This document shows positions 1 through 64,000 of a stretch of DNA of 64,000 nt, piece by piece. The stretch is from Flavobacteriales bacterium CG_4_9_14_3_um_filter_40_17 (GTDB lineage: Bacteria; Bacteroidota; Bacteroidia; Flavobacteriales; Flavobacteriaceae): positions 1 through 64,000 of the forward strand of contig PFUR01000028.1 in NCBI GenBank assembly GCA_002790195.1. Direction: 5' to 3'. The stretch's first letter is position 1; every line of letters starts with the position of its first letter. The notes beneath the pieces were generated by a model that was given only the letters and a program-made list of their open reading frames with translations, did not search any database and was not told the origin of the DNA. The position numbers and the translations under genes were made by a program.

Positions 1-1312
1 AACCTATTTGAATTTCGGAGCTGCCCATAAACAAATTCCAAAGCAAACCGCTTCGCCCGTTTTCAATCATGATGACAATCGGGCCTTGATCGATGCCGAT
101 ATACCGTTGCGGAAACCAGTTGTTTTGTTGGCTGAAGGCATCATAAAAACCGAATTTTCCCCAGACAGACGGTTTCAAATCTTCATAAAGATGCCGCATC
201 ATGCGCAGCGATTCCACCGGAAGATAGGGATATGATGATAGTGCGGCTGTTGGAGCAATCACACCCAAATCGTTGTTGATGTTGTGGGCTTCGTAGCCGG
301 TCATGGACAGGCTCGCGGTCAGTCCCCAAGTATCGGATCCGTATCCGAAGAATCTTTTCGGGTTGGCTACGGCATAATTAAAATGCACCCGGGCGTGAGC
401 CATGTTTTGTTCCCAATAATCGGCGAATTCGTCCACCAAATTGTGTGGGTTTAATCCCAAATAGGAATAATGTGCCCAAAACAAAGGGCCAACCGAGCCC
501 GGGTTTCCATTGTGCTTTAAAGTAATCCGCTGCCCGAATGAGACCGATTCGGTTTTGATGTTCCCATTGTCTGCCCAACCCATCCGGTAGGCTTCCGGTG
601 GAATCTGGAAAGTAGGTGAAGAAGCGGCGAGGACATACACGATGAGGGCTTCGTTATAGCCCTTGATGGGTAGGTTAATTTGCCATCCAAAGTTGGGTGA
701 CCAGTGCCAGATCAGGGTGTTACCACCGTTCAAATACCAACTCCATTCAATTTGTTTCCAGAGTATATCAGCTTTTTCGGCCAACAGTTTTTCTGAATCG
801 TTTCCATTGTTTAAGTATTGCCGGACACTTAAAATGCCTTGAGCCAAAAAGGCCGTTTCCACCAAATCGCCACCATCGTCAAAAGCCGAAAAAGGAATGG
901 TTTTCCCAGTTGTGCCGTCCAGCCAATGTGGCCAGACACCATGGAAACGATCCGCATTTTCCAAAAAAGACAGGATTTTTCCGATGCGGGCTACGCCTTC
1001 GTTACGGCTGATAAAACCGCGTTCTATGCCTGTTACGATAACCATCAATCCGAAACCTGTAGCTCCTGTAGCTACTACATGGCTGTCTAAGTTGGGATCG
1101 TCTAAATAAAAACGTTCTCTGGCAGCTCCCGAGTTGACTTCAGCACCTTCCCAAAAATATCCAAAGGTTTGTTTTTGAATGATGGTAAGCAGTTCTTCAT
1201 CGGTAAGTTTCGGCGACTGAGCAGGTGGATTGACAATAATGTCATCTGAGCCACCACCACCGGAGGAGCAAGCAAAAACAATCAATAGAATCAGAAAGAC
1301 GGTATATTTCAT
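1..1312 (-). CDS. GH144-like glucoamylase-family lipoprotein, 3' end cut by window edge
   Basis: Predicted surface or periplasmic glycoside hydrolase of the 'glucoamylase family' (Pfam Glycoamylase, CAZy GH144; characterised members are endo-beta-1,2-glucanases). The ATG at 1312 opens a lipoprotein signal with lipobox cysteine at residue 15, followed by a serine/glycine linker. The body matches the next gene almost block for block: QTFGYFWEGAE, GATGFGLM, RFHGVWPHWLDG, GGDLVETAFLAQG, GPLFWAHYSYLGLNP, DQGPIVIMIEN. The frame stays open to base 2 and seems to lack only about 10-20 C-terminal residues, judged against its neighbour. It starts 4 bases after the stop of the upstream paralogue, so the two are co-transcribed. 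The family is clear. Beta-1,2-glucan as substrate is an inference from the GH144 resemblance. Confidence 0.85.
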   Translation of the reverse strand, partial: MKYTVFLILLIVFACSSGGGGSDDIIVNPPAQSPKLTDEELLTIIQKQTFGYFWEGAEVNSGAARERFYLDDPNLDSHVVATGATGFGLMVIVTGIERGFISRNEGVARIGKILSFLENADRFHGVWPHWLDGTTGKTIPFSAFDDGGDLVETAFLAQGILSVRQYLNNGNDSEKLLAEKADILWKQIEWSWYLNGGNTLIWHWSPNFGWQINLPIKGYNEALIVYVLAASSPTFQIPPEAYRMGWADNGNIKTESVSFGQRITLKHNGNPGSVGPLFWAHYSYLGLNPHNLVDEFADYWEQNMAHARVHFNYAVANPKRFFGYGSDTWGLTASLSMTGYEAHNINNDLGVIAPTAALSSYPYLPVESLRMMRHLYEDLKPSVWGKFGFYDAFSQQNNWFPQRYIGIDQGPIVIMIENGRSGLLWNLFMGSSEIQIG

Positions 1313-1316
1313 TTGA

Positions 1317-2678
1317 TTATTGCATTTTAGGGTAAGTAAACCCGAGTTTTTTAAGCCCGCCTTGTACATCATCTCGTCTCATAAAAAGTTTCCAAAGCAT
1401 TCCCGTCCGGTAATTTTCAATCATGACAGGAATTGGACCTTGGTCGATGGCCAAATAGCGTGGCAAATACCATTTATACTCTATACTGAACGCGTCGTAG
1501 GGGCCATATTTACCTATCAAAGTGTCGTGGTTTTGATACAGATTTCGCAATACCGCCATGCTTTTTTCCGGCGTGTAAGGGAACGAGGAAAGCGCGGCAG
1601 TGGGTGAAATTACACCAAAATCATCGCCGGGCCGGTGGCCGGCATATCCGTTTATGGAATAGCTGGAAGTCAACCCCCAGAGGCTGTCACCGTATTCTTT
1701 AAACTGTTTTGGATTGTCAACCGCATATTTGTAGTGAATCAGCGCATGGTTTTGATTGAGTTGCCAATAATCAGCATATTGGTCTTTCAACCCATTCGGG
1801 TTTAATCCCAAATAGGAATAATGAGCCCAAAAAAGTGGGCCTACCGGTGCATTGTCGTGTTCAAAATGATTGAGAACAGTTCGTAAATTGTAATATATTG
1901 TATCCTTTTTGATGACACCATTGCCAGCCCAACCTTCATCGTAAACAGCTTTCGAAATAGGATGGGTAGGCGAACTCGCCGCCAATACGTACATGATTAA
2001 ACACTCGTTGTAACCTCCAACCGGGAAATTCATTTCCCATCCATAATTGGGAGACCAATGCCAGTAGAGCACGTTTTTGCCGTTGGTGTACCAATCCCAC
2101 TCAACTTCTTGATACAGTTTTTCAATTCGATCCGACAATGATTTTTCAAGGGCATTACCTTCTTTGAAATATTCTGAAACGGTCAGTAACCCTTGAATCA
2201 AAAAAGCGGTTTCTACCAAATCACCGCCATTGTCTTTGGGGCTGAAGGGTTTAACGTGTCCGGTTTTCCCGTCTATCCAATGCGGCCAAGCCCCGTGGAA
2301 TCGATTGACTTTTTCGAGGAAAGACACTATTTTGCCGAAACGGGTTACTGCTTCTTCTCGGAAAATAAAATTGCGTTCAACTCCCACTAAGATTGCCATT
2401 AGGCCGAATCCGGAGCCCCCGGTTGTTACTATATCCTGATCATTTTGGGGATAGATATTATCTAAGTGGATGCGCTCCCGTGCCATACCCGAATTGGGTT
2501 CGGCTCCGTCCCAGAAATAATTGAAAGTTTGCTTTTGTACCTTATCAAGTAGTTGCTCATTGGCCAGAATCGTCTTTTTAGTACTGCTCTCGAGCGGGTT
2601 AGATTGTTCTTTTCCACTCTGTTTACAGGAGGCTATAAACACGATTAATGCCAGTACTAAAAAAAATATAAAACGCAT
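1317..2678 (-). CDS. GH144-like glucoamylase-family lipoprotein
   Basis: Complete paralogue of the following gene: a lipid-anchored (alpha/alpha)-barrel glycoside hydrolase of the GH144/Glycoamylase family, likely cutting an imported or surface-bound glucan. The start is placed at the ATG at 2678 (453 residues) because a typical lipoprotein signal begins there, with lipobox cysteine at residue 18; the longer frame to 2759 adds a non-signal extension. Shared blocks are QTFNYFWDGAEPNSG, GGSGFGLM, RFHGAWPHWIDG, GGDLVETAFLIQG, FWAHYSYLGLNPNG and IDQGPIPVMIENY. It lies 127 bases downstream of susD with a terminator-like hairpin between, and 4 bases upstream of its paralogue. The tandem arrangement suggests duplication followed by specialisation, for example different chain lengths. 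Confidence 0.85.
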   Translation of the reverse strand: MRFIFFLVLALIVFIASCKQSGKEQSNPLESSTKKTILANEQLLDKVQKQTFNYFWDGAEPNSGMARERIHLDNIYPQNDQDIVTTGGSGFGLMAILVGVERNFIFREEAVTRFGKIVSFLEKVNRFHGAWPHWIDGKTGHVKPFSPKDNGGDLVETAFLIQGLLTVSEYFKEGNALEKSLSDRIEKLYQEVEWDWYTNGKNVLYWHWSPNYGWEMNFPVGGYNECLIMYVLAASSPTHPISKAVYDEGWAGNGVIKKDTIYYNLRTVLNHFEHDNAPVGPLFWAHYSYLGLNPNGLKDQYADYWQLNQNHALIHYKYAVDNPKQFKEYGDSLWGLTSSYSINGYAGHRPGDDFGVISPTAALSSFPYTPEKSMAVLRNLYQNHDTLIGKYGPYDAFSIEYKWYLPRYLAIDQGPIPVMIENYRTGMLWKLFMRRDDVQGGLKKLGFTYPKMQ

Positions 2679-2721
2679 TGAATAAGAATATTTAAAGTTG
2701 AAAGAAAAAGATTGCCACCTA

Positions 2722-2747
2722 AAAACTACGCCCAAGAAGGGCGTAGC
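2722..2747 (-). terminator. Hairpin terminator or attenuator between susD and the GH144 genes
   Basis: A perfect 8-bp inverted repeat (CTACGCCC at 2727-2734 and GGGCGTAG at 2740-2747) with a 5-base loop is followed, on the minus strand, by five U residues (A run at 2722-2726). It is a textbook intrinsic terminator but sits inside the locus between susD and the enzyme genes. It may lower expression of the enzymes relative to susCD by partial termination. Confidence 0.75.
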
Positions 2748-2804
2748 ATTCAGTAACAAAAATCAAATGAATTAAAATTTATAAGAACAACAAATCAAAT
2801 TTGA

Positions 2805-4283
2805 TTAGTAACCCGGATTTTGGGTGAGTGAACCGCCTGATACATCAATTTGTGCTTGCGGAATCGGAGACAGTTCATGCTTGCCATCAACAAATGCTTT
2901 CCCGTGTGCGCGCATGACTTGCCCTGCACGCCCTTGCCTGACTAGGTCAAACCAACGGTCGTGTTCAAAAGCAAGTTCTAGCCTTCTTTCGTTCCAGACA
3001 GCCAAACGGAGTTGGGTCTGGCCAGTAGTTGTCACATCTGGAAGGCTCACTCTCGTGCGTACTTTATTAAGTTGAATTAAAGCGGCCGAAGATTGCCCAA
3101 GTTCGTTTAAGGCTTCTGCATTCATCAATAATACTTCTGCAAAACGGAGTACGCGGATGTTCTTGTTGGATTCCCAGTCGTTCCCGTTAAAAGTTTCGGC
3201 AACACGGCTGATGTAAGCTTTCTCATTATAACGCGGGTTTGGCGGGCTTTGGATGACTTGTTCGCCATCCCACATGGTTTCTCCAGCAAAAATAATGGTC
3301 GCGTTTTTGCGAATGTCATCACCTTGTGCATCATACGCATTGACTAAGTCCTCTGTAGGCGTATTGAATCCCCATCCCCATTGCCCGCGGACGCTTTGGG
3401 AGACTACATAACCTTGTACACCCAAATTTAACGGCCCACCTAGGCCTTGTACTTCAAAAATGGATTCAATCCCGTTTTCGCTACTCTCTCTCCAAAGTGT
3501 GGCATAATCTGCTTGCAAGTCATATTGTCCGGATGCTATCACTTCATCGGTTAAACGTTTTACCTCGTCCCAATTTTTCAGGTACATCTGTACTTTCGCG
3601 AGCAAAGTCAAGGCGGCTCCTGAAGTCGCCCTACCTACTTCCATTTGCGACTTATTGTTTAAATTTTCGGAGGCAAAAGTGAGGTCGGCAATGATTAAAT
3701 CATAGATTTCTGCCTGCGGAATCCTGGTTGAAACCGCCGCCAAATCTTCCGGAACATTGGGGTCTAAAACGCGGTCTAACTTGGGAATATCCCCGAACAT
3801 CCTGACTAAGTTGAAGTAAAAATAAGCTCTTAGGAAATGTGCTTCACCAAGAAGCCTGTTTTTGAAAGCCTCATCTAAAGTGACATCGGGGCTTGAAATG
3901 ATACCAATAGCCGTATTGGATCGGGTAATTCCCCGATAGTTGGCTCCCCAAACTTCATTGAAAGAAGGATCGGTGGAACTAAAAGTGAGCGCGTCCAATT
4001 TGTCTTTATCTGCCCCAGTATCGCCCGGGTCGCTCCCTTTATCAGCATCATCGGAAATGATACTCGAAACACCGTTCCAAGAGAAAGAAAACTGTTGCCA
4101 TTGCAATAAATTATTATAAATGGCATTCACTAATTCGACTGCTCTATCAGTAGAGAAAAAGCCTTCCGGGGTAATTTGCCCTTCAGGTTTTATATTTAAA
4201 TCGTCACTACAAGATGTAAGCGCGAAAAAGGAAATACATCCGGTCAGGGTAATTACTTTGATTGTTTTGAAAATTGTTTTCAT
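2805..4283 (-). CDS. susD: SusD/RagB-family outer-membrane glycan-binding lipoprotein
   Basis: Surface lipoprotein that forms a lid on the partner SusC channel and binds glycan for TonB-driven import. The 492-residue length is usual for the family. The signal peptide ends in a lipobox with cysteine at residue 25 (TSCSDDLN). Family features seen are the N-terminal PEGQITPEGFFS, the TPR-like RAYFYFNLVRMFGDIP block near the middle, the RFAEVLLMNAEALNE helix and the C-terminal WNERRLELAFEHDRWFDLVR followed by a short tail ending in NPGY. It follows susC by 12 bases, the standard susC-susD order. Homology is certain. The bound glycan is inferred only from the neighbouring GH144-like enzymes. Confidence 0.95.
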   Translation of the reverse strand: MKTIFKTIKVITLTGCISFFALTSCSDDLNIKPEGQITPEGFFSTDRAVELVNAIYNNLLQWQQFSFSWNGVSSIISDDADKGSDPGDTGADKDKLDALTFSSTDPSFNEVWGANYRGITRSNTAIGIISSPDVTLDEAFKNRLLGEAHFLRAYFYFNLVRMFGDIPKLDRVLDPNVPEDLAAVSTRIPQAEIYDLIIADLTFASENLNNKSQMEVGRATSGAALTLLAKVQMYLKNWDEVKRLTDEVIASGQYDLQADYATLWRESSENGIESIFEVQGLGGPLNLGVQGYVVSQSVRGQWGWGFNTPTEDLVNAYDAQGDDIRKNATIIFAGETMWDGEQVIQSPPNPRYNEKAYISRVAETFNGNDWESNKNIRVLRFAEVLLMNAEALNELGQSSAALIQLNKVRTRVSLPDVTTTGQTQLRLAVWNERRLELAFEHDRWFDLVRQGRAGQVMRAHGKAFVDGKHELSPIPQAQIDVSGGSLTQNPGY

Positions 4284-4295
4284 AGGTGTATTTTT

Positions 4296-7280
4296 TTAAA
4301 AATCTAAATTAAATCCTGCGGTAAATTTCGCAGTAGTGGGGAACGCATTGAGCTCTATACCTGAAGCTCTGGGGTCGCCTGGAAGTTCAGGATTGAAACC
4401 GCTGAATGCTTGAATGGTAAATGCGTTTTGCGCGCTGATGTAGATTCTTGCTTTGGTGCTGCTGATTTTTGAAACCCAACTGTTGGGAAGCGTATATCCC
4501 AAAGTAATATTGTTGATTCGGAAGAAATCACCTGATTCTAAGAAGTAATCAGAAGGGCGGGGAATCTCGTTGGAAGCTCGCGGGTTTTTGGCATTCGAAT
4601 CCGGATTAGCGGGAGAATATCTGCCGTTGGCTACATCTATCTCTATGTTTTCACCGCCAAAGCGTTGCGCGCGTTTTCCGTTGAAAACTTTGTTTCCCCA
4701 GTTGCCGAAGGTGTTGATGAGTAAATCAAATTTTTTGTATTCCATGCTGAGATTGATACCAAAATAGTCTCTCGGCTGATACGAACCAAAATGTTTTCGG
4801 TCTAAATCATTGATAACGCCATCGCCGTTGACATCGTCGAATTTCAAGTCACCCACTTTCGCGTTGGGTTGAGCAGAAGCATCGATTTCTGCTTGCGTCC
4901 CGAACAAACCCACGGCATCAAATAGCCAAAAACTGCCAATTTCCCTGCCTACTTCGGTTTTGGTAGTTACCTGCCCGTTTCCTAAACCTCCACTTATAAT
5001 TGATGCCTCGGCATCGGGAATTAGCGTTTTTATACCTACTACTCTATTCTCGTTAAAAGTAAGGTTGCCATTAATGGTATATTTAAAATCTTTGCCTATG
5101 GTGTTAGAGTAATTTAAAGAAACCTCAAATCCCTCATTGGTGATGGTAGTGCTATTGGTTATGAAGCTGTTATCACCCAAGGCTTGGGGAATATCGGTTG
5201 GGAAAAGCGCATTGGATGTTTTTTTGTAATAGTAGTCCAACGAACCGCTTAGCGAACCTTTGAGTGTCGAAAAATCTAAGCCCAAATCATTTTCTTGGGT
5301 TGTTTCCCATTTGAGGTTTTTATCTTTAATTTCTTCGAGGGTAGAACCCGTCACGATGGTATTGTTGACGACCGCGTTTAGGCCTGTGGTGATAGTTGCA
5401 ATAAATTCGTTGGTACCGATATTATCATTACCGGTTTCACCCCAACTCCATCTGAGTTTCAGGTAATCAAAAATATTTTGGTCTTTAAGAAAACTTTCGT
5501 TGATTACATTCCAACCAAAACCGATGGAAGGAAAATTGTCCCATCTGTTATTTGAAGAAAACTTAGATGAACCTTCTCTACGAATGGTAGCGGTCATCAG
5601 ATAGCGGTTGTCGTAATTGTATTGAGCACGTCCGAAATAGGCAACGCGTTTGAAACGGTCGCCCGTGTCTGAAACGGTCCTTCCCGCCACATCTCCCAGA
5701 CTTAAAAACCGAAAATTATCTTGAGGCGGGACATTTAAAGCTGTGCCTGATAGAGTCCTGCTTCTGAATTCTTCGTTGGTGATACCGGCAGTAAGCGAAA
5801 CATCGTGTTTGCCAAAAAAAACTTTTTGAAACGAAGCCACATTGTCCCAGATGACTCGCCAATTATCGGTTTCACTGACCGTTAAAGAGCTCGTTGTGTT
5901 CTCTTGCACCCCGCCGGCATCGTTAAATGTTTTTGATTCAGGAGCAAAGAAAACGCCTTCGCCATTGAAGGTTTCGGCTGAGGCGGTTGTCTTAAATTTA
6001 AAATATTTAAATATTGTTGCTTCTCCCCAAACATTGCCCTCTATCCGGCGGTCTCTGTTTTTGCTGTTAAAATTCTCCAAGAGTTGGACGGGATTCCCCA
6101 CGTTGTTAACGGTAGAGCGAAAGAAATCGCCATTCTCATTTCTCACAGGGATTGCGGGGGATTGCTTGTAGGCTGCGTCAAAAGCGGATGTGAGCGGGTT
6201 GTGTGTTTTGGATTTTGACAAGCCCAAGGTGTGGCCAAATCTGACAAACTTCCCTATTTTATACTCGTTATTGAGCCGAAGGTTCATCCGCTCAAATTTG
6301 TTTTTAAGCAAAATGCCTTCTTCTTCGTAATAGCCGAGACTGACAAAGTACTTAGAATGTTCATTCCCGCCGGAAACAGAGCCGGTATGATTTTGAAACA
6401 CCCCGTCATGGGTTATCAAATTAAACCAGTCTGTATTGGGCAAGTTGTTAATATCGGTGAAACGGGGTTGGTTTCCGCTCCTTTCCAATGCTTCGTTGGT
6501 AAATTCAGCAAACAATTTGCCATTGGCTAAATCAACTGATTGGGTAAAATCTGCCAAGGTGTTGAATCCAAAATATGAATTGAAACTCACTTTTGGCTTT
6601 CCGACAGTTCCTGATTTCGTAGTAATGAGAATGACACCATTCGCACCACGCGAGCCGTAAATGGCAGTAGAGGACGCGTCTTTTAACACGTCAACAGACT
6701 GAATATCAATGTTATTGATATTGGTGATATTGTCAGTCACAACTCCATCAACAACGTAAAGTGGGTTGACACCACCCAAAACGCTACCGGTACCACGAAC
6801 CCTGATTTCGGCTTGCGCCCCCGGGGAACCGTTGCTGATAATTTGCACACCAGCCAGTTTGCCCTGAATGGCTTCCGAAAGAGTTAAAACCGGAGAGATT
6901 GTAATGTCTTCTGATTTTACACTTCCAATCGATCCTACCAAATCTTTCCGTTTTGCGGTACCATAACCGATGACAACTACTTCGTCTATTTGCGTAACAG
7001 CAGTCAATAATTGAACATCAAGCTGATTGGTTTGGCCAACCACAATTTCCTGCGTGGAAAAGCCAAGATAACTAAACACCAACGTCTGCCCGGCATCTAC
7101 CCGAATTTGATAATTGCCGTCAAAATCGGTAGTAGTGCCCGAAGCACTATTTTTGATAACAACAGAAACACCCGGCAATGGGTTTCCTACATCATCCTTT
7201 ACAGTCCCCCTTATATCCTTGGTTTGTGCAAAGGAAAAGGAGAAGCAAAGAATCGCCAACAAAGTAATAAGATTTTTCAT
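4296..7280 (-). CDS. susC: SusC/RagA-family TonB-linked outer-membrane transporter
   Basis: TonB-dependent glycan importer, 994 residues. The start is taken as the ATG at 7280 because MKNLITLLAILCF begins a clean signal peptide ending in SFAQ; the longer frame uses a TTG at 7316 that overlaps the promoter. Domains: signal peptide; carboxypeptidase-regulatory-like fold from about residue 22 (IRGTVKDDVGNPLPGVSV); TonB box/plug region (VVVIGYGTAKRKDLVGS, then IRGTGSVLGGVNPLYVVDGV and the SusC hallmark DVLKDASSTAIYGSRGANGV); then the beta-barrel ending in the aromatic C-terminus FNLDF. First gene of the susCD operon, with a promoter directly upstream. Confidence 0.95.
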   Translation of the reverse strand: MKNLITLLAILCFSFSFAQTKDIRGTVKDDVGNPLPGVSVVIKNSASGTTTDFDGNYQIRVDAGQTLVFSYLGFSTQEIVVGQTNQLDVQLLTAVTQIDEVVVIGYGTAKRKDLVGSIGSVKSEDITISPVLTLSEAIQGKLAGVQIISNGSPGAQAEIRVRGTGSVLGGVNPLYVVDGVVTDNITNINNIDIQSVDVLKDASSTAIYGSRGANGVILITTKSGTVGKPKVSFNSYFGFNTLADFTQSVDLANGKLFAEFTNEALERSGNQPRFTDINNLPNTDWFNLITHDGVFQNHTGSVSGGNEHSKYFVSLGYYEEEGILLKNKFERMNLRLNNEYKIGKFVRFGHTLGLSKSKTHNPLTSAFDAAYKQSPAIPVRNENGDFFRSTVNNVGNPVQLLENFNSKNRDRRIEGNVWGEATIFKYFKFKTTASAETFNGEGVFFAPESKTFNDAGGVQENTTSSLTVSETDNWRVIWDNVASFQKVFFGKHDVSLTAGITNEEFRSRTLSGTALNVPPQDNFRFLSLGDVAGRTVSDTGDRFKRVAYFGRAQYNYDNRYLMTATIRREGSSKFSSNNRWDNFPSIGFGWNVINESFLKDQNIFDYLKLRWSWGETGNDNIGTNEFIATITTGLNAVVNNTIVTGSTLEEIKDKNLKWETTQENDLGLDFSTLKGSLSGSLDYYYKKTSNALFPTDIPQALGDNSFITNSTTITNEGFEVSLNYSNTIGKDFKYTINGNLTFNENRVVGIKTLIPDAEASIISGGLGNGQVTTKTEVGREIGSFWLFDAVGLFGTQAEIDASAQPNAKVGDLKFDDVNGDGVINDLDRKHFGSYQPRDYFGINLSMEYKKFDLLINTFGNWGNKVFNGKRAQRFGGENIEIDVANGRYSPANPDSNAKNPRASNEIPRPSDYFLESGDFFRINNITLGYTLPNSWVSKISSTKARIYISAQNAFTIQAFSGFNPELPGDPRASGIELNAFPTTAKFTAGFNLDF

Positions 7281-7313
7281 TTGTGATTTTGTTTTGAAAA
7301 AATTAACAGTTGT

Positions 7314-7346
7314 CAAATCTAAACACTTAACGGGTAATATAACGCA
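7314..7346 (-). promoter_or_regulatory. Bacteroidota-type promoter of susCD
   Basis: On the minus strand, TAGATTTG at 7321-7314 matches the -7 consensus TAnnTTTG, and a TTG (7346-7344) lies 22 bases upstream as a -33 element. The inferred transcript start near 7307 gives a leader of about 27 bases before the susC ATG at 7280. It supports the inner ATG, because the longer reading frame would begin within this promoter. Confidence 0.55.
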
Positions 7347-7484
7347 AGTAGAGAAACATCAAATGTACATCATGATGTGTTAAAAAATTAAGGTGCCTTA
7401 TATTATAAGCTATTTCAAACGTTTTCGTAGTGATTTATTTGAAAAAGTTTAGTGGAGTTGATGTATGAATGATGTATTATTTAT

Positions 7485-10301
7485 TTAATACTGCAAAAGA
7501 TATTTTGTCAAATCTTCGTTGCGTCCTAACTTTAATTTTTTTCTGAGACGATATCTGTGTATCTCTACTCCTCTGAAAGTTATGTTCATCAAGGGTGCGA
7601 TTTCTTTGTTGGATAAATTCATCCGCATGAACGCACATAGTTTCAAGTCTTTCGGTGTTAGCTCAGGGTTTGATTGAAGTAATTTTTGGTGAAAGGACTC
7701 GTGAACTGCATTAAAATTGGTTTCAAAAACGATGTTTTCTTCATCGCTTTCGATGCTCTTATCAATAAGTCTAAGGAGTTTGTTGTAGTTGTATTGATCG
7801 GTAAATTGTTCTTTTCGAGCCTGAATCTCAGACTTTATTTTTTTAAGCAACTCTTTGTTTTTAATAATTGACATAGCAGAATTTGCCAATTCCTTGTTTT
7901 TATGCTCCAACTCACCTTCAATTTGTCGTGTTTTGATTTGCGTAAGCTGTTTTTCGAGTTCTACCTTTTTGTTTTGAATAATTTTTCTTTGTTCACTGAT
8001 ATGCTTTTTTCTGAGGCGGGCTTGCTGTTTTCGAATGCTGAAAAGGTGGTATTGATAAACTGCATAAAGAATCGATAAAACCAAAATAACGTAGGCCAGT
8101 TTGGCCCAATTACTCCAATACCAAGGCGGCAAAACAATAAAAGAAAATGTTGCGTTTTCCGACTCGTTCGAATTTGGTGTATTATCTATTTTCAACTCAA
8201 AAACATAATTCCCCGCAGGAAGTTTCTTATAGTTAACCGGGGAATAATTAGTTTCAATCCATTGTGAATCATACTCTTTAAGACGATACAAGTAGGGTTT
8301 GTCCTTGTTTATTCCAGAGGCAGTAAATTCAAATATAATGTTGTTTTCTTTGTAGTCTATCTGAAGATTTGTTTCGGTAAGTTTTACATTTTTATTATTT
8401 ACCTTAATGCCTGTGATAATAGGCTTGTAAACTTTTTTTTGAAATTTTAAGATTTGATTCAAATCTATAATTCCAAAACCATCGTCCAAAGTGATAAACC
8501 ATTTTGAGTCTGTTGACTTGTAGATTTTGATGTTGTCTTTGACTAACCTTGAACTAAAATAGACATCCGGTATTTCAAGTACTGGTGATTTCGGGTTTTT
8601 TAAGTCAACATAGAGAATATGGTTTTTAGAATCTAACCATATTTGACGATTGTCTTGATAAATTATGGTAGAATTTTTAAAATTCCCCAGTCTCTTGTTC
8701 AGATTTTCGAAGGGCACAATTGTGTCGTTGAAGCGGTCAAATACAAGCCAGCCCTTTTCAGAAGGGAAAACGATTTGATTGCTAAGATTAAACACACTGG
8801 CTTTGTATTCAGATTCAAGACCCTTTCGGGCATAATCAACTATTCCTATAACGGAGTCAAGTGCTTTGTTCAACTGAAGTGAATAAACTCCTTTGTAGGG
8901 ATGGACGGCCCAAACCTTGGTAGGGTTCTCAAAAACCACATATTTTATAGGATTGTTAAACCCCGTAATTTTCTTGACGTCCCAACTGCCACTTGACGAA
9001 GGTCTGAAAAGTGTTAGTCCGTTATACATTCCTTGTATGTAAGCCAATTGGTCTGGCACTTTATTAATTTTCCATCCACCAATCGTGTTAGGAATCTCTT
9101 TAATTTGATTGTTCTGGATTTCCATTACACCTCGGTTATGAGAAACCAAGGTTTTTCCCTCGACATAGTCGATTTCCCACACATGCCCTTGAGAATGTGG
9201 AACCAGATTCAAAGAATCCTTTTCAAAATAAAACACCCCCTTATTTGATCCCAAAAACATTTTGTCTTTTTTTTGACTGATGGAGTAAACCGTTCCGAGC
9301 AAGCCTGATTTTTCGGTATAAATAGCCAGAGGGGCATCTAAACCCACAAAGTCGATTCCGTTGTCCAACCCGAGCCAAAGCCTACCCGCATCGTCGAAAG
9401 CTTGACTGAGTACCGTATTATTTTGAAGCCCTGCTTTCTTATTGAGATTGTACTTCAATTTTTCTTGGTTATCCAAAACATAAATGCCATTCAGTATGGT
9501 ACCAAAAACCCAATCGCCGTTCGGAAGTACGCTCATATTATTAAGTTGATATTTTTTCAACCATTCATTAACAGGATTTTGCCATTCCCTGACACCATTT
9601 TCTGAAAGCCAATAGCAACCTTCGGAAGCTGTCCCAACGAGAAGTTGATTGTTGATTTGCTGTATCACAACTACATTTTTATCCCTGAAAAATGTTGAAT
9701 GCGCTAAGACACGAAAATTATTTTCTACGGCTTTTGTATAGTAAATCCCTATACCTAAAGCTCCCGCATAAACTGTATCATCAAAAATATTTGACCCGGT
9801 CAGGGTGGCATTCCTGCCCAAAGAAAAAACTTTGGCTTGTTTATCGGTTATAAAAAATTTAGAAAATGATTTGAAGAAAACTTGATCCCCCAAAAATCTA
9901 ATTTCCCAAAATTCTTGATTTGTCAATTCCGAATTGGGCAGGTCTTTGCTCAAAGAAGTGTACGTAAGTATCCCTTCTGAGTTGTATTTAAAGTACCCAA
10001 ACTCTTCATAAGACCCAACATAGACAACACCATCCTTCACCGCAACCGACCTGACTATGGTGCGGTTAGGCATATAATACATTTTCCATTGCATTCCATC
10101 GTAAACAACCAAACCATTGTTGTTGGCCACATACAGAAAATTATTGGAATCTAAAGAAATCCCCCAATTTTGATTTCCTCCCTTATAGACTTCTTTCGAG
10201 TAATTTTCGACATAAGGCGTCAGTTGTTGGCCAAAAAACAAACAAGGTATTGAGACTAAAATAAAGATTACAAAGATGCTATATGGGGTTTTTTTATCCA
10301 T
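7485..10301 (-). CDS. SusR-like membrane regulator (beta-propeller sensor, Y_Y_Y domain, LuxR-type HTH)
   Basis: One-component transmembrane regulator, 938 residues, probably sensing the glycan or its oligosaccharides in the periplasm and switching on the adjacent susCD locus. Seen in order: signal/anchor (residues 1-24); a large repeat-rich region resembling Reg_prop beta-propellers (to about 630); a Y_Y_Y/triple-tyrosine immunoglobulin-like domain (around KPYLYRLKEYDSQWIETNYS); one membrane helix (WYWSNWAKLAYVILVLSILY); a long charged coiled coil; and a C-terminal helix-turn-helix (LTPKDLKLCAFMRMNLSNKE, then MNITFRGVEIHRYRLRKKL). It has no histidine-kinase or receiver domain, unlike hybrid two-component sensors, so it should bind DNA while in the membrane. 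Same strand as susC, 169 bases beyond the susC promoter region. Confidence 0.85.
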   Translation of the reverse strand: MDKKTPYSIFVIFILVSIPCLFFGQQLTPYVENYSKEVYKGGNQNWGISLDSNNFLYVANNNGLVVYDGMQWKMYYMPNRTIVRSVAVKDGVVYVGSYEEFGYFKYNSEGILTYTSLSKDLPNSELTNQEFWEIRFLGDQVFFKSFSKFFITDKQAKVFSLGRNATLTGSNIFDDTVYAGALGIGIYYTKAVENNFRVLAHSTFFRDKNVVVIQQINNQLLVGTASEGCYWLSENGVREWQNPVNEWLKKYQLNNMSVLPNGDWVFGTILNGIYVLDNQEKLKYNLNKKAGLQNNTVLSQAFDDAGRLWLGLDNGIDFVGLDAPLAIYTEKSGLLGTVYSISQKKDKMFLGSNKGVFYFEKDSLNLVPHSQGHVWEIDYVEGKTLVSHNRGVMEIQNNQIKEIPNTIGGWKINKVPDQLAYIQGMYNGLTLFRPSSSGSWDVKKITGFNNPIKYVVFENPTKVWAVHPYKGVYSLQLNKALDSVIGIVDYARKGLESEYKASVFNLSNQIVFPSEKGWLVFDRFNDTIVPFENLNKRLGNFKNSTIIYQDNRQIWLDSKNHILYVDLKNPKSPVLEIPDVYFSSRLVKDNIKIYKSTDSKWFITLDDGFGIIDLNQILKFQKKVYKPIITGIKVNNKNVKLTETNLQIDYKENNIIFEFTASGINKDKPYLYRLKEYDSQWIETNYSPVNYKKLPAGNYVFELKIDNTPNSNESENATFSFIVLPPWYWSNWAKLAYVILVLSILYAVYQYHLFSIRKQQARLRKKHISEQRKIIQNKKVELEKQLTQIKTRQIEGELEHKNKELANSAMSIIKNKELLKKIKSEIQARKEQFTDQYNYNKLLRLIDKSIESDEENIVFETNFNAVHESFHQKLLQSNPELTPKDLKLCAFMRMNLSNKEIAPLMNITFRGVEIHRYRLRKKLKLGRNEDLTKYLLQY

Positions 10302-10501
10302 GAAATACGACTAAAGTTATCGCTAATTTACACAAAAAATCGACAGAAGGCCAAGTGCATTGCAGTGCCAAGAATTACTCTTATTTAACATATTTTTAAC
10401 AAAAAACCTGTAAGTAAAAATCAAATCTTCGTACCAATAACAGTTGCTGCGTTTTCAGCAATGTTTTTATATAAAATAAAGTAAAACAACTACGCAAGAT
10501 T

Positions 10502-10906
10502 ATGAAAAAAAAATTGTTACTACTATTGCCTGCGAGTTTAATTCTTTTTGCTTTTACGCTCAAGGACTTGCAAACAGATCCATGGAAAGCACCTGATTCT
10601 GCTAAAAGCATTAAAAACCCTGTCGAAGCAGGCAAACAAATTGTTTCAGGGAAAAAAGGGAAAAAAGTTTTTCAAACCAATTGCATCATTTGTCACGGAG
10701 AGACCGGTGTAGGAAACGGCCCAGGAGGGAAATCAATCAACCCTAAACCGGCGGATTTAACTTCCGCCAAGGTTCAGTCTCAAACAGACGGCGAAATTTT
10801 TTGGAAAATAACCAACGGCCGCGGTCCAATGATTAAATGGGAACCCGTCATTCCGGAAGCCCAAAGATGGGATTTGGTCAACTACATCAGAAGCCTAAAA
10901 AAATAA
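10502..10906 (+). CDS. Monohaem c-type cytochrome
   Basis: Small exported electron carrier, 134 residues. A signal peptide or N-terminal anchor (MKKKLLLLLPASLILFAFTL) is followed by a class I cytochrome c domain with one haem site, C61-I-I-C64-H65. The distal methionine is probably the one in GRGPMIKWEP, and YIRSLKK forms the usual last helix. It lies 21 bases upstream of a cytochrome P460-family gene, so the two are probably co-transcribed and could exchange electrons. No specific pathway can be named. A small inverted repeat in the leader (TTGCTG/CAGCAA, 10444-10461) has no evident role. Confidence 0.85.
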   Translation: MKKKLLLLLPASLILFAFTLKDLQTDPWKAPDSAKSIKNPVEAGKQIVSGKKGKKVFQTNCIICHGETGVGNGPGGKSINPKPADLTSAKVQSQTDGEIFWKITNGRGPMIKWEPVIPEAQRWDLVNYIRSLKK

Positions 10907-10927
10907 TTTAAACAAAAACCAATTAAC

Positions 10928-11485
10928 ATGAAAAAAACATTTTTTATCTTGGGAATTTTGACCTTTGGGTCTATTGCATTCTTCTCCTTTAAATCTATCA
11001 ACTCCGCTGATGAAAACAACTATGTTGATGTGGTTGATGGTGATTTAGACCCGCTATGGGACGGTTACAGAGACTGGTTTCATGTCACTAAAGACAAACC
11101 CAATACCGGCGACCCGACAGGTTTTCTGAGTGGAAAACACAAAGGTACCAAAGCTTTTAGAGAAATATACATCAACAAATCAGGTGAAGCCGTTCACAAA
11201 CAAGCAGGCAATCCAAAATATCCTGCAGGGACTGTAATTGTCAAAGAAAGCTACGGAAGCAAAGCCAAATGGGAAGCCAAAAGCGGGCCGCAATTGACCA
11301 TCATGGTGAAGCTTAAAGAAGGAGAATCTCCTGAAACAAGTGACTGGGGTTATGTGATGGGCGCTAAAGGGAAAGTGAGTACAGGCACATCTAAATGGGC
11401 TAAATTTTGCAACAAATGCCACATTTACGGTGCTGCAAACGACAACACTTTTATGACCTCAGATTTTATAAAAAACAACCAATAA
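10928..11485 (+). CDS. Cytochrome P460-family protein with CxxCH haem site
   Basis: Predicted periplasmic haem protein, 185 residues, with an N-terminal signal/anchor. The family-type core is visible: a FREIYINKSG segment, the KYPAGTVIVKESYG block and a C-terminal haem motif C161-N-K-C164-H165. Characterised P460 cytochromes oxidise hydroxylamine or bind NO and carry an unusual lysine or similar crosslink to haem; many Bacteroidota members are uncharacterised. Whether this one has the crosslink cannot be read from sequence. It directly follows a monohaem cytochrome c gene and is followed by a strong terminator, so the two form a two-gene unit. Confidence 0.75.
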   Translation: MKKTFFILGILTFGSIAFFSFKSINSADENNYVDVVDGDLDPLWDGYRDWFHVTKDKPNTGDPTGFLSGKHKGTKAFREIYINKSGEAVHKQAGNPKYPAGTVIVKESYGSKAKWEAKSGPQLTIMVKLKEGESPETSDWGYVMGAKGKVSTGTSKWAKFCNKCHIYGAANDNTFMTSDFIKNNQ

Positions 11486-11504
11486 AGATTAAAATTAAAT
11501 AAAA

Positions 11505-11541
11505 AAAAGGCCTTGGAATTAAAAACCCAAGGCCTTTTTTT
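11505..11541 (+). terminator. Rho-independent terminator of the cytochrome pair
   Basis: A 12-bp perfect stem, AAAAGGCCTTGG (11505-11516) with CCAAGGCCTTTT (11527-11538), has a 10-base loop and a run of seven T residues at 11535-11541. It closes the transcript 20 bases after the P460 gene. Confidence 0.9.
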
Positions 11542-11636
11542 ATGATAAAGATTCACTATTTATGATGAGCCTTTTTATTCTGGGTATCCCAGCCTGGCCC
11601 GCTGAAAACATTCCGTTATTTTATACGCAAAAAAGC

Positions 11637-12467
11637 ATGAGAAATTTGATTCTATCCACAGCCTTTCTAACTCTCATCCTGTCATCTTGCCGTGAGCGGA
11701 TAGAAGATCCAAAGGCATTCTTTGAAATTGTCCGTTCGGGCGACACACAAGAACTTCTTCACAAGGAAATTGGCAAAGATTTTGTGTTTCTCAAGGATTC
11801 GCTGGGCGATACGGCTCTCATGGTTGCCGTTAAAAACAATAACCTCCCGATGACAACTTTTTTACTTCAAAAAGGATCCGACCCGAATACACAAAACCTT
11901 AAACACAAAACGGCAATCCAACTGTCTAAAGAAAACGGTTTTGTCGAGATTGCAAAGATTATCCGGCTGCATCAGTATAAAGATTGGAAAAGCCGGAAAA
12001 ATAAGTTTTCGGATGATGCATTGCTTTATGCCGTCGAAAACAACCTAACACTTATTGTTTCAGATTTTTTAACCAACGGCACAGACAGCAACCATACCTT
12101 TGAATCCACGGGTGTCCCTTTATTGATACAAGCTATTTTCAGTGACAGCAATGAGACCGTCAAACTACTTTTGGAAAATCACGCCGACCCGAATAGTTTC
12201 TTCGATACCCGGCCTGCCATCACCATATCTGCTATGTTCGGACAGTATGAAATCACAAAAATGCTTCTAGATGCGAGTGCAGACCCCAATTTGCCCGATG
12301 GTCCGCTCACTACCGCACTGATGCTTGCTGCTGAAGAAGGCCATGCAGACGTTGTCAAATTGCTTTTGGAATATGGTGCAGACGCAAACCTAAAAGATCT
12401 CACCAAAGAAACGGCTTTAGACAAAGCAATCAATAATGATCATATTGACGTTGTAAAATTATTTTGA
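11637..12467 (+). CDS. Ankyrin-repeat lipoprotein
   Basis: Predicted lipid-anchored ankyrin-repeat protein, 276 residues, probably mediating protein-protein contacts in the cell envelope. The start at 11637 is chosen because it opens a lipoprotein signal (MRNLILSTAFLTLILSSC, cysteine 18); the frame extends to 11562 but the extra 25 residues are not signal-like and abut the preceding terminator. Ankyrin repeats are recognisable as GDTALMVAVKNNNLPMTTFL, LLENHADPNSF, ASADPNLPDG..TALMLAAEEGHADVVKLLL and YGADANLKD..TALDKAINNDHIDVVKLF, so about six repeats fill the protein. Convergent with the Lrp-type regulator. No partner can be deduced. Confidence 0.8.
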   Translation: MRNLILSTAFLTLILSSCRERIEDPKAFFEIVRSGDTQELLHKEIGKDFVFLKDSLGDTALMVAVKNNNLPMTTFLLQKGSDPNTQNLKHKTAIQLSKENGFVEIAKIIRLHQYKDWKSRKNKFSDDALLYAVENNLTLIVSDFLTNGTDSNHTFESTGVPLLIQAIFSDSNETVKLLLENHADPNSFFDTRPAITISAMFGQYEITKMLLDASADPNLPDGPLTTALMLAAEEGHADVVKLLLEYGADANLKDLTKETALDKAINNDHIDVVKLF

Positions 12468-12504
12468 AAATGAAATGGTGATTGAAGAATTCTACCAATA
12501 AAAT

Positions 12505-12975
12505 CTAAATGCCTATCTGCCGATCGATTTGCTGTTCGAGTGAAATAAAAGTTTCCGTTCTTGAAACTCCGTCTATGGATTGAATCTGATGGTTCAACAG
12601 TTGCATCAAATGTTCGTTATCTCGACAAATAACTTTGATTAATATCGACCAATTGCCTGTGGTATAATGACATTCCAAGACCTCAGGAATTTTTTTGAGT
12701 TGACGCACTGCATCCGGATTGCTACTGGCTTTATCCAAGAAAATACCGACATAGGCAAGTGTACTGTAACCCAAAACTTTCGCATTGAGCACCAACCGTG
12801 AACCTTTGATAAGCCCGCTGGCTTCAAGTTTTCGCAAGCGCTGATGAATTGCAGCACCCGACACATTCATTTTCCGCGCGATTTCCAAAATAGGTTTTCG
12901 CGCATCTTGTGTCAAGCTTCTCAAGATTTCCTTGTCAATTCCGTCAATGACCAATTGCTGATTTTCAAATTTCAA
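12505..12975 (-). CDS. Lrp/AsnC-family transcriptional regulator
   Basis: DNA-binding regulator of amino-acid metabolism, 156 residues, the usual family length. The N-terminal helix-turn-helix is seen as IDKEILRSLTQDARKPILEIA followed by GAAIHQRLRKLEASGLIKG, and the C-terminal RAM/ligand-binding domain as YVGIFLDK, VLECHYTTGNWSILIKVICRD and IQSIDGVSRTETFISLEQQ. It lies 57 bases downstream of the saccharopine dehydrogenase gene on the same strand, so it may be co-transcribed and respond to lysine or a related amino acid. The effector is inferred from context only. Confidence 0.9.
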   Translation of the reverse strand: MKFENQQLVIDGIDKEILRSLTQDARKPILEIARKMNVSGAAIHQRLRKLEASGLIKGSRLVLNAKVLGYSTLAYVGIFLDKASSNPDAVRQLKKIPEVLECHYTTGNWSILIKVICRDNEHLMQLLNHQIQSIDGVSRTETFISLEQQIDRQIGI

Positions 12976-13031
12976 AACAATAAATCTTTTATATTGAAAT
13001 CAAAATTAAGCTAAATTTTTAGAATCTGTTA

Positions 13032-14405
13032 TCAAACAGGTAATATCTTATCAGGATTATAACCAAAATACGGCATCTGCTTTTCGATAAACTTAATTCC
13101 ATGTCGCTCTAATTCAGCGAGTATCGGCTCATAAACTTCAGGGAATATCGGCAGTTGTACGCCCGGATTTTTGATATTGCCTTTCAAAATTTGAAGAGCT
13201 GCAACAGCCACAGGGAGTCCAACCGTTTTTGCCATAGCCGTGTGGATTTGATCATCACCAATTACAACCATTGAAGCATCTAATTGTCTTTGATGTCCGT
13301 CTAAAATATATCCAAATTTATGATACATGACCAACATGTCTTTGTCTTTCGGCATCAAAGCCCAACTTTCAGCCAATATTTTTTCCAAGGCTTGCGCGGG
13401 TGTGGCATTTTTGATGCTAATTTTTTTGTCGGTATTGAATAGGTTCAATTCCAATAATTTATCCCAAACCACATCGTCCTGTTCTATTTTGAGCAGGTAA
13501 CGCAACTTCAACTCGACCGAATCATTCGGATTATAAGGCAGAAACGAATTGGTAAATTCACGGTAACTCATGTTTTCCGTGTTTTCCATTTGGTAGGAAT
13601 CGTCGGTCATGCCGAGCATTACAAAAAGATGCCAGGCTCTAGAAAAACCAACTCGCCTGATGGTTCCGCGATAGAGTGTAAGCACATCATCCAATCCGTA
13701 AATGCTCCGATATTTGAGGGAATCGCGGTTGGCATAGGCTTCAAATTTTCCGTAACCTTGAATTTCTAAAAACTCTGTCCGCCTGAAAAGTTGGTGATAC
13801 GGGATGTATTTATAGGTACCTTCTTGAATAAATTTTGCCGCTCCGCCCTGTCCTGCTAAAACTACATTTCGGGGATTCCAAGTGAATTTGTAATTCCAAA
13901 GATTGTTATCGCTTTCCGAAGCTACCAATCCGCCGGTAAACGATTCGAAAAGTATCATTTTGCCACCATTTTGCCTGATTTGGTTGATGATTTTCATCGC
14001 GCTCATATGGTCAATGCCCGGATCTACGCCGATTTCGTTCATAAACACCAAGCCGGCTTTTTTAACCTCCCCGTCTAAAGATTTCATTTCATCGTTGACA
14101 TAAGAAGCCGTTACCAAATGCTTTTTTAACCGAAGGCAATCCTTGGCAATTTCAAAGTGAAACCTGGCGGGCAACATGGAGATTACCAAATCAGCCTCCG
14201 ATATATGTTGATGCCTGTCTTGCGGATTCAGGCAATCAAAAAAAACAGCTTTGGCGTTTGAATAACCTCGTATCAGCCTATTGGCAAAATCGATTGACAA
14301 ATCCCCTACCGTAATACAGAGGTTTTCACTTTGTGATTTTTGTAACAAATATTCGATTAAATAGGTTGTAGATTTCCCTGCACCGACAATCAATAACTTT
14401 TTCAT
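13032..14405 (-). CDS. Saccharopine dehydrogenase-family protein (LYS9-like)
   Basis: NAD(P)-dependent oxidoreductase, 457 residues, of the glutamate-forming saccharopine dehydrogenase family, which converts saccharopine to aminoadipate semialdehyde plus glutamate in lysine degradation. Seen: N-terminal Rossmann loop VGAGKSTTYLIEYL, VISMLPARFHFEIAKDC, the family block NEIGVDPGIDHMSAMKII, and the saccharopine dehydrogenase C-terminal domain with TLYRGTIRRVGFSRAW. The C-terminal stretch MVVIGDDQIHTAMAKTVGLP is also typical. Downstream lies an Lrp/AsnC regulator. In Bacteroidota such genes usually act in lysine catabolism rather than synthesis; that direction is family knowledge, not something seen here. 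Confidence 0.85.
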   Translation of the reverse strand: MKKLLIVGAGKSTTYLIEYLLQKSQSENLCITVGDLSIDFANRLIRGYSNAKAVFFDCLNPQDRHQHISEADLVISMLPARFHFEIAKDCLRLKKHLVTASYVNDEMKSLDGEVKKAGLVFMNEIGVDPGIDHMSAMKIINQIRQNGGKMILFESFTGGLVASESDNNLWNYKFTWNPRNVVLAGQGGAAKFIQEGTYKYIPYHQLFRRTEFLEIQGYGKFEAYANRDSLKYRSIYGLDDVLTLYRGTIRRVGFSRAWHLFVMLGMTDDSYQMENTENMSYREFTNSFLPYNPNDSVELKLRYLLKIEQDDVVWDKLLELNLFNTDKKISIKNATPAQALEKILAESWALMPKDKDMLVMYHKFGYILDGHQRQLDASMVVIGDDQIHTAMAKTVGLPVAVAALQILKGNIKNPGVQLPIFPEVYEPILAELERHGIKFIEKQMPYFGYNPDKILPV

Positions 14406-14492
14406 TTTATATGCTTTTAAAATAGTAAAAACCCTTTCAATTTTCTTAAATTCGAATCTGATTTGCCATACTCGTAACAGACAATAAGTTCA

Positions 14493-14500
14493 CAAATATA
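14493..14500 (-). promoter_or_regulatory. Putative -7 element for the saccharopine dehydrogenase gene
   Basis: On the minus strand TATATTTG (14500-14493) matches TAnnTTTG exactly, 88 bases upstream of the ATG at 14405. No clear TTG lies at the expected -33 distance, so this is a partial match. Confidence 0.35.
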
Positions 14501-14550
14501 TCACACGAATGTATGAAAATGTTATATTCATAAAAACAAATTAACTGAAA

Positions 14551-14940
14551 ATGAAAAAATATATTTTGATTACTGCCGCCCTGCTTGGCATGACCGCGAT
14601 TTTATTGGGTGCTTTTGCCGCCCACGAGTTGAAAAGTTTGATTTCGGAGCCGAGCATTGCCACTTTTGAAACCGGAGTGCGGTTCCAAATGTATCATGCC
14701 TTGCTTTTGCTCTTCTTAGGGCAAACATCTGTTTTGCCTGAAAAAACTCAAAAAACGATTTTTCAGTTGGCCGTGATTGGTTTGATTTGCTTTTCGGGTT
14801 CCATTTATTTGTTGGCTATCAATGAATTGACAGCTTTCGACTTTAAGAAAATTGCTTTGTTGACCCCTTTGGGGGGTACGTTGCTCATCGTGGCTTGGGC
14901 AATTATGCTGGTTGGTTTTTTTAGAGTAAAGCGTATCTAA
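14551..14940 (+). CDS. DUF423 family small membrane protein
   Basis: Inner-membrane protein of 129 residues with four predicted hydrophobic helices (about 4-22, 45-62, 71-90 and 98-122). The family signature is present: LLGMTAILLGAFAAHELKS near the N-terminus and FETGVRFQMYHALLLLFLG in the second helix, matching the YgdD/DUF423 family. The function of the family is not established. It is a lone gene between a divergent saccharopine dehydrogenase gene and the convergent rplU-rpmA operon, sharing a bidirectional terminator with the latter. Confidence 0.85.
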   Translation: MKKYILITAALLGMTAILLGAFAAHELKSLISEPSIATFETGVRFQMYHALLLLFLGQTSVLPEKTQKTIFQLAVIGLICFSGSIYLLAINELTAFDFKKIALLTPLGGTLLIVAWAIMLVGFFRVKRI

Positions 14941-14943
14941 CAT

Positions 14944-14980
14944 AAAAAAACCCGCCCTGGCATTTGCTAGGCGGGTTTTG
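14944..14980. terminator. Bidirectional terminator between the DUF423 gene and rpmA
   Basis: Stem AAAACCCGCC (14947-14956) with GGCGGGTTTT (14970-14979), flanked by an A run (14944-14950) and a T run, so it can terminate both the plus-strand DUF423 gene and the minus-strand rplU-rpmA operon. Confidence 0.9.
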
Positions 14981-15001
14981 GTAGGATCTTGATTTTAAAA
15001 A

Positions 15002-15262
15002 TTAAGCTTGGAACGGCTCGACAGATACAAATGATTTGTCGCCTCTTTTCTTTTCAAACTTAACCAGTCCGTCAACTTTTGCGTGCAGCGTGTGATCTTT
15101 CCCCATGTAAACATTTTCTCCGGGGTTGTGTTTCGTGCCGCGTTGCCTGATAATAATGTTACCGGCTGCAACTGCTTGTCCGCCGAATATTTTCACGCCA
15201 AGCCTTTTTGACTCGGACTCTCTGCCGTTCTTGGAACTACCTACGCCTTTCTTGTGTGCCAT
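15002..15262 (-). CDS. rpmA: 50S ribosomal protein L27
   Basis: Component of the large ribosomal subunit near the peptidyl-transferase centre, 86 residues. The sequence begins [20 protein letters not shown] and continues [11 protein letters not shown] and [20 protein letters not shown], the standard L27 core. The N-terminus begins directly with the mature-type sequence, with no Firmicutes-like leader to be cleaved. It follows rplU by 26 bases, the near-universal L21-L27 order, and ends at a bidirectional terminator. Confidence 0.98.
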
Positions 15263-15288
15263 TGTATGAAGGTTTTAGTGTTTATAAA

Positions 15289-15936
15289 TTATTTTTGAAG
15301 ACCTCCGTTGAGCTCGTCTTGCAGTTTTTTTAATGCATCCCATTTTCCAGAAGCAGCCAATTCGGCTTGTTGTGGCCATGTTGATGGGTTTTTAGAAGCA
15401 TAAGTACCCCCCGCAGCAGATAAGATTTCAGACAAATTTTCGACTGAGGTTTTAGACAATGCTTCAAAAGTGGTTATGCCGTTTTCTTGAAAAATAGCAG
15501 CTATCTTAGGACCAATACCTTCCACTTTTCTCAAATCATCTGCCTCGGCTTTTTTTGCTTTGGCTTTTTCAGGTTTTGCTTCGGTTGGTTTAGTCGCAGT
15601 TTTTTCGGTTGCTTTTTTGGAACCGGAAGCAAGAATGTTCTCAATAATCAACTCAGTAAAAGACTGTCTGTGACCATTTTTAACTCGATAACCTTTTCTT
15701 CGTTTCTTTTTGAAAACGATTACTTTATCACCTTTAAGGTGTTTAAGGATTTTGGCTTCTACGGAAGCTCCTTCTATAGCCGGGGCGCCAAGGGTGATTG
15801 CTCCGTCTTGGTCAAGCAAAAGAACACTGTCAAAAGACACTGCCGATCCTTCTTCTTGAGCCAAACGGTGTACAAACACCTTCTGGTCTTTTCTAACTTT
15901 GAATTGTTGCCCTGCTATCTCTACGATTGCGTACAT
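15289..15936 (-). CDS. rplU: 50S ribosomal protein L21 with C-terminal helix-hairpin-helix extension
   Basis: Large-subunit ribosomal protein L21 in about residues 1-103 ([18 protein letters not shown], the [23 protein letters not shown]-binding segment and [11 protein letters not shown]). It is 215 residues, twice the usual length. A Lys/Ala/Glu-rich linker (about 106-132) leads to a helix-hairpin-helix domain, [20 protein letters not shown], with a following [20 protein letters not shown] helix. Related HhH modules occur in DUF4332-like proteins and beside NADH dehydrogenase subunits. Long L21 proteins are known in Flavobacteriia; the role of the tail is unknown. A strong promoter lies upstream. 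Confidence 0.95.
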
Positions 15937-15972
15937 AGCGGTTTTGGATTAATGTTTATTAAAAAATGGTTG

Positions 15973-16003
15973 CAAATATAATACTTAATACCTTATCATC
16001 CAA
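15973..16003 (-). promoter_or_regulatory. Promoter of rplU-rpmA
   Basis: On the minus strand TTG (16003-16001), a 20-base spacer and TATATTTG (15980-15973) fit the Bacteroidota -33/-7 consensus exactly. The inferred start near 15966 gives a leader of about 30 bases to the rplU ATG at 15936. Confidence 0.75.
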
Positions 16004-16006
16004 CAA

Positions 16007-16037
16007 TAAAAAAAAGTTGTTGCAATACACAACAACT
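16007..16037 (-). terminator. Terminator of the DUF4199 gene
   Basis: Inverted repeat AGTTGTTG (16015-16022) with CAACAACT (16030-16037), followed on the minus strand by eight U residues (A run 16007-16014). It lies just upstream of the rplU promoter and insulates it. Confidence 0.85.
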
Positions 16038-16072
16038 CTTGATTTTTGTATCAAAAAGTAATCTCTTAAAAA

Positions 16073-16528
16073 TTATTTTTTTTCGGAAATATTCCAAGTT
16101 TTCTTGAACAATTGCATGAATGCCAATGTCAGTACCAAGGTTGAAGCAAAGCCTTCTACCAATAAGACAAACATCAAAATGCCGGCACCATTCTGATAAT
16201 CCGATTTCCATTCGCTCATGATAACATCGACAAAACCCGGGTTGACGTGAAACATATATATCCCCATGAACAAAGTGAAAAGCATAGTTGCTAAAAAACC
16301 GGATTTGATTCCGATTTTAAAACCTTCAAAATAGGTAAAGCCTTGCACATCCCTAATTTTGTATGCTTTGATAGACGAATACAACCCATAAGACATGATG
16401 ACTCCATTAAACAATCGCAACCAAGGGTTTTCGTGTAATCCGAAAAGCTTGACAATAAGGAAATAGGCAATAAGGGTGATGGCAATGTTGAATCCGTATT
16501 TGAGTGGCACGGTGGTTTCTTTCTTCAT
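16073..16528 (-). CDS. DUF4199 family membrane protein
   Basis: Inner-membrane protein of 151 residues with about four hydrophobic helices (roughly 10-27, 38-55, 70-90 and 117-140). The pattern KYGFNIAITLIAYFLI, then FTYFEGFKIGIKSGFLATML and a GAGILMFVLLVEGFASTLV helix matches the Bacteroidota-specific DUF4199 family. No function is known for the family. It is a single gene with its own terminator, divergent from the M16 peptidase operon. Confidence 0.75.
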   Translation of the reverse strand: MKKETTVPLKYGFNIAITLIAYFLIVKLFGLHENPWLRLFNGVIMSYGLYSSIKAYKIRDVQGFTYFEGFKIGIKSGFLATMLFTLFMGIYMFHVNPGFVDVIMSEWKSDYQNGAGILMFVLLVEGFASTLVLTLAFMQLFKKTWNISEKK

Positions 16529-16643
16529 AATTGGGATAAGGATTTGGTTAATTTGTGTTAAATATCAGAAATTATTTGATACAAAAATATTTTTTTAAGG
16601 TTAAATTAATTCTAATCTCAAAACTTTCATGACAGTTATTCCT

Positions 16644-16651
16644 TATTTTTG
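16644..16651 (+). promoter_or_regulatory. Putative -7 element of the M16 peptidase operon
   Basis: TATTTTTG matches TAnnTTTG. A start near 16658 would give a 60-base leader and supports the inner ATG at 16719 over the frame start at 16629. No convincing -33 TTG is seen. Confidence 0.4.
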
Positions 16652-16718
16652 TAACATGGGTCGGTCAAATCAGACAAACCTTTTAGTCGAATTATTTTCT
16701 AATAAATTAACAAATGTT

Positions 16719-18029
16719 ATGAAAAAAAATGTATTAGCTTTTATTTTAATGCTTTGCGGGCTTTCTTTCTATGCCCAACAAGTAAAGTTTGAAGAATATG
16801 ACTTGCCCAATGGGCTTCATGTTATCTTGCACCAAGACAATTCAGCTCCGGTAATAGCCACCACGGTGATGTATCATGTGGGTGCAAAAGATGAAAATCC
16901 TGATCGGACCGGTTTTGCCCACTTTTTTGAGCATTTGCTTTTTGAAGGAACAGAAAACATCGGCCGTGGCGAATGGTTCAAGATTGTCTCAAACAATGGC
17001 GGGCAAAACAATGCGACAACTTCCGATGACAGAACGTACTATTATGAAGTTTTCCCTTCCAACAATCTCGAACTTGGCCTATGGATGGAATCTGAGCGGA
17101 TGTTGCATCCGATCATCAACCAAATAGGTGTGGACACTCAAAATGAAGTTGTCAAAGAGGAAAAAAGATTGCGCGTAGACAACCAGCCTTATGGCAAGAT
17201 ACTTGAAGTCGTCAAAAAAGATATTTTCAAAAAGCACCCGTATCGATGGACGACCATTGGCTCGATGGATCATTTGGATGCAGCTACTTTGGATGAATTT
17301 TTGGCTTTTAACAAGAAATATTACGTGCCCAACAACGCAACCTTGGTAGTAGCCGGTGACCTTGAAGTCGAAAAAACCAAAAAAATGATTGCAGACTATT
17401 TTGGGACTATCCCGCAAGGAGAAAAAATTATTAAAAATTTTCCGGCCGAAGATCCTATTACCCAAACAATCAACAGCAAAGCTACCGACCCGAATATTCA
17501 GATTCCCGCTATTATAACGGCATACAGGACACCTTCTTTCAAAACCCGTGATGCACGCATACTCGATTTGATTTCAACTTATTTGAGTGACGGTAAAAGT
17601 TCGGTGCTTTACAAAAAATTGGTGGACGAAAAGAAAATGGCACTTCAAGTTTTAGCCATCAACCTAAGCCAAGAAGATTACAGCACATATATTGTGTTTG
17701 GCCTTCCGATGAGTGGCACAACCCTCGAACAGATTGTTGCAGAGATAGACGATGAAATTGTCAAGCTACAAACCGATTTGATTTCTGAAAAAGACTACCA
17801 AAAGCTTCAGAATAAATATGAAAATCAATTTGTCAATTCCAACGCAAGCATAGCCGGTATCGCAAGCAACTTGGCTACTTTCCACATGCTATACGGCGAC
17901 ACCAACCTGATTAACACAGAAATAGAGATTTATAGAACCATTACCCGTGAAGAAATCAGAGACATTGCAAAAAAATATCTGAATGCCAACCAGCGCTTGA
18001 TCTTGGAATATCTTCCCGAAAGCAAATAA
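16719..18029 (+). CDS. M16-family zinc peptidase, catalytically intact
   Basis: Exported pitrilysin/M16-type metallopeptidase, 436 residues. The start at 16719 is chosen because MKKNVLAFILMLCGLSFYAQ is a clean signal peptide; the frame extends to 16629 without support. The inverted zinc motif HxxEH is intact (H68-F-F-E71-H72, in GFAHFFEHLLFEGTE), and the distal glutamate lies in VVKEEKR further on. The second half (VPNNATLVVAGDLE) is the usual M16 C-terminal half-domain. The next gene, 59 bases on, encodes an M16 relative without HxxEH. The two probably form a heterodimer, as in other bacterial M16 pairs. The substrate is unknown. Confidence 0.9.
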   Translation: MKKNVLAFILMLCGLSFYAQQVKFEEYDLPNGLHVILHQDNSAPVIATTVMYHVGAKDENPDRTGFAHFFEHLLFEGTENIGRGEWFKIVSNNGGQNNATTSDDRTYYYEVFPSNNLELGLWMESERMLHPIINQIGVDTQNEVVKEEKRLRVDNQPYGKILEVVKKDIFKKHPYRWTTIGSMDHLDAATLDEFLAFNKKYYVPNNATLVVAGDLEVEKTKKMIADYFGTIPQGEKIIKNFPAEDPITQTINSKATDPNIQIPAIITAYRTPSFKTRDARILDLISTYLSDGKSSVLYKKLVDEKKMALQVLAINLSQEDYSTYIVFGLPMSGTTLEQIVAEIDDEIVKLQTDLISEKDYQKLQNKYENQFVNSNASIAGIASNLATFHMLYGDTNLINTEIEIYRTITREEIRDIAKKYLNANQRLILEYLPESK

Positions 18030-18088
18030 ACAACTATTTAATTATCAATGCTTATTCAATTTTTTAAGCAACTTTAAAATTAAAAAAA

Positions 18089-20170
18089 ATGAAATCTAAA
18101 TTTTTTATACCGCTCTTACTTCTTTTCATCGGACTGACTGTAAACGCACAGATTGACCGAAGCAAACAACCCAAAGCGGGGCCTGCTCCCGAAATCCAGT
18201 TGGGAACACCCCAAAGCTTTACGTTGAACAACGGGCTAAGGGTACTTGTTGTTGAAAACCACAAACTCCCCAGAGTCAACATCAGTTTGACCCTTGACAA
18301 CGCTCCCTACTTAGAAGGTGCCAAAGCAGGTGTTTCAGATGTATTCGCCGGAATGATTGGCAACGGAACCACTTCCATTTCAAAAACCGCTTACAATGAA
18401 GAAGTGGATTTTTTAGGTGCATCCATCAATTTTTCAGGATCCGGAGCCTTTGCCAACACCCTGTCTAAATATTTTCCGAGAGTACTCGCTTTGATGGCTG
18501 ACGGCACACTCAATCCACTTTTGACAGAGGAAGAGTTTCAAAAAGAAAAGGACAAACTGATTGAAGGCCTTAAAACAGATGAAAAAAGTGTAACTGCAGT
18601 CGCAAGACGCGTAGAAGCTGCATTGGCTTATGGCGTAAATCATCCGTTCGGTGAATACGTTATTGAAGAATCGGTAAAAAACATCACCTTACAAGACGTT
18701 CAATCCTTTTATCAAAATTTCTTCGTTCCTGAACATGCCTATCTGGCCGTAGTCGGGGATGTAAAGTTTGAGGATGTTAAAAAATTAGTGGAGTCTAACT
18801 TTTCTTCATGGAAAATATCTGTCGCTCCTAATGTAGCCTATAACATTCCAAAAGATGTCCAATACACCCAAATCAATTTTGTGGATATGCCCAATGCAGT
18901 TCAATCTGAAATTGCGGTCGAAAACCTCATCAATGTAAAACTTTCAGATCCAGATTATTTTCCTTTATTGGTTGCCAACAATATTCTTGGCGGAGGTGCC
19001 AACGCGCGTTTGTTTCTCAACTTAAGAGAAGATAAAGGTTTTACCTACGGAGCTTATTCGAGAGTTGGCAACGACAAGCGTTATCCCGTCCGTTTTGTAG
19101 CTTCCTCAAGTGTCAGGAATGCTGTAACAGACAGTTCGGTTGTTGAATTCATCAAAGAAATCAAGAAAATCCGCGATGAAAAAGTCTCAGCCGATGATTT
19201 GAAATCTGCCAAAGCAGAATATGCAGGCTCATTCGTGATGTCGCTTGAAAACCCGCAAACGCAAGCTCGTTTTGCACTCAATATTTTAACTGAAAATTTG
19301 CCTCAAAACTTCTACGAAACATATTTAGCTAAAATAAATGCAGTAACCGCCGAAGATGTTCAGCGTGTTGCAAAAAAATATTTTCTGGCAGACCATTTGC
19401 GAATTGTCATTACCGGAAAAGCAAGTGAAGTTTTACCCGGTTTGCAAGCATTAAATATTCCTATTTTCTATTTTGATAAATATGCAAATCCAACCGAAAA
19501 CCCACTTAATAAGAAATCGGAAACCGTCAATGTAAGTGCCGAAGAAATTTTTGAAAACTATTTTAAAGCCATCGGAGGCAGAGATAAAGTTGCTGCCGTA
19601 AAATCTATCTATCAAAAAGGCAGTGCAGAAGGATTGGCCCCTTTTCCAATCCAATTTGAAATCAAAAGCATGACCCCAAACAAAGAAGTACAGACAATCT
19701 CGGCAGAGGGAATGGGGACTTTGCAAAAAGTTTCTTTCAACGGCGAGAGCGGCTACCAAGAAGCCCAAGGCCAAAAGAAAGTTTTGGAAGGAGACGAACT
19801 CGCCCAACAAAAAGCGAGCCGGCCGATTTTTCCGGAATTATTCTTTAAAACAGAAGGCTATAAGCTCTCCGTTGAGGGTGTAGAAAAATTAGATGCGGGT
19901 GATGCTTATAAAGTGAAAGTGACTTCCCCCAACGGGAAAGACTCCTATCGATATTACAGCAAAGAATCCGGATTGTTGTTGCAAACAGAAGAAACGATGG
20001 AAATGCAGGGAATGAGCCTATCTGAAACCAAAGAACTATCTGATTACAAAGAGGTGAATGGGTTGAAAATACCGACGGTTTCTACCTCGACTGTCGGCCC
20101 TCAAAAAATCAAAGTGGTTTTTTCAGAGATCAAAATAAACGAAGGTGTAAACGAAACCGATTTCAATTAA
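18089..20170 (+). CDS. M16-family peptidase homologue lacking HxxEH, fused to a C-terminal lipoprotein-sorting-like domain
   Basis: Partner-type M16 protein, 693 residues, with signal peptide MKSKFFIPLLLLFIGLTVNA. The M16 fold is visible (FTLNNGLRVLVVENHKLP, NNILGGGANARLFLNLREDK, and the region ending FYFDKYANP). Where the active subunit has HFFEH, this one reads DVFAGMIG, so the zinc site is lost. From about residue 475 a further domain of some 220 residues follows (ENYFKAIGGRDKVAAVKSIY, then KETEELSDYKEV-like strands ending INEGVNETDF). It resembles the outer-membrane lipoprotein-sorting (LolA-like) fold often seen in Bacteroidota exported proteins. It likely stabilises or targets the upstream active peptidase. 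Terminated by a hairpin inside the convergent gene. Confidence 0.85.
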   Translation: MKSKFFIPLLLLFIGLTVNAQIDRSKQPKAGPAPEIQLGTPQSFTLNNGLRVLVVENHKLPRVNISLTLDNAPYLEGAKAGVSDVFAGMIGNGTTSISKTAYNEEVDFLGASINFSGSGAFANTLSKYFPRVLALMADGTLNPLLTEEEFQKEKDKLIEGLKTDEKSVTAVARRVEAALAYGVNHPFGEYVIEESVKNITLQDVQSFYQNFFVPEHAYLAVVGDVKFEDVKKLVESNFSSWKISVAPNVAYNIPKDVQYTQINFVDMPNAVQSEIAVENLINVKLSDPDYFPLLVANNILGGGANARLFLNLREDKGFTYGAYSRVGNDKRYPVRFVASSSVRNAVTDSSVVEFIKEIKKIRDEKVSADDLKSAKAEYAGSFVMSLENPQTQARFALNILTENLPQNFYETYLAKINAVTAEDVQRVAKKYFLADHLRIVITGKASEVLPGLQALNIPIFYFDKYANPTENPLNKKSETVNVSAEEIFENYFKAIGGRDKVAAVKSIYQKGSAEGLAPFPIQFEIKSMTPNKEVQTISAEGMGTLQKVSFNGESGYQEAQGQKKVLEGDELAQQKASRPIFPELFFKTEGYKLSVEGVEKLDAGDAYKVKVTSPNGKDSYRYYSKESGLLLQTEETMEMQGMSLSETKELSDYKEVNGLKIPTVSTSTVGPQKIKVVFSEIKINEGVNETDFN

Positions 20171-20188
20171 CATAAATTCTAAATCCTA

Positions 20189-21091
20189 CTAACTGCTCGA
20201 ATCGACTACCGGTTCGGGCAGTTTTTTTTTGTGGGTCAGATAGACCCCTATCAAAACTACCAGGCCTCCAACAATCTGATATACGTTCAATTTTTCTCCA
20301 TCCAAACCGCCCAACAACACCGAAACAATAGGCATCAAATAAGTCACGGAAGATGAAAAAATAGGCGATGAAACCTGAATCAATCGGTTGAACAAAATCT
20401 TGCCGACTCCTGTACCCACAATGGCTAAAAAGGTAATTGCGAGCAGTGATCTGCCCATTTGTGGAGTTGTCCAATCGGTCTGAAAAAAATCGGAAAAAAG
20501 AAAAACTAACCCTGTCGGTAGTATCAAAAAAATAAAATTCCAAGTCGCCAAAGCGATTGGGTCTAAATCAAATAAATATTTTTTGATGATGTTGAAGTCG
20601 GCCGCATAACAAGCTGAGGCAACTACAATGAAAAAAGAAAATTCCAATTGCCCTGCATCAGTCAAGTCACTACCGGAAAGAATCAGGATAGTAGCGCCAA
20701 TTAATCCCACGAAAACGCCCCAAAGTTGCCTTTTCTGAAAACCCATTCCAAAGACAAAAACACCCAAAAGCAACGTATTCAAAGGAGTCATCGAATTGAG
20801 AATCGATGCAATCGAACTGTTGATTTTGGTCTGCGCGAATGCAAACAAAAAAGTTGGGATAAACACACCGATAAATGAAGAAAGCAAAACGTATTTTACG
20901 TGCCTTTTTTTGAGATGGTGAATCCGGCCAATCCCCACAACCAACAAAAAAGACGCCGAAATCAATATTCTTAAGGCTCCGAGTTGCATTGGGGTCAACG
21001 CCAACAAGCCTTTTTTGATTAATATAAACGAACTCCCCCAAACCAAAGACAAAAAGATAAGTACAATCCACTTTGACTCAGGTTTTTTCAT
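20189..21091 (-). CDS. EamA/DMT-family transporter
   Basis: Inner-membrane transporter of the drug/metabolite superfamily with ten predicted helices in two EamA repeats, 300 residues. The ATG at 21091 is used; the longer frame begins at a TTG (21109) and adds six residues. Features: WIVLIFLSLVWGSSFILIKK at the N-terminus, ALTPMQLGALRILISASFLL, the repeat-1 end LNSMTPLNTLLLGVFVFG, and repeat 2 with SPIFSSSVTYLMPIVSVLLG. Such proteins export or import small metabolites; no substrate can be assigned. Its last codons also encode the plus-strand terminator of the M16 operon. Confidence 0.9.
   Translation of the reverse strand: MKKPESKWIVLIFLSLVWGSSFILIKKGLLALTPMQLGALRILISASFLLVVGIGRIHHLKKRHVKYVLLSSFIGVFIPTFLFAFAQTKINSSIASILNSMTPLNTLLLGVFVFGMGFQKRQLWGVFVGLIGATILILSGSDLTDAGQLEFSFFIVVASACYAADFNIIKKYLFDLDPIALATWNFIFLILPTGLVFLFSDFFQTDWTTPQMGRSLLAITFLAIVGTGVGKILFNRLIQVSSPIFSSSVTYLMPIVSVLLGGLDGEKLNVYQIVGGLVVLIGVYLTHKKKLPEPVVDSSS
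20191..20230 (+). terminator. Terminator of the M16 operon, embedded in the end of the EamA gene
   Basis: An 11-bp stem AACTGCTCGAA (20191-20201) with TTCGGGCAGTT (20213-20223), one G-U pair, is followed by T residues to 20230. Almost the whole element lies within the last 14 codons of the convergent EamA gene, whose stop is at 20189-20191. Confidence 0.85.
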
Positions 21092-21109
21092 GCTGCTATT
21101 TTTTGGCAA

Positions 21110-21448
21110 AAGTCGGATTTTTTAATTTCAAAAATGAATTTATTCAGATATTTTAAAGTCAAACCTAAAAACCTATGTTCGATTAATCCAAAATGCGTCA
21201 GTTTGAGTGAAATTCCGAGAGGAATTTTGTATCGAAAAACCAGCATTTTGAATACACTTTTCTCCCAAATTCTTGGAATCAAAGCACTCGAATTGACGTT
21301 TTTTGTATCCATTATAAAAATAATTGAACTCAGGTTAAAATAATATTTTTTTGAAAACAACATAAGAAAACATTTATCTATTCACGGAATTTAAAAAATC
21401 ATTCACCCCTCATTTCAAACAAATGTCAGACTATTAGCGCTTTAATTA
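21110..21448. other. Intergenic region without a convincing gene
   Basis: About 340 AT-rich bases between the EamA transporter and the GH13 gene, which are divergent. Short open frames exist on both strands but none has a conserved look, a promoter or a credible start. A phage- or RNA-like structure was not seen. Confidence 0.5.
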
Positions 21449-21477
21449 TTGAATTAGTGTAAAATGAGTTAGTTTTG
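21449..21477 (+). promoter_or_regulatory. Promoter of the GH13-flavoprotein unit
   Basis: TAGTTTTG (21470-21477) matches TAnnTTTG, with a TTG (21449-21451) 18 bases upstream. The inferred start near 21484 leaves a 13-base leader before the ATG at 21497. Confidence 0.55.
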
Positions 21478-21496
21478 CAAAAACCACCTATTTCAG

Positions 21497-22870
21497 ATGA
21501 AATATCTGCTGATTTTGATTCTCACCATATCGACGATTGGATGCAAAGACATTCCTTCAGAGAGTCCGGGTTTTTTACCCAAATTGGCTCCTTTGAATCA
21601 AGAAACCATAGAAAAATCAGTAATCTATGAAGCCAATATCCGTCAATACTCTGCAGCCGGCACTTTTATAGCTTTTGCTAATGACCTTCCTCGACTCAAA
21701 AACCTTAAGGTGAAAATCGTTTGGCTTATGCCAATTCACCCAATTTCAGAAAAAAAGAAAAAAGGAACACTCGGCAGCCCCTACTCCGTAAGCGATTTTC
21801 GTGCAGTCAATCCCGATTTCGGCAGTTTGCAAGATTTTGATTTTTTGTTGGATGTTGCACATACAAACGGCATGTATGTAATTATGGATTGGGTTGCCAA
21901 CCAAACGGGCTGGAATCACAAATGGATTGCTGAACATCCAGAATATTACCAACAAAACGAGAAAGGCGAAATCCAAGGCCCTTCCGATCCTAAAACTGGG
22001 GAATCTTGGGGGTGGACAGATGTGGCTGCGCTCAATTACAACAATCCCGAACTCCGAAAAGCCATGTTACAAGAAATGCTTTATTGGGTAAAAAATCATA
22101 AAATAGACGGATTCCGATTGGATATGGCTCACAATATTCCCGCTGATTTTTGGAAAACCGCCTTTGACAGCATCAAAAAAAACAAGTCTGACTTCTTGTT
22201 TATTGAAACCGAAAAATCGGAAATGATTTCCAAATCAATCGATGCACATTACGATTATGTTGCACAACAACTGATGAATCAAATAGCTAATGAAAGAAAG
22301 TCTGTTGCAGATTGGGACGCCTATTTTGATGTAAAAAAAACGGCCAATAAACCGACGGCCATCTCTATCAATTCTACCTCAAACCATGATGAAAATGCTT
22401 GGAACGGAACCACCTTCGAACGACTGAATGGAGCTGCCAAAACCTTTGTTGTCTTAACTTATTTGATGCCCGGAATACCGATGATTTATAATGGCCAAGA
22501 ATTTGACAACAAAAAACGGCTTCCTTTTTTCGATAAAGATTCTATTTCCCACACCAAAGGAAAATTTTATTCTCTATACGAAAATCTTGGCAGGCTCAAA
22601 TTCAATCACCCTGCGCTAAGCTCAAATATTGAAAAAGGAGTTTATACAAGAGTTCACAGCTCACCTGAAAAAGATGTGTTGTGTTTTTGGCGAACTAACA
22701 ACAACGATTCAATTTTATTTGTAGCCAATTTGAAAAACCTTCCCAATCAATTTAATCTTCCCATAAGTGGAATCTACAAAGACTATTTTTCCTGGAAAAT
22801 TATCTCGATTACGAATGAAACCACTTTTAATTTCGAGCCTTGGGAATACAAAGTTTTAATCAAGCAATAA
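21497..22870 (+). CDS. Alpha-amylase-family (GH13) lipoprotein
   Basis: Lipid-anchored alpha-glucan hydrolase, 457 residues, lipobox cysteine 16 (ISTIGCKD). The GH13 conserved regions are visible: region I DWVANQTGW (glutamine in place of the usual histidine of DxVxNH), region II GFRLDMA with the nucleophile aspartate, region III LFIETEK with the acid/base glutamate, and region IV STSNHDE. PIYNGQE-like text (IPMIYNGQEFD) and a C-terminal beta domain complete the enzyme. Catalytic residues are therefore intact. It is far from the SusCD locus and followed after 15 bases by a flavoprotein gene. The exact specificity (alpha-amylase, neopullulanase-like or glucosidase) cannot be decided. Confidence 0.9.
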   Translation: MKYLLILILTISTIGCKDIPSESPGFLPKLAPLNQETIEKSVIYEANIRQYSAAGTFIAFANDLPRLKNLKVKIVWLMPIHPISEKKKKGTLGSPYSVSDFRAVNPDFGSLQDFDFLLDVAHTNGMYVIMDWVANQTGWNHKWIAEHPEYYQQNEKGEIQGPSDPKTGESWGWTDVAALNYNNPELRKAMLQEMLYWVKNHKIDGFRLDMAHNIPADFWKTAFDSIKKNKSDFLFIETEKSEMISKSIDAHYDYVAQQLMNQIANERKSVADWDAYFDVKKTANKPTAISINSTSNHDENAWNGTTFERLNGAAKTFVVLTYLMPGIPMIYNGQEFDNKKRLPFFDKDSISHTKGKFYSLYENLGRLKFNHPALSSNIEKGVYTRVHSSPEKDVLCFWRTNNNDSILFVANLKNLPNQFNLPISGIYKDYFSWKIISITNETTFNFEPWEYKVLIKQ

Positions 22871-22885
22871 CCGATTGTTTACCTG

Positions 22886-24127
22886 ATGGTCGAAAAACAT
22901 ATTCCCTATTATTTGTTTGATATTGTTATCATAGGTGGCGGAGCGGCGGGATTTTTTGCCGCTGCAAAACTGACGGAATTGAATCCAAAAGCATCCATTT
23001 GCATTTTGGAACGAGGTGCAGAGGTCATGCAGAAAATAAAGGTCTCGGGAGGCGGCCGATGCAACGTCACACATGCGTGTTTTGACCCCGAAGAATTGGC
23101 CAAATACTACCCGAGAGGTTCAAAAGAATTATTGGGTGCTTTTTATCGCTTCAATCCCAAAGACACAGTTGAATGGTTTGAGCGCAAAGGCGTGAAACTA
23201 AAAACCGAATCCGATGGGCGGATTTTTCCGGTATCGGATAATTCCCAATCCATCATCCGCTGCCTGTTGCAACAAACCGAAGATAAAGGGGTTTCTATCT
23301 TAAAAGGACAAGCTGTAAAATCGATAAAAACCTCCGGTTCCGGATGGGAAATTCAGACCAAATCACATCTTTTCAAATCTCAAAAACTCATTGTTGCCAC
23401 CGGGAGCAGCCCACAAATTTGGCAATTGCTGAGCGATTTGGGACATCAAATCGTTTCACCAGTTCCGTCCTTGTTTACGTTCAATATAAAAGATCCCAGA
23501 ATTGATGGATTGGCAGGGATTTCTGCAAAAGTGGCTATCGCCGTGGCAAAAGAAAAACTCAAGACAAGCGGCGCGTTGCTTATCACACATTGGGGCATGA
23601 GTGGCCCGGCAGTTTTGAAATTGTCTGCTTGGGGAGCGAGAATCCTTTTTGAAAAAAACTATCAATTCGGTATAATCGTCAATTGGTTATCCGTCATCTC
23701 TTTAGTTGAATCCATTGAAATCCTGAAAAATCTCAAACAAAATCAACCCAAAAAGACCATAGGTGGCAAATCGCCCTTCGATTTTCCGAATCGGTTGTGG
23801 GATCGTTTGGTTGGTGCTGCAAATATCAATCTTGAAATGCGATGGGCTGACCTTTCACATGTTCAACTCCAAAATTTAGCCGAACAATTGACCCGTTGCC
23901 GATTTGAGGTTACCAGCAAAAGTACTTTTAAAGAAGAGTTTGTCACAGCGGGAGGTGTTGACTTAAAGGAAATAGACTGTAAGGCTTTTGAAAGCAGGCT
24001 TCACAAAAATCTTTATATCATCGGAGAATCGCTCAATGTAGATGCCGTCACTGGTGGATTTAATTTCCAGAACGCTTGGACTGGCGCAGCATTGGCAGCA
24101 CACGCAATTTGCGGCGTCTATTCCTGA
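22886..24127 (+). CDS. HI0933-family FAD-dependent oxidoreductase
   Basis: Cytoplasmic flavoprotein of 413 residues in the HI0933/'aminoacetone oxidase family' group (Pfam HI0933_like). The dinucleotide-binding loop IIGGGAAGFFAAAKL lies near residue 15, followed by VSGGGRCNVTHA and FPVSDNSQSIIRCLL. Later come GALLITHWGMSGPAVLKLSAW, VTAGGVDLKEID and the C-terminal FAD block NVDAVTGGFNFQNAWTGAALA, all typical of the family. The physiological reaction is unknown; relatives have been linked to tRNA or amine oxidation without firm proof. It is probably co-transcribed with the GH13 gene, though no functional link is evident. Confidence 0.9.
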   Translation: MVEKHIPYYLFDIVIIGGGAAGFFAAAKLTELNPKASICILERGAEVMQKIKVSGGGRCNVTHACFDPEELAKYYPRGSKELLGAFYRFNPKDTVEWFERKGVKLKTESDGRIFPVSDNSQSIIRCLLQQTEDKGVSILKGQAVKSIKTSGSGWEIQTKSHLFKSQKLIVATGSSPQIWQLLSDLGHQIVSPVPSLFTFNIKDPRIDGLAGISAKVAIAVAKEKLKTSGALLITHWGMSGPAVLKLSAWGARILFEKNYQFGIIVNWLSVISLVESIEILKNLKQNQPKKTIGGKSPFDFPNRLWDRLVGAANINLEMRWADLSHVQLQNLAEQLTRCRFEVTSKSTFKEEFVTAGGVDLKEIDCKAFESRLHKNLYIIGESLNVDAVTGGFNFQNAWTGAALAAHAICGVYS

Positions 24128-24139
24128 TCAAATAAAATA

Positions 24140-24164
24140 GGTAATTTACGAAAAGTAGATTACC
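24140..24164. terminator. Hairpin between the flavoprotein gene and queA
   Basis: A 10-bp stem GGTAATTTAC (24140-24149) with GTAGATTACC (24155-24164), one G-U pair and a GAAAA loop, lies between two convergent genes. On the minus strand it is followed by a U-rich stretch, so it best serves queA; on the plus strand there is no T run. Confidence 0.6.
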
Positions 24165-24186
24165 CGTTTGAAGGTCAAATTCAATT

Positions 24187-25236
24187 TTATAAAATCAACA
24201 TGGCATCGCCATAAGAGTAAAATCGGTATTTTTCTTTGATAGCTTCTTCATATGCTTTTTTGAGAAAGTCATGTCCGGCAAAGGCTGATGTCATCATCAA
24301 CAGCGTAGATTTGGGCATGTGAAAATTAGTAATCATCGCGTTGGGAATACTGAATTCATACGGTGGAAAAATGAATTTATTCGTCCAGCCTTGATAAGAA
24401 TTCAACATTCTGTTGGAAGAAACCGAAGTTTCCAAAGCACGGACAACCGTGGTGCCTACTGCGCAAACCCTCTTTTTGTTGACCAACGCTTTATTGATGA
24501 CATCTACCGTTTCTTGCGGAACAATTGCATCTTCAGAGTCCATTTTGTGTTTAGACAAATCCTCCACTTCCACCGGATTGAAAGTCCCCAAACCTACATG
24601 GAGCGTCACTTCCGGAAAATGAATTCCTTTAATTTCAAGTCTTTTCAACAATTGTTTTGAAAAATGTAATCCGGCTGTTGGTGCTGCAACTGCTCCTTCA
24701 TGTTTTGCATAAATGGTCTGATATCGTTCTGCATCTTCGGCTTCTACTTCTCTTTTGATGTATTTAGGCAAAGGGGTTTCACCCAAATTATTCAATGCTT
24801 TTCGGAAAGATTCATAAGGACCATCATACAAAAAACGCAAAGTCCGCCCGCGCGAAGTCGTGTTGTCGATTACTTCCGCCACCACATCTTCTGCTTCTCC
24901 AAAATAGAGTTTGTTGCCAATTCTGATTTTTCTGGCCGGATCAACCAAGACATCCCAAAGACGTTGCTCTTGATTGAGCTCACGAAGCAAAAAAACTTCA
25001 ATGCGTGCGCCCGTTTTCTCCTTGTTGCCAAAAAGGCGTGCGGGGAAAACTTTGGTATTGTTTAAAACCATCACATCCCCTTCATCAAAATAATCAATTA
25101 CATCTTTAAAATGCTTGTGGTCAATGGTTTTAGTCTTGCGGTCAAGTACCATCAAGCGAGACTCATCTCTGTTTTCAGTCGGTCTTTCAGCCAATAATTC
25201 TTCCGGTAAATTAAAATTAAAATGTGATAATTTCAT
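24187..25236 (-). CDS. queA: S-adenosylmethionine:tRNA ribosyltransferase-isomerase
   Basis: Transfers and isomerises the ribosyl group of SAM to preQ1 at the wobble base of tRNA (Asp, Asn, His, Tyr), making epoxyqueuosine; cytoplasmic. 349 residues, usual length. Hallmarks: [93 protein letters not shown] and [19 protein letters not shown]. It has its own good promoter and lies downstream of the SAM-regulated met operon. The link to SAM is biochemical; it is not under the riboswitch as far as can be seen. Confidence 0.97.
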
Positions 25237-25287
25237 GGGTTGTTTTTGATTTTAAGGAGTTGCGATTAAATCTCCTTTTCGAATCGG

Positions 25288-25319
25288 CAAATATACGTCT
25301 GTCCAATAGGCGTTGTCAA
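25288..25319 (-). promoter_or_regulatory. Promoter of queA
   Basis: On the minus strand TTG (25319-25317), 21-base spacer, TATATTTG (25295-25288). The inferred start near 25281 gives a 45-base leader. No preQ1-riboswitch-like motif was seen in that leader. Confidence 0.7.
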
Positions 25320-25431
25320 GCAAAAACCTGTTTATTTTGAGAAATAGATTTTTGGAGGGGCTCCTGCGGATAAAAACGGCTTGTTTAGGTAGCTCTCAGT
25401 ATCACGATTGAAACCGAAGCCGACATCAATC

Positions 25432-26388
25432 TCAAAAAACTGCTTTTGCCACAGCCTGAATATTATCTGATTTTCCCATTGAGTAATAGTGCAAAACCGG
25501 CACGCCTGCGGCTATCAAGCCTTTGCTTTGTTCGATACACCAATCCACTCCCAATTGCCGTACTTCTTTGTCATCCTTGCACCTAACCACCTCCATGACC
25601 AAATCGTCAGGAAGGTCAACCTTAAACCGGTGCGGAATCAGATTGAGTTGTTTTTTGGTTGCCAAGGGTTTCAATCCCGGTATAATCGGCACATCAATGT
25701 CCTCTTTACGGCATCGATCTACAAAATCAAAATACTTCTTGTTGTCAAAAAACATCTGCGTGATGATGTAATGTGCGCCGTTTTTAATTTTTTTCTTCAA
25801 AAAATGAAAATCACTTTCCATACTCGGTGCTTCCATGTGTTTTTCCGGATAGCCGGCAACACCAATACAGAAATCTGTATGAGCAGAATTTTCAAGTGAA
25901 TCATCCAGATATTTCCCATTATTCATCGCCACGATTTGTTTCACCAATTCTTCTGCATAAGCATGACCCTCTTTTTCGGGTTTAAAATAGGTTTCACTTT
26001 TCACCGCATCTCCACGCAATGCCACCACGTTATCAATGCCCAAAAAACCAAGGTCTATTAATAAATTTTCTGTGTCTTCCTTGGTAAATCCTCCACATAA
26101 TATATGCGGTACGGCATCAATATCGTACCTATTTTGTATCGCTGCGCAGATTCCCACCGTACCCGGCCGTTTACGAACAACCTTTTTCCGGAGCAATCCG
26201 CTGGTAACTTCATGAAAATCATACTCTTCCCGATGATAGGTCACATCGATAAAAGGCGGCTTGAACTCAATCAACGGATCGATATGATCAAAAATAGACT
26301 GTATGGTTTGCCCTTTTAGGGGTGGCAAAATCTCAAACGAGAAGAGTGTTTTCCCGTTTCCCGATTCGATGTGTTCTGTGACTTTCAT
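25432..26388 (-). CDS. metF: Methylenetetrahydrofolate reductase
   Basis: FAD enzyme that reduces 5,10-methylene-THF to 5-methyl-THF, the methyl donor for MetH; cytoplasmic TIM barrel of 318 residues. Seen: FSFEILPPLKG near the N-terminus, PFIDVTYHRE, GICAAIQNRYDIDAVPHILCGG, VVALRGDA, IGVAGYPEKHMEAPS, FLKKKIKNGAHYIITQMFFDN and PIIPGLKPL. All are standard MetF blocks. It follows metH2 by 80 bases in the SAM-riboswitch-controlled operon, so methyl supply and methyl transfer are regulated together. Confidence 0.97.
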   Translation of the reverse strand: MKVTEHIESGNGKTLFSFEILPPLKGQTIQSIFDHIDPLIEFKPPFIDVTYHREEYDFHEVTSGLLRKKVVRKRPGTVGICAAIQNRYDIDAVPHILCGGFTKEDTENLLIDLGFLGIDNVVALRGDAVKSETYFKPEKEGHAYAEELVKQIVAMNNGKYLDDSLENSAHTDFCIGVAGYPEKHMEAPSMESDFHFLKKKIKNGAHYIITQMFFDNKKYFDFVDRCRKEDIDVPIIPGLKPLATKKQLNLIPHRFKVDLPDDLVMEVVRCKDDKEVRQLGVDWCIEQSKGLIAAGVPVLHYYSMGKSDNIQAVAKAVF

Positions 26389-26421
26389 ATCTTGTGAATC
26401 TATATTTTTATCTTAATTAGA

Positions 26422-26452
26422 CCTTACAGGTTTTGACTTCGGGACTGTAAGG
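26422..26452 (-). repeat. Inverted repeat between metH2 and metF
   Basis: CCTTACAG (26422-26429) and CTGTAAGG (26445-26452) form a perfect 8-bp stem with a 15-base loop. No U run follows on either strand. It may be an mRNA processing or stability element; it is not a convincing terminator. Confidence 0.5.
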
Positions 26453-26468
26453 CCTTGATTTGGCAAAA

Positions 26469-29168
26469 CTATTCTGCCAGATTGGGTTGCAGCCATCTGA
26501 AAGCTTCCTCGTCCTTCATGCCCTTTCGTTTGGCAAAATCCAATACCTGGTCCTGTCTTATCTTACCCAATCCAAAATATTTCGATTCCGGATGCGCAAA
26601 ATAAGACCCGGACACAGACGAAGCCGGCCACATGGCCAAACTTTCGGTCAACTTGATCCCAATTCGTCTCTCAACATCCAGCAATTTCCAGATGGTTCTT
26701 TTTTCTGTGTGATCCGGACAGGCAGGGTATCCCGGAGCGGGCCGTATGCCCACATATTTCTCTTTGATTAAATCCTCTTTTGCCAAAGATTCGTTTTGTT
26801 GATATCCCCAAAACTCAGTTCGCACTTTTAAGTGCAAATATTCCGCGAAAGCCTCTGCCAACCGATCGGAAAGCGCTTTGGCTAAAATCGAATTATAATC
26901 ATCCAGATTTGTTTTGTACGCATCGGCTATTGCATCGGTTTCAAAACCTGCCGTCACACAAAAAAACCCGAGGTAATCTTTCTTGCCCACCTCTTTGGGA
27001 ATTACAAAATCTGCCAAGGCAAGGTTGGGTGCGCCAGCCGTTTTTTCACTTTGCTGACGCAGGGTTCGCACAGTTTCAAGCAATTGGCTTTCCGTATTGT
27101 AGATTTCAATGTCATCGTCATCTACCTGATTGGCGGCAAAAAGCCCGTAAACGCCTTTGGGTTGCAAACGTTTGTTCTTAACCCAATCTTCAAGCATCTG
27201 ATTTGCATCGTCAAACAAAGATTGCGCTTGCTCACCCACTATTTCATCCGTCAGGATAGCTGGATATTTTCCGTGTAATTCCCACGATTGAAAAAAAGGT
27301 GTCCAATCGACAAATGGCAACAGGTTTTCAACCGAAACTTCTATTTCCTGAACACCAAGAAAATTAGGCTTTACCGGCTGGTATGACTCCCACTCAAGCG
27401 CAAACTTATTGGCTCTAGCTTGTGCGATTGTCAAGAAATTCTTTTCTTTTTTTCGACCTAAATAATCCGATGACAACTTGCTATATTCTTCGCGGATGGT
27501 TTTGCTGTATGGCTCATAAGTGTCTTTCCCCAACAGATTCCCTGCCACGGTCACTGCGCGTGAAGCGTCAAGCACATGAACAACTGCATGGTCATATTCA
27601 GGTGCAATTTTTACGGCTGTATGCAACCTTGAAGTGGTCGCGCCACCGATGAGCAAAGGAATTTTCATTCCCTGTCTCTTCATCTCCTGTGCCAAAAACG
27701 CCATCTCGTCGAGCGAAGGGGTGATCAGCCCGCTGAGCCCAATCAAGTCAACCTGCTCTTTGCGTGCCGTTTCGATGATTTTCTCCGGTGGCACCATTAC
27801 TCCCAAATCGATGATTTCATAATTGTTGCATCCCAAAACTACCCCCACGATGTTTTTGCCAATGTCGTGTACATCTCCTTTGACCGTTGCCATTAAAACC
27901 TTACCCGCATTTTTAGATTGATTCCCTTCCTGTGGAAATTCGAGTTTTGCCGCTTCGATAAATGGCAATAAATGCGCTACCGCCTTTTTCATTACCCGGG
28001 CGGATTTGACAACTTGCGGAAGAAACATTTTCCCCGAGCCAAACAAATCACCCACTACGTTCATTCCATTCATTAAATAGACTTCGATGACTTCCAACGG
28101 CCGTTCACAAATCAAACGAGCTTCTTCTACATCGAGCTCTACAAACTCATCTAAACCTTTTACCAATGAATGTGTGATGCGCTGCTGCAAGGGCAGGGAT
28201 CGCCATTCAGAAACTGCTTTCTCGGTTTTTTTGCCATCGCCTTTAAAATCATCGGCAAAAGCCAGCAGCCTTTCGGTGGCATCTTCGCGACGATCGAGCA
28301 AGACATCTTCTACAAGTTCGAGCAGTTCTTTTGGAATTTCGTCATACACTTCGAGCATTTCCGGATTGACGATGCCCATATTCATCCCGTGTTGAATCGC
28401 ATGATAGAGAAATGCCGCGTGCATGGCTTCCCGCACAGCATTGTTCCCCCTGAACGAAAAGGACACATTGCTCACGCCGCCGCTCACATTGGAACAGGGA
28501 AGGTTTTTGCGAATCCATTGTGCAGCCAAGAAAAAATCGAGTGCATTGCGGCGGTGTTCTTCCATGCCTGTTGCAACTGGAAAAATATTGGGATCAAAGA
28601 TGATGTCTTGAGGGGGAAATTTCACTTGATAGACCAAAATATCATACGACCGTTTACAGATTTCTTTCCTTCGTTCCAGCGTATCTGCCTGTCCAGCTTC
28701 ATCAAAAGCCATGACGATGATGGCGGCGCCGTATTTCATGATGCGTTTGGCTCGCTCGACAAAAGCCGCTTCGCCTTCTTTGAGGCTTATCGAATTGACC
28801 ACACATTTTCCTTGTACCACCTTGAGCCCAGCTTCGATAATTTCCCATTTTGAGCTGTCAATCATGATTGGAATACGGGAAATATCGGGTTCGGCTGCAA
28901 TCAGGTTGAGAAACTTTGTCATGGCCTGAACGCCATCTAACATAGCTTCGTCCATGTTGACATCTAATATTTGTGCTCCGCCTTCCACCTGCGCACGAGC
29001 CACTTCAAGGGCTTCCCGATAATTGTCTTCCTTAATCAGGCGTAGGAATTTCTTGGAGCCTGTCACGTTGGTTCTTTCGCCTATGTTGACAAAATTTGAT
29101 TCGGGTGTCAGCACAAAAGGCTCTAAACCGGAAAGCGTCAAATATCGGTTACAATCAGATTCTTGCAT
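26469..29168 (-). CDS. metH: Methionine synthase, pterin/cobalamin/activation modules
   Basis: Second half of a split B12-dependent methionine synthase, 899 residues, which moves the methyl group from 5-methyl-THF through cobalamin to homocysteine. Domains in order: pterin-binding ([48 protein letters not shown]); cobalamin cap and Rossmann domain with the DxHxxG motif [20 protein letters not shown], plus [13 protein letters not shown]; and the SAM-dependent reactivation domain with [14 protein letters not shown]. It starts 14 bases inside the end of metH1, so the two are translationally coupled. The homocysteine-binding module is on the separate upstream polypeptide. Confidence 0.96.
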
Positions 29169-30171
29169 GAACAGTATGGGCTTTTCGGGGTTGGTAGTTT
29201 TTCACGAGTTCGGCAATCAATTGGATGTGTTCGGGTGAAGTCCCGCAGCAACCACCGACAATGTTGACCAAATTTTCATCTAAATATTCTTTGAGCAAAG
29301 CCTGCATTTGCGCCGGAGATTGGTCATAATGCCCAAAGGGATTGGGCAAGCCGGCATTCGGATAGACCGAGATAAACAAATCGGTTGCACGAGACAACCG
29401 CTGCACGTAGGGGCGAAGTTGCTCGGCTCCTAAAGCACAATTGAAACCCACGCTCAAAAGCGGAATATGCAAAATAGAAATCAGGAAGGCTTCTACGGTT
29501 TGGCCTGAAAGCGTCCGCCCGGAAGCATCGGTTATTGTACCGCTTACCATAACAGGAATATCTAATTTTCGTTGCTCTTTCACTTCGGCAATCGCGAAAA
29601 GTGCCGCCTTTGCATTGAGCGTATCAAAAATAGTTTCTACCAATAAAATATCCACACCACCATCGATGAGTGCTTCTACCTGCAGTTGGTAAGCTGTTCT
29701 CAATTCATCAAACTTTACTGCCCGGTAAGCCGGGTCGTTCACGTCGGGTGACATACTGGCAGTTTTGTTGGTGGGTCCGATAGCACCAGCCACAAACCGG
29801 GGTTTGTCCGGTTGCTTTTGGTTGTATTCGTCTGCTGCTCGCCGCGCCAATTGCGCCGATTGGTAGTTAAGTTCATAAACCAAGTGCTCCATGCCGTAGT
29901 CTGCCATGGCTATGGCCGTTCCTGAGAAGGTGTTTGTCTCGATGATGTCTGCGCCCGCTTCGAGATATTTCCTGTGAATTTTCAGGATAGCCTGCGGTTG
30001 GGTGAGAGACAACAAATCGTTGTTTCCTTTGAGCAGTTTTGGGAAATCTTTGAACCGGGTTCCCCGAAAATCTTCCTCCGAAAATTGATGTTCCTGAATC
30101 ATGGTTCCCATGGCGCCGTCCAACACCAAGATTCTTTCCGCCAAGAGCGCTGTTAATTTTTTTGACAACAT
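29155..30171 (-). CDS. metH: Methionine synthase, homocysteine S-methyltransferase module
   Basis: Homocysteine/zinc module of split MetH, 338 residues. Seen: [20 protein letters not shown] at the N-terminus, [37 protein letters not shown], the first zinc cysteine in [12 protein letters not shown] and the paired cysteines in [13 protein letters not shown]. These three cysteines bind the zinc that activates the homocysteine thiol. First gene of the metH1-metH2-metF operon, with a SAM-I riboswitch 86 bases upstream. The split architecture is common in Bacteroidota and is not a frameshift: both frames have their own ATG and overlap by 14 bases. Confidence 0.96.
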
Positions 30172-30256
30172 AAAATATCCTATTCTTTTATAAATTAGAA
30201 TACGTCAAAATGAAAACAGTAACAAGAAAGTGTGGAGAATCAATTAAAAAAACACT

Positions 30257-30364
30257 GTCATCTTTCCGAAGTAAACACTTCAGTAGAACGTAGCACCTTC
30301 TCTGCAAAGCGCAAAGGGTTGCTAAGGTTTCACAGGGTCTATTCCCTCAACCTTTCTTGATAAC
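30257..30364 (-). ncRNA. SAM-I (S-box) riboswitch aptamer
   Basis: Read on the minus strand, the leader contains the ordered S-box elements: P1 5' strand GTTATC (30364-30359), the AAGAAAGG entry to the kink-turn, GAGGGAATAGACCCT with GTGAAACC and TAGCAACC, then the variable P3 arm, GGTGCTACGTTCTAC, a P4 hairpin CTGAAGT/ACTTCGG, and the P1 3' strand GATGAC (30262-30257), which can pair with GTTATC. It is located between a strong promoter and metH1. High SAM should reduce expression of the methionine-regeneration operon. A seven-U run lies directly downstream, so transcription control is possible, but the expression platform was not resolved. Confidence 0.93.
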
Positions 30365-30391
30365 GTATCACAAAACGCATGAACTTGGGTG

Positions 30392-30423
30392 CAAAGGTAA
30401 CACAATTGAAACTTGATAAACAA
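30392..30423 (-). promoter_or_regulatory. Promoter of the SAM-riboswitch/met operon
   Basis: On the minus strand TTG (30423-30421), 21-base spacer, TACCTTTG (30399-30392): a full consensus match. The inferred start near 30385 lies about 20 bases before the riboswitch aptamer. Confidence 0.8.
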
Positions 30424-30537
30424 GTTTTAAACAGATATGTTTGTTTGGTAAATTTTTTAAAAAGCTCAATTTGAGGAAAAAACAGGAAGATTTCACAAAT
30501 CTTTTTGTAAATGTTAACTGAGTAGTCCAATAACCAA

Positions 30538-32313
30538 TTAATTTTTTAAGGAAATTGAAGCGGAATTATTTTTTGCAACCAAAGAAATCCCATCATCTAT
30601 TAAATGTCCTACCTCGGGGCGTTTTCGTTTGACATTTTCAAAATGAGTCAAAATTTCTTTACAAAAACCCGGATCGTTAGATAAAACTGCAAGTTCGTAC
30701 AACTCAACCGAAAGCAGCCAATCATTGGGGTGATGCAACAGAATTTCTTCAAAAACCTTGTGGCGTGAGATGGTTTTATTTCTCCCTTCCCTGTACTCTC
30801 TTATTTGTTGATACAATTTTTCCAAAGCTGTTTTCTCAGCAGACTTTCGATGTTTGATGGTTGATTCTTTGGGGATTACGGTCATTCTATCAAAACTTTT
30901 CGTGTCAGCCGGGCCACTGAATGCAGAGATAATTTCTTTGCCAACAGCCATGTTATACAAGCCCCAATCGGGTTGGAAAAGCGTTAGGTTTTGATAGGTG
31001 ACGGTACAATTTTTAAAACTGATGAGAATTATTTTTCCTTGCAAGTTTCTCGTTCCGGTAATAATTTCGCCGGACACTTTGATGCCTCCCTCAAAGTCTA
31101 AAGTCACACATTCACCCTCATAAATGTCATACGCCCGCAAATCGCGCGGGCTCATGTCCTCGATTGCCAAGTTGATGCCTTTGAGCTTGCCTATCGGGCT
31201 TCCAAAACCGGCGGCATGTGTTTTTGCTCCGTGCCCTACCAATTCTTTATCACGTGATGACAACGCCGTTTGTCCACTTGTTTGCACGTAAATCGCTTGC
31301 CCTTCGTGTGCAATCATCTTTGAAAAAACACCGGAAATTTGAATTCCGGTACTCAATTCAATGGTTCCCAAAGCCTTAGAATTTATTAATTTTCGCACCC
31401 CTTTCAATCCGCCTTTCCGGACTGCCATTTGGTTAGCAAATTCTTCCAGTACTAAACTTAAATGAGCAAAGTCTGGCGTTACGTAAAGTTGCGGTTGGGG
31501 TTTTGTGATGTCGAAAGACTGAAAGGCGGCTTCTATCGAGTAGGGTACTTTTTTCACCTGCTTGGTCATACACCACGCGCTTTCACCAATGGAAGACAAC
31601 AATCCGGCACCATAAATTTTCGATTTGTCGGGTGTGCCGATGAGCCCGTATTCGACTGTCCACCAATGCAAATTTCTGATAAGAGCCATTTCGCTGGGCT
31701 CGCTCATGTTTTCTTGTATAAACGACACTTTTTTTTCTGCTTCTTCTATTTCATTTTGATTTGTTCCCTCGGCTTCTTTGATGATGGACAAATGGCGGAT
31801 AGCCTCATACATTTCGTAGTCTTTGGCACTGGCAATAGCTTTGCTGCCTATTTCACCGAAACGCCTGAGGTATTCCGCGTATTCCGGGTTGGCGATGATG
31901 GGGGCATGGCCTGCTCCTTCATGGATGATGTCAGGAGCGGGCGTGTATTCGATGTGTTCGAGTTGACGGATATCGGAAGCAATCACCAGTACATTGTAGG
32001 CTTGAAACTCCATAAATGCATTGGGAGGGATAAAACCGTCCACGGCTACGGCAGCCCAGCCGATTTCTTTTAGAATTCGGTTCATCCCATACATATTCGG
32101 TATGTAGTCTATTGAAATCCCCGTTTTCTTCAAGCCGTCTAAATAGGAATTGTGTGCAACACGACTCAAGTAATCGACATTTTTCCGCATCACATAACGC
32201 CAAACAGCTTGGTCAATCGAGGTATAGTCGTCATAATTTTGAGGTTTGATAAACTGCCGAAGATGCTCGGGTAGTTTATCTAAAACCGGGTTGTTTGGAA
32301 TCGGTTGCTCCAT
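30538..32313 (-). CDS. Aromatic amino acid hydroxylase with long C-terminal extension
   Basis: Non-haem iron, pterin-dependent hydroxylase, 591 residues, probably phenylalanine 4-hydroxylase-like. The start at 32313 is preferred because the conserved region begins there; the longer frame adds 23 residues of low quality. Iron ligands are intact: H131 and H136 (IIHEGAGHAP) and E221 (HWWTVEYGLIG). The catalytic domain carries a charged insertion (about 160-205) between these ligands. Beyond about residue 330 lie some 260 extra residues, with a beta-rich portion (ITGTRNLQGKIILISFKNCTV) and a Lys/Arg-rich helical tail, absent from typical bacterial enzymes of roughly 260-300 residues. Product could be tyrosine or another hydroxylated aromatic amino acid. 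Ordinary single gene. Confidence 0.85.
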   Translation of the reverse strand: MEQPIPNNPVLDKLPEHLRQFIKPQNYDDYTSIDQAVWRYVMRKNVDYLSRVAHNSYLDGLKKTGISIDYIPNMYGMNRILKEIGWAAVAVDGFIPPNAFMEFQAYNVLVIASDIRQLEHIEYTPAPDIIHEGAGHAPIIANPEYAEYLRRFGEIGSKAIASAKDYEMYEAIRHLSIIKEAEGTNQNEIEEAEKKVSFIQENMSEPSEMALIRNLHWWTVEYGLIGTPDKSKIYGAGLLSSIGESAWCMTKQVKKVPYSIEAAFQSFDITKPQPQLYVTPDFAHLSLVLEEFANQMAVRKGGLKGVRKLINSKALGTIELSTGIQISGVFSKMIAHEGQAIYVQTSGQTALSSRDKELVGHGAKTHAAGFGSPIGKLKGINLAIEDMSPRDLRAYDIYEGECVTLDFEGGIKVSGEIITGTRNLQGKIILISFKNCTVTYQNLTLFQPDWGLYNMAVGKEIISAFSGPADTKSFDRMTVIPKESTIKHRKSAEKTALEKLYQQIREYREGRNKTISRHKVFEEILLHHPNDWLLSVELYELAVLSNDPGFCKEILTHFENVKRKRPEVGHLIDDGISLVAKNNSASISLKN

Positions 32314-32422
32314 TTTTTTATGCTTTGTGTAAAAATACAAAGAAATATCGGCTCTTTGTTTTAAATAAAACATAAAAACCATTCGGGTAGAGTGGTTTAG
32401 CCAGTGCGATTGATAAGACTAA

Positions 32423-32971
32423 TTACTTTTTATTGCCAGGAGGATATTGTTCCAAAATTTTGGACACAAATTCGTTAATGTTTTTTTCCTTTCGGTCGAT
32501 GTTGTCTGACAAAACACCTGTTCCTTTACCCTGCCATATCAGTTCCTTTTTCTTGGCATCAATCAGGTCAACGAACAAAACGCCTTCTGTACTGACTGAC
32601 ACGTTATTGCCGTAACCACCGCCATAACCGTAAGGCCCGTAAAAATAAGGATAACCGTAATAGCCGTAGCCGTAACCATAGGGATTGTAAACATCTACAC
32701 GCTCTTTGGCCTTAGCAAAAATATTGACCATCAGATCGGGATTTTCGGATTTGGTGAAACCTTTTGCCAACATCTGGCTTTCGATGGCACGCAGGATTCT
32801 TTTTTTATCTAAATCAGAGATTTCTACTTTGTCGATGCCATCCTTGTAGAAAGCAAAAGTTTTGTACTGATCAAAAGAGATTTTTTTGTCATAATCCGTT
32901 GCTACTTGCACCGAGCTGCATGCGGTCAGAAAAACTACAAATAAAACGATTGAAAAATAGACGGTTTTCAT
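32423..32971 (-). CDS. DUF4136 family lipoprotein
   Basis: Lipid-anchored envelope protein of 182 residues. The start at 32971 opens a lipoprotein signal with cysteine 18 (LTACSSVQVATDYD); the longer frame to 33091 overlaps the small upstream gene and is rejected. The VATDYDKKISFDQYKTFAFY opening, the RRAIESQMLAKGFTKSENPD-like helix and the C-terminal VDLIDAKKKELIWQGKGTG block define DUF4136. A tyrosine/glycine-rich low-complexity stretch (about 98-122) is embedded in the middle. Function of the family is unknown; envelope stress or surface roles are speculative. Transcribed with the DUF5522 gene 50 bases upstream. Confidence 0.8.
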   Translation of the reverse strand: MKTVYFSIVLFVVFLTACSSVQVATDYDKKISFDQYKTFAFYKDGIDKVEISDLDKKRILRAIESQMLAKGFTKSENPDLMVNIFAKAKERVDVYNPYGYGYGYYGYPYFYGPYGYGGGYGNNVSVSTEGVLFVDLIDAKKKELIWQGKGTGVLSDNIDRKEKNINEFVSKILEQYPPGNKK

Positions 32972-33021
32972 AATCTGATATTTTAATAAGATTTTATCAA
33001 GAATTGTACCATTTGATAGGA

Positions 33022-33171
33022 TTACTTTGTCAAAGAATTTGTTTTGTTGGAATATCCATAAGGACAATGCCGGCAACCACTTAGACAACAATACCCTCGT
33101 TTGCGGTGATAGGTTTCCGTAAAAACTTTAAACCCTTCTTCGGACCAATAAAAATCTTCGTGTTCAGTCAT
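33022..33171 (-). CDS. Small cysteine-rich DUF5522-like protein
   Basis: A 49-residue gene, too short for standard length cut-offs. It starts at the ATG at 33171 and begins MTEHEDFYWSEEGFKVFTE, followed by a basic YHRKRGYCCLSGCRHCPYGY core with four cysteines. The CC-x(3)-C-x(2)-CPY cluster looks like a small metal-binding site, and the overall pattern fits the DUF5522 family of Bacteroidota and other bacteria. The acidic first half and basic cysteine-rich second half are typical. The frame is closed by TAA at 33024-33022 and a -7 element lies just upstream, so it is a real gene. Confidence 0.8.
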   Translation of the reverse strand: MTEHEDFYWSEEGFKVFTETYHRKRGYCCLSGCRHCPYGYSNKTNSLTK

Positions 33172-33187
33172 CCTGTTCTTATTAAAA

Positions 33188-33195
33188 CAAAATTA
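33188..33195 (-). promoter_or_regulatory. Putative -7 element of the DUF5522-DUF4136 pair
   Basis: On the minus strand TAATTTTG (33195-33188) matches TAnnTTTG, 17 bases upstream of the ATG at 33171. No clear -33 TTG, so only a partial match. It would make this pair independent of the upstream sugar operon. Confidence 0.4.
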
Positions 33196-33248
33196 AGGAA
33201 CATTTACCCTACCCGATAAAATATTAAAAAAACATTGGGAAATGCGAC

Positions 33249-34190
33249 TCAACTGATTTTTTGGAGTTCAGCTAAAATATCGATGTCTTTTGGCAAGCCA
33301 CCAATGCTTTGCAGTTTGATAGAAGCCAGTTTGAGTGCCTTCCGGATACAGGTTTCCGGTGATTTTTCTTGGAGAAAAGCAAAAAGAAAACCTGACCAAA
33401 AAGCATCGCCTGCACCCGTGGCATCGACAATCTTTTCAACGTGCAATGCTTGCTCTTGAATAATCGGGAATCCTTTTCGAGACAGTTTGACACCTTTGCT
33501 ACCCAAGGTCAAACATATCCATTCGACTCCCACTTGGTGGAAATATTCAAAAGCTTCGGCATGGTTTATTTCTCTGCCAAAATAGCGGTAGATGTCGTCT
33601 TCACTGAGTTTGAGCAGCGGATTGTATGCACAAAACGCACGGACAACTTGATGCGCTTCTTCTCGATTTGGCCAGATTTTAGGCGCATAGTTTAAGTCGA
33701 TGCTCAACCTGCAACCCAAAGAATCTGCTTTTTTAGCTTTGGCAAGAATCGTCTGGCGCGCCGGATTTTTACTTAATGCAAAACAGGTGGTATGGAAAAT
33801 CCGTGCTTGCGAAAGCCATTCATCCGGAATTTGAGTTTCATATATTTCTTTATCCGCTTCGCGATAAGCCAAGAAGTCGGGGGTTTGTGTCGTTTTAGAT
33901 ACCAAGATGATGCTGGTCGGGTAATCTTTCAGCACAGCAATACTTTGCCTTTCCAAACTACGTTTGTCCAATTCTTCCAAAACAAACTTCCCCAGCCCAT
34001 CGTTGCCAACACTTGAAATGAGTTTGACTTGCAGCCCCAAACGGGTGGTATTGACGGCCACGTTGGTAGGTGATCCGCCCAAAAACCGTTTGTAATCGAT
34101 TGTTGAAAAAATGTCTGATTCCGTTTGATGACCGATGAAGTCAATCAAAATTTCCCCAATGGATAATATGTCAATGGTTTTCTCACGCAT
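33249..34190 (-). CDS. PfkB-family carbohydrate kinase, probable fructokinase
   Basis: Cytoplasmic ribokinase-fold sugar kinase, 313 residues. The N-terminal signature GGSPTNVAVNTTRLG follows a DILSIGEILIDFIG start, and the C-terminal PfkB signature DATGAGDAFWSGFLFAF carries the catalytic aspartate. These match fructokinases and related kinases of the family (5-dehydro-2-deoxygluconokinase is an alternative). It is the last gene of a tightly spaced operon (4 bases after the GH100-like gene), so it probably phosphorylates the fructose or another hexose released by the upstream hydrolases. Substrate is inferred from context. Confidence 0.85.
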   Translation of the reverse strand: MREKTIDILSIGEILIDFIGHQTESDIFSTIDYKRFLGGSPTNVAVNTTRLGLQVKLISSVGNDGLGKFVLEELDKRSLERQSIAVLKDYPTSIILVSKTTQTPDFLAYREADKEIYETQIPDEWLSQARIFHTTCFALSKNPARQTILAKAKKADSLGCRLSIDLNYAPKIWPNREEAHQVVRAFCAYNPLLKLSEDDIYRYFGREINHAEAFEYFHQVGVEWICLTLGSKGVKLSRKGFPIIQEQALHVEKIVDATGAGDAFWSGFLFAFLQEKSPETCIRKALKLASIKLQSIGGLPKDIDILAELQKIS

Positions 34191-34194
34191 GATT

Positions 34195-35364
34195 TCAGGT
34201 TAACAATTTTTTTCCTTCGAGGCCTCTCGATAGCAAGACAGTAGCCGCCGCACTCCACGAACATTTGGGCACACCGGTTGGCATATTGGTGGCTGTGTTG
34301 AAATTTTCGTAGAAACTCCAATTTTCAACCTCATTGAGCCTGTTGATTTTCTTCAAGACATTTATTGCCAATTCGGTTTGACCATGATTCAACAATCCTA
34401 AACCGTAAAAACCGTTGACCATTTGCCAAGTTCCTCCGTTGTGAAATTCGTAAGGAATGTTTCTAAATTCGTATTTACAATTATTTTCCAGCAACTTCCA
34501 ATCCGGGTCTGCTTCCGTGATGGCAGGCCAAAAGGCAGGCAGCAATTTGGTTTTGACCGAATTGCGGATTTTTTCGCTGTATTTGATGACTTTCTGCGAA
34601 AACTCCTCTTTGTCTATTTCCAAAATCAAGGTCAGTGCGTTGGCAAAAGCATCGTATTGTTCTTGGTAACCGGATGGATTTAAGGCTGCTACCCAATATT
34701 TTTTCTTGCGCAACTGTCCGTAAGCTCTGGGATGGTAGGGTTCGTTGGTGGTTTTTCGTTTTCGGTAATTCTCGGAAATTTTGCGTGTGATACGGGTAAT
34801 TTTCTCTTCATTCTCAACTGATGGGAACAATGCGTTGAAAGCGCGTAAAGCCCAAACCCGCAACAATTGGTCATAGAGGATATAACCTTCGGTGATGTAC
34901 TCATCTGCCCAATTTCCGGATCGAGGCACATACATCAAATGGTTGTTGTTAAACTCCCAAGCTTCCAGTAAATTAAAACCTTTGTTAATGTTGTCAACGT
35001 GCGCTTTTGCAAATGCTAAATCGTTGGTTAATTGCGCATAATTACACAGCCCGATGATAAACCAAGATATGGTGTCAACGCGTCCTGCTAATCCACCAAA
35101 ACTGAGTTTAACGCCATTCTTATCAAAGAAAACATTCGAAGGGATGTTTCCCAAATGATGTTGATGGTTTGAGAGAGTGACAAGAGTTTCTCGGAATGTT
35201 TTTACCAATTGTTCGTCGCCATCCATCAGCGCGGCCAGTCCACAAATGACTCCATCGCGAGCCCAAATGCGCCGGTAATTGGTAATGTCATTGGCACTTG
35301 CCAAAAAACCTTTTTCCGAAGATACCTCTTTCAATAGACCGATGGCGTGGTTGTATGCATTCAT
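34195..35364 (-). CDS. GH100/GDE-like (alpha/alpha)6-barrel glycoside hydrolase, possible invertase
   Basis: Cytoplasmic hydrolase of 389 residues without signal peptide. Motifs resemble GH100 neutral/alkaline invertases and the amylo-alpha-1,6-glucosidase (GDE) barrel: ITNYRRIWARDGVICGLAAL near residue 27, GGLAGRVDTISWFIIGL near 89, ADEYITEGYILYDQLLRVWA, and the C-terminal IPYEFHNGGTWQMVNGFYGL with GVPKCSWSAAATVLL. These correspond to the acidic and His-Asn-Gly blocks of those families. The gene overlaps trehalase by 4 bases and is followed by a PfkB kinase. Sucrose cleavage would explain the kinase, but the exact substrate (sucrose, or another glucoside) is inference. Confidence 0.65.
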   Translation of the reverse strand: MNAYNHAIGLLKEVSSEKGFLASANDITNYRRIWARDGVICGLAALMDGDEQLVKTFRETLVTLSNHQHHLGNIPSNVFFDKNGVKLSFGGLAGRVDTISWFIIGLCNYAQLTNDLAFAKAHVDNINKGFNLLEAWEFNNNHLMYVPRSGNWADEYITEGYILYDQLLRVWALRAFNALFPSVENEEKITRITRKISENYRKRKTTNEPYHPRAYGQLRKKKYWVAALNPSGYQEQYDAFANALTLILEIDKEEFSQKVIKYSEKIRNSVKTKLLPAFWPAITEADPDWKLLENNCKYEFRNIPYEFHNGGTWQMVNGFYGLGLLNHGQTELAINVLKKINRLNEVENWSFYENFNTATNMPTGVPKCSWSAAATVLLSRGLEGKKLLT

Positions 35365-37223
35365 AGGACAAAAATTTTATTGGGATCGGTGAGTAAATCA
35401 AGTTGCCGCCTTAATTCATCTTTTAGAAGAGATAAACCAAGCTGATAGGAAGCGTTCATCCAACCAAAACCGGAGGTTGTGATATAGTCAAATTCTGTCC
35501 CCACATTGCCGTATTCGGCGTAAACCTTGTGGGTGCAGGCGACAACATCGTATTTTTCGGGTATGGTTCCGTTGTAATCGACTGCGTTGCGGGTGATCAT
35601 CCACAACCAACGATAGATTAGTTCTTGTGCTTCTTTTACAAATCCATATTTGAGCAAACCCTTCCAAATCATCATTTGGTGAGGTGCCCAACCGTTTGGA
35701 TAATCCCATTGCCGTTGTGGCTGATTTGCGCCGATGTGCGCAACAGACGCTTTGGAGGTTGCCAAGATTCCGCCTTTTGCTTTAAAAAACCACATCAGGT
35801 TTTGGACTGATTTTTCAGCCTGCTCTTTGCTGCAAACTTCTGCCCAAAGTGGATAAAAATTGGTTGCCGATTCAAAAAAGGTTTGTGTTTTTGTTAGAAA
35901 ATTATAATCGAAAAAGCTGCCTTTTTCGGCATTCCACAGGTATTTGTTCATCAACATTTTTCTGCTGGCCGCTTTTTCTATCCAAAAATCGGTGTGGTAA
36001 TACTTTCCTTTTCGAGTTTTAAATTTGTTTCCGAAATAGGTAGTTGTCAAATAGGCAAAATCTGTTTCATATTTGTAGAGCAAGGCATTGACATCGACAC
36101 AATTCAGATTGGCACAACAATCGTCAAGCCTCCACGAAGTATCGTGCCCGCTCTCGCGAAGGCTTCGGTCGTGGGTAAAATATAAATCCAATTCGGCATC
36201 GGTTATTTCTCTTTCGGCGTATTTTGATTCAAATTCTTTCAGCGGCATTCCGTGTTTGGCTGCAAATTTTTTTAAAACTTCGTCAAAGTGGCCGGCTTCT
36301 GTTTCGGGGGGAATGCCGATGCCTTCAGCGAGGTATCGGTTGAGTCCGTTTTCGGTCAATCTTTTGCCGGGTAACATCCATACGGTTTCGTATTCTTTGA
36401 TGGCAATTTCGATTACATATTGAAGCCAAACCTTGTTTTTTTCAGAATCTGCCTCATAAACTTCCCGGATGAATGAACTCAAAAAAGGAGGTTGTGTCCG
36501 CGTGAGATAATACGTTCGGTTGGCGTTGAGAATTTTGCCGTAGTGTTCGATTTGGTAACAAAAATTGTCCACCATGGATTTGGCTAAATCCAAACGGCCA
36601 TCCAGCAACAGTCCGATGCCTTCAAAATAGCTGTCCCAACCGTACATTTCGTTGAACCTTCCACCGGGAACGACAAACGGAACGCCTTTGTTGTTTTCAA
36701 TTTTAAGCGATAAAATCCCCGGTTTTTGATTGATTCCCAACACATATTGGGGTGTAATTTTTTTAGGGAGCGTTTCTACTTTTAGATTGGGGTGTGTGTT
36801 TTGAAGCCCGGAAAAATATTTTGCTGCAACTTTATCTGTATAGGGAACGTAGATTCGCTGGATCTCAGCTTCCGATTTGTCATCGCTCAATATTTTGTCG
36901 AGGCCTTGCACATCGACCGTTCTTGTCAAATCGTTCCAAAAATAATCACGAATCATCCTAGAAATACGGACAGAGGGAGCTTCTTCGATTTTTGATAGTG
37001 GAATGATAGCTTCGGTTTTACCGAGATTCTTTTCCAAAGCCAATTCTTGCAATAAATTGGATAGAAAATAGATACCTTTCACTTCGTATGCCTTCCCTTT
37101 TTCTGAATGAATCACAAATGATTGAGGCCCTTTGTCTTCCTTGGTGATTTTTTTGTCGCCATCGGTATCTTCTTGGTTCAATAGCTTTTGAAGGGTTTCA
37201 GATATTTCAAGCTTAAACTGCAT
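35361..37223 (-). CDS. treF: GH37 trehalase with N-terminal EF-hand-like loop (fungal neutral-trehalase type)
   Basis: Cytoplasmic alpha,alpha-trehalase, 620 residues, no signal peptide; splits trehalose into two glucoses. GH37 signatures: VPGGRFNEMYGWDSYF near 185-200 (signature 1) and QWDYPNGWAPHQ (signature 2), plus GHDTSWRLDD. Unusually, residues 19-30 read DTDGDKKITKED, a calcium-loop pattern, and the next residues KGPQSFVIHSEKG continue like the Trehalase_Ca-bi module of yeast neutral trehalase. GIPPETEAGHFDE and VLGINQKPG also recall the fungal enzymes. The yeast phosphorylation/14-3-3 tail is absent. It overlaps the MFS gene by 11 bases and the GH100-like gene by 4. Confidence 0.9.
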   Translation of the reverse strand: MQFKLEISETLQKLLNQEDTDGDKKITKEDKGPQSFVIHSEKGKAYEVKGIYFLSNLLQELALEKNLGKTEAIIPLSKIEEAPSVRISRMIRDYFWNDLTRTVDVQGLDKILSDDKSEAEIQRIYVPYTDKVAAKYFSGLQNTHPNLKVETLPKKITPQYVLGINQKPGILSLKIENNKGVPFVVPGGRFNEMYGWDSYFEGIGLLLDGRLDLAKSMVDNFCYQIEHYGKILNANRTYYLTRTQPPFLSSFIREVYEADSEKNKVWLQYVIEIAIKEYETVWMLPGKRLTENGLNRYLAEGIGIPPETEAGHFDEVLKKFAAKHGMPLKEFESKYAEREITDAELDLYFTHDRSLRESGHDTSWRLDDCCANLNCVDVNALLYKYETDFAYLTTTYFGNKFKTRKGKYYHTDFWIEKAASRKMLMNKYLWNAEKGSFFDYNFLTKTQTFFESATNFYPLWAEVCSKEQAEKSVQNLMWFFKAKGGILATSKASVAHIGANQPQRQWDYPNGWAPHQMMIWKGLLKYGFVKEAQELIYRWLWMITRNAVDYNGTIPEKYDVVACTHKVYAEYGNVGTEFDYITTSGFGWMNASYQLGLSLLKDELRRQLDLLTDPNKIFVL

Positions 37224-38433
37224 TTCTTGTGGTTAATTTTTTAAGAATAAAATAAGCTATCAGCAATAAAGTCATCGGAATCAAGGTAAAATAAAAAGCA
37301 TTTTCGGGGCCTTTATTTTTAAACAACCAGCCCACAACCATAGAACCGAGTGAACCGCCCAAGGCTGAAAAGACAACTATCAAACCGGTCATCGGGCTAT
37401 GCAGTTTTTTTGGCAATGCACTCAGGACAACCGAATTGAGCAATGGATAGATAGGAGCAATAAACAACCCGACCAGAGGAAATGCAAAACCAACCAGCGG
37501 GATATCACCGATAGAGCTTATCTCTTTCACTTCGAGCCCTACTGCTTTTGGCAAAACGAAAATCACCAACAACATGGCAGAGATTGTACAAATTATCAAT
37601 ACCCAAATCCAATTGATGTGTTTGGTAATCACCCCGGCAAGGATTCTGCCTATGGCCAATGAAACTGCCAAGATACTCGCCATCATGATGCCTACACTTT
37701 CAGGTAAGTGCAATACTTTGCTGTTGAAAGTCGGCAACCACGACATAATGCCTTGCTCAATCATCACAAAAAGAAAGGCACTGATGACAAATACGATAGT
37801 GAGCAACTTCGCCAAAAGTTTAAACATTTGAAAGAAATCATCCAACAAATCTGCGCCCGGAATTTCAATTGATTTATCAAATTTTGTACTCAACAAAAAC
37901 AAAAAGGACAAACCCGAAAGGCCTGCCAACAACCAATATACATTTAGCCAAGCGTCCGGGTTAGTTGCGTCGTTAAAAGCGGGGAAAAGAAAATAAGCCA
38001 AGGCAATCCCAATCATAAACACGCCTTCAATGCTACTCATCAAGCTGTTGTGTTCTTTTTGGTTCTCGGTCACCAATCCAATCATCGAATAGACAGAAAC
38101 TTTAATCAATGCGAAAGAAACACCCACCGTGGCGAAAAGAATTTTTGCAGACAAAAATGAATTTCCAAAATACATTTGAATGCAGGCCAAGGCTACCAAA
38201 CCCAAAGCAATCAACATCCCGCGTTTGAAGCCAATACGTGGGAGAAAAGAAGCTACCAAAAAAGAAACAATGGCAATCGGCATATCCTTAAACGGTTCTA
38301 ATATGCTGGCTTGAACCTCGTCCACGCCATAATTGTTCTGTGATTTCAAAATCACTATCCCTACACTGTTTAGCAAAATTGCAAATACAAAGTAGTTGAG
38401 ATACATCGATATTTTTATCCCTATATTTTTCAT
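37213..38433 (-). CDS. MFS sugar transporter
   Basis: Major facilitator permease with about twelve hydrophobic helices, 406 residues from the ATG at 38433. The frame continues in-phase to an ATG at 38481, adding a hydrophilic MIGQSGDEAS start; MKNIGIKISMYLNYF looks more like a natural N-terminus and is preferred. Helices include NYFVFAILLNSVGIVIL, PIAIVSFLVASFLPRIG and VGFAFPLVGLFIAPIYPLLNS. It overlaps trehalase by 11 bases, so transport and hydrolysis are coupled. With the upstream SLC45-like permease this operon has two sugar transporters and no SusCD pair. The substrate is probably a disaccharide or a monosaccharide product. Confidence 0.85.
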   Translation of the reverse strand: MKNIGIKISMYLNYFVFAILLNSVGIVILKSQNNYGVDEVQASILEPFKDMPIAIVSFLVASFLPRIGFKRGMLIALGLVALACIQMYFGNSFLSAKILFATVGVSFALIKVSVYSMIGLVTENQKEHNSLMSSIEGVFMIGIALAYFLFPAFNDATNPDAWLNVYWLLAGLSGLSFLFLLSTKFDKSIEIPGADLLDDFFQMFKLLAKLLTIVFVISAFLFVMIEQGIMSWLPTFNSKVLHLPESVGIMMASILAVSLAIGRILAGVITKHINWIWVLIICTISAMLLVIFVLPKAVGLEVKEISSIGDIPLVGFAFPLVGLFIAPIYPLLNSVVLSALPKKLHSPMTGLIVVFSALGGSLGSMVVGWLFKNKGPENAFYFTLIPMTLLLIAYFILKKLTTRNAV

Positions 38434-38591
38434 CTGTTGATATTTGTTTCGACTTGCTTCATCTCCCGACTGTCCGATCATTGGCTAGCCTCGCTTTATA
38501 CAAGTGCTATTTTATCTTTCGTCTCAATCTATTCCATATTCTAGGGCTTCGGGACGGTAGGTATCCAAATCTTGGTTATGTCATTTCTATG

Positions 38592-40058
38592 TTATTTTTT
38601 AAAAGTTAAATTGGCCTCTTCCCCTGTGTCACGTTTTATTCTTAGAGCCAACAATGAGGCAATGATAAAAAATACACCCCCAAACAATATTGCATTTACG
38701 GCACTGTCTCCCAAAAGGTTTTTTACAATAGGCCCGAACGATACAGTCTGGATTCCCATGGGGATAACAATCATCATATTGACGATGCCCATATAGACAC
38801 CTCGGCGTTCCTCCGGCACCACTTTTGAAACCATCGCATAAGGGATTCCCATCATGGTAGCCCAACCAATTCCAAATAATATCATAGGCAAAAGCAACAG
38901 GTATTGGTTTGAAATGTATGGCATGCTCAACATGGCAAGCCCTGTGAGGAACAAACTGCCAACATACACTAGCTTATTGCCATATTTTACTGCAACTGGC
39001 ACCAAAATAAGCGCAACCAGCATGGTGACAAGGTTGTAAGTCCCGTTCATGAGCCCGGTTTGAGCCAATGCTTGCTCCGATAAGGACTGGATGTTTTGGG
39101 CAAAGGAAGTGTCGGCAGCAGTAATTTCGGCGCCGTTCTTACAAGCTTCCATAATGCCATCAAATTTTGCAACGTCTTCATTGCTAATTCCAAATAGGCT
39201 AGTCCTCAACATGGGTGTTATAAACTGCCAATACACAAACAAAGCATACCATTGAAACAGGTAAACCCACGCTAATTTTTTCAAGAGCAACGGCATTCTT
39301 CCAATGGCTTGGTAGATTTCAATAAAAGGTTCGAAAATCCGATGTGACAATGAGTGGCCTTCGTTACGCGTTTTGATGACTTTTAACTCCTGATCTGTAG
39401 GCGGTATCTCCGGAGTTTTTAGTACCGACCACAAAATGGTTCCGATAGACATGATGGCACCCAAAAAGAAAGAATAGTAAACCCACGTTGGGATGGACGA
39501 AACCACTTCGGCTCCCGTGCTGCATAAATTTGCCCCTTCAACAGCAGGGACGCTGAACCAATCTTGGAACAAAAACAATGAAAAGTTGGCTATGGTAATC
39601 CCGGCACCCACAAACAAACTTTGCATTTGAAACCCGTAGGACAATTGATCGTCAGGTAATTTATCGCCTACAAAAGCTCTGTAAGGTTCCATTGCGGTAT
39701 TGTTGGCTGCATCCAAAATCCAAAGCAGCCCCACGGCAAACCACAATTGCGAACTAAAGGGAAACACAAACAAGCATAAACTTGCCAAAATCGCGCCAAT
39801 CAAGAAAAAAGGTTTTCGCCTTCCCCATCGTGGCGACCAAGTTTTATCGGAAATAGCGCCAATCAAAGGCTGAATCAATAATCCGGTAACAGGGCCTGCA
39901 AGATTTAATAAAGGCAACTGGTCGTGGTGAGCACCCAAAAAAGAAAAGATGGGATTGACAGCCGTTTGTTGCAACCCGAAACTGAACTGGATTCCGAAAA
40001 ACCCCACGTTCATGTTCCATATTTGCCAAAAGGAAAGCCTTAATTTAATTGGTTTCAT
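38592..40058 (-). CDS. SLC45/GPH-like sugar:proton symporter
   Basis: MFS symporter of 488 residues and about twelve helices, most like the SLC45/plant-sucrose-transporter group. The N-terminal FGIQFSFGLQQTAVNPIF precedes helix 2 (LAGPVTGLLIQPLIGAISDK), and the loop SPRWGRRKPFFLIGA holds the conserved RWGRRKP motif of sucrose and related symporters. A long periplasmic segment (about 200-245) and a cytoplasmic loop follow. It is the first gene of the operon, behind the promoter at 40179, and faces a divergent LacI regulator. Sucrose or trehalose uptake is likely by family and context, not proven. Confidence 0.85.
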   Translation of the reverse strand: MKPIKLRLSFWQIWNMNVGFFGIQFSFGLQQTAVNPIFSFLGAHHDQLPLLNLAGPVTGLLIQPLIGAISDKTWSPRWGRRKPFFLIGAILASLCLFVFPFSSQLWFAVGLLWILDAANNTAMEPYRAFVGDKLPDDQLSYGFQMQSLFVGAGITIANFSLFLFQDWFSVPAVEGANLCSTGAEVVSSIPTWVYYSFFLGAIMSIGTILWSVLKTPEIPPTDQELKVIKTRNEGHSLSHRIFEPFIEIYQAIGRMPLLLKKLAWVYLFQWYALFVYWQFITPMLRTSLFGISNEDVAKFDGIMEACKNGAEITAADTSFAQNIQSLSEQALAQTGLMNGTYNLVTMLVALILVPVAVKYGNKLVYVGSLFLTGLAMLSMPYISNQYLLLLPMILFGIGWATMMGIPYAMVSKVVPEERRGVYMGIVNMMIVIPMGIQTVSFGPIVKNLLGDSAVNAILFGGVFFIIASLLALRIKRDTGEEANLTFKK

Positions 40059-40178
40059 CTTAGTTTATAGTTGGTTTTAGAATCGTGCTGCAGTAGTTGG
40101 TCTTCATTGCGGGCAAACCTATTTTAACGCCAATCTCCCTGTAAACTAATGCCATCAAGGCCTCTCTAAGCCAGAAAG

Positions 40179-40212
40179 CAAAGTTAATAAACATTAAATT
40201 GTTCATGGCCAA
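40179..40212 (-). promoter_or_regulatory. Promoter of the disaccharide operon
   Basis: On the minus strand TAACTTTG (40186-40179) matches TAnnTTTG exactly, with TTGG (40212-40209) 22 bases upstream. The inferred start near 40172 gives a leader of about 114 bases before the SLC45-like gene. Confidence 0.5.
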
Positions 40213-40389
40213 TTCTAAAGTTTCTAAGTTGGTTGAAAAAGATACTATGCACCAAATGATATTAAATCATTAATATTGCTTATTTAAGTTTAATGAATTG
40301 CCAAACTTAATTAATCAAAATTTGTCGAATATACATTTTAAAGCCAAAAGAAAAAAAAATAGCATATAAATTTATCAATTCAGAATACC

Positions 40390-40406
40390 GAAACCGTTTT
40401 AGTTTC
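40390..40406. promoter_or_regulatory. Candidate LacI-family operator
   Basis: Inverted repeat GAAAC (40390-40394), 7-base centre CGTTTTA, GTTTC (40402-40406). It sits where the -33 element of the regulator promoter would be, with a -7 match TATTTTTG at 40425-40432. It suggests autorepression; only one copy was seen in the intergenic region. Confidence 0.4.
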
Positions 40407-40434
40407 ATAAATTTAACGTAAAATTATTTTTGCA

Positions 40435-41457
40435 ATGCATGATGTAACACTCAAACAAATAGCTGAAATATTAAACATCTCGATTACAACGGCCTCAAAA
40501 GCTTTGAAAGATTACAAAGATGTCAGCCCAAAAACACGCATTGCTGTGCGGAATTTGGCCGAAAAACTAAATTTTAAACCTAACACGACTGCACTCAATC
40601 TCAGAAACAAAGAATCCAAAACCATAGGCTTACTCATTCCTGAAATTGTGCATCACTTTTTTTCCAACGTCATCAATGGGGTCATCGTTGAAGCGGAAAA
40701 CCATGGATATTTAGTCATTGTACTTATCTCAAACGATTCTTATGAACTGGAAAAAAGACAGGTTGAACTCCTTTTAGACAAGCGGGTGGACGGGATACTC
40801 GTCTCACTCGCAGGAAGCACAATTGAGACCAGCCACATCAAACAAATCCTGAAAAAAGAAGTTCACTTAGTCATGTTTGATAAAATTTCAAATGACATCA
40901 ACTGCTCCAAAATCATCATTGACGACCAAAAAGCTGCTTTCCAGGCCACCGAAAAGTTGATTCTTTCCGGTTGCAAAAAAATTGCTCACTTTAAAGGGCC
41001 TGATGGACCCAAAACATCCCTCGACCGATTCTTAGGATACAAAGATGCCTTGGAAAAGCACCATCTATCTTACCACTCTGATTTGGTTTACACCAGCAAA
41101 CATGTCAGCTTGGAAGATGGTTGGGCATATATGGAACAAGCACTTGAAGAACATCCAGACCTCGATGGGATCTTTACCATTACCGATTTGGTTGCCGCAG
41201 GCGCACTTCGTTATTGCCAGGAAAACCTTATAGCCGTACCCGATAAAATTTCCATCATGGGATTTAGTAATTGGTTTGTTTCCGGGTTGATGACCCCTTC
41301 ACTCAGCACGGTTGACCAGCCCGGTTTTGAGATGGGAAAAGTTGCTTTCCTACAATTATTAAAGGAAATCGAACTGAAAAAAAATCAACAAACCATCGAG
41401 CCCGAAACCATCATAATCCCAACCTCAATAGTGATTCGACAGTCAACAAAAAATTAA
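40435..41457 (+). CDS. LacI-family transcriptional regulator
   Basis: Sugar-responsive repressor or activator, 340 residues. The N-terminal LacI helix-turn-helix is VTLKQIAEILNISITTASKA with the hinge YKDVSPKTRIAVRNLAEKLN; the periplasmic-binding-protein-like domain follows (ESKTIGLLIPEIVHHFFSNV, VDGILVSLAG, LDGIFTITDLVAAGALRYC, and STVDQPGFEMGKVAFLQLL). It is divergent from the trehalase/GH100-like operon and most likely controls it in response to the imported disaccharide. A -7 element (40425-40432) ends only two bases before the ATG, so the transcript may be leaderless; see findings. Confidence 0.92.
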   Translation: MHDVTLKQIAEILNISITTASKALKDYKDVSPKTRIAVRNLAEKLNFKPNTTALNLRNKESKTIGLLIPEIVHHFFSNVINGVIVEAENHGYLVIVLISNDSYELEKRQVELLLDKRVDGILVSLAGSTIETSHIKQILKKEVHLVMFDKISNDINCSKIIIDDQKAAFQATEKLILSGCKKIAHFKGPDGPKTSLDRFLGYKDALEKHHLSYHSDLVYTSKHVSLEDGWAYMEQALEEHPDLDGIFTITDLVAAGALRYCQENLIAVPDKISIMGFSNWFVSGLMTPSLSTVDQPGFEMGKVAFLQLLKEIELKKNQQTIEPETIIIPTSIVIRQSTKN

Positions 41458-41501
41458 CCCAATAAAACAAATCTTTCCTACTCAAGAATAAAAAATAACC
41501 C

Positions 41502-41509
41502 TAACTTTG
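41502..41509 (+). promoter_or_regulatory. Putative -7 element of the malic enzyme gene
   Basis: TAACTTTG matches TAnnTTTG. An inferred start near 41516 gives a leader of about 16 bases before the ATG at 41532. No good -33 element. Confidence 0.45.
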
Positions 41510-41531
41510 CTACTCTCTTTATAGAAGAATC

Positions 41532-43808
41532 ATGAGCGATATAAGCAAAAGAAGTGATGCCCTCAACTATCACGAATTCCCGACTCCGGGAAAAATACAA
41601 GTTGTTCCAACCAAAAAATACAGTTCACAAAGAGACCTATCTTTGGCCTACTCTCCGGGTGTAGCCGAACCTTGCTTAGAGATTGAAAAAGACAAGGCCA
41701 ACGCCTACAAATACACCATCAAAGGAAATTTGGTTGCGGTTATCTCAAACGGAACAGCCGTTTTGGGATTGGGTGACATCGGTGCCGAAGCATCTAAACC
41801 CGTGATGGAAGGCAAAGGCTTGTTGTTTAAAATATTTGCAGACATCGATGTGTTTGACATAGAAATTGACACCAAAGACATTGATAAATTTGTAGAAACT
41901 GTCAAAAACATTGCGCCCACTTTTGGCGGTATCAATCTAGAAGACATCAAAGCTCCCGAAGCCTTTGAAATAGAAAGAAGGCTCAAAGAAGAACTCAACA
42001 TTCCGGTCATGCACGACGACCAGCACGGAACAGCCATCATCTCAGCTGCAGCTTTGCTCAACGCTGTTGAAATCGCCGGGAAAAAAATGAAAAATATCAA
42101 GATGGTCATCAGTGGAGCGGGAGCAGCTGCTGTTTCTTGTGCCAGACTTTATAAGACCTTTGGAATAAAACCGGAAAACATCATCATGTTTGACAGCAAA
42201 GGAGCCATCACCAACAAACGGGCCGACCTATCCTTTGAAAAACTTGAATTTGTAACCGCAACGCAAGTCAAAAATCTCGCCCAAGCCTTAGAAAACGCAG
42301 ATGTTTTTATCGGACTTTCAAAAGCAGGTATCTTGTTGCCGGAAATGCTGATGAAAATGGCCAAAAACCCAATTGTATTTGCATTGGCCAACCCAGATCC
42401 GGAAATCTCCTATGAAGATGCTATTAAAACAAGGAAAGACCTCATCATGGCGACCGGCCGTTCGGATCATCCCAACCAAGTCAACAACGTGTTAGGATTC
42501 CCTTTTATATTTCGCGGTGCACTCGATGTACGTGCTACCAAGATTAATGAAGAAATGAAGAAAGCCGCCGTTTTGGCATTGGCTGAATTAGCCAGAGAAC
42601 CGGTTCCCGAGCAAGTAAACATCGCTTATGGCGAGACCAAACTAACCTTTGGTCGCGATTATATCATTCCCAAGCCCATCGATCCGAGGCTGATAGCCTT
42701 TGTGCCTCCGGCGGTAGCAAGAGCAGCCATGGAATCGGGCGTGGCCACCAAACCCATACTTGATTGGGAAAAATACAAAGAAGAATTGTTGTCGCGGATG
42801 GGATCTGACAACAAGATTATCCGCATGATGTACAATCGGGCGAAGATTAATCCCAAACGGGTCATTTTTGCGGAAGCCGATCATATAGATGTCATCAAAG
42901 CCGCACAGATTGTTTATGAAGAAGGCATTGGCCATCCTATTTTGTTGGGTAAAAAAGAAATCATTCAAACTTTGATGAAAGAAATTGGGTTTGATGCAAA
43001 TATCCCCGTTATAGACCCAAAATCTGAAGAGGAATGTGAGCGCAAGAACCGGTATGCCAAAATATACTGGAAAGCACGCGAGCGCAAAGGAGTTACTTTC
43101 CTTTCAGCCCAAAACTTGATGCGCGAACGAAACTATTTTGCAGCCATGATGCTCAATGAAGGCGATGCGGACGCACTGATTTCGGGATACTCGAGAAGTT
43201 ATCCCACCGTTGTCAAGCCGATGCTTGAGCTGATTGGAACCGCCAAAAATGTCAGCAGAGTTGCGGCTACCAATTTGATGATTACCCGTCGCGGGCCATT
43301 GTTTGTGTCAGACACAGCCATCAATATCGATCCGGATGCCAAAGCCTTGGCAAAAATTGCCTCGATGACCGCACGTGTGGTCAAAATGTTTGGAATCGAA
43401 CCGGTTATTGGGATGGTTTCGTTCTCTAATTTTGGTTCATCGGAAAGTGAAAAAGCTTCGAAAGTGAGAGAGGCGGTCAAACAACTCCACAAATCTTACC
43501 CAAATTTATGTGTCGATGGTGAGCTTCAAACAGATTTTGCTTTGAACGAAGAACTTCGTGACAGCCGCTTCCCCTTTTCTAAACTGGCCGGGAAGAAGGT
43601 TAATACACTGATTTTTCCAAATTTAGATTCTGCAAACATTACCTATAAATTGTTGAAAGAATTAAATCATGCCGACTCCATCGGACCGATTATGATGGGT
43701 ATGAAAAAACCCGTTCACATCCTACAATTTGGCGCGAGTGTAGATGAAATTGTTAATATGGCAGCGATTGCCGTAATTGATGCCCAAGAGAAGGAAAAGG
43801 TAAAATAA
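41532..43808 (+). CDS. maeB: NADP-dependent malic enzyme (malic plus phosphotransacetylase-like domains)
   Basis: Cytoplasmic enzyme that oxidatively decarboxylates malate to pyruvate, giving NADPH; 758 residues, the normal length of the two-domain MaeB type. N-terminal malic domain: DLSLAYSPGVAEPCLEIEKD, GNLVAVISNGTAVLGLGDIG, KPVMEGKGLLFKIFADIDVF, HDDQHGTAIISAAALLNA, then the NAD(P) loop VISGAGAAAVSCARL. The C-terminal 300 residues form the phosphotransacetylase-like domain (RVIFAEADHIDVIKAAQIV, PIMMGMKKPVHILQFGASVD), regulatory rather than catalytic in characterised members. It precedes ruvA by 41 bases. Confidence 0.97.
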   Translation: MSDISKRSDALNYHEFPTPGKIQVVPTKKYSSQRDLSLAYSPGVAEPCLEIEKDKANAYKYTIKGNLVAVISNGTAVLGLGDIGAEASKPVMEGKGLLFKIFADIDVFDIEIDTKDIDKFVETVKNIAPTFGGINLEDIKAPEAFEIERRLKEELNIPVMHDDQHGTAIISAAALLNAVEIAGKKMKNIKMVISGAGAAAVSCARLYKTFGIKPENIIMFDSKGAITNKRADLSFEKLEFVTATQVKNLAQALENADVFIGLSKAGILLPEMLMKMAKNPIVFALANPDPEISYEDAIKTRKDLIMATGRSDHPNQVNNVLGFPFIFRGALDVRATKINEEMKKAAVLALAELAREPVPEQVNIAYGETKLTFGRDYIIPKPIDPRLIAFVPPAVARAAMESGVATKPILDWEKYKEELLSRMGSDNKIIRMMYNRAKINPKRVIFAEADHIDVIKAAQIVYEEGIGHPILLGKKEIIQTLMKEIGFDANIPVIDPKSEEECERKNRYAKIYWKARERKGVTFLSAQNLMRERNYFAAMMLNEGDADALISGYSRSYPTVVKPMLELIGTAKNVSRVAATNLMITRRGPLFVSDTAINIDPDAKALAKIASMTARVVKMFGIEPVIGMVSFSNFGSSESEKASKVREAVKQLHKSYPNLCVDGELQTDFALNEELRDSRFPFSKLAGKKVNTLIFPNLDSANITYKLLKELNHADSIGPIMMGMKKPVHILQFGASVDEIVNMAAIAVIDAQEKEKVK

Positions 43809-43815
43809 AAATCTA

Positions 43816-43823
43816 TACATTTG
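43816..43823 (+). promoter_or_regulatory. Putative -7 element of ruvA
   Basis: TACATTTG matches TAnnTTTG in the 41-base gap between maeB and ruvA; the inferred start near 43830 leaves about 20 bases to the ruvA ATG. No -33 element was found, so ruvA may also be read from the maeB promoter. Confidence 0.35.
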
Positions 43824-43849
43824 AGCCCTGTGACCAATTTGTAGAATAA

Positions 43850-44431
43850 ATGATACACCACATTCAGGGTAAACTTGTAGAAAAATATCCCACTCACGTC
43901 GTGATTGACTGTCACGGTGTTGGATATTTTATCAATATCTCACTTCACACTTTTTCGCAAATAAAAGATGCTGAAAATTTAAAATTGCTTACCCACTTTT
44001 TGGTGCGGGAAGATGCGCATTTGTTATTCGGGTTTGCTGAACCTGTAGAACGGGAAATTTTCAAATTATTGCTGTCGGTTTCGGGTGTAGGTGCCAATAC
44101 AGCCCGTACAATTTTGTCCTCGATGACCCCCCATCAGTTGAGAGATGCCATCATCACTTCAAACGCAGTACAAATCCAAACCGTAAAAGGCATTGGAGCA
44201 AAGACAGCGCAACGCATCATATTGGATTTGAAAGATAAAATCATAAAAACATTCGGTACTGATGATGTTTCGGAGAACAAAAACAATACGATTAAAAACG
44301 AAGCGTTATCAGCATTAGAAGTTTTGGGATATCCCAAAAAACAAACCGAAAAAATTGTTGACAAGATAGTTTCCGAAAGCCCCGATGGAAGCTTAGAAAT
44401 GGTCATCAAAGTCGCTTTAAAAAATTTGTAG
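43850..44431 (+). CDS. ruvA: Holliday junction DNA helicase subunit RuvA
   Basis: Tetrameric DNA-binding subunit that holds Holliday junctions for the RuvB motor, 193 residues. Domain I (OB fold) opens MIHHIQGKLVEKYPTHVVID; domain II has two helix-hairpin-helix motifs, LLSVSGVGANTARTILSSM and VQTVKGIGAKTAQRIILDL; domain III (about 145-193) is the RuvB-binding helical tail KNEALSALEVLGYPKKQTEK. Its stop is followed after six bases by the sprA start, so sprA is probably read through from ruvA. The maeB-ruvA-sprA-gcvH order occurs in several Flavobacteriia as far as is known. Confidence 0.97.
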   Translation: MIHHIQGKLVEKYPTHVVIDCHGVGYFINISLHTFSQIKDAENLKLLTHFLVREDAHLLFGFAEPVEREIFKLLLSVSGVGANTARTILSSMTPHQLRDAIITSNAVQIQTVKGIGAKTAQRIILDLKDKIIKTFGTDDVSENKNNTIKNEALSALEVLGYPKKQTEKIVDKIVSESPDGSLEMVIKVALKNL

Positions 44432-44437
44432 CCCGAT

Positions 44438-47400
44438 TTGAAAACATTTTACGACTGTTTTTTTACATCTTTACAGAGGGGATTAGCCGTTGCTTTTATC
44501 CTGGCTTCCTCTATTTTATCTGCACAAGTCACCCAATCAGGCGATACGATTCCAACAGGATATTCTATCGGGCAATTGATTCTCAAAAACCCGAACAGCA
44601 TCATCACAAAATATACCTACAACCCTGTTTTGGACCGGTATGTTTTTACTGAAACTATTGGTGCTTTCAACCTTAAATACCCAATCATTTTAACGCCCCA
44701 AGAATACAGAAAATTGGTTTTGGACGAGGCGATGAAGCAGTATTTTAAAGACAAAACTGCCGCTCTTTCGGGGAAAAGCCCGGATGCCAAAGAACAGCAA
44801 AAAAATCTGCTTCCAAATTTTTATGTAAATTCTGATTTTTTTGAATCAATATTCGGCGGTAACACCATCGAAATTATTCCACAAGGTTCAGTTGAATTGG
44901 ATATGGGTGTGCTTTTTACCAAACAAGACAACCCCGCACTGTCACCCCGAAACAGGAGCAATCTCACCTTAGATTTCAACCAACGTATCAATTTAAGCCT
45001 CTTGGGTAAAGTCGGGAACAACCTCAAAGTAACCGCCAATTTTGACACCCAATCGACTTTCGATTTTCAGAACCAAGTCAAGTTAGAATACACGCCGAGC
45101 GAAGATGCCATCATCCGAAAAATTGAAGTAGGAAACATCAGCATGCCGCTTAACAGTTCGCTCATCACCGGCCCGCAAAGCCTTTTTGGATTTAAAACAG
45201 AATTGCAATTTGGCAAAACCAAACTGACTGCTGTTTTTTCCGAGCAGCGCTCGCAGACCCGGACTGTCTTAGCACAAGGTGGCGAAGCACTTCAAGAATT
45301 TGAACTTTTTGCCTTAGACTACGATGAAGACAGGCACTTTTTTCTCTCCCAATTTTTCAGGAATCAGTACAACCGAGCACTTTCCACTTATCCTTTTATT
45401 GGATCTGAAATACAGATTACCCGTATAGAAGTTTGGGTCACCAACCGAAATTCGAGAACAGACAACGTCAGAAGCATCGTTGCTTTGCAAGATATAGGAG
45501 AATCTCGCTTCATCGATCAAAACGGGCAAGAAATTGCCACCATCGGGCTAAATAACCCGCCGGCCAATTTTTTTAATACCGCGCCCAATACTGCACCCTC
45601 CAACGCCAACAACAAATTTGACCCTACTCAAATCGGATCGGCCAACTCCTTTTTAAATTCTCAAATCCGCGACATCTCGAACCTCGCAGCAGGATTCAAT
45701 ACCGTCAACACGGAAGAAGGACTAGACTATGCCAGTCTAGAAAATGCGAGAAAGTTGGATCCTTCCGAATATAAACTTGAAACTCAATTGGGTTATCTTT
45801 CACTCAATCAAAAATTGAGCAATGACGAAGTCCTCGGAGTAGCTTTTCAATACACATTTAGGGGAGAAGTTTTCCAAGTTGGTGAATTTGCCAATGATGG
45901 AATTGCCGGATCGGAAACTCAGCCCGACGGCACCCTATCCAACAACGCCTTGATTGTGAAAATGCTCAAAAGCAATTTGACCAATGTCAGCGAGCCTGTT
46001 TGGGATTTGATGATGAAAAACATCTATGACCTGAACACTTTAGGCCTAAATCCGGACGACTTCAAGTTTAACATTCTCTACATCGACCCGCAACCACTCA
46101 ACTACATCACCCGTGCCAACAACGCTCCGCCCTTACCATCAGGCGTAGAGCTCACACCGCTGTTACAAGTGTTTAATTTAGACAAATTGAACCTTCAAAA
46201 CGATCCTGTTGGAGACACGAACGGAGACGGCATCGCAAACGGAGACGGGTTTTTCGATTTCATCCAAGGCATAACAGTTGATTCCCAAAATGGCAGAATC
46301 ATATTTACCACAGTGGAGCCTTTTGGAAGGCATATTTTCAACAAACTGAGTAGTACCGTTTCCGAAGATTTCAACAACCCCAACACCTACAACGGCAACC
46401 AAAGTAAATATGTCTATCGAGGCATGTACAGGCTTACTAAAGCACTAGCGCAACAAGAAAGCGACAAAAACAAATTCCTGTTGAAAGGACGTTTCAAATC
46501 GTCCGGGGGCGAGGGGATACCGTTGGGTGCATTCAACGTACCGAAAGGATCAGTAACCGTGACTGCCGGTGGCAGAGTGTTGGTTGAGGGAATCGACTAT
46601 ACGGTAAACTATCAATTGGGAAGAGTTCAGATTTTAGATGAATCACTCAAAGCATCGAATACACCCATTCAGGTTTCAGTTGAAAACAACAACTTATTCG
46701 GCCAACAAAATAAACGATTTACCGGTTTCAATTTGGAGCACCAGTTTTCAAAGAATTTATTGGTTGGTGCAACCTTTATGAATCTCAACGAACGTCCATT
46801 GACGCAAAAAGTAAATTTGGGTTCGGAGCCGGTGAACAATTCTATTTTCGGCCTCAATGTCAATTACTCCACCGAAGTGCCCTTTCTGACCCGCTTAGCA
46901 AATAAACTACCCAATATTGATACTGATGCACCTTCCAATCTTTCCTTTAGAGGGGAAGCAGCGGCATTGAAACCCGGTGCTCCGAAGGCAACAGAAATTG
47001 GCGGTGAAGCGACTACCTATATTGATGATTTTGAAGGTTCGCAAACAGCCATAGATGTAAAATCCCCTTTGGCGTGGAGCTTGGCTTCTACCCCCATCGG
47101 ATTGGGCGGCGAATTGGCAAACAACAACCTCGAAGTCGGTTTTAAAAGAGCCAAGCTTGCTTGGTACTCCATCGACCCTACTTTTTTTGCCGGAGGACGG
47201 CCAGCGGGTGTTACGATTGATGATTTATCGAGAAACGAAACCCGGCGCGTTTTCATCGATGAGATTTTCCCACAAGTCGATTTGACCACGGGGCAAAGTG
47301 CTGCTATACAAACACTTGACTTAGCTTATTATCCGGATGAAAGAGGTCCGTACAATTATAACCCTGCTTACGTAAACAACGTTTCTAACCCGGAAGAAAA

Positions 47401-50400
47401 TTGGGCAGGAATCATGCGAGGCCTCACCAGTACCAACTTTGAGCAAGCCAATGTAGAGTTTATCCAGTTTTGGATCTTAGACCCGTTTACCGATCCTTCC
47501 AACACCAATCCGGGTGGTACGTTAAGTTTTAACTTGGGAAACATCTCCGAAGACATCCTCAAAGACGGTAAAAAACAATATGAAAATGGTTTGCCCAAAA
47601 ACGATGCAAGCCAAGTATTGACTTCCAGAACAGCGTGGGGAATTGTTCCTTCCAACCAATCGTTGGTCTATGCATTTGACACCGGCGGCCAAGAAAGAAG
47701 CAACCAAGATGTTGGATTGGATGGTCTTCCTGATGCATTGGAATCTTCAGACCCTACCGACCCCGTCAACAATCTAATCAAACAAAATTATTCAATTTTT
47801 CCGGATCCGGCAGCGGACAATTATGTTTACTTTCTAAACAGAGAAGGCTCGATTTTAGAACGATACCGCGATTTTAACGGACTGGAATCCAACTCCCCCG
47901 AATCTATCAATGATGCAAACAGAGGTTCTACCACACAACCTGATGTGGAGGACATCAACCGCGACCAGACCATGAACACACTCAACGCTTATTTTGAGTA
48001 CAACATCCCTATCAAACCCGGCATGACCACGGGAGATCCCAACATTTCAGATGTACGCGAAGTCAATGTTACTTTACCAAACGGCCAAACAACTCGTTCC
48101 CGCTGGATTCAATTTAAGATACCCGTTTTCACACCAGACAAAGTGGTCGGTTCTATTTCAGATTTTCGCTCTGTCCGATTCATGCGCATGTACATGAAAG
48201 AATTTTCGCAGCCAACTGTTTTGCGGTTTGCAACTTTAGACTTAATCCGAGGTGACTGGCGTCGTTTTCTAACTTCTTTGGATGAAAACGACCCCAATCA
48301 AGATGACGACAACACCAAGTTTGAAGTAAACGCTGTCAACATTCAGGAGAATGAAGATCGAGACCCGATACCTTATGTAGTCCCACCCGGGATTGACAGG
48401 CAAAGGCTTTTCAACAACAATGTGCTCATCCGCCAAAACGAGCAATCTTTGTCCACCATCGTTTGCGGATTGGAATCGCAAGACTCGCGCGCTGTTTTCA
48501 AAAATTTAAGCTTGGATATGCGACAGTTCAAGCGATTGAGAATGTTTATTCACGCCGAATCCATCCAAGATGAAATTCCACTGCAAGAAGATCAAATGGT
48601 TGCTTTTATCAGAATGGGAAATGACTTTACCCAAAATTTTTATCAAATAGAAATACCGTTGAAAGTGACTCCTTTTGGAACACGCGATGCAGAAGGAATA
48701 TGGCCCGAGGCAAATGAAATAGACCTTGCTTTAAATTTGCTTTCGCGCGTAAAAGTCGAATTGCTAACCAATTCCAATTTAGACCCGAATATCATCAACT
48801 TTTTTAATGAAGAAGACCTCGACCCGGGTGCGGCAGACAAGCCCAACAAACTTCGAATCGGCATCAAGGGAAATCCGAGTATTGGAGATATCCGGTCGCT
48901 CATGGTGGGGGTGAAAAACAATTCGAACCAAGACCTATGCAGCGAGGTTTGGTTTAATGAACTTCGCCTGTCCGAATTAGACGAAAGTGGCGGTTGGGCT
49001 GCCGTCGGAAACTTGGACGTGAATATGGCCGATTTCATGAACGTGAACGCCACCGGGCGTTTCAGCTCCATCGGGTTTGGCACCATCGAACAAACCCCAA
49101 ACGAACGCAGTCGGGAAGAAATACAACAATACGACTTGCTTACCAACATCAACATCGGGCAGTTGCTTCCCAAAAAATGGGGAATTAAACTCCCTTTGAC
49201 GTATGGGGTTTCAGAAGAATTGAGAACCCCAGAATACGACCCGTTCTTTCAAGACATCAAACTCAATCTGTTGTTAAACAATACCGAAGATGCTGCTAAT
49301 AAAGAACGTATTAGAAAACAAGCCGAAGACTATACCAAACGGCAAACGATCAATTTCATCGGTGTAAGAAAAGACCGGACGACCGAAAAAAGATCACAAA
49401 TATATGATATAGAAAACTTTACATTCAACTATTCATACAATGAAACCAACCGGAGAAATTTTGAAATTGAAGAGTTTTTAGACCAAAACGTTCGCGTCGG
49501 ATTTTCGTGGAGTTATAATTTCAGAGTAAAATCAATCGAGCCTTTTAAGAACTCGAAATTCATGAAAAAGAGTGCTTATTTGAAATTGCTTCAAGATTTT
49601 AATTTCAATTATCTGCCCTCAAGCATCAGCGTAAACTCAGATTTTTTAAGGTTGTTCAACAAACAAAAATTTAGAGAGGTAGATATAGTTGGTATCGGGT
49701 TGGATCCGCAATTTACTAGAAACTACACCTTCAATTGGCAATACAACATCAATTATAACTTAAGTAAATCACTTCGGCTCAACTTCACGGCATCGCGGAG
49801 TAACATTGTCAGCAACATTCGGTTAGATGAAAATTTGCCCATCAATGACGCAAGCATTTGGGACAATTTTTTCGATACCGGCGACCCGAACAGGCACAAC
49901 CAAAGTTTGGGTGTGAACTATGAAATTCCAATCGATAAAATCCCTGTGTTCAAATTTATCAAAGCCAATTACATCTACACGGGCGACTTCAATTGGCAGC
50001 GGGGATCATTGGTTTTCAACAGTGTGCAGGATCAAAACGGCGACAGTTTTGATTTGGGGAATACCATTCAAAACGCCAATACACACACACTCAATGCCAA
50101 TTTGAATATGGATTTGCTGTACAAATACCTTAAATTGGTTCCCCGAACAACTGCCGTTCAAGTACAAAACCGGGGAGCCCGTCCACCCGGATTGGGGACA
50201 CCCGACAAGACCGTTAAAAAAAGTAAACCGCCGAAAACAAGTTTGTCCGGCTTTGAAAAAGCCTATAATACTGCTGTTAAAATAATTACGAGCGTAAAAA
50301 GAATCCAAGTGAATTATAGAGAAAACAATGGAACCGTCCTACCGGGTTACTTACCTTCACTCGGATTTTTGGGGACACTCAAACCTTCATTCGGATTTGT

Positions 50401-51583
50401 TTTTGGAAGCCAAGAAGACATTCGGTTTGAAGCCGCCAGAAAAGGTTATTTGACTATTTTCCCTGAGTTTAACCAGCAATTTTCGCAGGTCAAGAATGAA
50501 CAATTAGATGTTACGGCTTCGGTAAATTTGCTCAAGGATTTGACCATCGATTTAGTTGCGAACAGGCTCGAATCGTCCAATTTTACCGATCAATTTAATG
50601 TGGCTCCGGATGGAAGATTTAACTCGCTATCGCCCAATACCTTCGGAAATTTCAGCATTTCTACAATGCTAATCAAAACTGCGTTTGACAAAAGTGATGA
50701 AAATGTTTCATCCATATTTGAAGACTTCAAAAAGAACCGATTGATTATCGCCCAGCGATTGGCAGGTGTGCCGATAGACCCAAATGCAACTTCATTCCCG
50801 GACGGATTTAATGCAAACAATCAAGCCGTTATGCTTCCTGCTTTTCTGTCGGCTTATACAGGGAAAGACGCTTCGGGTATCCAATTGGGTGCGTTCAGGG
50901 ATACCCCAATTCCCAATTGGGACATCAAATATACCGGCTTGATGAATTTTGAATGGTTTAAGAGAAACTTCAAACGATTCTCACTTGCTCATGGATATCG
51001 CGCTACCTATAGCATCAATTCGTTTAACAGCAATCGAAATTTTGAAGAAGGCGTTGAGAAGAAAGATGCTGGCGGGAACTTTCTCAACCCGATTTTGTTT
51101 ACCAGTGTTAACTTAGTCGAGCAGTTCAGCCCGTTGATTCGGTTTGATTTTGAATTAAAAAATGATGTGAAAGTTTTGGCGGAAGTCAGGAAAGACCGTG
51201 CACTTTCATTGAGTTTTGATAATAATTTATTGACCGAAATTCAAGGTGACGAATTCATTTTAGGTTTGGGCTACCGTCTGAAAGACATTCCTTTCCGGAG
51301 CAATTTGGGCGGACGTTCCGTCATCAACCGAAGTGATTTGAATTTTAAGGCTGATTTTTCGTTGCGTGACAACACAACCATCGTGCGGTTTATCGAATCA
51401 AACAACAACCAGACGACCGCCGGGCAGAAAATATGGACGCTTCGTTTTACGGCTGATTACGCCCTCAGCAAGAACTTTACGACACTGTTTTTCTATGACC
51501 ATACTTTCTCGAAATTCGCAATTTCGACGGCTTTCCCGCAAACCACCATCCGAAGTGGTGTAACTTTGCGATATAATTTTTAG
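44438..51583 (+). CDS. sprA: SprA/SOV-family outer-membrane protein (type IX secretion translocon, gliding)
   Basis: Giant outer-membrane beta-barrel, 2381 residues, the translocon of the type IX secretion system; in gliding Flavobacteriia it is also needed for motility. The N-terminal signal runs GLAVAFILASSILSAQ, followed by repeated strand-loop segments. Family blocks include YNPVLDRYVFTETIG, YVNSDFFESIFGGNTIEIIP, GSVELDMGVLFTKQDNPALS and the barrel end TFSKFAISTAFPQTTIRSGV with a terminal aromatic residue. No ATG lies near the conserved start, so translation begins at TTG (44438). The size is the usual one for SprA. It is six bases after ruvA and 70 bases before gcvH. Confidence 0.96.
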   Translation: MKTFYDCFFTSLQRGLAVAFILASSILSAQVTQSGDTIPTGYSIGQLILKNPNSIITKYTYNPVLDRYVFTETIGAFNLKYPIILTPQEYRKLVLDEAMKQYFKDKTAALSGKSPDAKEQQKNLLPNFYVNSDFFESIFGGNTIEIIPQGSVELDMGVLFTKQDNPALSPRNRSNLTLDFNQRINLSLLGKVGNNLKVTANFDTQSTFDFQNQVKLEYTPSEDAIIRKIEVGNISMPLNSSLITGPQSLFGFKTELQFGKTKLTAVFSEQRSQTRTVLAQGGEALQEFELFALDYDEDRHFFLSQFFRNQYNRALSTYPFIGSEIQITRIEVWVTNRNSRTDNVRSIVALQDIGESRFIDQNGQEIATIGLNNPPANFFNTAPNTAPSNANNKFDPTQIGSANSFLNSQIRDISNLAAGFNTVNTEEGLDYASLENARKLDPSEYKLETQLGYLSLNQKLSNDEVLGVAFQYTFRGEVFQVGEFANDGIAGSETQPDGTLSNNALIVKMLKSNLTNVSEPVWDLMMKNIYDLNTLGLNPDDFKFNILYIDPQPLNYITRANNAPPLPSGVELTPLLQVFNLDKLNLQNDPVGDTNGDGIANGDGFFDFIQGITVDSQNGRIIFTTVEPFGRHIFNKLSSTVSEDFNNPNTYNGNQSKYVYRGMYRLTKALAQQESDKNKFLLKGRFKSSGGEGIPLGAFNVPKGSVTVTAGGRVLVEGIDYTVNYQLGRVQILDESLKASNTPIQVSVENNNLFGQQNKRFTGFNLEHQFSKNLLVGATFMNLNERPLTQKVNLGSEPVNNSIFGLNVNYSTEVPFLTRLANKLPNIDTDAPSNLSFRGEAAALKPGAPKATEIGGEATTYIDDFEGSQTAIDVKSPLAWSLASTPIGLGGELANNNLEVGFKRAKLAWYSIDPTFFAGGRPAGVTIDDLSRNETRRVFIDEIFPQVDLTTGQSAAIQTLDLAYYPDERGPYNYNPAYVNNVSNPEENWAGIMRGLTSTNFEQANVEFIQFWILDPFTDPSNTNPGGTLSFNLGNISEDILKDGKKQYENGLPKNDASQVLTSRTAWGIVPSNQSLVYAFDTGGQERSNQDVGLDGLPDALESSDPTDPVNNLIKQNYSIFPDPAADNYVYFLNREGSILERYRDFNGLESNSPESINDANRGSTTQPDVEDINRDQTMNTLNAYFEYNIPIKPGMTTGDPNISDVREVNVTLPNGQTTRSRWIQFKIPVFTPDKVVGSISDFRSVRFMRMYMKEFSQPTVLRFATLDLIRGDWRRFLTSLDENDPNQDDDNTKFEVNAVNIQENEDRDPIPYVVPPGIDRQRLFNNNVLIRQNEQSLSTIVCGLESQDSRAVFKNLSLDMRQFKRLRMFIHAESIQDEIPLQEDQMVAFIRMGNDFTQNFYQIEIPLKVTPFGTRDAEGIWPEANEIDLALNLLSRVKVELLTNSNLDPNIINFFNEEDLDPGAADKPNKLRIGIKGNPSIGDIRSLMVGVKNNSNQDLCSEVWFNELRLSELDESGGWAAVGNLDVNMADFMNVNATGRFSSIGFGTIEQTPNERSREEIQQYDLLTNINIGQLLPKKWGIKLPLTYGVSEELRTPEYDPFFQDIKLNLLLNNTEDAANKERIRKQAEDYTKRQTINFIGVRKDRTTEKRSQIYDIENFTFNYSYNETNRRNFEIEEFLDQNVRVGFSWSYNFRVKSIEPFKNSKFMKKSAYLKLLQDFNFNYLPSSISVNSDFLRLFNKQKFREVDIVGIGLDPQFTRNYTFNWQYNINYNLSKSLRLNFTASRSNIVSNIRLDENLPINDASIWDNFFDTGDPNRHNQSLGVNYEIPIDKIPVFKFIKANYIYTGDFNWQRGSLVFNSVQDQNGDSFDLGNTIQNANTHTLNANLNMDLLYKYLKLVPRTTAVQVQNRGARPPGLGTPDKTVKKSKPPKTSLSGFEKAYNTAVKIITSVKRIQVNYRENNGTVLPGYLPSLGFLGTLKPSFGFVFGSQEDIRFEAARKGYLTIFPEFNQQFSQVKNEQLDVTASVNLLKDLTIDLVANRLESSNFTDQFNVAPDGRFNSLSPNTFGNFSISTMLIKTAFDKSDENVSSIFEDFKKNRLIIAQRLAGVPIDPNATSFPDGFNANNQAVMLPAFLSAYTGKDASGIQLGAFRDTPIPNWDIKYTGLMNFEWFKRNFKRFSLAHGYRATYSINSFNSNRNFEEGVEKKDAGGNFLNPILFTSVNLVEQFSPLIRFDFELKNDVKVLAEVRKDRALSLSFDNNLLTEIQGDEFILGLGYRLKDIPFRSNLGGRSVINRSDLNFKADFSLRDNTTIVRFIESNNNQTTAGQKIWTLRFTADYALSKNFTTLFFYDHTFSKFAISTAFPQTTIRSGVTLRYNF

Positions 51584-51611
51584 AAAAACCAATAATTATT
51601 TTAATATCCCG

Positions 51612-51632
51612 GCACAAACTGTAAATTTGTGC
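51612..51632 (+). promoter_or_regulatory. gcvH promoter overlapped by a palindrome
   Basis: TAAATTTG (51622-51629) is an exact -7 match 24 bases before the gcvH ATG. It is covered by a perfect inverted repeat, GCACAAA (51612-51618) and TTTGTGC (51626-51632), separated by 7 bases. No T run follows, so it is not a terminator of sprA; an operator for an unknown repressor is the simplest reading. Confidence 0.5.
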
Positions 51633-51652
51633 AACTTAAATAATATTCAATT

Positions 51653-52033
51653 ATGAATTTTCCAAACGAACTAAAATACACCAAAGACCATGAGTGGGCA
51701 AGAATCGAAGGAGATGTTGCTACTGTTGGCATAACCGAGTTTGCACAAAAAGAATTAGGCGACATTGTCTATGTCGAGGTAGAAACCCTCGGAGAAACCT
51801 TGACCAAAGATGCCGTTTTTGGAACAGTGGAAGCCGTCAAAACTGTATCAGATTTATTTTTGCCACTTTCCGGAGAAATCATTGCTTTTAACGATGCTTT
51901 GGAATCCAAACCTGAACTCGTCAATACCGACCCTTATGGCGCAGGATGGATGGTAAAAGTAAAATTTGACAATAGTGCCGAAATAAATCAATTGTTGGAC
52001 AGCCAAGCCTACAAGGAATTGACCAGTGTTTAA
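51653..52033 (+). CDS. gcvH: Glycine cleavage system H protein
   Basis: Lipoyl carrier that shuttles the aminomethyl group between P, T and L proteins of the glycine cleavage complex; 126 residues. N-terminal [20 protein letters not shown], and the lipoyl-lysine K63 lies in [13 protein letters not shown]; the C-terminal [14 protein letters not shown] block is typical. The P, T and L genes are not in this window, so gcvH is scattered here, as is common in this phylum. It overlaps the following VanZ-like gene by 8 bases and has its own palindromic promoter. Confidence 0.97.
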
Positions 52034-52406
52034 GCATCATAAATATTTTATCCTGCTTATTTTTTGGCTGGGCGTTATTTTTACACTCAGCCTTTTCTCA
52101 TTTAAGATTGATGCCGACCCTAAACTGGCTAACCAAGACAAAATCGCTCATCTTTTTTTCTATTTTGTGCTGACGATTTTGCTCATTCAATTTTTCAAAA
52201 AGGAAATCAGCATTGATTTGGTCAATAAAAATGGAGTGACTTTGAGCATCATTCTCGCATTTACCTATGGCACGATTATTGAATTTCTACAATGGGCCTT
52301 TACAACCACCCGCTCGGCCGAGTGGAATGATGTTTTAGCCAATAGTTTAGGAATATCAATCGCCGTTATTTCCTTAAATTTGTTGGGAAAGTTGCAAAAA
52401 AGTTAA
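52026..52406 (+). CDS. VanZ-like membrane protein
   Basis: Inner-membrane protein of 126 residues with about four helices ([57 protein letters not shown] and [15 protein letters not shown]). The [12 protein letters not shown] motif and the acidic glutamate of GTIIEFLQ fit the VanZ family, whose wider function is unknown beyond teicoplanin resistance in enterococci. It starts with GTG, overlapping gcvH by 8 bases, so translation is coupled. No resistance role is implied here. Confidence 0.85.
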
Positions 52407-52419
52407 AAATTGATTTTTT

Positions 52420-52452
52420 TTTGCGCCTGATTGCATTTAATTTTTATATTAG
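52420..52452 (+). promoter_or_regulatory. Promoter of the first TonB gene
   Basis: TTTG (52420-52423), 21-base spacer, TATATTAG (52445-52452), one mismatch to TAnnTTTG. Inferred start near 52459; the leader of about 17 bases supports the ATG at 52476 over the longer frame from 52431. Confidence 0.5.
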
Positions 52453-52475
52453 CAAACCTATTAGAAACCAAAATT

Positions 52476-53189
52476 ATGGAACCAAAAAAGAATCCAAAAG
52501 CAGATTTGTCTCGCAACAGCGGGCTTTTTTTTCAGCTTGGCCTTGTTGCTGTCCTGCTTATCACCTACCTCATGATTGAGTGGAAATCTTACGACCGGTC
52601 AAATATTGACATCGGGTCGCTTAACTTGAATCAAGAATTGGAAGAAGAAATTCCAATCGTTGACCTCAATACTCCACCGCCGCCACCGCCGCCGCCACCG
52701 GCTGCTCCGGAGGTATTGGAAGTTGTCGAAGACAAAGCTGAAGTGATAGAAACTAAGGTGGAATCGACCGAGGCAACCCAAAAAACAGAGATTGTGAAAG
52801 TTGAACAAGTTGCAGTTGAAGAAGAAGATGAAAATATTTCTGTTCCCTTTGCGGTCATTGAAGACGTACCTCTTTTTCCCGGTTGTGAAAACGTTGCCAA
52901 AGACAAAAGACGCGACTGTTTTCAAGACAAAATGAACGACCATATCCGCAAAAACTTCCAATATCCCGAAATAGCCCAAGAAATGGGTGTACAGGGTAAA
53001 GTATATGTACAGTTTACCATCGCAAAGGACGGAAGCATTACCGATGTGAGAATGCGTGGACCTGATAAAAATCTTGAGAAAGAAGCCGCTAGAATCATTT
53101 CTAAACTTCCCAAGATGATTCCAGGAAAACAAAGAGGCAAAGCTGTTAAAGTACCTTTTAGTATTCCAATTAACTTCGTGCTTCAGTAA
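52476..53189 (+). CDS. TonB family energy transducer, copy 1
   Basis: Inner-membrane protein that couples the proton motive force to outer-membrane transporters such as SusC. 237 residues from the ATG at 52476. N-terminal MEPKKNPKADLSRNSGLFFQ precedes one membrane helix (GLFFQLGLVAVLLITYLMIE), then a short acidic stretch, a proline run (TPPPPPPPPPAAPE) and an acidic spacer rich in valine and glutamate. The TonB C-terminal domain follows from about 150 (VYVQFTIAKDGSITDVRMRG, KMIPGKQRGKAVKVPFSIPI). Its neighbour downstream is a close paralogue. No ExbB/ExbD genes are in the window. Confidence 0.93.
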   Translation: MEPKKNPKADLSRNSGLFFQLGLVAVLLITYLMIEWKSYDRSNIDIGSLNLNQELEEEIPIVDLNTPPPPPPPPPAAPEVLEVVEDKAEVIETKVESTEATQKTEIVKVEQVAVEEEDENISVPFAVIEDVPLFPGCENVAKDKRRDCFQDKMNDHIRKNFQYPEIAQEMGVQGKVYVQFTIAKDGSITDVRMRGPDKNLEKEAARIISKLPKMIPGKQRGKAVKVPFSIPINFVLQ

Positions 53190-53212
53190 ACATCTCGCAC
53201 AATTAACACAAT

Positions 53213-53244
53213 AAAATCCTGAGTTTTACTCGGGATTTTTTTTT
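53213..53244 (+). terminator. Terminator after the first TonB gene
   Basis: Stem AATCCTGAG (53214-53222) with CTCGGGATT (53228-53237), one G-U pair and a five-base loop, followed by T residues to about 53244. The second TonB gene therefore has its own promoter. Confidence 0.85.
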
Positions 53245-53286
53245 GGAAAACTAACAATTGTCATGTTTTAATTAATTTATTCATAC

Positions 53287-53294
53287 TAATTTTG
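53287..53294 (+). promoter_or_regulatory. -7 element of the second TonB gene
   Basis: TAATTTTG matches TAnnTTTG, 34 bases before the ATG at 53329. The nearest TTG upstream (53258-53260) is 26 bases away, a little too far for a standard -33. Confidence 0.5.
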
Positions 53295-53328
53295 AGTAGC
53301 AATTAGGTCTAACTTAAAAATTAGTGCC

Positions 53329-54051
53329 ATGATACCAAAAAAAAATCCCAAAGCAGACTATTCCCGATACAGCTTGATTTTCTTTCAATTAGGACTTATT
53401 ATCATGCTCACCATAACTTATTTTTCATTAGAGTGGAGATCTTATGAACGCGATGATAATTTTATGGATGCTTTGAGTATAGACAAAATTATTGAAGAAG
53501 AAATTCCAATTGTCAACCTCAATACGCCACCACCACCACCACCACCAACCGCCGCACCTGAAGTTTTAAAAATAGTGGAGAATATAGCTGAAGTTGAAGA
53601 AACTGTTGTACAATCTACAGAAACTTCCCAAAATGAAAAGGTAGAAATTGTCTCCGTTGCATCCGTGAAAGTTGAAGAACAAGAAGAAGAAATTACCGTA
53701 CCCTTTGCTGTAATTGAGCAAGCCCCCATCTATCCGGGTTGCGAAAACGCACCTAAAAAAGAACAAAGAGATTGTTTTCAACAAAAAATAGAACAACATG
53801 TACGTGACAATTTCACCTACCCACAAGTTGCCCTCGAATTGGGCATTCAGGGGCGCGTATATGTACTTTTTGAAATAGACAAAGATGGAAGTGTTATCAA
53901 TCTGAAATTTAGAGCACCCGACAAAAACCTTGAACAAGAGGCGCGCAGAATCATCTCTAAACTTCCTAAATTTATTCCCGGAAAACAAAGAGGAAAACCA
54001 GTTAAAGTAGCTTTCAGCATTCCGATCAATTTTACCATACAAAATCAATAA
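53329..54051 (+). CDS. TonB family energy transducer, copy 2
   Basis: Tandem paralogue of the preceding TonB, 240 residues, with the same layout: MIPKKNPKADYSRYSLIFFQ, one membrane helix, NTPPPPPPPTAAPEVLKIVE, an acidic spacer and the TonB C-terminal domain ending KFIPGKQRGKPVKVAFSIPI. The membrane and C-terminal parts are nearly superimposable on copy 1, whereas the spacer differs. It has its own promoter and lies behind a terminator, so the two copies may be regulated separately and serve different outer-membrane partners. Confidence 0.92.
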   Translation: MIPKKNPKADYSRYSLIFFQLGLIIMLTITYFSLEWRSYERDDNFMDALSIDKIIEEEIPIVNLNTPPPPPPPTAAPEVLKIVENIAEVEETVVQSTETSQNEKVEIVSVASVKVEEQEEEITVPFAVIEQAPIYPGCENAPKKEQRDCFQQKIEQHVRDNFTYPQVALELGIQGRVYVLFEIDKDGSVINLKFRAPDKNLEQEARRIISKLPKFIPGKQRGKPVKVAFSIPINFTIQNQ

Positions 54052-54287
54052 CTATCTCGTCCGCTTTTAATAACAATAGCGCAGTAAAAACAATTCTCTC
54101 ACGATAGCATTCATGTTTTTGGGGATTACATATAAAAATTACTTTTTTAGAGCTGATCGAAACTTTAACTGCCGATAAGTGAGATTTACATACAGTAATA
54201 AACGAAAGCACGGGCATAGTAGCAGGCAAGTAACTTTTTGCTTCTACCTTAGTTTTTCACCACAACTGGCAGTGATTTGAAAAGGGA

Positions 54288-55169
54288 TTATTTGGCCGAC
54301 AAACTGGAATAAAAAATTTGGCGGATTTTTTGGCCATTGATAAATCCGCTTCCATAACCGAGTTGGTCATATTTTTCAGTCAAGGATTCATCGGCAACAA
54401 TCTCATTTTCAGTTTTTCCGGATGCAATCGCCTGACTGATGTTTGTATAAAGGTATTCCATCATTTCCAAGAAGGACAAGTATTCTTTTTTATTGGAAAA
54501 ATTCCCGTGACCCGGGATGATTTTGGTGTCATCATCTATCAGCATCAGTGCTTTACGGGCCGCCTCAATATATCCGTTTACACTCCCGCCAGAATTCAAA
54601 TCTATAAAGGGATATCTGCCTTGAAAATACAAATCTCCGGTATGCAAAACATTGTTGTGGACGAAATAAACCATCGCATCGCCATCTGTATGCCCGTTGT
54701 GAAAATGTAGGAACATAATTTCTTCATCTTCAAAAAAGAAATTCATCTGATCCGTGAAAGTAAAATTTGGCAATGAGTTTGGTAAAAATTCCTTTTTTTC
54801 TAATTGTGCATTTTCTAATCGTTTTCTGACGTTTTCATGCGCAAATATCAGCACGCCCGTTTGACTCATGTTGGCGTTTCCACCTGTATGGTCGCCGTGC
54901 CAATGGGTGTTTAGCAAGTAACTGACCGGTTTGTCGGAAACGGTTTTTATAGCGGTTAAAATTTTTTGGGTCAATGGGGCAAATTGGTCGTCAATCATCA
55001 AAACTTTTTCTTTACCTACCAGCAAACCTATGTTACCGCCTTGCCCGACAAGCATATTTACCTGATTGGACACAGGAACCACACGGATGTTTACTTCCTG
55101 ATTTTGGGATAATCCTACAAAAAAACTGCACAATGCAATTGTAATTGATAAATGTTTGAATATTTTCAT
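54288..55169 (-). CDS. MBL-fold metallo-hydrolase, exported
   Basis: Periplasmic metallo-beta-lactamase-fold hydrolase, 293 residues, with signal peptide MKIFKHLSITIALCSFFVGL. Zinc ligands are all present: the HxHxDH motif in NTHWHGDHTGGN, the histidine in FHNGHTDGDAMVY, the aspartate in LHTGDLYF and the histidine in IPGHG. Such secreted members are often glyoxalase-like or quinoprotein-relay (SoxH) related; the fold does not prove lactamase activity. It is a single gene divergent from ctaB with its own promoter. No linked enzyme suggests a substrate. Confidence 0.88.
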   Translation of the reverse strand: MKIFKHLSITIALCSFFVGLSQNQEVNIRVVPVSNQVNMLVGQGGNIGLLVGKEKVLMIDDQFAPLTQKILTAIKTVSDKPVSYLLNTHWHGDHTGGNANMSQTGVLIFAHENVRKRLENAQLEKKEFLPNSLPNFTFTDQMNFFFEDEEIMFLHFHNGHTDGDAMVYFVHNNVLHTGDLYFQGRYPFIDLNSGGSVNGYIEAARKALMLIDDDTKIIPGHGNFSNKKEYLSFLEMMEYLYTNISQAIASGKTENEIVADESLTEKYDQLGYGSGFINGQKIRQIFYSSLSAK

Positions 55170-55197
55170 GCCGGATGGCTTTTAAAGTTAAGTCGGT

Positions 55198-55205
55198 CAA
55201 ATATA
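55198..55205 (-). promoter_or_regulatory. -7 element of the MBL hydrolase gene
   Basis: On the minus strand TATATTTG (55205-55198) matches TAnnTTTG; inferred leader about 22 bases. No -33 TTG at the expected spacing. It lies back to back with the ctaB promoter. Confidence 0.5.
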
Positions 55206-55236
55206 AGCAGGTTTTTATTAAATATGAATGTTATAC

Positions 55237-55267
55237 TTTGGTTAAAAGTATCGAAAGCATATCTTTG
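55237..55267 (+). promoter_or_regulatory. Promoter of the haem O synthase/oxidase cluster
   Basis: TTTG (55237-55240), 19-base spacer, TATCTTTG (55260-55267): the best consensus match in the window. The inferred start near 55274 gives a 13-base leader and supports the ATG at 55287 as the real start of the haem O synthase gene. Confidence 0.85.
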
Positions 55268-55286
55268 CAAAACTTTTCAACTATCT

Positions 55287-56195
55287 ATGAAGATACTCTT
55301 ACGCAAACGCTCTTTGGCCGACTTTGTCCGCGTGTCTATCCATGATTTCAAGGAAATCACCAAATTCAGACTGGCTGTCAGTGTAGTGTTTTCTTCCTTA
55401 GCGGGTTTTTTGTTGGGTACTGAATCTTTCCATATTTTAACTGTAATATCCTTGTCCATAGGTGGTTATTTGATGGTTGGTGCTTCCAATATATTCAATC
55501 AAATCATAGAGCGCGATTTGGATGCACTGATGGATCGAACTAAATACCGGCCTATCCCGTCTGGGAGGATTTCGGTAAATGCGGCTTTTGTTTTGGCATT
55601 GATCTGTACCCTTCTTGGATTGGTTTTACTTTATTCAATCAACCCAAAAACGGCCATGTTTGGCGCGGTTTGCATTTTTTTATACACCAGTGTTTATACA
55701 CCACTGAAAACGATTACGCCCTTAGCTGTTTTTGCGGGTGCTTTGCCCGGTGCCATTCCATTTATGCTGGGTTGGGTCGCCGCTACTGGGCATTTTGGAA
55801 TAGAGCCCGGCACGCTTTTCATGATACAGTTTTTTTGGCAATTCCCTCACTTTTGGGCAATCGGTTGGTTTTTGTACAACGATTACGAAAAAGCAGGTTT
55901 TTTTATGTTGCCAACCGGTAAAAAAGACAAAGGTACTGCCGCTCAGATTTTGATGTACGTTATCTGGACTATGATTGTTTCGCTCATTCCGGCAATCGGC
56001 ATTACCGGAAAATTACATTTATCCCTAACTGGCGCTATTTTTATTTTCCTAATTGGTTTGGTTTTTTTGTACTTTTCCATTCGTCTTTTTCACAAAAGAG
56101 ATGATCTTTCAGCAAAATGGCTTATCCTTGCCAGTGTTGCTTATATTAGTTTGTTACAACTTATTTATGTATTAGATAAATGGCTGATTCAGTAA
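55287..56195 (+). CDS. ctaB: Protoheme IX farnesyltransferase (haem O synthase)
   Basis: Inner-membrane enzyme that adds farnesyl to haem b, giving haem O for haem-copper oxidases. 302 residues from the ATG at 55287; the frame extends to 55152 but the promoter lies inside that extension. The prenyl-diphosphate-binding motif is intact (NIFNQIIERDLDALMDRTKY, followed by RPIPSGR), and about eight hydrophobic helices follow, with KAGFFMLP and the C-terminal VAYISLLQLIYVLDKW. It overlaps the first subunit III gene by 16 bases, so it is coupled to oxidase expression. Confidence 0.96.
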   Translation: MKILLRKRSLADFVRVSIHDFKEITKFRLAVSVVFSSLAGFLLGTESFHILTVISLSIGGYLMVGASNIFNQIIERDLDALMDRTKYRPIPSGRISVNAAFVLALICTLLGLVLLYSINPKTAMFGAVCIFLYTSVYTPLKTITPLAVFAGALPGAIPFMLGWVAATGHFGIEPGTLFMIQFFWQFPHFWAIGWFLYNDYEKAGFFMLPTGKKDKGTAAQILMYVIWTMIVSLIPAIGITGKLHLSLTGAIFIFLIGLVFLYFSIRLFHKRDDLSAKWLILASVAYISLLQLIYVLDKWLIQ

Positions 56196-56764
56196 TTATC
56201 GAAGAAAAGCGAAAGCAAGAAAAGGCATCTAAAATGATGCTATGGTTTGGCATTGTCAGTATGTCCATGATGTTTGCAGGACTTACCAGTGGCTATGTAG
56301 TGAGTAAATCAAGGCCGGATTGGCTTGTAGATTTCAGGCTTCCCAATGCCTTTGTAGGAAGTACACTCACGATTTTATTGAGTAGCTTTACATTTCATTT
56401 CGCGTGGAAAAAGCTTATATCCGGCAATCTTCAGGCAGCGAAATTATTAACCGCTACGACCATCACGTTAGGCATCCTGTTTGTTGTGTTGCAGTTTGTG
56501 GGTTTTTCTCAAATCAAAGAAGCGGGTTATTTTTTTACTGGGGGCGAAAGTTCCATTACAACATCGTTTATCTATATAATAGCCGCGACACATTTGGCAC
56601 ACATCGCTTTTGGCTTGGTCGCCTTGGTGTATGTTTTTTACAAGTTAATCAATAACAAATATACGGTAGGCAATACCACCGGTTTCGAATTGGCAAAAAC
56701 CTTTTGGCATTTTATTGATATTTTATGGATTTATCTATTCCTTTTTTTATATTTTTTCGGATAA
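56180..56764 (+). CDS. Cytochrome oxidase subunit III-like protein, copy 1
   Basis: Inner-membrane haem-copper oxidase subunit III family protein of 194 residues with about five helices, including MLWFGIVSMSMMFAGLTSGY, FVGSTLTILLSSFTFHFAWK, TTITLGILFVVLQFVGFSQ and the C-terminal FWHFIDILWIYLFLFLYFFG. The short form is typical of one of the two subunit III proteins in Flavobacteriia. It overlaps ctaB by 16 bases and precedes the longer subunit III by 44 bases. Subunits I and II are not in the window. Confidence 0.92.
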   Translation: MADSVIIEEKRKQEKASKMMLWFGIVSMSMMFAGLTSGYVVSKSRPDWLVDFRLPNAFVGSTLTILLSSFTFHFAWKKLISGNLQAAKLLTATTITLGILFVVLQFVGFSQIKEAGYFFTGGESSITTSFIYIIAATHLAHIAFGLVALVYVFYKLINNKYTVGNTTGFELAKTFWHFIDILWIYLFLFLYFFG

Positions 56765-56808
56765 AAAAAAACCTTATTTTTGAAAAATTTTAATTTGTAA
56801 ATCATTTT

Positions 56809-57876
56809 ATGGAAGCAACGGCACAGGCAACAACTCTTGAAGGCTCTGTTTGGGGCGGAGGAAACAAACCTATGGGCGCAAGCTACGGCAAAATCATGAT
56901 GTGGTATTTCATCTTATCAGATGCGCTCACATTCTCCGGTTTTTTGGCAGCCTATGGATTTTCTCGTTATAAATCTATTGAGTCGTGGCCCATCGCTGAT
57001 GAGGTATTCACTCACTTCCCGTTCTTACATGGTGTTGCAGCCCCGATGTATTATGTAGCTTTGATGACCTTTATTTTGATTTTCTCTTCCGTTACGATGG
57101 TTTTGGCTGTTGATGCCGGACATCAAATGAAAAAAAACAAAGTGGCTATTTATATGTTCCTCACCATCATCGGTGGCCTTATTTTCGTTGGTTCGCAAGC
57201 TTGGGAATGGAAAAATTTCATCAAGGGTGAACATGGCGCGATTGAGACCAAAGGCGGGCAAATTCTACAATTTGTCAATGCCAAAACTGGAAAACAAATT
57301 TCGCTTACCGATTTTGCGGCCGCGTCTCACACAGAAAGAGCGCAACACACAAAAAACAATGGGCTTTGGTTTGTTTCAGAAGGTACGCTGCCCACCTTTA
57401 CTGTTGCCGATGTTCAAAAATCGTACGCCAACCGTTCTGATATTTTAATCCGTACCCAAGAAATTATTCCAAATTTAACCAAGTTAAAAGAATCTCCGAG
57501 GGAAAAAGACAGGCTGGAGGCAGAAAGACTACAAACCCAATTGGTCAATCCGGATGCTTTTGGGCATAAAGCCATCTACAAAAGAGAATTTTCAGACCAA
57601 AGAATTCAATCCGGTGTTGCTGTAGTCGAAGGTGCAAACCTCATCCATAATGAATACGGAAACAGGCTTTTTGCCGATTTCTTTTTCTTTATAACGGGTT
57701 TCCATGGATTCCACGTATTTTCCGGGGTTGTCATCAATATCATTATCTTTTTTAATGTTATTTTAGGCACATACGAACGGAGAGGCCACTACGAAATGGT
57801 CGAGAAAGTAGGTCTTTATTGGCATTTTGTTGACTTGGTATGGGTATTTGTATTCACTTTCTTCTATTTGGTTTAA
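56809..57876 (+). CDS. ctaE: Cytochrome oxidase subunit III, copy 2, with hydrophilic insertion
   Basis: Subunit III of the caa3-type oxidase, 355 residues, much longer than copy 1. N-terminal GNKPMGASYGKIMMWYFILS and helices FLAAYGF and MYYVALMTFILIFSSVTMVL are typical; after SQAWEW (about 130) a hydrophilic stretch of some 150 residues (to about 285) interrupts the fold before FFFFITGFHGFHVFSG and the final YWHFVDLVWVFVFTFFYL. The insertion probably lies outside the membrane. It sits between copy 1 and subunit IV, in the same operon. A possible internal -7 element (TATTTTTG, 56775-56782) precedes it. Confidence 0.92.
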   Translation: MEATAQATTLEGSVWGGGNKPMGASYGKIMMWYFILSDALTFSGFLAAYGFSRYKSIESWPIADEVFTHFPFLHGVAAPMYYVALMTFILIFSSVTMVLAVDAGHQMKKNKVAIYMFLTIIGGLIFVGSQAWEWKNFIKGEHGAIETKGGQILQFVNAKTGKQISLTDFAAASHTERAQHTKNNGLWFVSEGTLPTFTVADVQKSYANRSDILIRTQEIIPNLTKLKESPREKDRLEAERLQTQLVNPDAFGHKAIYKREFSDQRIQSGVAVVEGANLIHNEYGNRLFADFFFFITGFHGFHVFSGVVINIIIFFNVILGTYERRGHYEMVEKVGLYWHFVDLVWVFVFTFFYLV

Positions 57877-57903
57877 ACATTCATCTTTTAAAAATAACCT
57901 CGT

Positions 57904-58260
57904 ATGTCACACGAAACTGCACATCAATCACACGTCAAAAGAATTTGGATGGTTTTTGCAATACTAACTGTTGTTACCATTGTAGAAGTTGCTTTTGGTA
58001 TTATTAAACCCCGATTTTTGGTAGAAAACTTTTTTATCGGCATGAAAATCCTCAACTGGATTTTCATCATACTGACGCTTTACAAAGCACATTACATTGC
58101 TTGGGCATTCATGCATTTGGAAGATGAAACTCCCGGTTACAGATGGTCTATTGTGACACCTTTGCTTATTCTTGTCCCCTTTTTGTTGTTTATCTTACTA
58201 CTTGAAGGTGACTATGTTCACGATGTTTACAGATATGGCTTTATGAAAATGGATTTTTAA
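57904..58260 (+). CDS. Cytochrome oxidase subunit IV family protein
   Basis: Small membrane subunit of the haem-copper oxidase, 118 residues, with three helices (MVFAILTVVTIVEVAFGI, MKILNWIFIILTLYKAHYIA and VTPLLILVPFLLFILLLEGD). The helix-2 sequence YKAHYIAWAFMHLEDETPGY is the family signature. It follows the second subunit III by 27 bases and the operon ends 26 bases later at a hairpin terminator. Confidence 0.92.
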   Translation: MSHETAHQSHVKRIWMVFAILTVVTIVEVAFGIIKPRFLVENFFIGMKILNWIFIILTLYKAHYIAWAFMHLEDETPGYRWSIVTPLLILVPFLLFILLLEGDYVHDVYRYGFMKMDF

Positions 58261-58286
58261 ATAATCCCGATTTTTAAATACAGTTT

Positions 58287-58313
58287 AAGACGGTCATTGG
58301 CCGTCTTTTTTTT
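58287..58313 (+). terminator. Terminator of the ctaB-cox operon
   Basis: Stem AAGACGG (58287-58293) with CCGTCTT (58301-58307), seven-base loop, T residues to 58313. It separates the oxidase operon from the assembly genes. Confidence 0.85.
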
Positions 58314-58320
58314 ACCTTTG
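58313..58320 (+). promoter_or_regulatory. -7 element of the oxidase assembly gene group
   Basis: TACCTTTG matches TAnnTTTG exactly and overlaps the terminator T run. The inferred start near 58327 leaves 19 bases to the ATG at 58346. No -33 TTG at proper spacing. Confidence 0.5.
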
Positions 58321-58345
58321 CACAACCAAACAATACGCTGACAAA

Positions 58346-58990
58346 ATGAAGAAATTTTTGGTTTTATTCGCCTTGTTTATCGTGCCAATAGTTGCCTACT
58401 TGTTTTTTGCTTCCGGCATCAACCATTTTGCAAAATTGCCGGTTATCACTGAAAAAGTAAATACTATTGAGGGATGGAAAAACTTGTCGGGCAAGCCTGT
58501 AACCTTTCGTCAAAAAATTACGATACTTGGTTTTCTCGGAAGCCATCCCGAGTCAAACAAGCTGATGCTGTTTAATCTCAACGAAAAAATCTATAAACGT
58601 TTTTACGGTTTTCAAGATTTTCAAATGGTGATGATTCTACCGGAAGGAAAGGAAGCCGAAGCCGAACTTATCCGCAAGCAAATCGGAATGCTTTCTGATA
58701 CTGAAAAATGGCAATTTGTTTTTGCATCGGAAGATAAAATCAATTCACTTTTCTCAAGTTTGAAGACATCCTATCAATTAGGTTCAAATTTGGAGTCATC
58801 CTTTGTTTTCATTATTGATAAAAACGCAGCACTCAGAGGGCGAAAAGATGATTCGGAAGCGGATATAGTTTATGGCTATGACGCTGCATCAGTTGCTGAG
58901 ATACAAAACAAAATGTTGGACGACGTAAAAGTCATTCTTGCTGAATATCGCCTGGCATTAAAAAAATATAACTCCGCCACTCAAAAGTAA
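58346..58990 (+). CDS. Membrane-anchored thioredoxin-fold-like protein without cysteines
   Basis: Not a recognised named family. 214 residues with an N-terminal membrane anchor (FLVLFALFIVPIVAYLFFAS) and an exported domain. The pattern ITILGFLGSHPESNKLMLFN, then FQMVMILPEG and ESSFVFIIDKNAALRGR, follows the beta-alpha-beta order of SCO/thioredoxin folds, with GSHPES where a CxxxC or CxxC would be. The protein has no cysteine. It lies 3 bases before an intact SCO gene. It may be a non-catalytic partner in copper delivery to cytochrome oxidase; this is an inference from position and fold pattern. Confidence 0.6.
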   Translation: MKKFLVLFALFIVPIVAYLFFASGINHFAKLPVITEKVNTIEGWKNLSGKPVTFRQKITILGFLGSHPESNKLMLFNLNEKIYKRFYGFQDFQMVMILPEGKEAEAELIRKQIGMLSDTEKWQFVFASEDKINSLFSSLKTSYQLGSNLESSFVFIIDKNAALRGRKDDSEADIVYGYDAASVAEIQNKMLDDVKVILAEYRLALKKYNSATQK

Positions 58991-58993
58991 AAC

Positions 58994-59668
58994 ATGAAAA
59001 AATATTCGTACATCGGGATTTCATTTGTCATTCTTTTATTCGGAATATGGGTAGTCAACGAATTTCGCCAACGCTATGGCCACAACGATGATTTAAAAAC
59101 CATCGGCAAAGCACCCCAATTTGAATTGACCAATCAATCCAACAAGAAAATATCCAACAAAGATTTTGAAAAAAAGGTATATTTGGTTTCTTTCTTCTTT
59201 ACATCCTGCCCGAGCATTTGCCCGGTAATGACCGAAAACCTCAAAGAAATACAAAACGAATTTTACGGAAACCCCAATTTTGGAATCGCATCTATTTCTA
59301 TCGACAGCAAATTTGACACCCCGGAAGTGCTGGCAAAATACGCCGAAAAACACCAAATCAAAAGTAGCAACTGGCATTTCTTGACCGGCGAAAAACAAGC
59401 TATAGACCAATTAGCAAACAAAGGATTTAATATTTTTGCAGACACCAACCCTCAACTCGACGGCTCATTTGAACATTCCGGGATGATGGCACTCATCGAC
59501 AAAGAAGGAAACATCCGATCGCGCACCGATGAATTTGGCAATCCCATCATCTACTATGATGGCCTTTCTTATTCCGACGAAAAATCTTTGGATTTTAAAC
59601 TCGGCGGAGACTATAAACCCGGTATCAAAATGCTCAAAGAAGACATCAAAAAACTATTAAACGAATAA
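58994..59668 (+). CDS. SCO family copper chaperone
   Basis: Membrane-anchored periplasmic protein that delivers copper to, or reduces, the CuA centre of cytochrome oxidase subunit II; 224 residues. An N-terminal helix (YIGISFVILLFGIWVV) precedes the SCO domain. The CxxxC copper motif is in FFTSCPSICPVMTENL, and the conserved histidine in SFEHSGMMALIDKEG. DSKFDTPEVLAKYAEKH and WHFLTGEKQAIDQLA are further SCO features. It follows the cysteine-free relative by 3 bases and precedes the DUF420 gene by 3 bases. Confidence 0.94.
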   Translation: MKKYSYIGISFVILLFGIWVVNEFRQRYGHNDDLKTIGKAPQFELTNQSNKKISNKDFEKKVYLVSFFFTSCPSICPVMTENLKEIQNEFYGNPNFGIASISIDSKFDTPEVLAKYAEKHQIKSSNWHFLTGEKQAIDQLANKGFNIFADTNPQLDGSFEHSGMMALIDKEGNIRSRTDEFGNPIIYYDGLSYSDEKSLDFKLGGDYKPGIKMLKEDIKKLLNE

Positions 59669-59671
59669 ATT

Positions 59672-60199
59672 ATGCAGGCGACCGAACCCAACAAATACAG
59701 CAAATTGATTATCGTGCTCTCGGTGGCCATTCCGGTTGCGGTTGCCGTCCTTTTCAAAGTGCGTATCCCCAATGTGGCTTCGCTCTCGTTTCTCCCGCCT
59801 ATCTATGCAACCCTCAACGGTTTTACAGCGCTAATTCTCATCGCCGCCTTTATTGCCATCAAAAATAAAAACATCCAATTACATGAACGATTGATGAGAT
59901 TTGCTATGTTGCTTTCCGCACTTTTCTTGGTGATGTACGTGGCTTATCATATGACATCTGACCCGACACCATTCGGTGGTGAAGGTGCTGTTAAAACCAT
60001 TTACTATTTCATTTTAATTACTCACATTATCCTTTCCATAGCCATCATACCGATGGTTCTCATCAGTTTTGTCCGTGCGCTCAACAAGCATTTTCCCTCG
60101 CACCGAAAGATTGCAAAAATTACACTGCCCATTTGGCTCTATGTTGCCGTCACCGGCGTGGTGGTTTACCTGATGATTGCTCCTTACTACATACATTAA
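59672..60199 (+). CDS. DUF420 family membrane protein
   Basis: Inner-membrane protein of 175 residues with five helices (SKLIIVLSVAIPVAVAVLF, TLNGFTALILIAAFIAIKN, LLSALFLVMYVAYHM, YYFILITHIILSIAIIPMVL and ITLPIWLYVAVTGVVVYLM). The HERLMRFAMLLSALFLVMYV block and the IHLN-like helical pattern mark DUF420, found beside cytochrome oxidase and SCO genes across bacteria. It is thought to take part in oxidase assembly, but its role is not established. It is 3 bases after SCO and 11 bases before a small CxxC protein. Confidence 0.92.
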   Translation: MQATEPNKYSKLIIVLSVAIPVAVAVLFKVRIPNVASLSFLPPIYATLNGFTALILIAAFIAIKNKNIQLHERLMRFAMLLSALFLVMYVAYHMTSDPTPFGGEGAVKTIYYFILITHIILSIAIIPMVLISFVRALNKHFPSHRKIAKITLPIWLYVAVTGVVVYLMIAPYYIH

Positions 60200-60210
60200 A
60201 ATCAACCGTA

Positions 60211-60441
60211 TTGAAAATTTCACTTTCAAATAAAATTGTATTCATTGTTCTGTTCGCACTTTTGTTCAGCCATACAGAAATGACTGCGCAATGTGCCATG
60301 TGCCGCGCCGTTTTGGAATCTGAAGCCAATCAAGATACAGCAAAGGGCATCAACGACGGCATACTTTATCTCATGGTATTCCCCTACATTCTGATCGGTG
60401 GGGTATTATTCTTTATTTATCGGTTTTATAAAACTCGATAA
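60211..60441 (+). CDS. Small membrane protein with CxxC motif, TTG start
   Basis: A 76-residue protein. The conserved part has a signal or anchor (IVFIVLFALLFSHTEMTAQ), a CAMCRA motif just outside the membrane and a C-terminal helix (GILYLMVFPYILIGGVLFFI). The longer frame starts at 60133 inside the DUF420 gene with an unlikely arginine-rich sequence. A TTG at 60211, 11 bases after DUF420, is therefore taken as the start. The CxxC may bind copper or haem; the placement in the oxidase assembly group suggests that, without proof. Similar small proteins occur at this position in Flavobacteriia. Confidence 0.7.
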   Translation: MKISLSNKIVFIVLFALLFSHTEMTAQCAMCRAVLESEANQDTAKGINDGILYLMVFPYILIGGVLFFIYRFYKTR

Positions 60442-60590
60442 GTTGCTTTTTTAACATATTTTTATCAGACTTAGGCGTAACAAAAAGCTTTTTGGGCAGT
60501 CTTTAAGTAGTTCCCGCTACGGAAAATATAATGACCTTAACAGGCTTTTATATTCAAAATCCGTATAATTGTCAAATACGCAAGCAAAAT

Positions 60591-61292
60591 ATGATATCAA
60601 TCAAGGACTTACACAAATCCTACCAAATAGGAAACAACCCGCTTCACGTTTTAAAAGGAATCAACTTTGAGGTAAAAGAGGGTGACTTTGTGTCAATCAT
60701 GGGATCTTCGGGTTCGGGAAAATCTACACTACTCAATATTTTGGGCATATTGGATGAAGCCGATAAAGGCGAGTATTGGCTAGATGGCGTATTGATTAAA
60801 AATCTCAACGAAAAAGTAGCTGCCCAATACCGAAACGAATTTTTAGGCTTTATCTTTCAGTCATTCAACCTGATCAATTATAAATCTGCGCTTGACAACG
60901 TTTCGCTTCCGCTCTATTATCAAGGCATCAAAAGAAAAGAACGCACCGAAAAAGCGATGCATTATTTAGAAAAAGTTGGTTTGGCCGATTGGGCTTCGCA
61001 TACACCCAATGAACTCTCAGGCGGACAAAAACAACGCGTTGCCATTGCGCGCGCGCTTGCTTCAAACCCAAAAGTACTGTTGGCCGACGAGCCAACCGGT
61101 GCTTTAGATTCTAAAACATCCTACGAAGTGATGGAATTGATACAAGCCATCAACGACGAGGGAAAAACCATCCTCGTGGTCACACACGAACCCGATATTG
61201 CCCAAATGACCAAACGAATCGTCCACTTGAAAGACGGATTGGTAACCGACGATAATAGAGTAGAACAAATTAGAGCTGCAGCTTATGTTTAG
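60591..61292 (+). CDS. MacB/LolD-type ABC transporter ATP-binding protein
   Basis: ATPase of an exporter, 233 residues from the ATG at 60591; the frame runs back to 60531 but [20 protein letters not shown] is the normal start of this family. Walker A is GSSGSGKST, the Q-loop FIFQSFNLI, the ABC signature [15 protein letters not shown], Walker [13 protein letters not shown] and the switch histidine in VVTHEPDIA. It overlaps the following permease gene by 8 bases. With two permeases and an adaptor it forms a MacAB-like tripartite exporter; substrate unknown. Confidence 0.93.
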
Positions 61293-62529
61293 CCTTGAAA
61301 GATGGCAAGAAATCTTCGAAACCCTTTCCAGAAATAAGCTTCGTGCTTTTCTGACCGGTCTTTCCGTGTCTTCCGGTATTTTTATTTTAGTAATCTTGCT
61401 GGGAGTCAGCCGGGGCATGCAAAACGGAATTGAAAAAGAATTTCAACAAGATGCCGTGACCGAAGTTGAAGTTTGGACAGGTACTACCACCGTAGGTTAT
61501 AAAGGGATGAATCCGGGGAGAGACATCCAACTCAAAAACGAGGATTTCGAATTCTCCTCAAAAAAATTCAAAACACAAATCGATAAAAAATCCGGCTACT
61601 ATGGCTTGTGGTCTGTGGTGATGAATTACAAAAAGGAAAACGGCTCTTACGAAATGGCCGGTGTACATCCCGATTTTCAAAGCATCGAAAATGCCAGTTT
61701 GGTTGATGGGCGATTCATCAACCAGAATGACATCGACCACTACGAAAAGGTAATCGTGATAGGCAATCGAATCAAATTGGATTTATTCAAAGACAAAAAT
61801 CCGATAGGCGAATACATCAACCTGACCGGAATCCCTTTTAAAGTAATTGGGTATTACACCGACCCGGGTGGAGAAAGGGAAGAAACAAGGACGTACGTAC
61901 CGATTACAACTGCGCAACGTGTTTTTAATGGAGGCAACAACCTGCGTCTAATGTCGTTTACCATCGCGCCGGCAGCAACTTTTGAACAAGCTGTATTAGC
62001 TTCTGATTTTTTCTCGAAAGAATTGGAAAAAAACATGAAAGAAAGGCATACTGTTGCACCGGAAGACACCAGCGCCATCCGCGTTTTTAACACCTTAGAG
62101 GAAGCCAAACGCATTTATGATTTGCTCAACTACATCGACTTGTTTTTCTGGTTTGTGGGTATTTGTACCATCATAGCAGGCGTAGTCGGCGTTGGCAACA
62201 TCATGATTATAGTCGTGAAAGAACGAACCAAAGAAATCGGCATTCGGAAAGCAATCGGTGCCAAGCCGGCTTCCATCATCGGGATGATTTTACAAGAAGC
62301 AATTTTCATAACCTTTATCGCCGGATTTTTTGGGCTGTTTGCCGGGCTCTTGTTGCTTGAAGGCATTGGACCACAGATACAGAGCGATTTTTTTTCCAAT
62401 CCGGAAGTGGACATGGGTGTAGCCATTAAGACCATCTTTATCCTGATTATAGCCGGAGCTTTTGCCGGATTTTTCCCAGCTTACCGCGCTGCAAAAATAA
62501 AACCCATAATCGCCCTTCGAGATGAGTAA
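61285..62529 (+). CDS. MacB-type ABC transporter permease, first copy
   Basis: Permease of 414 residues with an N-terminal helix (LRAFLTGLSVSSGIFILVIL), a large periplasmic MacB-PCD domain (about 45-280) and three C-terminal helices of the FtsX type (FVGICTIIAGVVGVGNIMII, IGMILQEAIFITFIAGFFGL and AIKTIFILIIAGAFAGFFPA). The GVGNIMIIVVKERTKEIGIR motif is typical. Gene overlaps are 8 bases on both sides, so translation is coupled. It is a separate subunit paralogous to the next gene, so the permease is probably a heterodimer. Confidence 0.93.
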   Translation: MFSLERWQEIFETLSRNKLRAFLTGLSVSSGIFILVILLGVSRGMQNGIEKEFQQDAVTEVEVWTGTTTVGYKGMNPGRDIQLKNEDFEFSSKKFKTQIDKKSGYYGLWSVVMNYKKENGSYEMAGVHPDFQSIENASLVDGRFINQNDIDHYEKVIVIGNRIKLDLFKDKNPIGEYINLTGIPFKVIGYYTDPGGEREETRTYVPITTAQRVFNGGNNLRLMSFTIAPAATFEQAVLASDFFSKELEKNMKERHTVAPEDTSAIRVFNTLEEAKRIYDLLNYIDLFFWFVGICTIIAGVVGVGNIMIIVVKERTKEIGIRKAIGAKPASIIGMILQEAIFITFIAGFFGLFAGLLLLEGIGPQIQSDFFSNPEVDMGVAIKTIFILIIAGAFAGFFPAYRAAKIKPIIALRDE

Positions 62530-63796
62530 TTTATTCAGTAGAGAGAATTGGAATGAAATCTTGGAAGCACTAAGTGCCAATTGGTTTCGTACGCTGCTGA
62601 CCGCTTTTGGCGTGTTTTGGGGGATTTTTATTTTGGTTATTCTGCTCGCAGCCGGAAAAGGTTTGGAGAACGGAGTTAAACAAGGGTTTTCGGGTATAGC
62701 GACCAACACCGCTTTTTTATGGACACAACCCACTTCCAAACCCTACAAAGGCATGCCGCAAGGAAGGAGATTTGACTATCAAAACAGCGACGTTGAAGCA
62801 CTTTGGGAAAACATACCCGGTTTAAGATTTGTATCACCCCGAAACCAATTAGGCGGTTTTAACGGTGCCAACAACGTTATAAGAGGACTCAAAACAGGTG
62901 CTTTTAACGTTTATGGAGACACCCCGGAATTCATCCAACAAGAGCCCATGGAAATCATAGAAGGGCGGTTTATCAACCAATCGGATATGAAAAACCGGCG
63001 CAAGGTAGCCGTCATCGGGCAAGGCGTAATCGATGGACTTTACGAAAAAGGCGAGCCTGTCGTTGGTTCTTATGTCAAAATAAATGGGGTTAATTTTTCA
63101 GTAGTAGGTGTTTATAAAAAGAAAGGCAATGGTGATGGCAATGCAGAAGAATCACTCAAGCAGATATTTACGCCTTTTACCACTTTCCAACGCGCTTTCA
63201 ATTTTGGAGACACCGTGGGATGGATGGCTATCACGGCTCAAGACGAAACTTCCATCACAGAATTGTTGCCCAAAATAAAAGAATTGCTCAAAAGCCGACA
63301 CAAAATCAGCCCGGAAGACGATCGGGCTATCGGCAACTTTGATTTGTATCAAGAGTTCAGCAAAGTCAATGGCCTTTTCAATATCCTGAGCGTAATCTCC
63401 TATTTTGTAGGTGTATTAATTCTCATTTCGGGCGTTATCGGTATCGGAAACATCATGCTGATTGTCGTCAAAGAAAGAACCAAAGAAATCGGGATTCGCA
63501 GAGCTTTGGGCGCAACACCTTGGGATATCCGGGGACAAATTCTGATGGAATCTATTTTCTTGACCATTATTTCCGGCATGGCCGGGATTGTGCTTTCATC
63601 GGCAGTTTTGAAACTTATTGACATGTTGATGAGTGGTATGGATACCTCCTCGATGATGTTTGCAAACCCGAGCGTAAGCTTGGGAGTGGTCGTAACCGCA
63701 TTGGGGATTTTGATTCTTTCCGGTTTGTTTGCCGGCATGATTCCCGCACAAATTGCCATCAAAGTTAAGCCCGTTGATGCCCTTAGAACAGAATAA
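62522..63796 (+). CDS. MacB-type ABC transporter permease, second copy
   Basis: Paralogue of the preceding permease, 424 residues, with the same plan: first helix LLTAFGVFWGIFILVILLAA, periplasmic MacB-PCD domain, and C-terminal FtsX domain with GVIGIGNIMLIVVKERTKEI and IFLTIISGMAGIVLSSAVLK. It begins inside the stop of the first permease (ATG at 62522, 8-base overlap). The adaptor gene begins 32 bases downstream. Whether it pairs with the first permease or forms a homodimer cannot be told from sequence. Confidence 0.93.
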   Translation: MSNLFSRENWNEILEALSANWFRTLLTAFGVFWGIFILVILLAAGKGLENGVKQGFSGIATNTAFLWTQPTSKPYKGMPQGRRFDYQNSDVEALWENIPGLRFVSPRNQLGGFNGANNVIRGLKTGAFNVYGDTPEFIQQEPMEIIEGRFINQSDMKNRRKVAVIGQGVIDGLYEKGEPVVGSYVKINGVNFSVVGVYKKKGNGDGNAEESLKQIFTPFTTFQRAFNFGDTVGWMAITAQDETSITELLPKIKELLKSRHKISPEDDRAIGNFDLYQEFSKVNGLFNILSVISYFVGVLILISGVIGIGNIMLIVVKERTKEIGIRRALGATPWDIRGQILMESIFLTIISGMAGIVLSSAVLKLIDMLMSGMDTSSMMFANPSVSLGVVVTALGILILSGLFAGMIPAQIAIKVKPVDALRTE

Positions 63797-63828
63797 TACG
63801 AACAACTATAAAATAACTTCCATCAAAA

Positions 63829-64000
63829 ATGAAAAAAATTATTACAACGATTGTGATTGCCCTGATAACCCTTTTGTTCTTCGGCTCACTGTATTATTTA
63901 TACAAAAAAAACAAAAAGAATCCGGTTGTTTTCCAAACAGAACAAGCAAGCATCCAGACCATTATCGAAAAGACCATCTCTACCGGCAGTATCGTTCCCA
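63829..64000 (+). CDS. HlyD/MacA-type efflux adaptor, N-terminus only (cut by window edge)
   Basis: First 57 codons of a membrane-fusion (adaptor) protein. MKKIITTIVIALITLLFFGS is the N-terminal anchor, followed by LYKKNKKNPVVFQTEQASIQ and TIIEKTISTGSIVP, the beginning of the beta-barrel/biotin-lipoyl region of HlyD or MacA relatives. It sits 32 bases after the second permease in the order ATPase, permease, permease, adaptor, which completes a tripartite exporter. The rest lies outside the window. Confidence 0.8.
   Translation, partial: MKKIITTIVIALITLLFFGSLYYLYKKNKKNPVVFQTEQASIQTIIEKTISTGSIVP

Follow-up and report, generated by a model that had tools for sequence, protein, structure and literature searches.

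A five-gene cluster in the 64,000-nucleotide stretch of Flavobacteriales DNA analysed here (the window) is best explained as a LacI-controlled operon for two disaccharides, trehalose and sucrose, in which, on the most economical single reading, sucrose would be phosphorylated before it is cleaved. We judge this reading just probable. An SLC45-like symporter would import sucrose and a second transporter (MFS2) trehalose, which a trehalase would split into two glucoses. A PfkB-family kinase would transfer phosphate from ATP to the fructosyl 6-OH of sucrose, giving sucrose-6F-phosphate, and a GH100-type enzyme (GH100L) would then cleave this into glucose and fructose-6-phosphate, the whole two-sugar operon being repressed by LacI. 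We infer every substrate, what each transporter carries, which of the sucrose steps comes first, and that LacI acts as a repressor; computed gene content, protein families, fold, co-occurrence and partner swaps form the observed part of the case.

Gene order, the trehalose module and the regulator

The genes for PfkB, GH100L, trehalase, MFS2 and the SLC45-like symporter occupy positions 33249-40058, all on the minus strand and opposite the lacI gene. The coordinates of these six open reading frames given in the initial annotation were reconfirmed, and the compact five-gene cluster with two MFS transporters that it described is real: on the minus strand the MFS2 and trehalase genes overlap by 11 bases, the trehalase and GH100L genes overlap by 4 bases, and a 4-base gap separates GH100L from PfkB, while the SLC45 gene is located upstream, 110 bases from the listed start of MFS2. 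The gene order is identical in a 94% relative, HGW-Bacteroidetes-13 (L044), and in each of the 25 named contigs from one scan the gene next after GH100L was PfkB; the cluster is therefore conserved and not a product of chance. Promoter-like and terminator-like sites in the window were near shuffled counts, in a scan that did not cover Bacteroidota promoters.

Gene order was compared across 86 loci, the window plus 85 fetched stretches. The latter were found by searches with GH100L, PF07492, MFS2, trehalase, PfkB or GH13_18 and are thus not a random sample, and several of them end at contig ends. A gene was counted as near when it lay within 6 kb of GH100L, GH13_18 or an Nth1-type trehalase and exceeded fixed bit limits. 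Eight stretches with distant GH100 homologues (L091-L097 and L238), the plasmid stretches L240-L246 and short match-only loci were excluded from the table. The comparison divided the cluster into a trehalose module, MFS2 plus Nth1-type trehalase, and a sucrose module, SLC45 plus GH100L plus PfkB.

By its sequence, the trehalase (35361..37223, minus strand) is a GH37 enzyme of the yeast Nth1 neutral type with an N-terminal EF-hand-like calcium loop (residues 19-30), a trait that had escaped the initial annotation. It scored 462 bits against Pfam Trehalase (PF01204), 34.2 bits against Trehalase_Ca-bi (PF07492, cut-off 25) and 569 bits against yeast Nth1, compared with at most 134 bits against other PDB trehalases. 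The Asp residues of the loop and the catalytic pair, which we take to be D478 and E674 in Nth1 numbering, were kept in 39 of 39 trehalase sequences. These 39 bacterial enzymes share 43-50% identity with yeast Nth1, but they are encoded in a bacterial operon setting and have a short N-terminus, with a median of 18 residues before the loop. The N-terminus of yeast Nth1 has 14-3-3 sites; the shortness of this region means that they are absent from the window trehalase. The proposed trehalose permease, MFS2 (37213..38481, minus strand), was assigned from its MFS_1 match and its trehalase neighbourhood. In 20 family genomes its neighbour was an Nth1-type trehalase (18), a TreF-type trehalase (1) or a GH65 protein (1). 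Because its matches in relatives mostly start near residue 12-17, the true start may be at about 38433.

The LacI-family regulator (40435..41457, plus strand; Pfam LacI and Peripla_BP_1/3) has relatives divergent to both the sucrose and the trehalose modules. A palindrome, TCGAAAACGTTTTCGA, occurs upstream of orthologous lacI genes; the loci that served to choose this consensus are also those in which its occurrences were counted. It was not found in the window at three or fewer mismatches. A candidate degenerate operator with four mismatches, ACTAAAACGGTTTCGG (40388..40403, minus strand), is unchanged in L044. Scanning the organism's own genome with this site at up to two mismatches gave four hits including the site itself, versus ten in the reversed control, and thus no LacI regulon could be read. 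Overall, the initial annotation was partly supported. LacI-linked cytoplasmic use of trehalose finds support here, and sucrose, which had been offered as "perhaps" the second sugar, is very probably that sugar.

Proposed entry of sucrose

The proposed sucrose permease (38592..40058, minus strand) is an SLC45/plant-SUT-like GPH symporter. Its best NCBIfam match was TIGR01301 (GPH_sucrose), although the score of 99.7 bits was below the cut-off of 511; against Pfam MFS_1, the two transporters of the cluster gave 97 and 98 bits. SLC45 was present in 50 of the 60 sucrose-module loci. It also occurred in six loci that have no sucrose enzyme, and L046 has MFS2 but no trehalase; both observations count against the explanation proposed above.

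A TonB receptor accompanied 32 of 44 sucrose-only loci versus none of the 16 loci combining sucrose and trehalose; L168 and L177 have incomplete TonB-receptor frames that scored below the bit limits of the table. In the sucrose loci read, the receptor gene is followed by SLC45 rather than by another gene of receptor type. Genes further downstream in sucrose loci were provisionally labelled "Mae" and "RuvA", both putative. As initially annotated, the window cluster has no SusCD: its open reading frames include no susC/susD pair, the criterion for a PUL, and neither a TonB receptor nor a SusD. Five SusD-like matches were found in the organism's own genome, one of them in the window at 3591-4061. 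We also searched this genome for an orthologue of the sucrose TonB receptor. All 18 matches were partial, the best with 33% identity over about 290 residues, and no dedicated sucrose receptor was therefore identified. The initial description of such an arrangement as uncommon in the phylum has to be softened in one respect, as a TonB receptor was lacking from all 16 of 16 combined loci.

The GH100-type hydrolase and its kinase partners

GH100L (34195..35364, minus strand; 389 aa) is of GH100 type by sequence and by predicted fold, as the initial annotation had suggested. It scored 62.9 bits against PF12899 (Glyco_hydro_100; cut-off 23.6). The nearest solved folds to its AF2 model (mean pLDDT 87.6) were InvA, InvB and plant neutral invertase, with Z scores of 39.0-40.9, the next family reaching 35.9; the alignment with InvA (Z 40.9) covered 368 residues at 2.8 A. 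D154 aligns with the catalytic Asp of InvA. The profile alignment places E353 opposite the InvA Glu, whereas a single-sequence alignment puts it three residues away; we take the InvA pair to be D188/E414. Both residues are conserved in the aligned GH100L homologues, L244 having no row in this alignment, except in one interrupted frame (seen as L022/L094). GH100L shares with InvA and InvB of Anabaena and the Arabidopsis neutral invertase the (alpha/alpha)6 fold, the catalytic Asp and Glu and an HNGG motif, which reads HNAG in InvB. Unlike these invertases, to which it is 17-21% identical in structure alignments, it is short and lies in a sugar operon, in most loci together with a partner kinase. 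GH100-like proteins of 24-28% identity on Deinococcus and Variovorax plasmids stand in other contexts and were counted for neither reading of the sucrose steps.

The adjoining kinase (33249..34190, minus strand) belongs to the PfkB family (Pfam, 154 bits) and not to the uridine-kinase-like P-loop type of AgaSK that is found in relatives. Its best PDB sequence match, 3hj6 (181 bits), is named a fructokinase. None of the listed NCBIfam equivalogs reached its cut-off, the narrow fructokinase model giving 114.6 bits against a cut-off of 450; matches to fructokinase and other sugar kinases were stronger than those to the hexose kinase and 1-phosphofructokinase models (49 and 45 bits). In 19 of 19 genomes with this PfkB (E <= 1e-55), the adjoining partner was either GH100L (10) or a GH13_18 enzyme (9).

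GH100L (47 loci, the window included) and GH13_18 (13 loci) never occurred together, and PfkB was kept in all 13 GH13_18 loci. In L200, L201, L202 and L204, the GH13_18 enzyme stands among the same LacI, TonB receptor, SLC45 and downstream neighbours that surround GH100L in many loci. Over the fragments compared, the identity of the GH13_18 enzymes to Ilumatobacter IcSPP (6s9u) amounts to 60-64%, and two papers report phosphorylases of this type to be strict for sucrose-6F-phosphate (PMC6720575, PMC7178133). The seven tested residues of these strict enzymes (R152, K364, K373, Y376, Y377, Q378 and K434) were kept in 13 of 13 sequences; the plain sucrose phosphorylase of Pseudoalteromonas (L246) reads NVDLYQ and is without R152, K364, K373, Y376 and K434. 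In the kinase tree, PfkBs of GH13_18 loci were nested among those of GH100L loci, the starred branches forcing at least two label changes.

The kinase can be exchanged as well. A P-loop kinase of about 220 aa stands in PfkB's place beside GH100L in L082, L234, L235, L237 and a Gemmatirosa plasmid, and L088 gave a partial match to it. A profile of four such kinases scored 88 bits (best domain 81) on the AgaSK-type protein L245, compared with 50 bits for the best PDB chain, 45 for 5b3f and 34-35 for chains of uridine/uridine-cytidine kinase 2, indicating that the replacement kinase is related to the kinase part of the AgaSK-type protein. In one genome (L236), GH100L and PfkB are fused in that order in a single protein of 719 aa.

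Proposed order of the kinase and hydrolase steps

We propose that PfkB acts as a sucrose 6F-kinase and that GH100L hydrolyses sucrose-6F-phosphate, their rival roles being those of fructokinase and neutral invertase. The initial annotation had not considered that the pair may act on phosphorylated sucrose. Phosphorylation as the first step is suggested by the swap of GH13_18 and GH100L beside the same PfkB, by the P-loop kinase swap and by the GH100L-PfkB fusion. It is further favoured because the GH13_18 type releases fructose-6-phosphate, which a fructokinase does not use, and because PTS_EIIC (PF02378, the only PTS family searched) had no match in the organism's own genome, 7 of 14 controls being positive. 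Against it, no residue of GH100L linkable to phosphate binding was identified in the homologue alignment, and L231 and L233 have GH100L without a nearby kinase of the PfkB or P-loop types, so that the enzyme can occur without one. Arg32 had appeared an attractive phosphate-binding candidate in an alignment of clades A-D; it was dropped because it is absent from the kinase-linked L234, L237 and L240 and present in the kinase-less L231 and L233.

The textbook order, in which sucrose imported by SLC45 is split by GH100L, acting as a cytoplasmic neutral invertase, into glucose and fructose, the latter being the substrate of PfkB as a fructokinase, with MFS2 and trehalase serving trehalose, is a serious alternative that we consider less probable. 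The best fold and sequence matches of GH100L are invertases (InvA, InvB, CINV1), some of the matched PDB chains having been solved with plain sucrose, and that of PfkB is the named fructokinase; adjacency or fusion of the two genes fits this order equally well. The available part of a study of Shewanella describes a comparable pathway (ScrR-II, ScrT-II, ScrP, ScrK and Omp-Scr), with a transporter, a plain sucrose phosphorylase and a fructokinase under a LacI regulator (PMC2996990). However, 13 loci pair the same PfkB lineage with the strict phosphorylase type, from which free fructose is apparently not formed, and in other loci a P-loop kinase akin to a sucrose kinase domain takes PfkB's place. 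Invertase followed by fructokinase thus requires at least two changes of kinase substrate, or GH13_18 enzymes that act on sucrose despite all tested residues being intact.

Both routes might operate at once, PfkB taking the fructofuranosyl 6-OH in sucrose and in free fructose and GH100L cleaving sucrose and sucrose-6F-phosphate. This would account for the two types of partner found beside a single kinase lineage and for the kinase-less L231 and L233, but we regard such dual specificity of either enzyme as unlikely. We give still less credence to PfkB being a phosphofructokinase that converts the fructose-6-phosphate from GH13_18 or GH100L into fructose-1,6-bisphosphate, with sucrose-6F-phosphate coming from elsewhere. 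The kinase adjoining the Thermoanaerobacterium sucrose-6F-phosphate phosphorylase, next to a PTS, was so interpreted in the available part of its description (PMC7178133); this case and that of Shewanella mean that a kinase beside GH13_18 is not diagnostic alone. The weak matches to the hexose kinase and 1-phosphofructokinase models agree with such an activity, but the stronger matches to other sugar kinases and the relationship of the replacement P-loop kinase to a sucrose kinase domain do not, and the lack of PTS_EIIC would leave the source of sucrose-6F-phosphate unexplained. That the GH100L arm serves another alpha-glucoside, such as glucosylglycerate or mannosylglycerate, is hardly credible, since the models for glucosylglycerate hydrolase and MGH1-like GH, which it matches weakly, score under their cut-offs whereas GH100 scores above its own, GH100 chains rank first among the folds with a lead of 3 to 5 Z units, and GH100L is swapped for a sucrose-phosphate-type phosphorylase.

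The proposed kinase-first arrangement resembles, in the parts of the literature available, the Rgaga1 locus of Ruminococcus gnavus, where a gene for a sucrose kinase, AgaSK, reported to phosphorylate glucose C6, lies in the same cluster as one for a sucrose-6F-phosphate phosphorylase (PMC6521584, PMC7688924). In these portions the authors propose that a PTS-type import supplies the phosphorylase with its substrate, and their models do not have AgaSK feeding the phosphorylase (PMC6521584, PMC7688924); the reported glucose C6 specificity and the proposed import both count against our reading. Relatives of both Rgaga1 enzymes recur, separately, beside PfkB or GH100L in our loci. Unlike Rgaga1 as described there, the window has a PfkB-family kinase, a GH100-type cleaving enzyme, joined trehalose genes and MFS symporters in place of an ABC transporter, and no alpha-galactosidase. 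With the Shewanella pathway, as far as the available description goes, it shares a LacI regulator, an inner-membrane sucrose permease and a sugar kinase; most sucrose-only relatives also share the TonB receptor that the window lacks, but GH100L or a sucrose-6F-phosphate-type GH13_18 stands here where Shewanella has a sucrose phosphorylase with a fructokinase.

More broadly, there may exist in Bacteroidota and some other phyla an ATP-driven, PTS-free sucrose pathway that begins with a kinase and in which the kinase (PfkB or AgaSK-like P-loop) and the enzyme that cleaves its product (GH100-type hydrolase or GH13_18 phosphorylase) behave as modules that can be exchanged freely, a generalization that we place marginally short of an even call. 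If true, a sucrose 6F-kinase would join the PfkB family, GH100 would gain a new substrate, and the strict phosphorylases would gain, in the neighbouring PfkB kinase, a source of sucrose-6F-phosphate in bacteria without a sucrose PTS. The names "fructokinase" and "GH100 invertase" would then be misleading for these operons, and an ATP-first route would be added to sucrose catabolism.

Gene content and regulation of the cluster

All six genes that the initial annotation had placed at 33249-41457 are present there. Counted from the LacI side, the minus strand carries genes for an SLC45/SUT-like symporter (488 aa), a second MFS transporter (MFS2, 422 aa), a GH37 trehalase (620 aa), a GH100-type hydrolase (GH100L, 389 aa) and a PfkB kinase (313 aa), and LacI (340 aa) is encoded divergently from this run of five. 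The tight packing was borne out as well, the last four of the five genes overlapping or lying at most 11 bases apart. The proposed family calls were supported by Pfam, whose cut-offs were passed by PfkB, GH100, trehalase, trehalase Ca-binding domain, MFS and LacI; none of the NCBIfam models listed for the six proteins attained its cut-off. All parts fall in known superfamilies. The assembly comprises 87 contigs (2.69 Mb, completeness 99.5%), and among named contigs, MAGs of Bacteroidetes and Flavobacteriaceae come nearest. In the closest of these, HGW-Bacteroidetes-13 (L044), gene order is identical and GH100L matches at 94%. Outside the cluster, past a DUF4136 gene, lies an open reading frame (30538-32382) that, by the look of its sequence, we take to be aromatic amino acid hydroxylase-like.

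Upstream of their lacI genes, relatives carry a 16-base palindrome, TCGAAAACGTTTTCGA, usually in two copies spaced by 20-21 bases. Two copies with at most 2 mismatches were found at 21 of the 31 lacI-like genes examined, among them those of the trehalose-only loci L070, L072 and L073. The window's only copy, at 40388-40403, is degenerate (4 mismatches); L044 has the identical site. The cluster is likely to be under LacI control, for which the window's candidate operator is weak evidence.

The absence of SusCD that had been proposed holds for the cluster; the five SusD-like matches of the genome all lie outside it. On the same contig, about 26 kb from the cluster, positions 3591-7262 include one SusD-like match and, in an open frame of 1020 aa, another to a TonB receptor. 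Among 86 loci (the window and 85 stretches fetched by homology searches, hence not a random sample), a TonB receptor, of about 875 aa in most, was found in 32 of 44 sucrose-only loci, 8 of 24 trehalase-only loci and none of the 16 two-sugar loci, the class into which the window falls. A search of the window's own genome for the sucrose-locus receptor gave partial, distant matches only.

Sucrose and trehalose modules

We compared gene order across these 86 loci. Sixty contained a sucrose module, with either GH100L (47) or a phosphorylase-type GH13_18 enzyme (13) and never both. A sugar kinase was encoded within 6 kb in 57 of the 60 (PfkB in 53, a P-loop kinase in 4); the loci without a counted kinase were L088, which lies near a contig end and in which 95 residues match part of the P-loop kinase, L231 and L233. 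No such kinase was found in the 24 loci with a trehalase of the yeast neutral (Nth1) type but no sucrose enzyme. MFS2 was present in 32 of 40 loci with Nth1-type trehalase. We separately drew 149 genomes of the window's own family, taken to be Flavobacteriaceae. Among these, the trehalase search matched 35, by score 20 of Nth1 type and 15 of the shorter TreF type. MFS2 was found in 20, adjoining an Nth1-type trehalase in 18, a TreF-type trehalase in G106 and a GH65 protein in G047; G007 and G143 had Nth1-type trehalase without MFS2. A Pseudoalteromonas relative of MFS2 (L246, 44.5%) directly precedes a TreF-type trehalase. These counts indicate that MFS2 goes with trehalose enzymes and PfkB with sucrose enzymes; L046, which has MFS2 and no trehalase, departs from this. 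SLC45 is less firmly assigned to sucrose: it accompanied 50 of the 60 sucrose modules, yet 6 trehalase loci that lack a sucrose enzyme have it as well.

Other gene combinations were seen. GH97 enzymes lie within the operons of L082, L087, L089, L172, L174, L179 and L180, accompanied in L087 by an ASPIC/UnbV FG-GAP protein and a PAP2-family protein. Three loci from other families of the phylum (L069, L071, L075) combine trehalase, MFS2 and a TonB receptor with a GH65-family protein. Outside Bacteroidota, plasmid 2 of Gemmatirosa kalamazoonensis (L240) carries a similar cluster, with a TreF-type trehalase, an SLC45 relative, GH100L and an AgaSK-like P-loop kinase.

The window trehalase is itself of the Nth1 type (569 bits, versus at most 134 for other PDB trehalases). 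An alignment of 39 such sequences, the window's included, gave 43-50% identity to yeast Nth1, and D478, E674 and the Ca-loop Asp residues at 114, 116 and 125 are invariant in it. Two loop positions differ from yeast: 118, Asn there, is Asp in all 39 sequences, and 120, Gln there, is mostly Lys. The stretch ahead of the loop ranges from 16 to 80 residues (median 18). A scan for the trehalase Ca-binding domain (PF07492) matched 18 of the 395 genomes searched in this phylum and no genome of the 14 used as controls. Searches of open-licence literature found no paper on Nth1-type trehalase in bacteria. In L176 (G112) the trehalase frame is split or stop-interrupted, by pseudogene formation or assembly error.

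Exchange of cleaving enzyme and kinase

The GH100-like call was upheld by an AlphaFold2 model of GH100L (mean pLDDT 87.6), whose nearest structures are GH100 invertases (Z 39.0-40.9; next family 35.9), and "invertase" is therefore the natural first reading. In L236, from a distant genome of the phylum, a GH100L domain is followed by a PfkB domain in one protein (7031-9187).

More distant GH100 relatives were also noted. L013-L022 (four again as L091-L094) and L238 encode proteins of about 630-730 aa with a C-terminal GH100-like domain, 26-31% identical to GH100L, with S and L where the operon enzymes have R95 and R301. The N-terminus of the only one scanned (L091) is sucrose-phosphate-phosphatase-like (TIGR01485, 159 bits, under the cut-off of 184); the next gene encodes a GT4 glycosyltransferase with sucrose-phosphate-synthase-like matches, also under cut-off. 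In L022/L094 (G071) the GH100-like domain is split or stop-interrupted (pseudogene or assembly error). Deinococcus plasmids (L241, L243, L244) encode distant GH100-family proteins, one adjoining a ROK-family protein; the other two cluster with genes for a carbohydrate kinase and a four-carbon acid sugar kinase.

The GH13_18 enzymes that occupy the GH100L position in 13 loci are 60-64% identical to Ilumatobacter IcSPP over the compared fragments. All 13 keep the KxxYYQ motif and K434, K364, R152 and Y377, reported contributors to fructose-6-phosphate affinity, as well as Q378, a predicted one (PMC6720575, PMC7178133). IcSPP-like enzymes are reported as strict for sucrose-6F-phosphate (PMC6720575, PMC7178133), in a clade already said to include Flavobacteriia (PMC6720575). 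By contrast, a Pseudoalteromonas sucrose phosphorylase has NVDLYQ, keeps Y377 and Q378, and lacks R152, K364, K373, Y376 and K434; its listed neighbours within 8 kb include no kinase. Judged by these features, the 13 enzymes seem unlike plain sucrose phosphorylases. A neighbouring kinase does not by itself tell the two types apart, since in Shewanella a fructokinase is reported to accompany a plain sucrose phosphorylase (PMC2996990).

The PfkB proteins of GH13_18 loci nest among those of GH100L loci, with at least two forced changes, which indicates that the kinase lineage persisted and the cleaving enzyme changed. This PfkB (E <= 1e-55) was found in 19 of the 149 family genomes (two of them read as L050 and L061), beside GH100L in 10 and GH13_18 in 9. 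The kinase is exchanged too: a roughly 220-aa P-loop kinase adjoins GH100L in L082, L234, L235, L237 and the Gemmatirosa plasmid, and is partly seen in L088. A profile of four such kinases matched an Agathobacter protein (L245) with the AgaSK architecture at 88 bits (81 for the best domain), compared with 50 bits for the best PDB chain, 45 for 5b3f and 34-35 for uridine/uridine-cytidine kinase 2 chains. The L245 protein, with a putative kinase part, adjoins a YYQ-type GH13_18 enzyme. All four kinase/cleaving-enzyme pairings therefore exist.

An invertase acting with a fructokinase is a possible though less probable explanation. Several points speak against the kinase-first pathway favoured below: solved GH100 enzymes are invertases, in L231 and L233 GH100L stands with no kinase of these types nearby, and a candidate phosphate-binding residue of GH100L failed its conservation test and was dropped. 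Also against it, Ruminococcus gnavus AgaSK is reported to phosphorylate sucrose (PMC7688924), but at glucose C6, and its authors see sucrose-6F-phosphate as coming from PTS-type import (PMC6521584, PMC7688924). We found no PTS_EIIC match in the window's own genome. A strict phosphorylase yields glucose-1-phosphate and fructose-6-phosphate, so that a fructokinase beside the 13 GH13_18 enzymes would lack a task, whereas a kinase making their substrate would fit. The GH13_18 exchange, the PfkB nesting and the P-loop kinase exchange argue against a plain invertase. Mixed action, a phosphofructokinase role or another substrate are, even taken together, improbable.

Adjacent genes for a sucrose kinase and a sucrose-6F-phosphate phosphorylase have a precedent in R. 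gnavus (PMC6521584); the open-licence literature searched yielded no PfkB sucrose kinase, GH100 sucrose-phosphate hydrolase or such pathway in Bacteroidota. We slightly favour a kinase-first pathway, in which PfkB or the P-loop kinase would make sucrose-6F-phosphate and the cleaving enzyme would split it, GH100L by hydrolysis and GH13_18 by phosphorolysis. With one function for each position, such a pathway would account for all four pairings.
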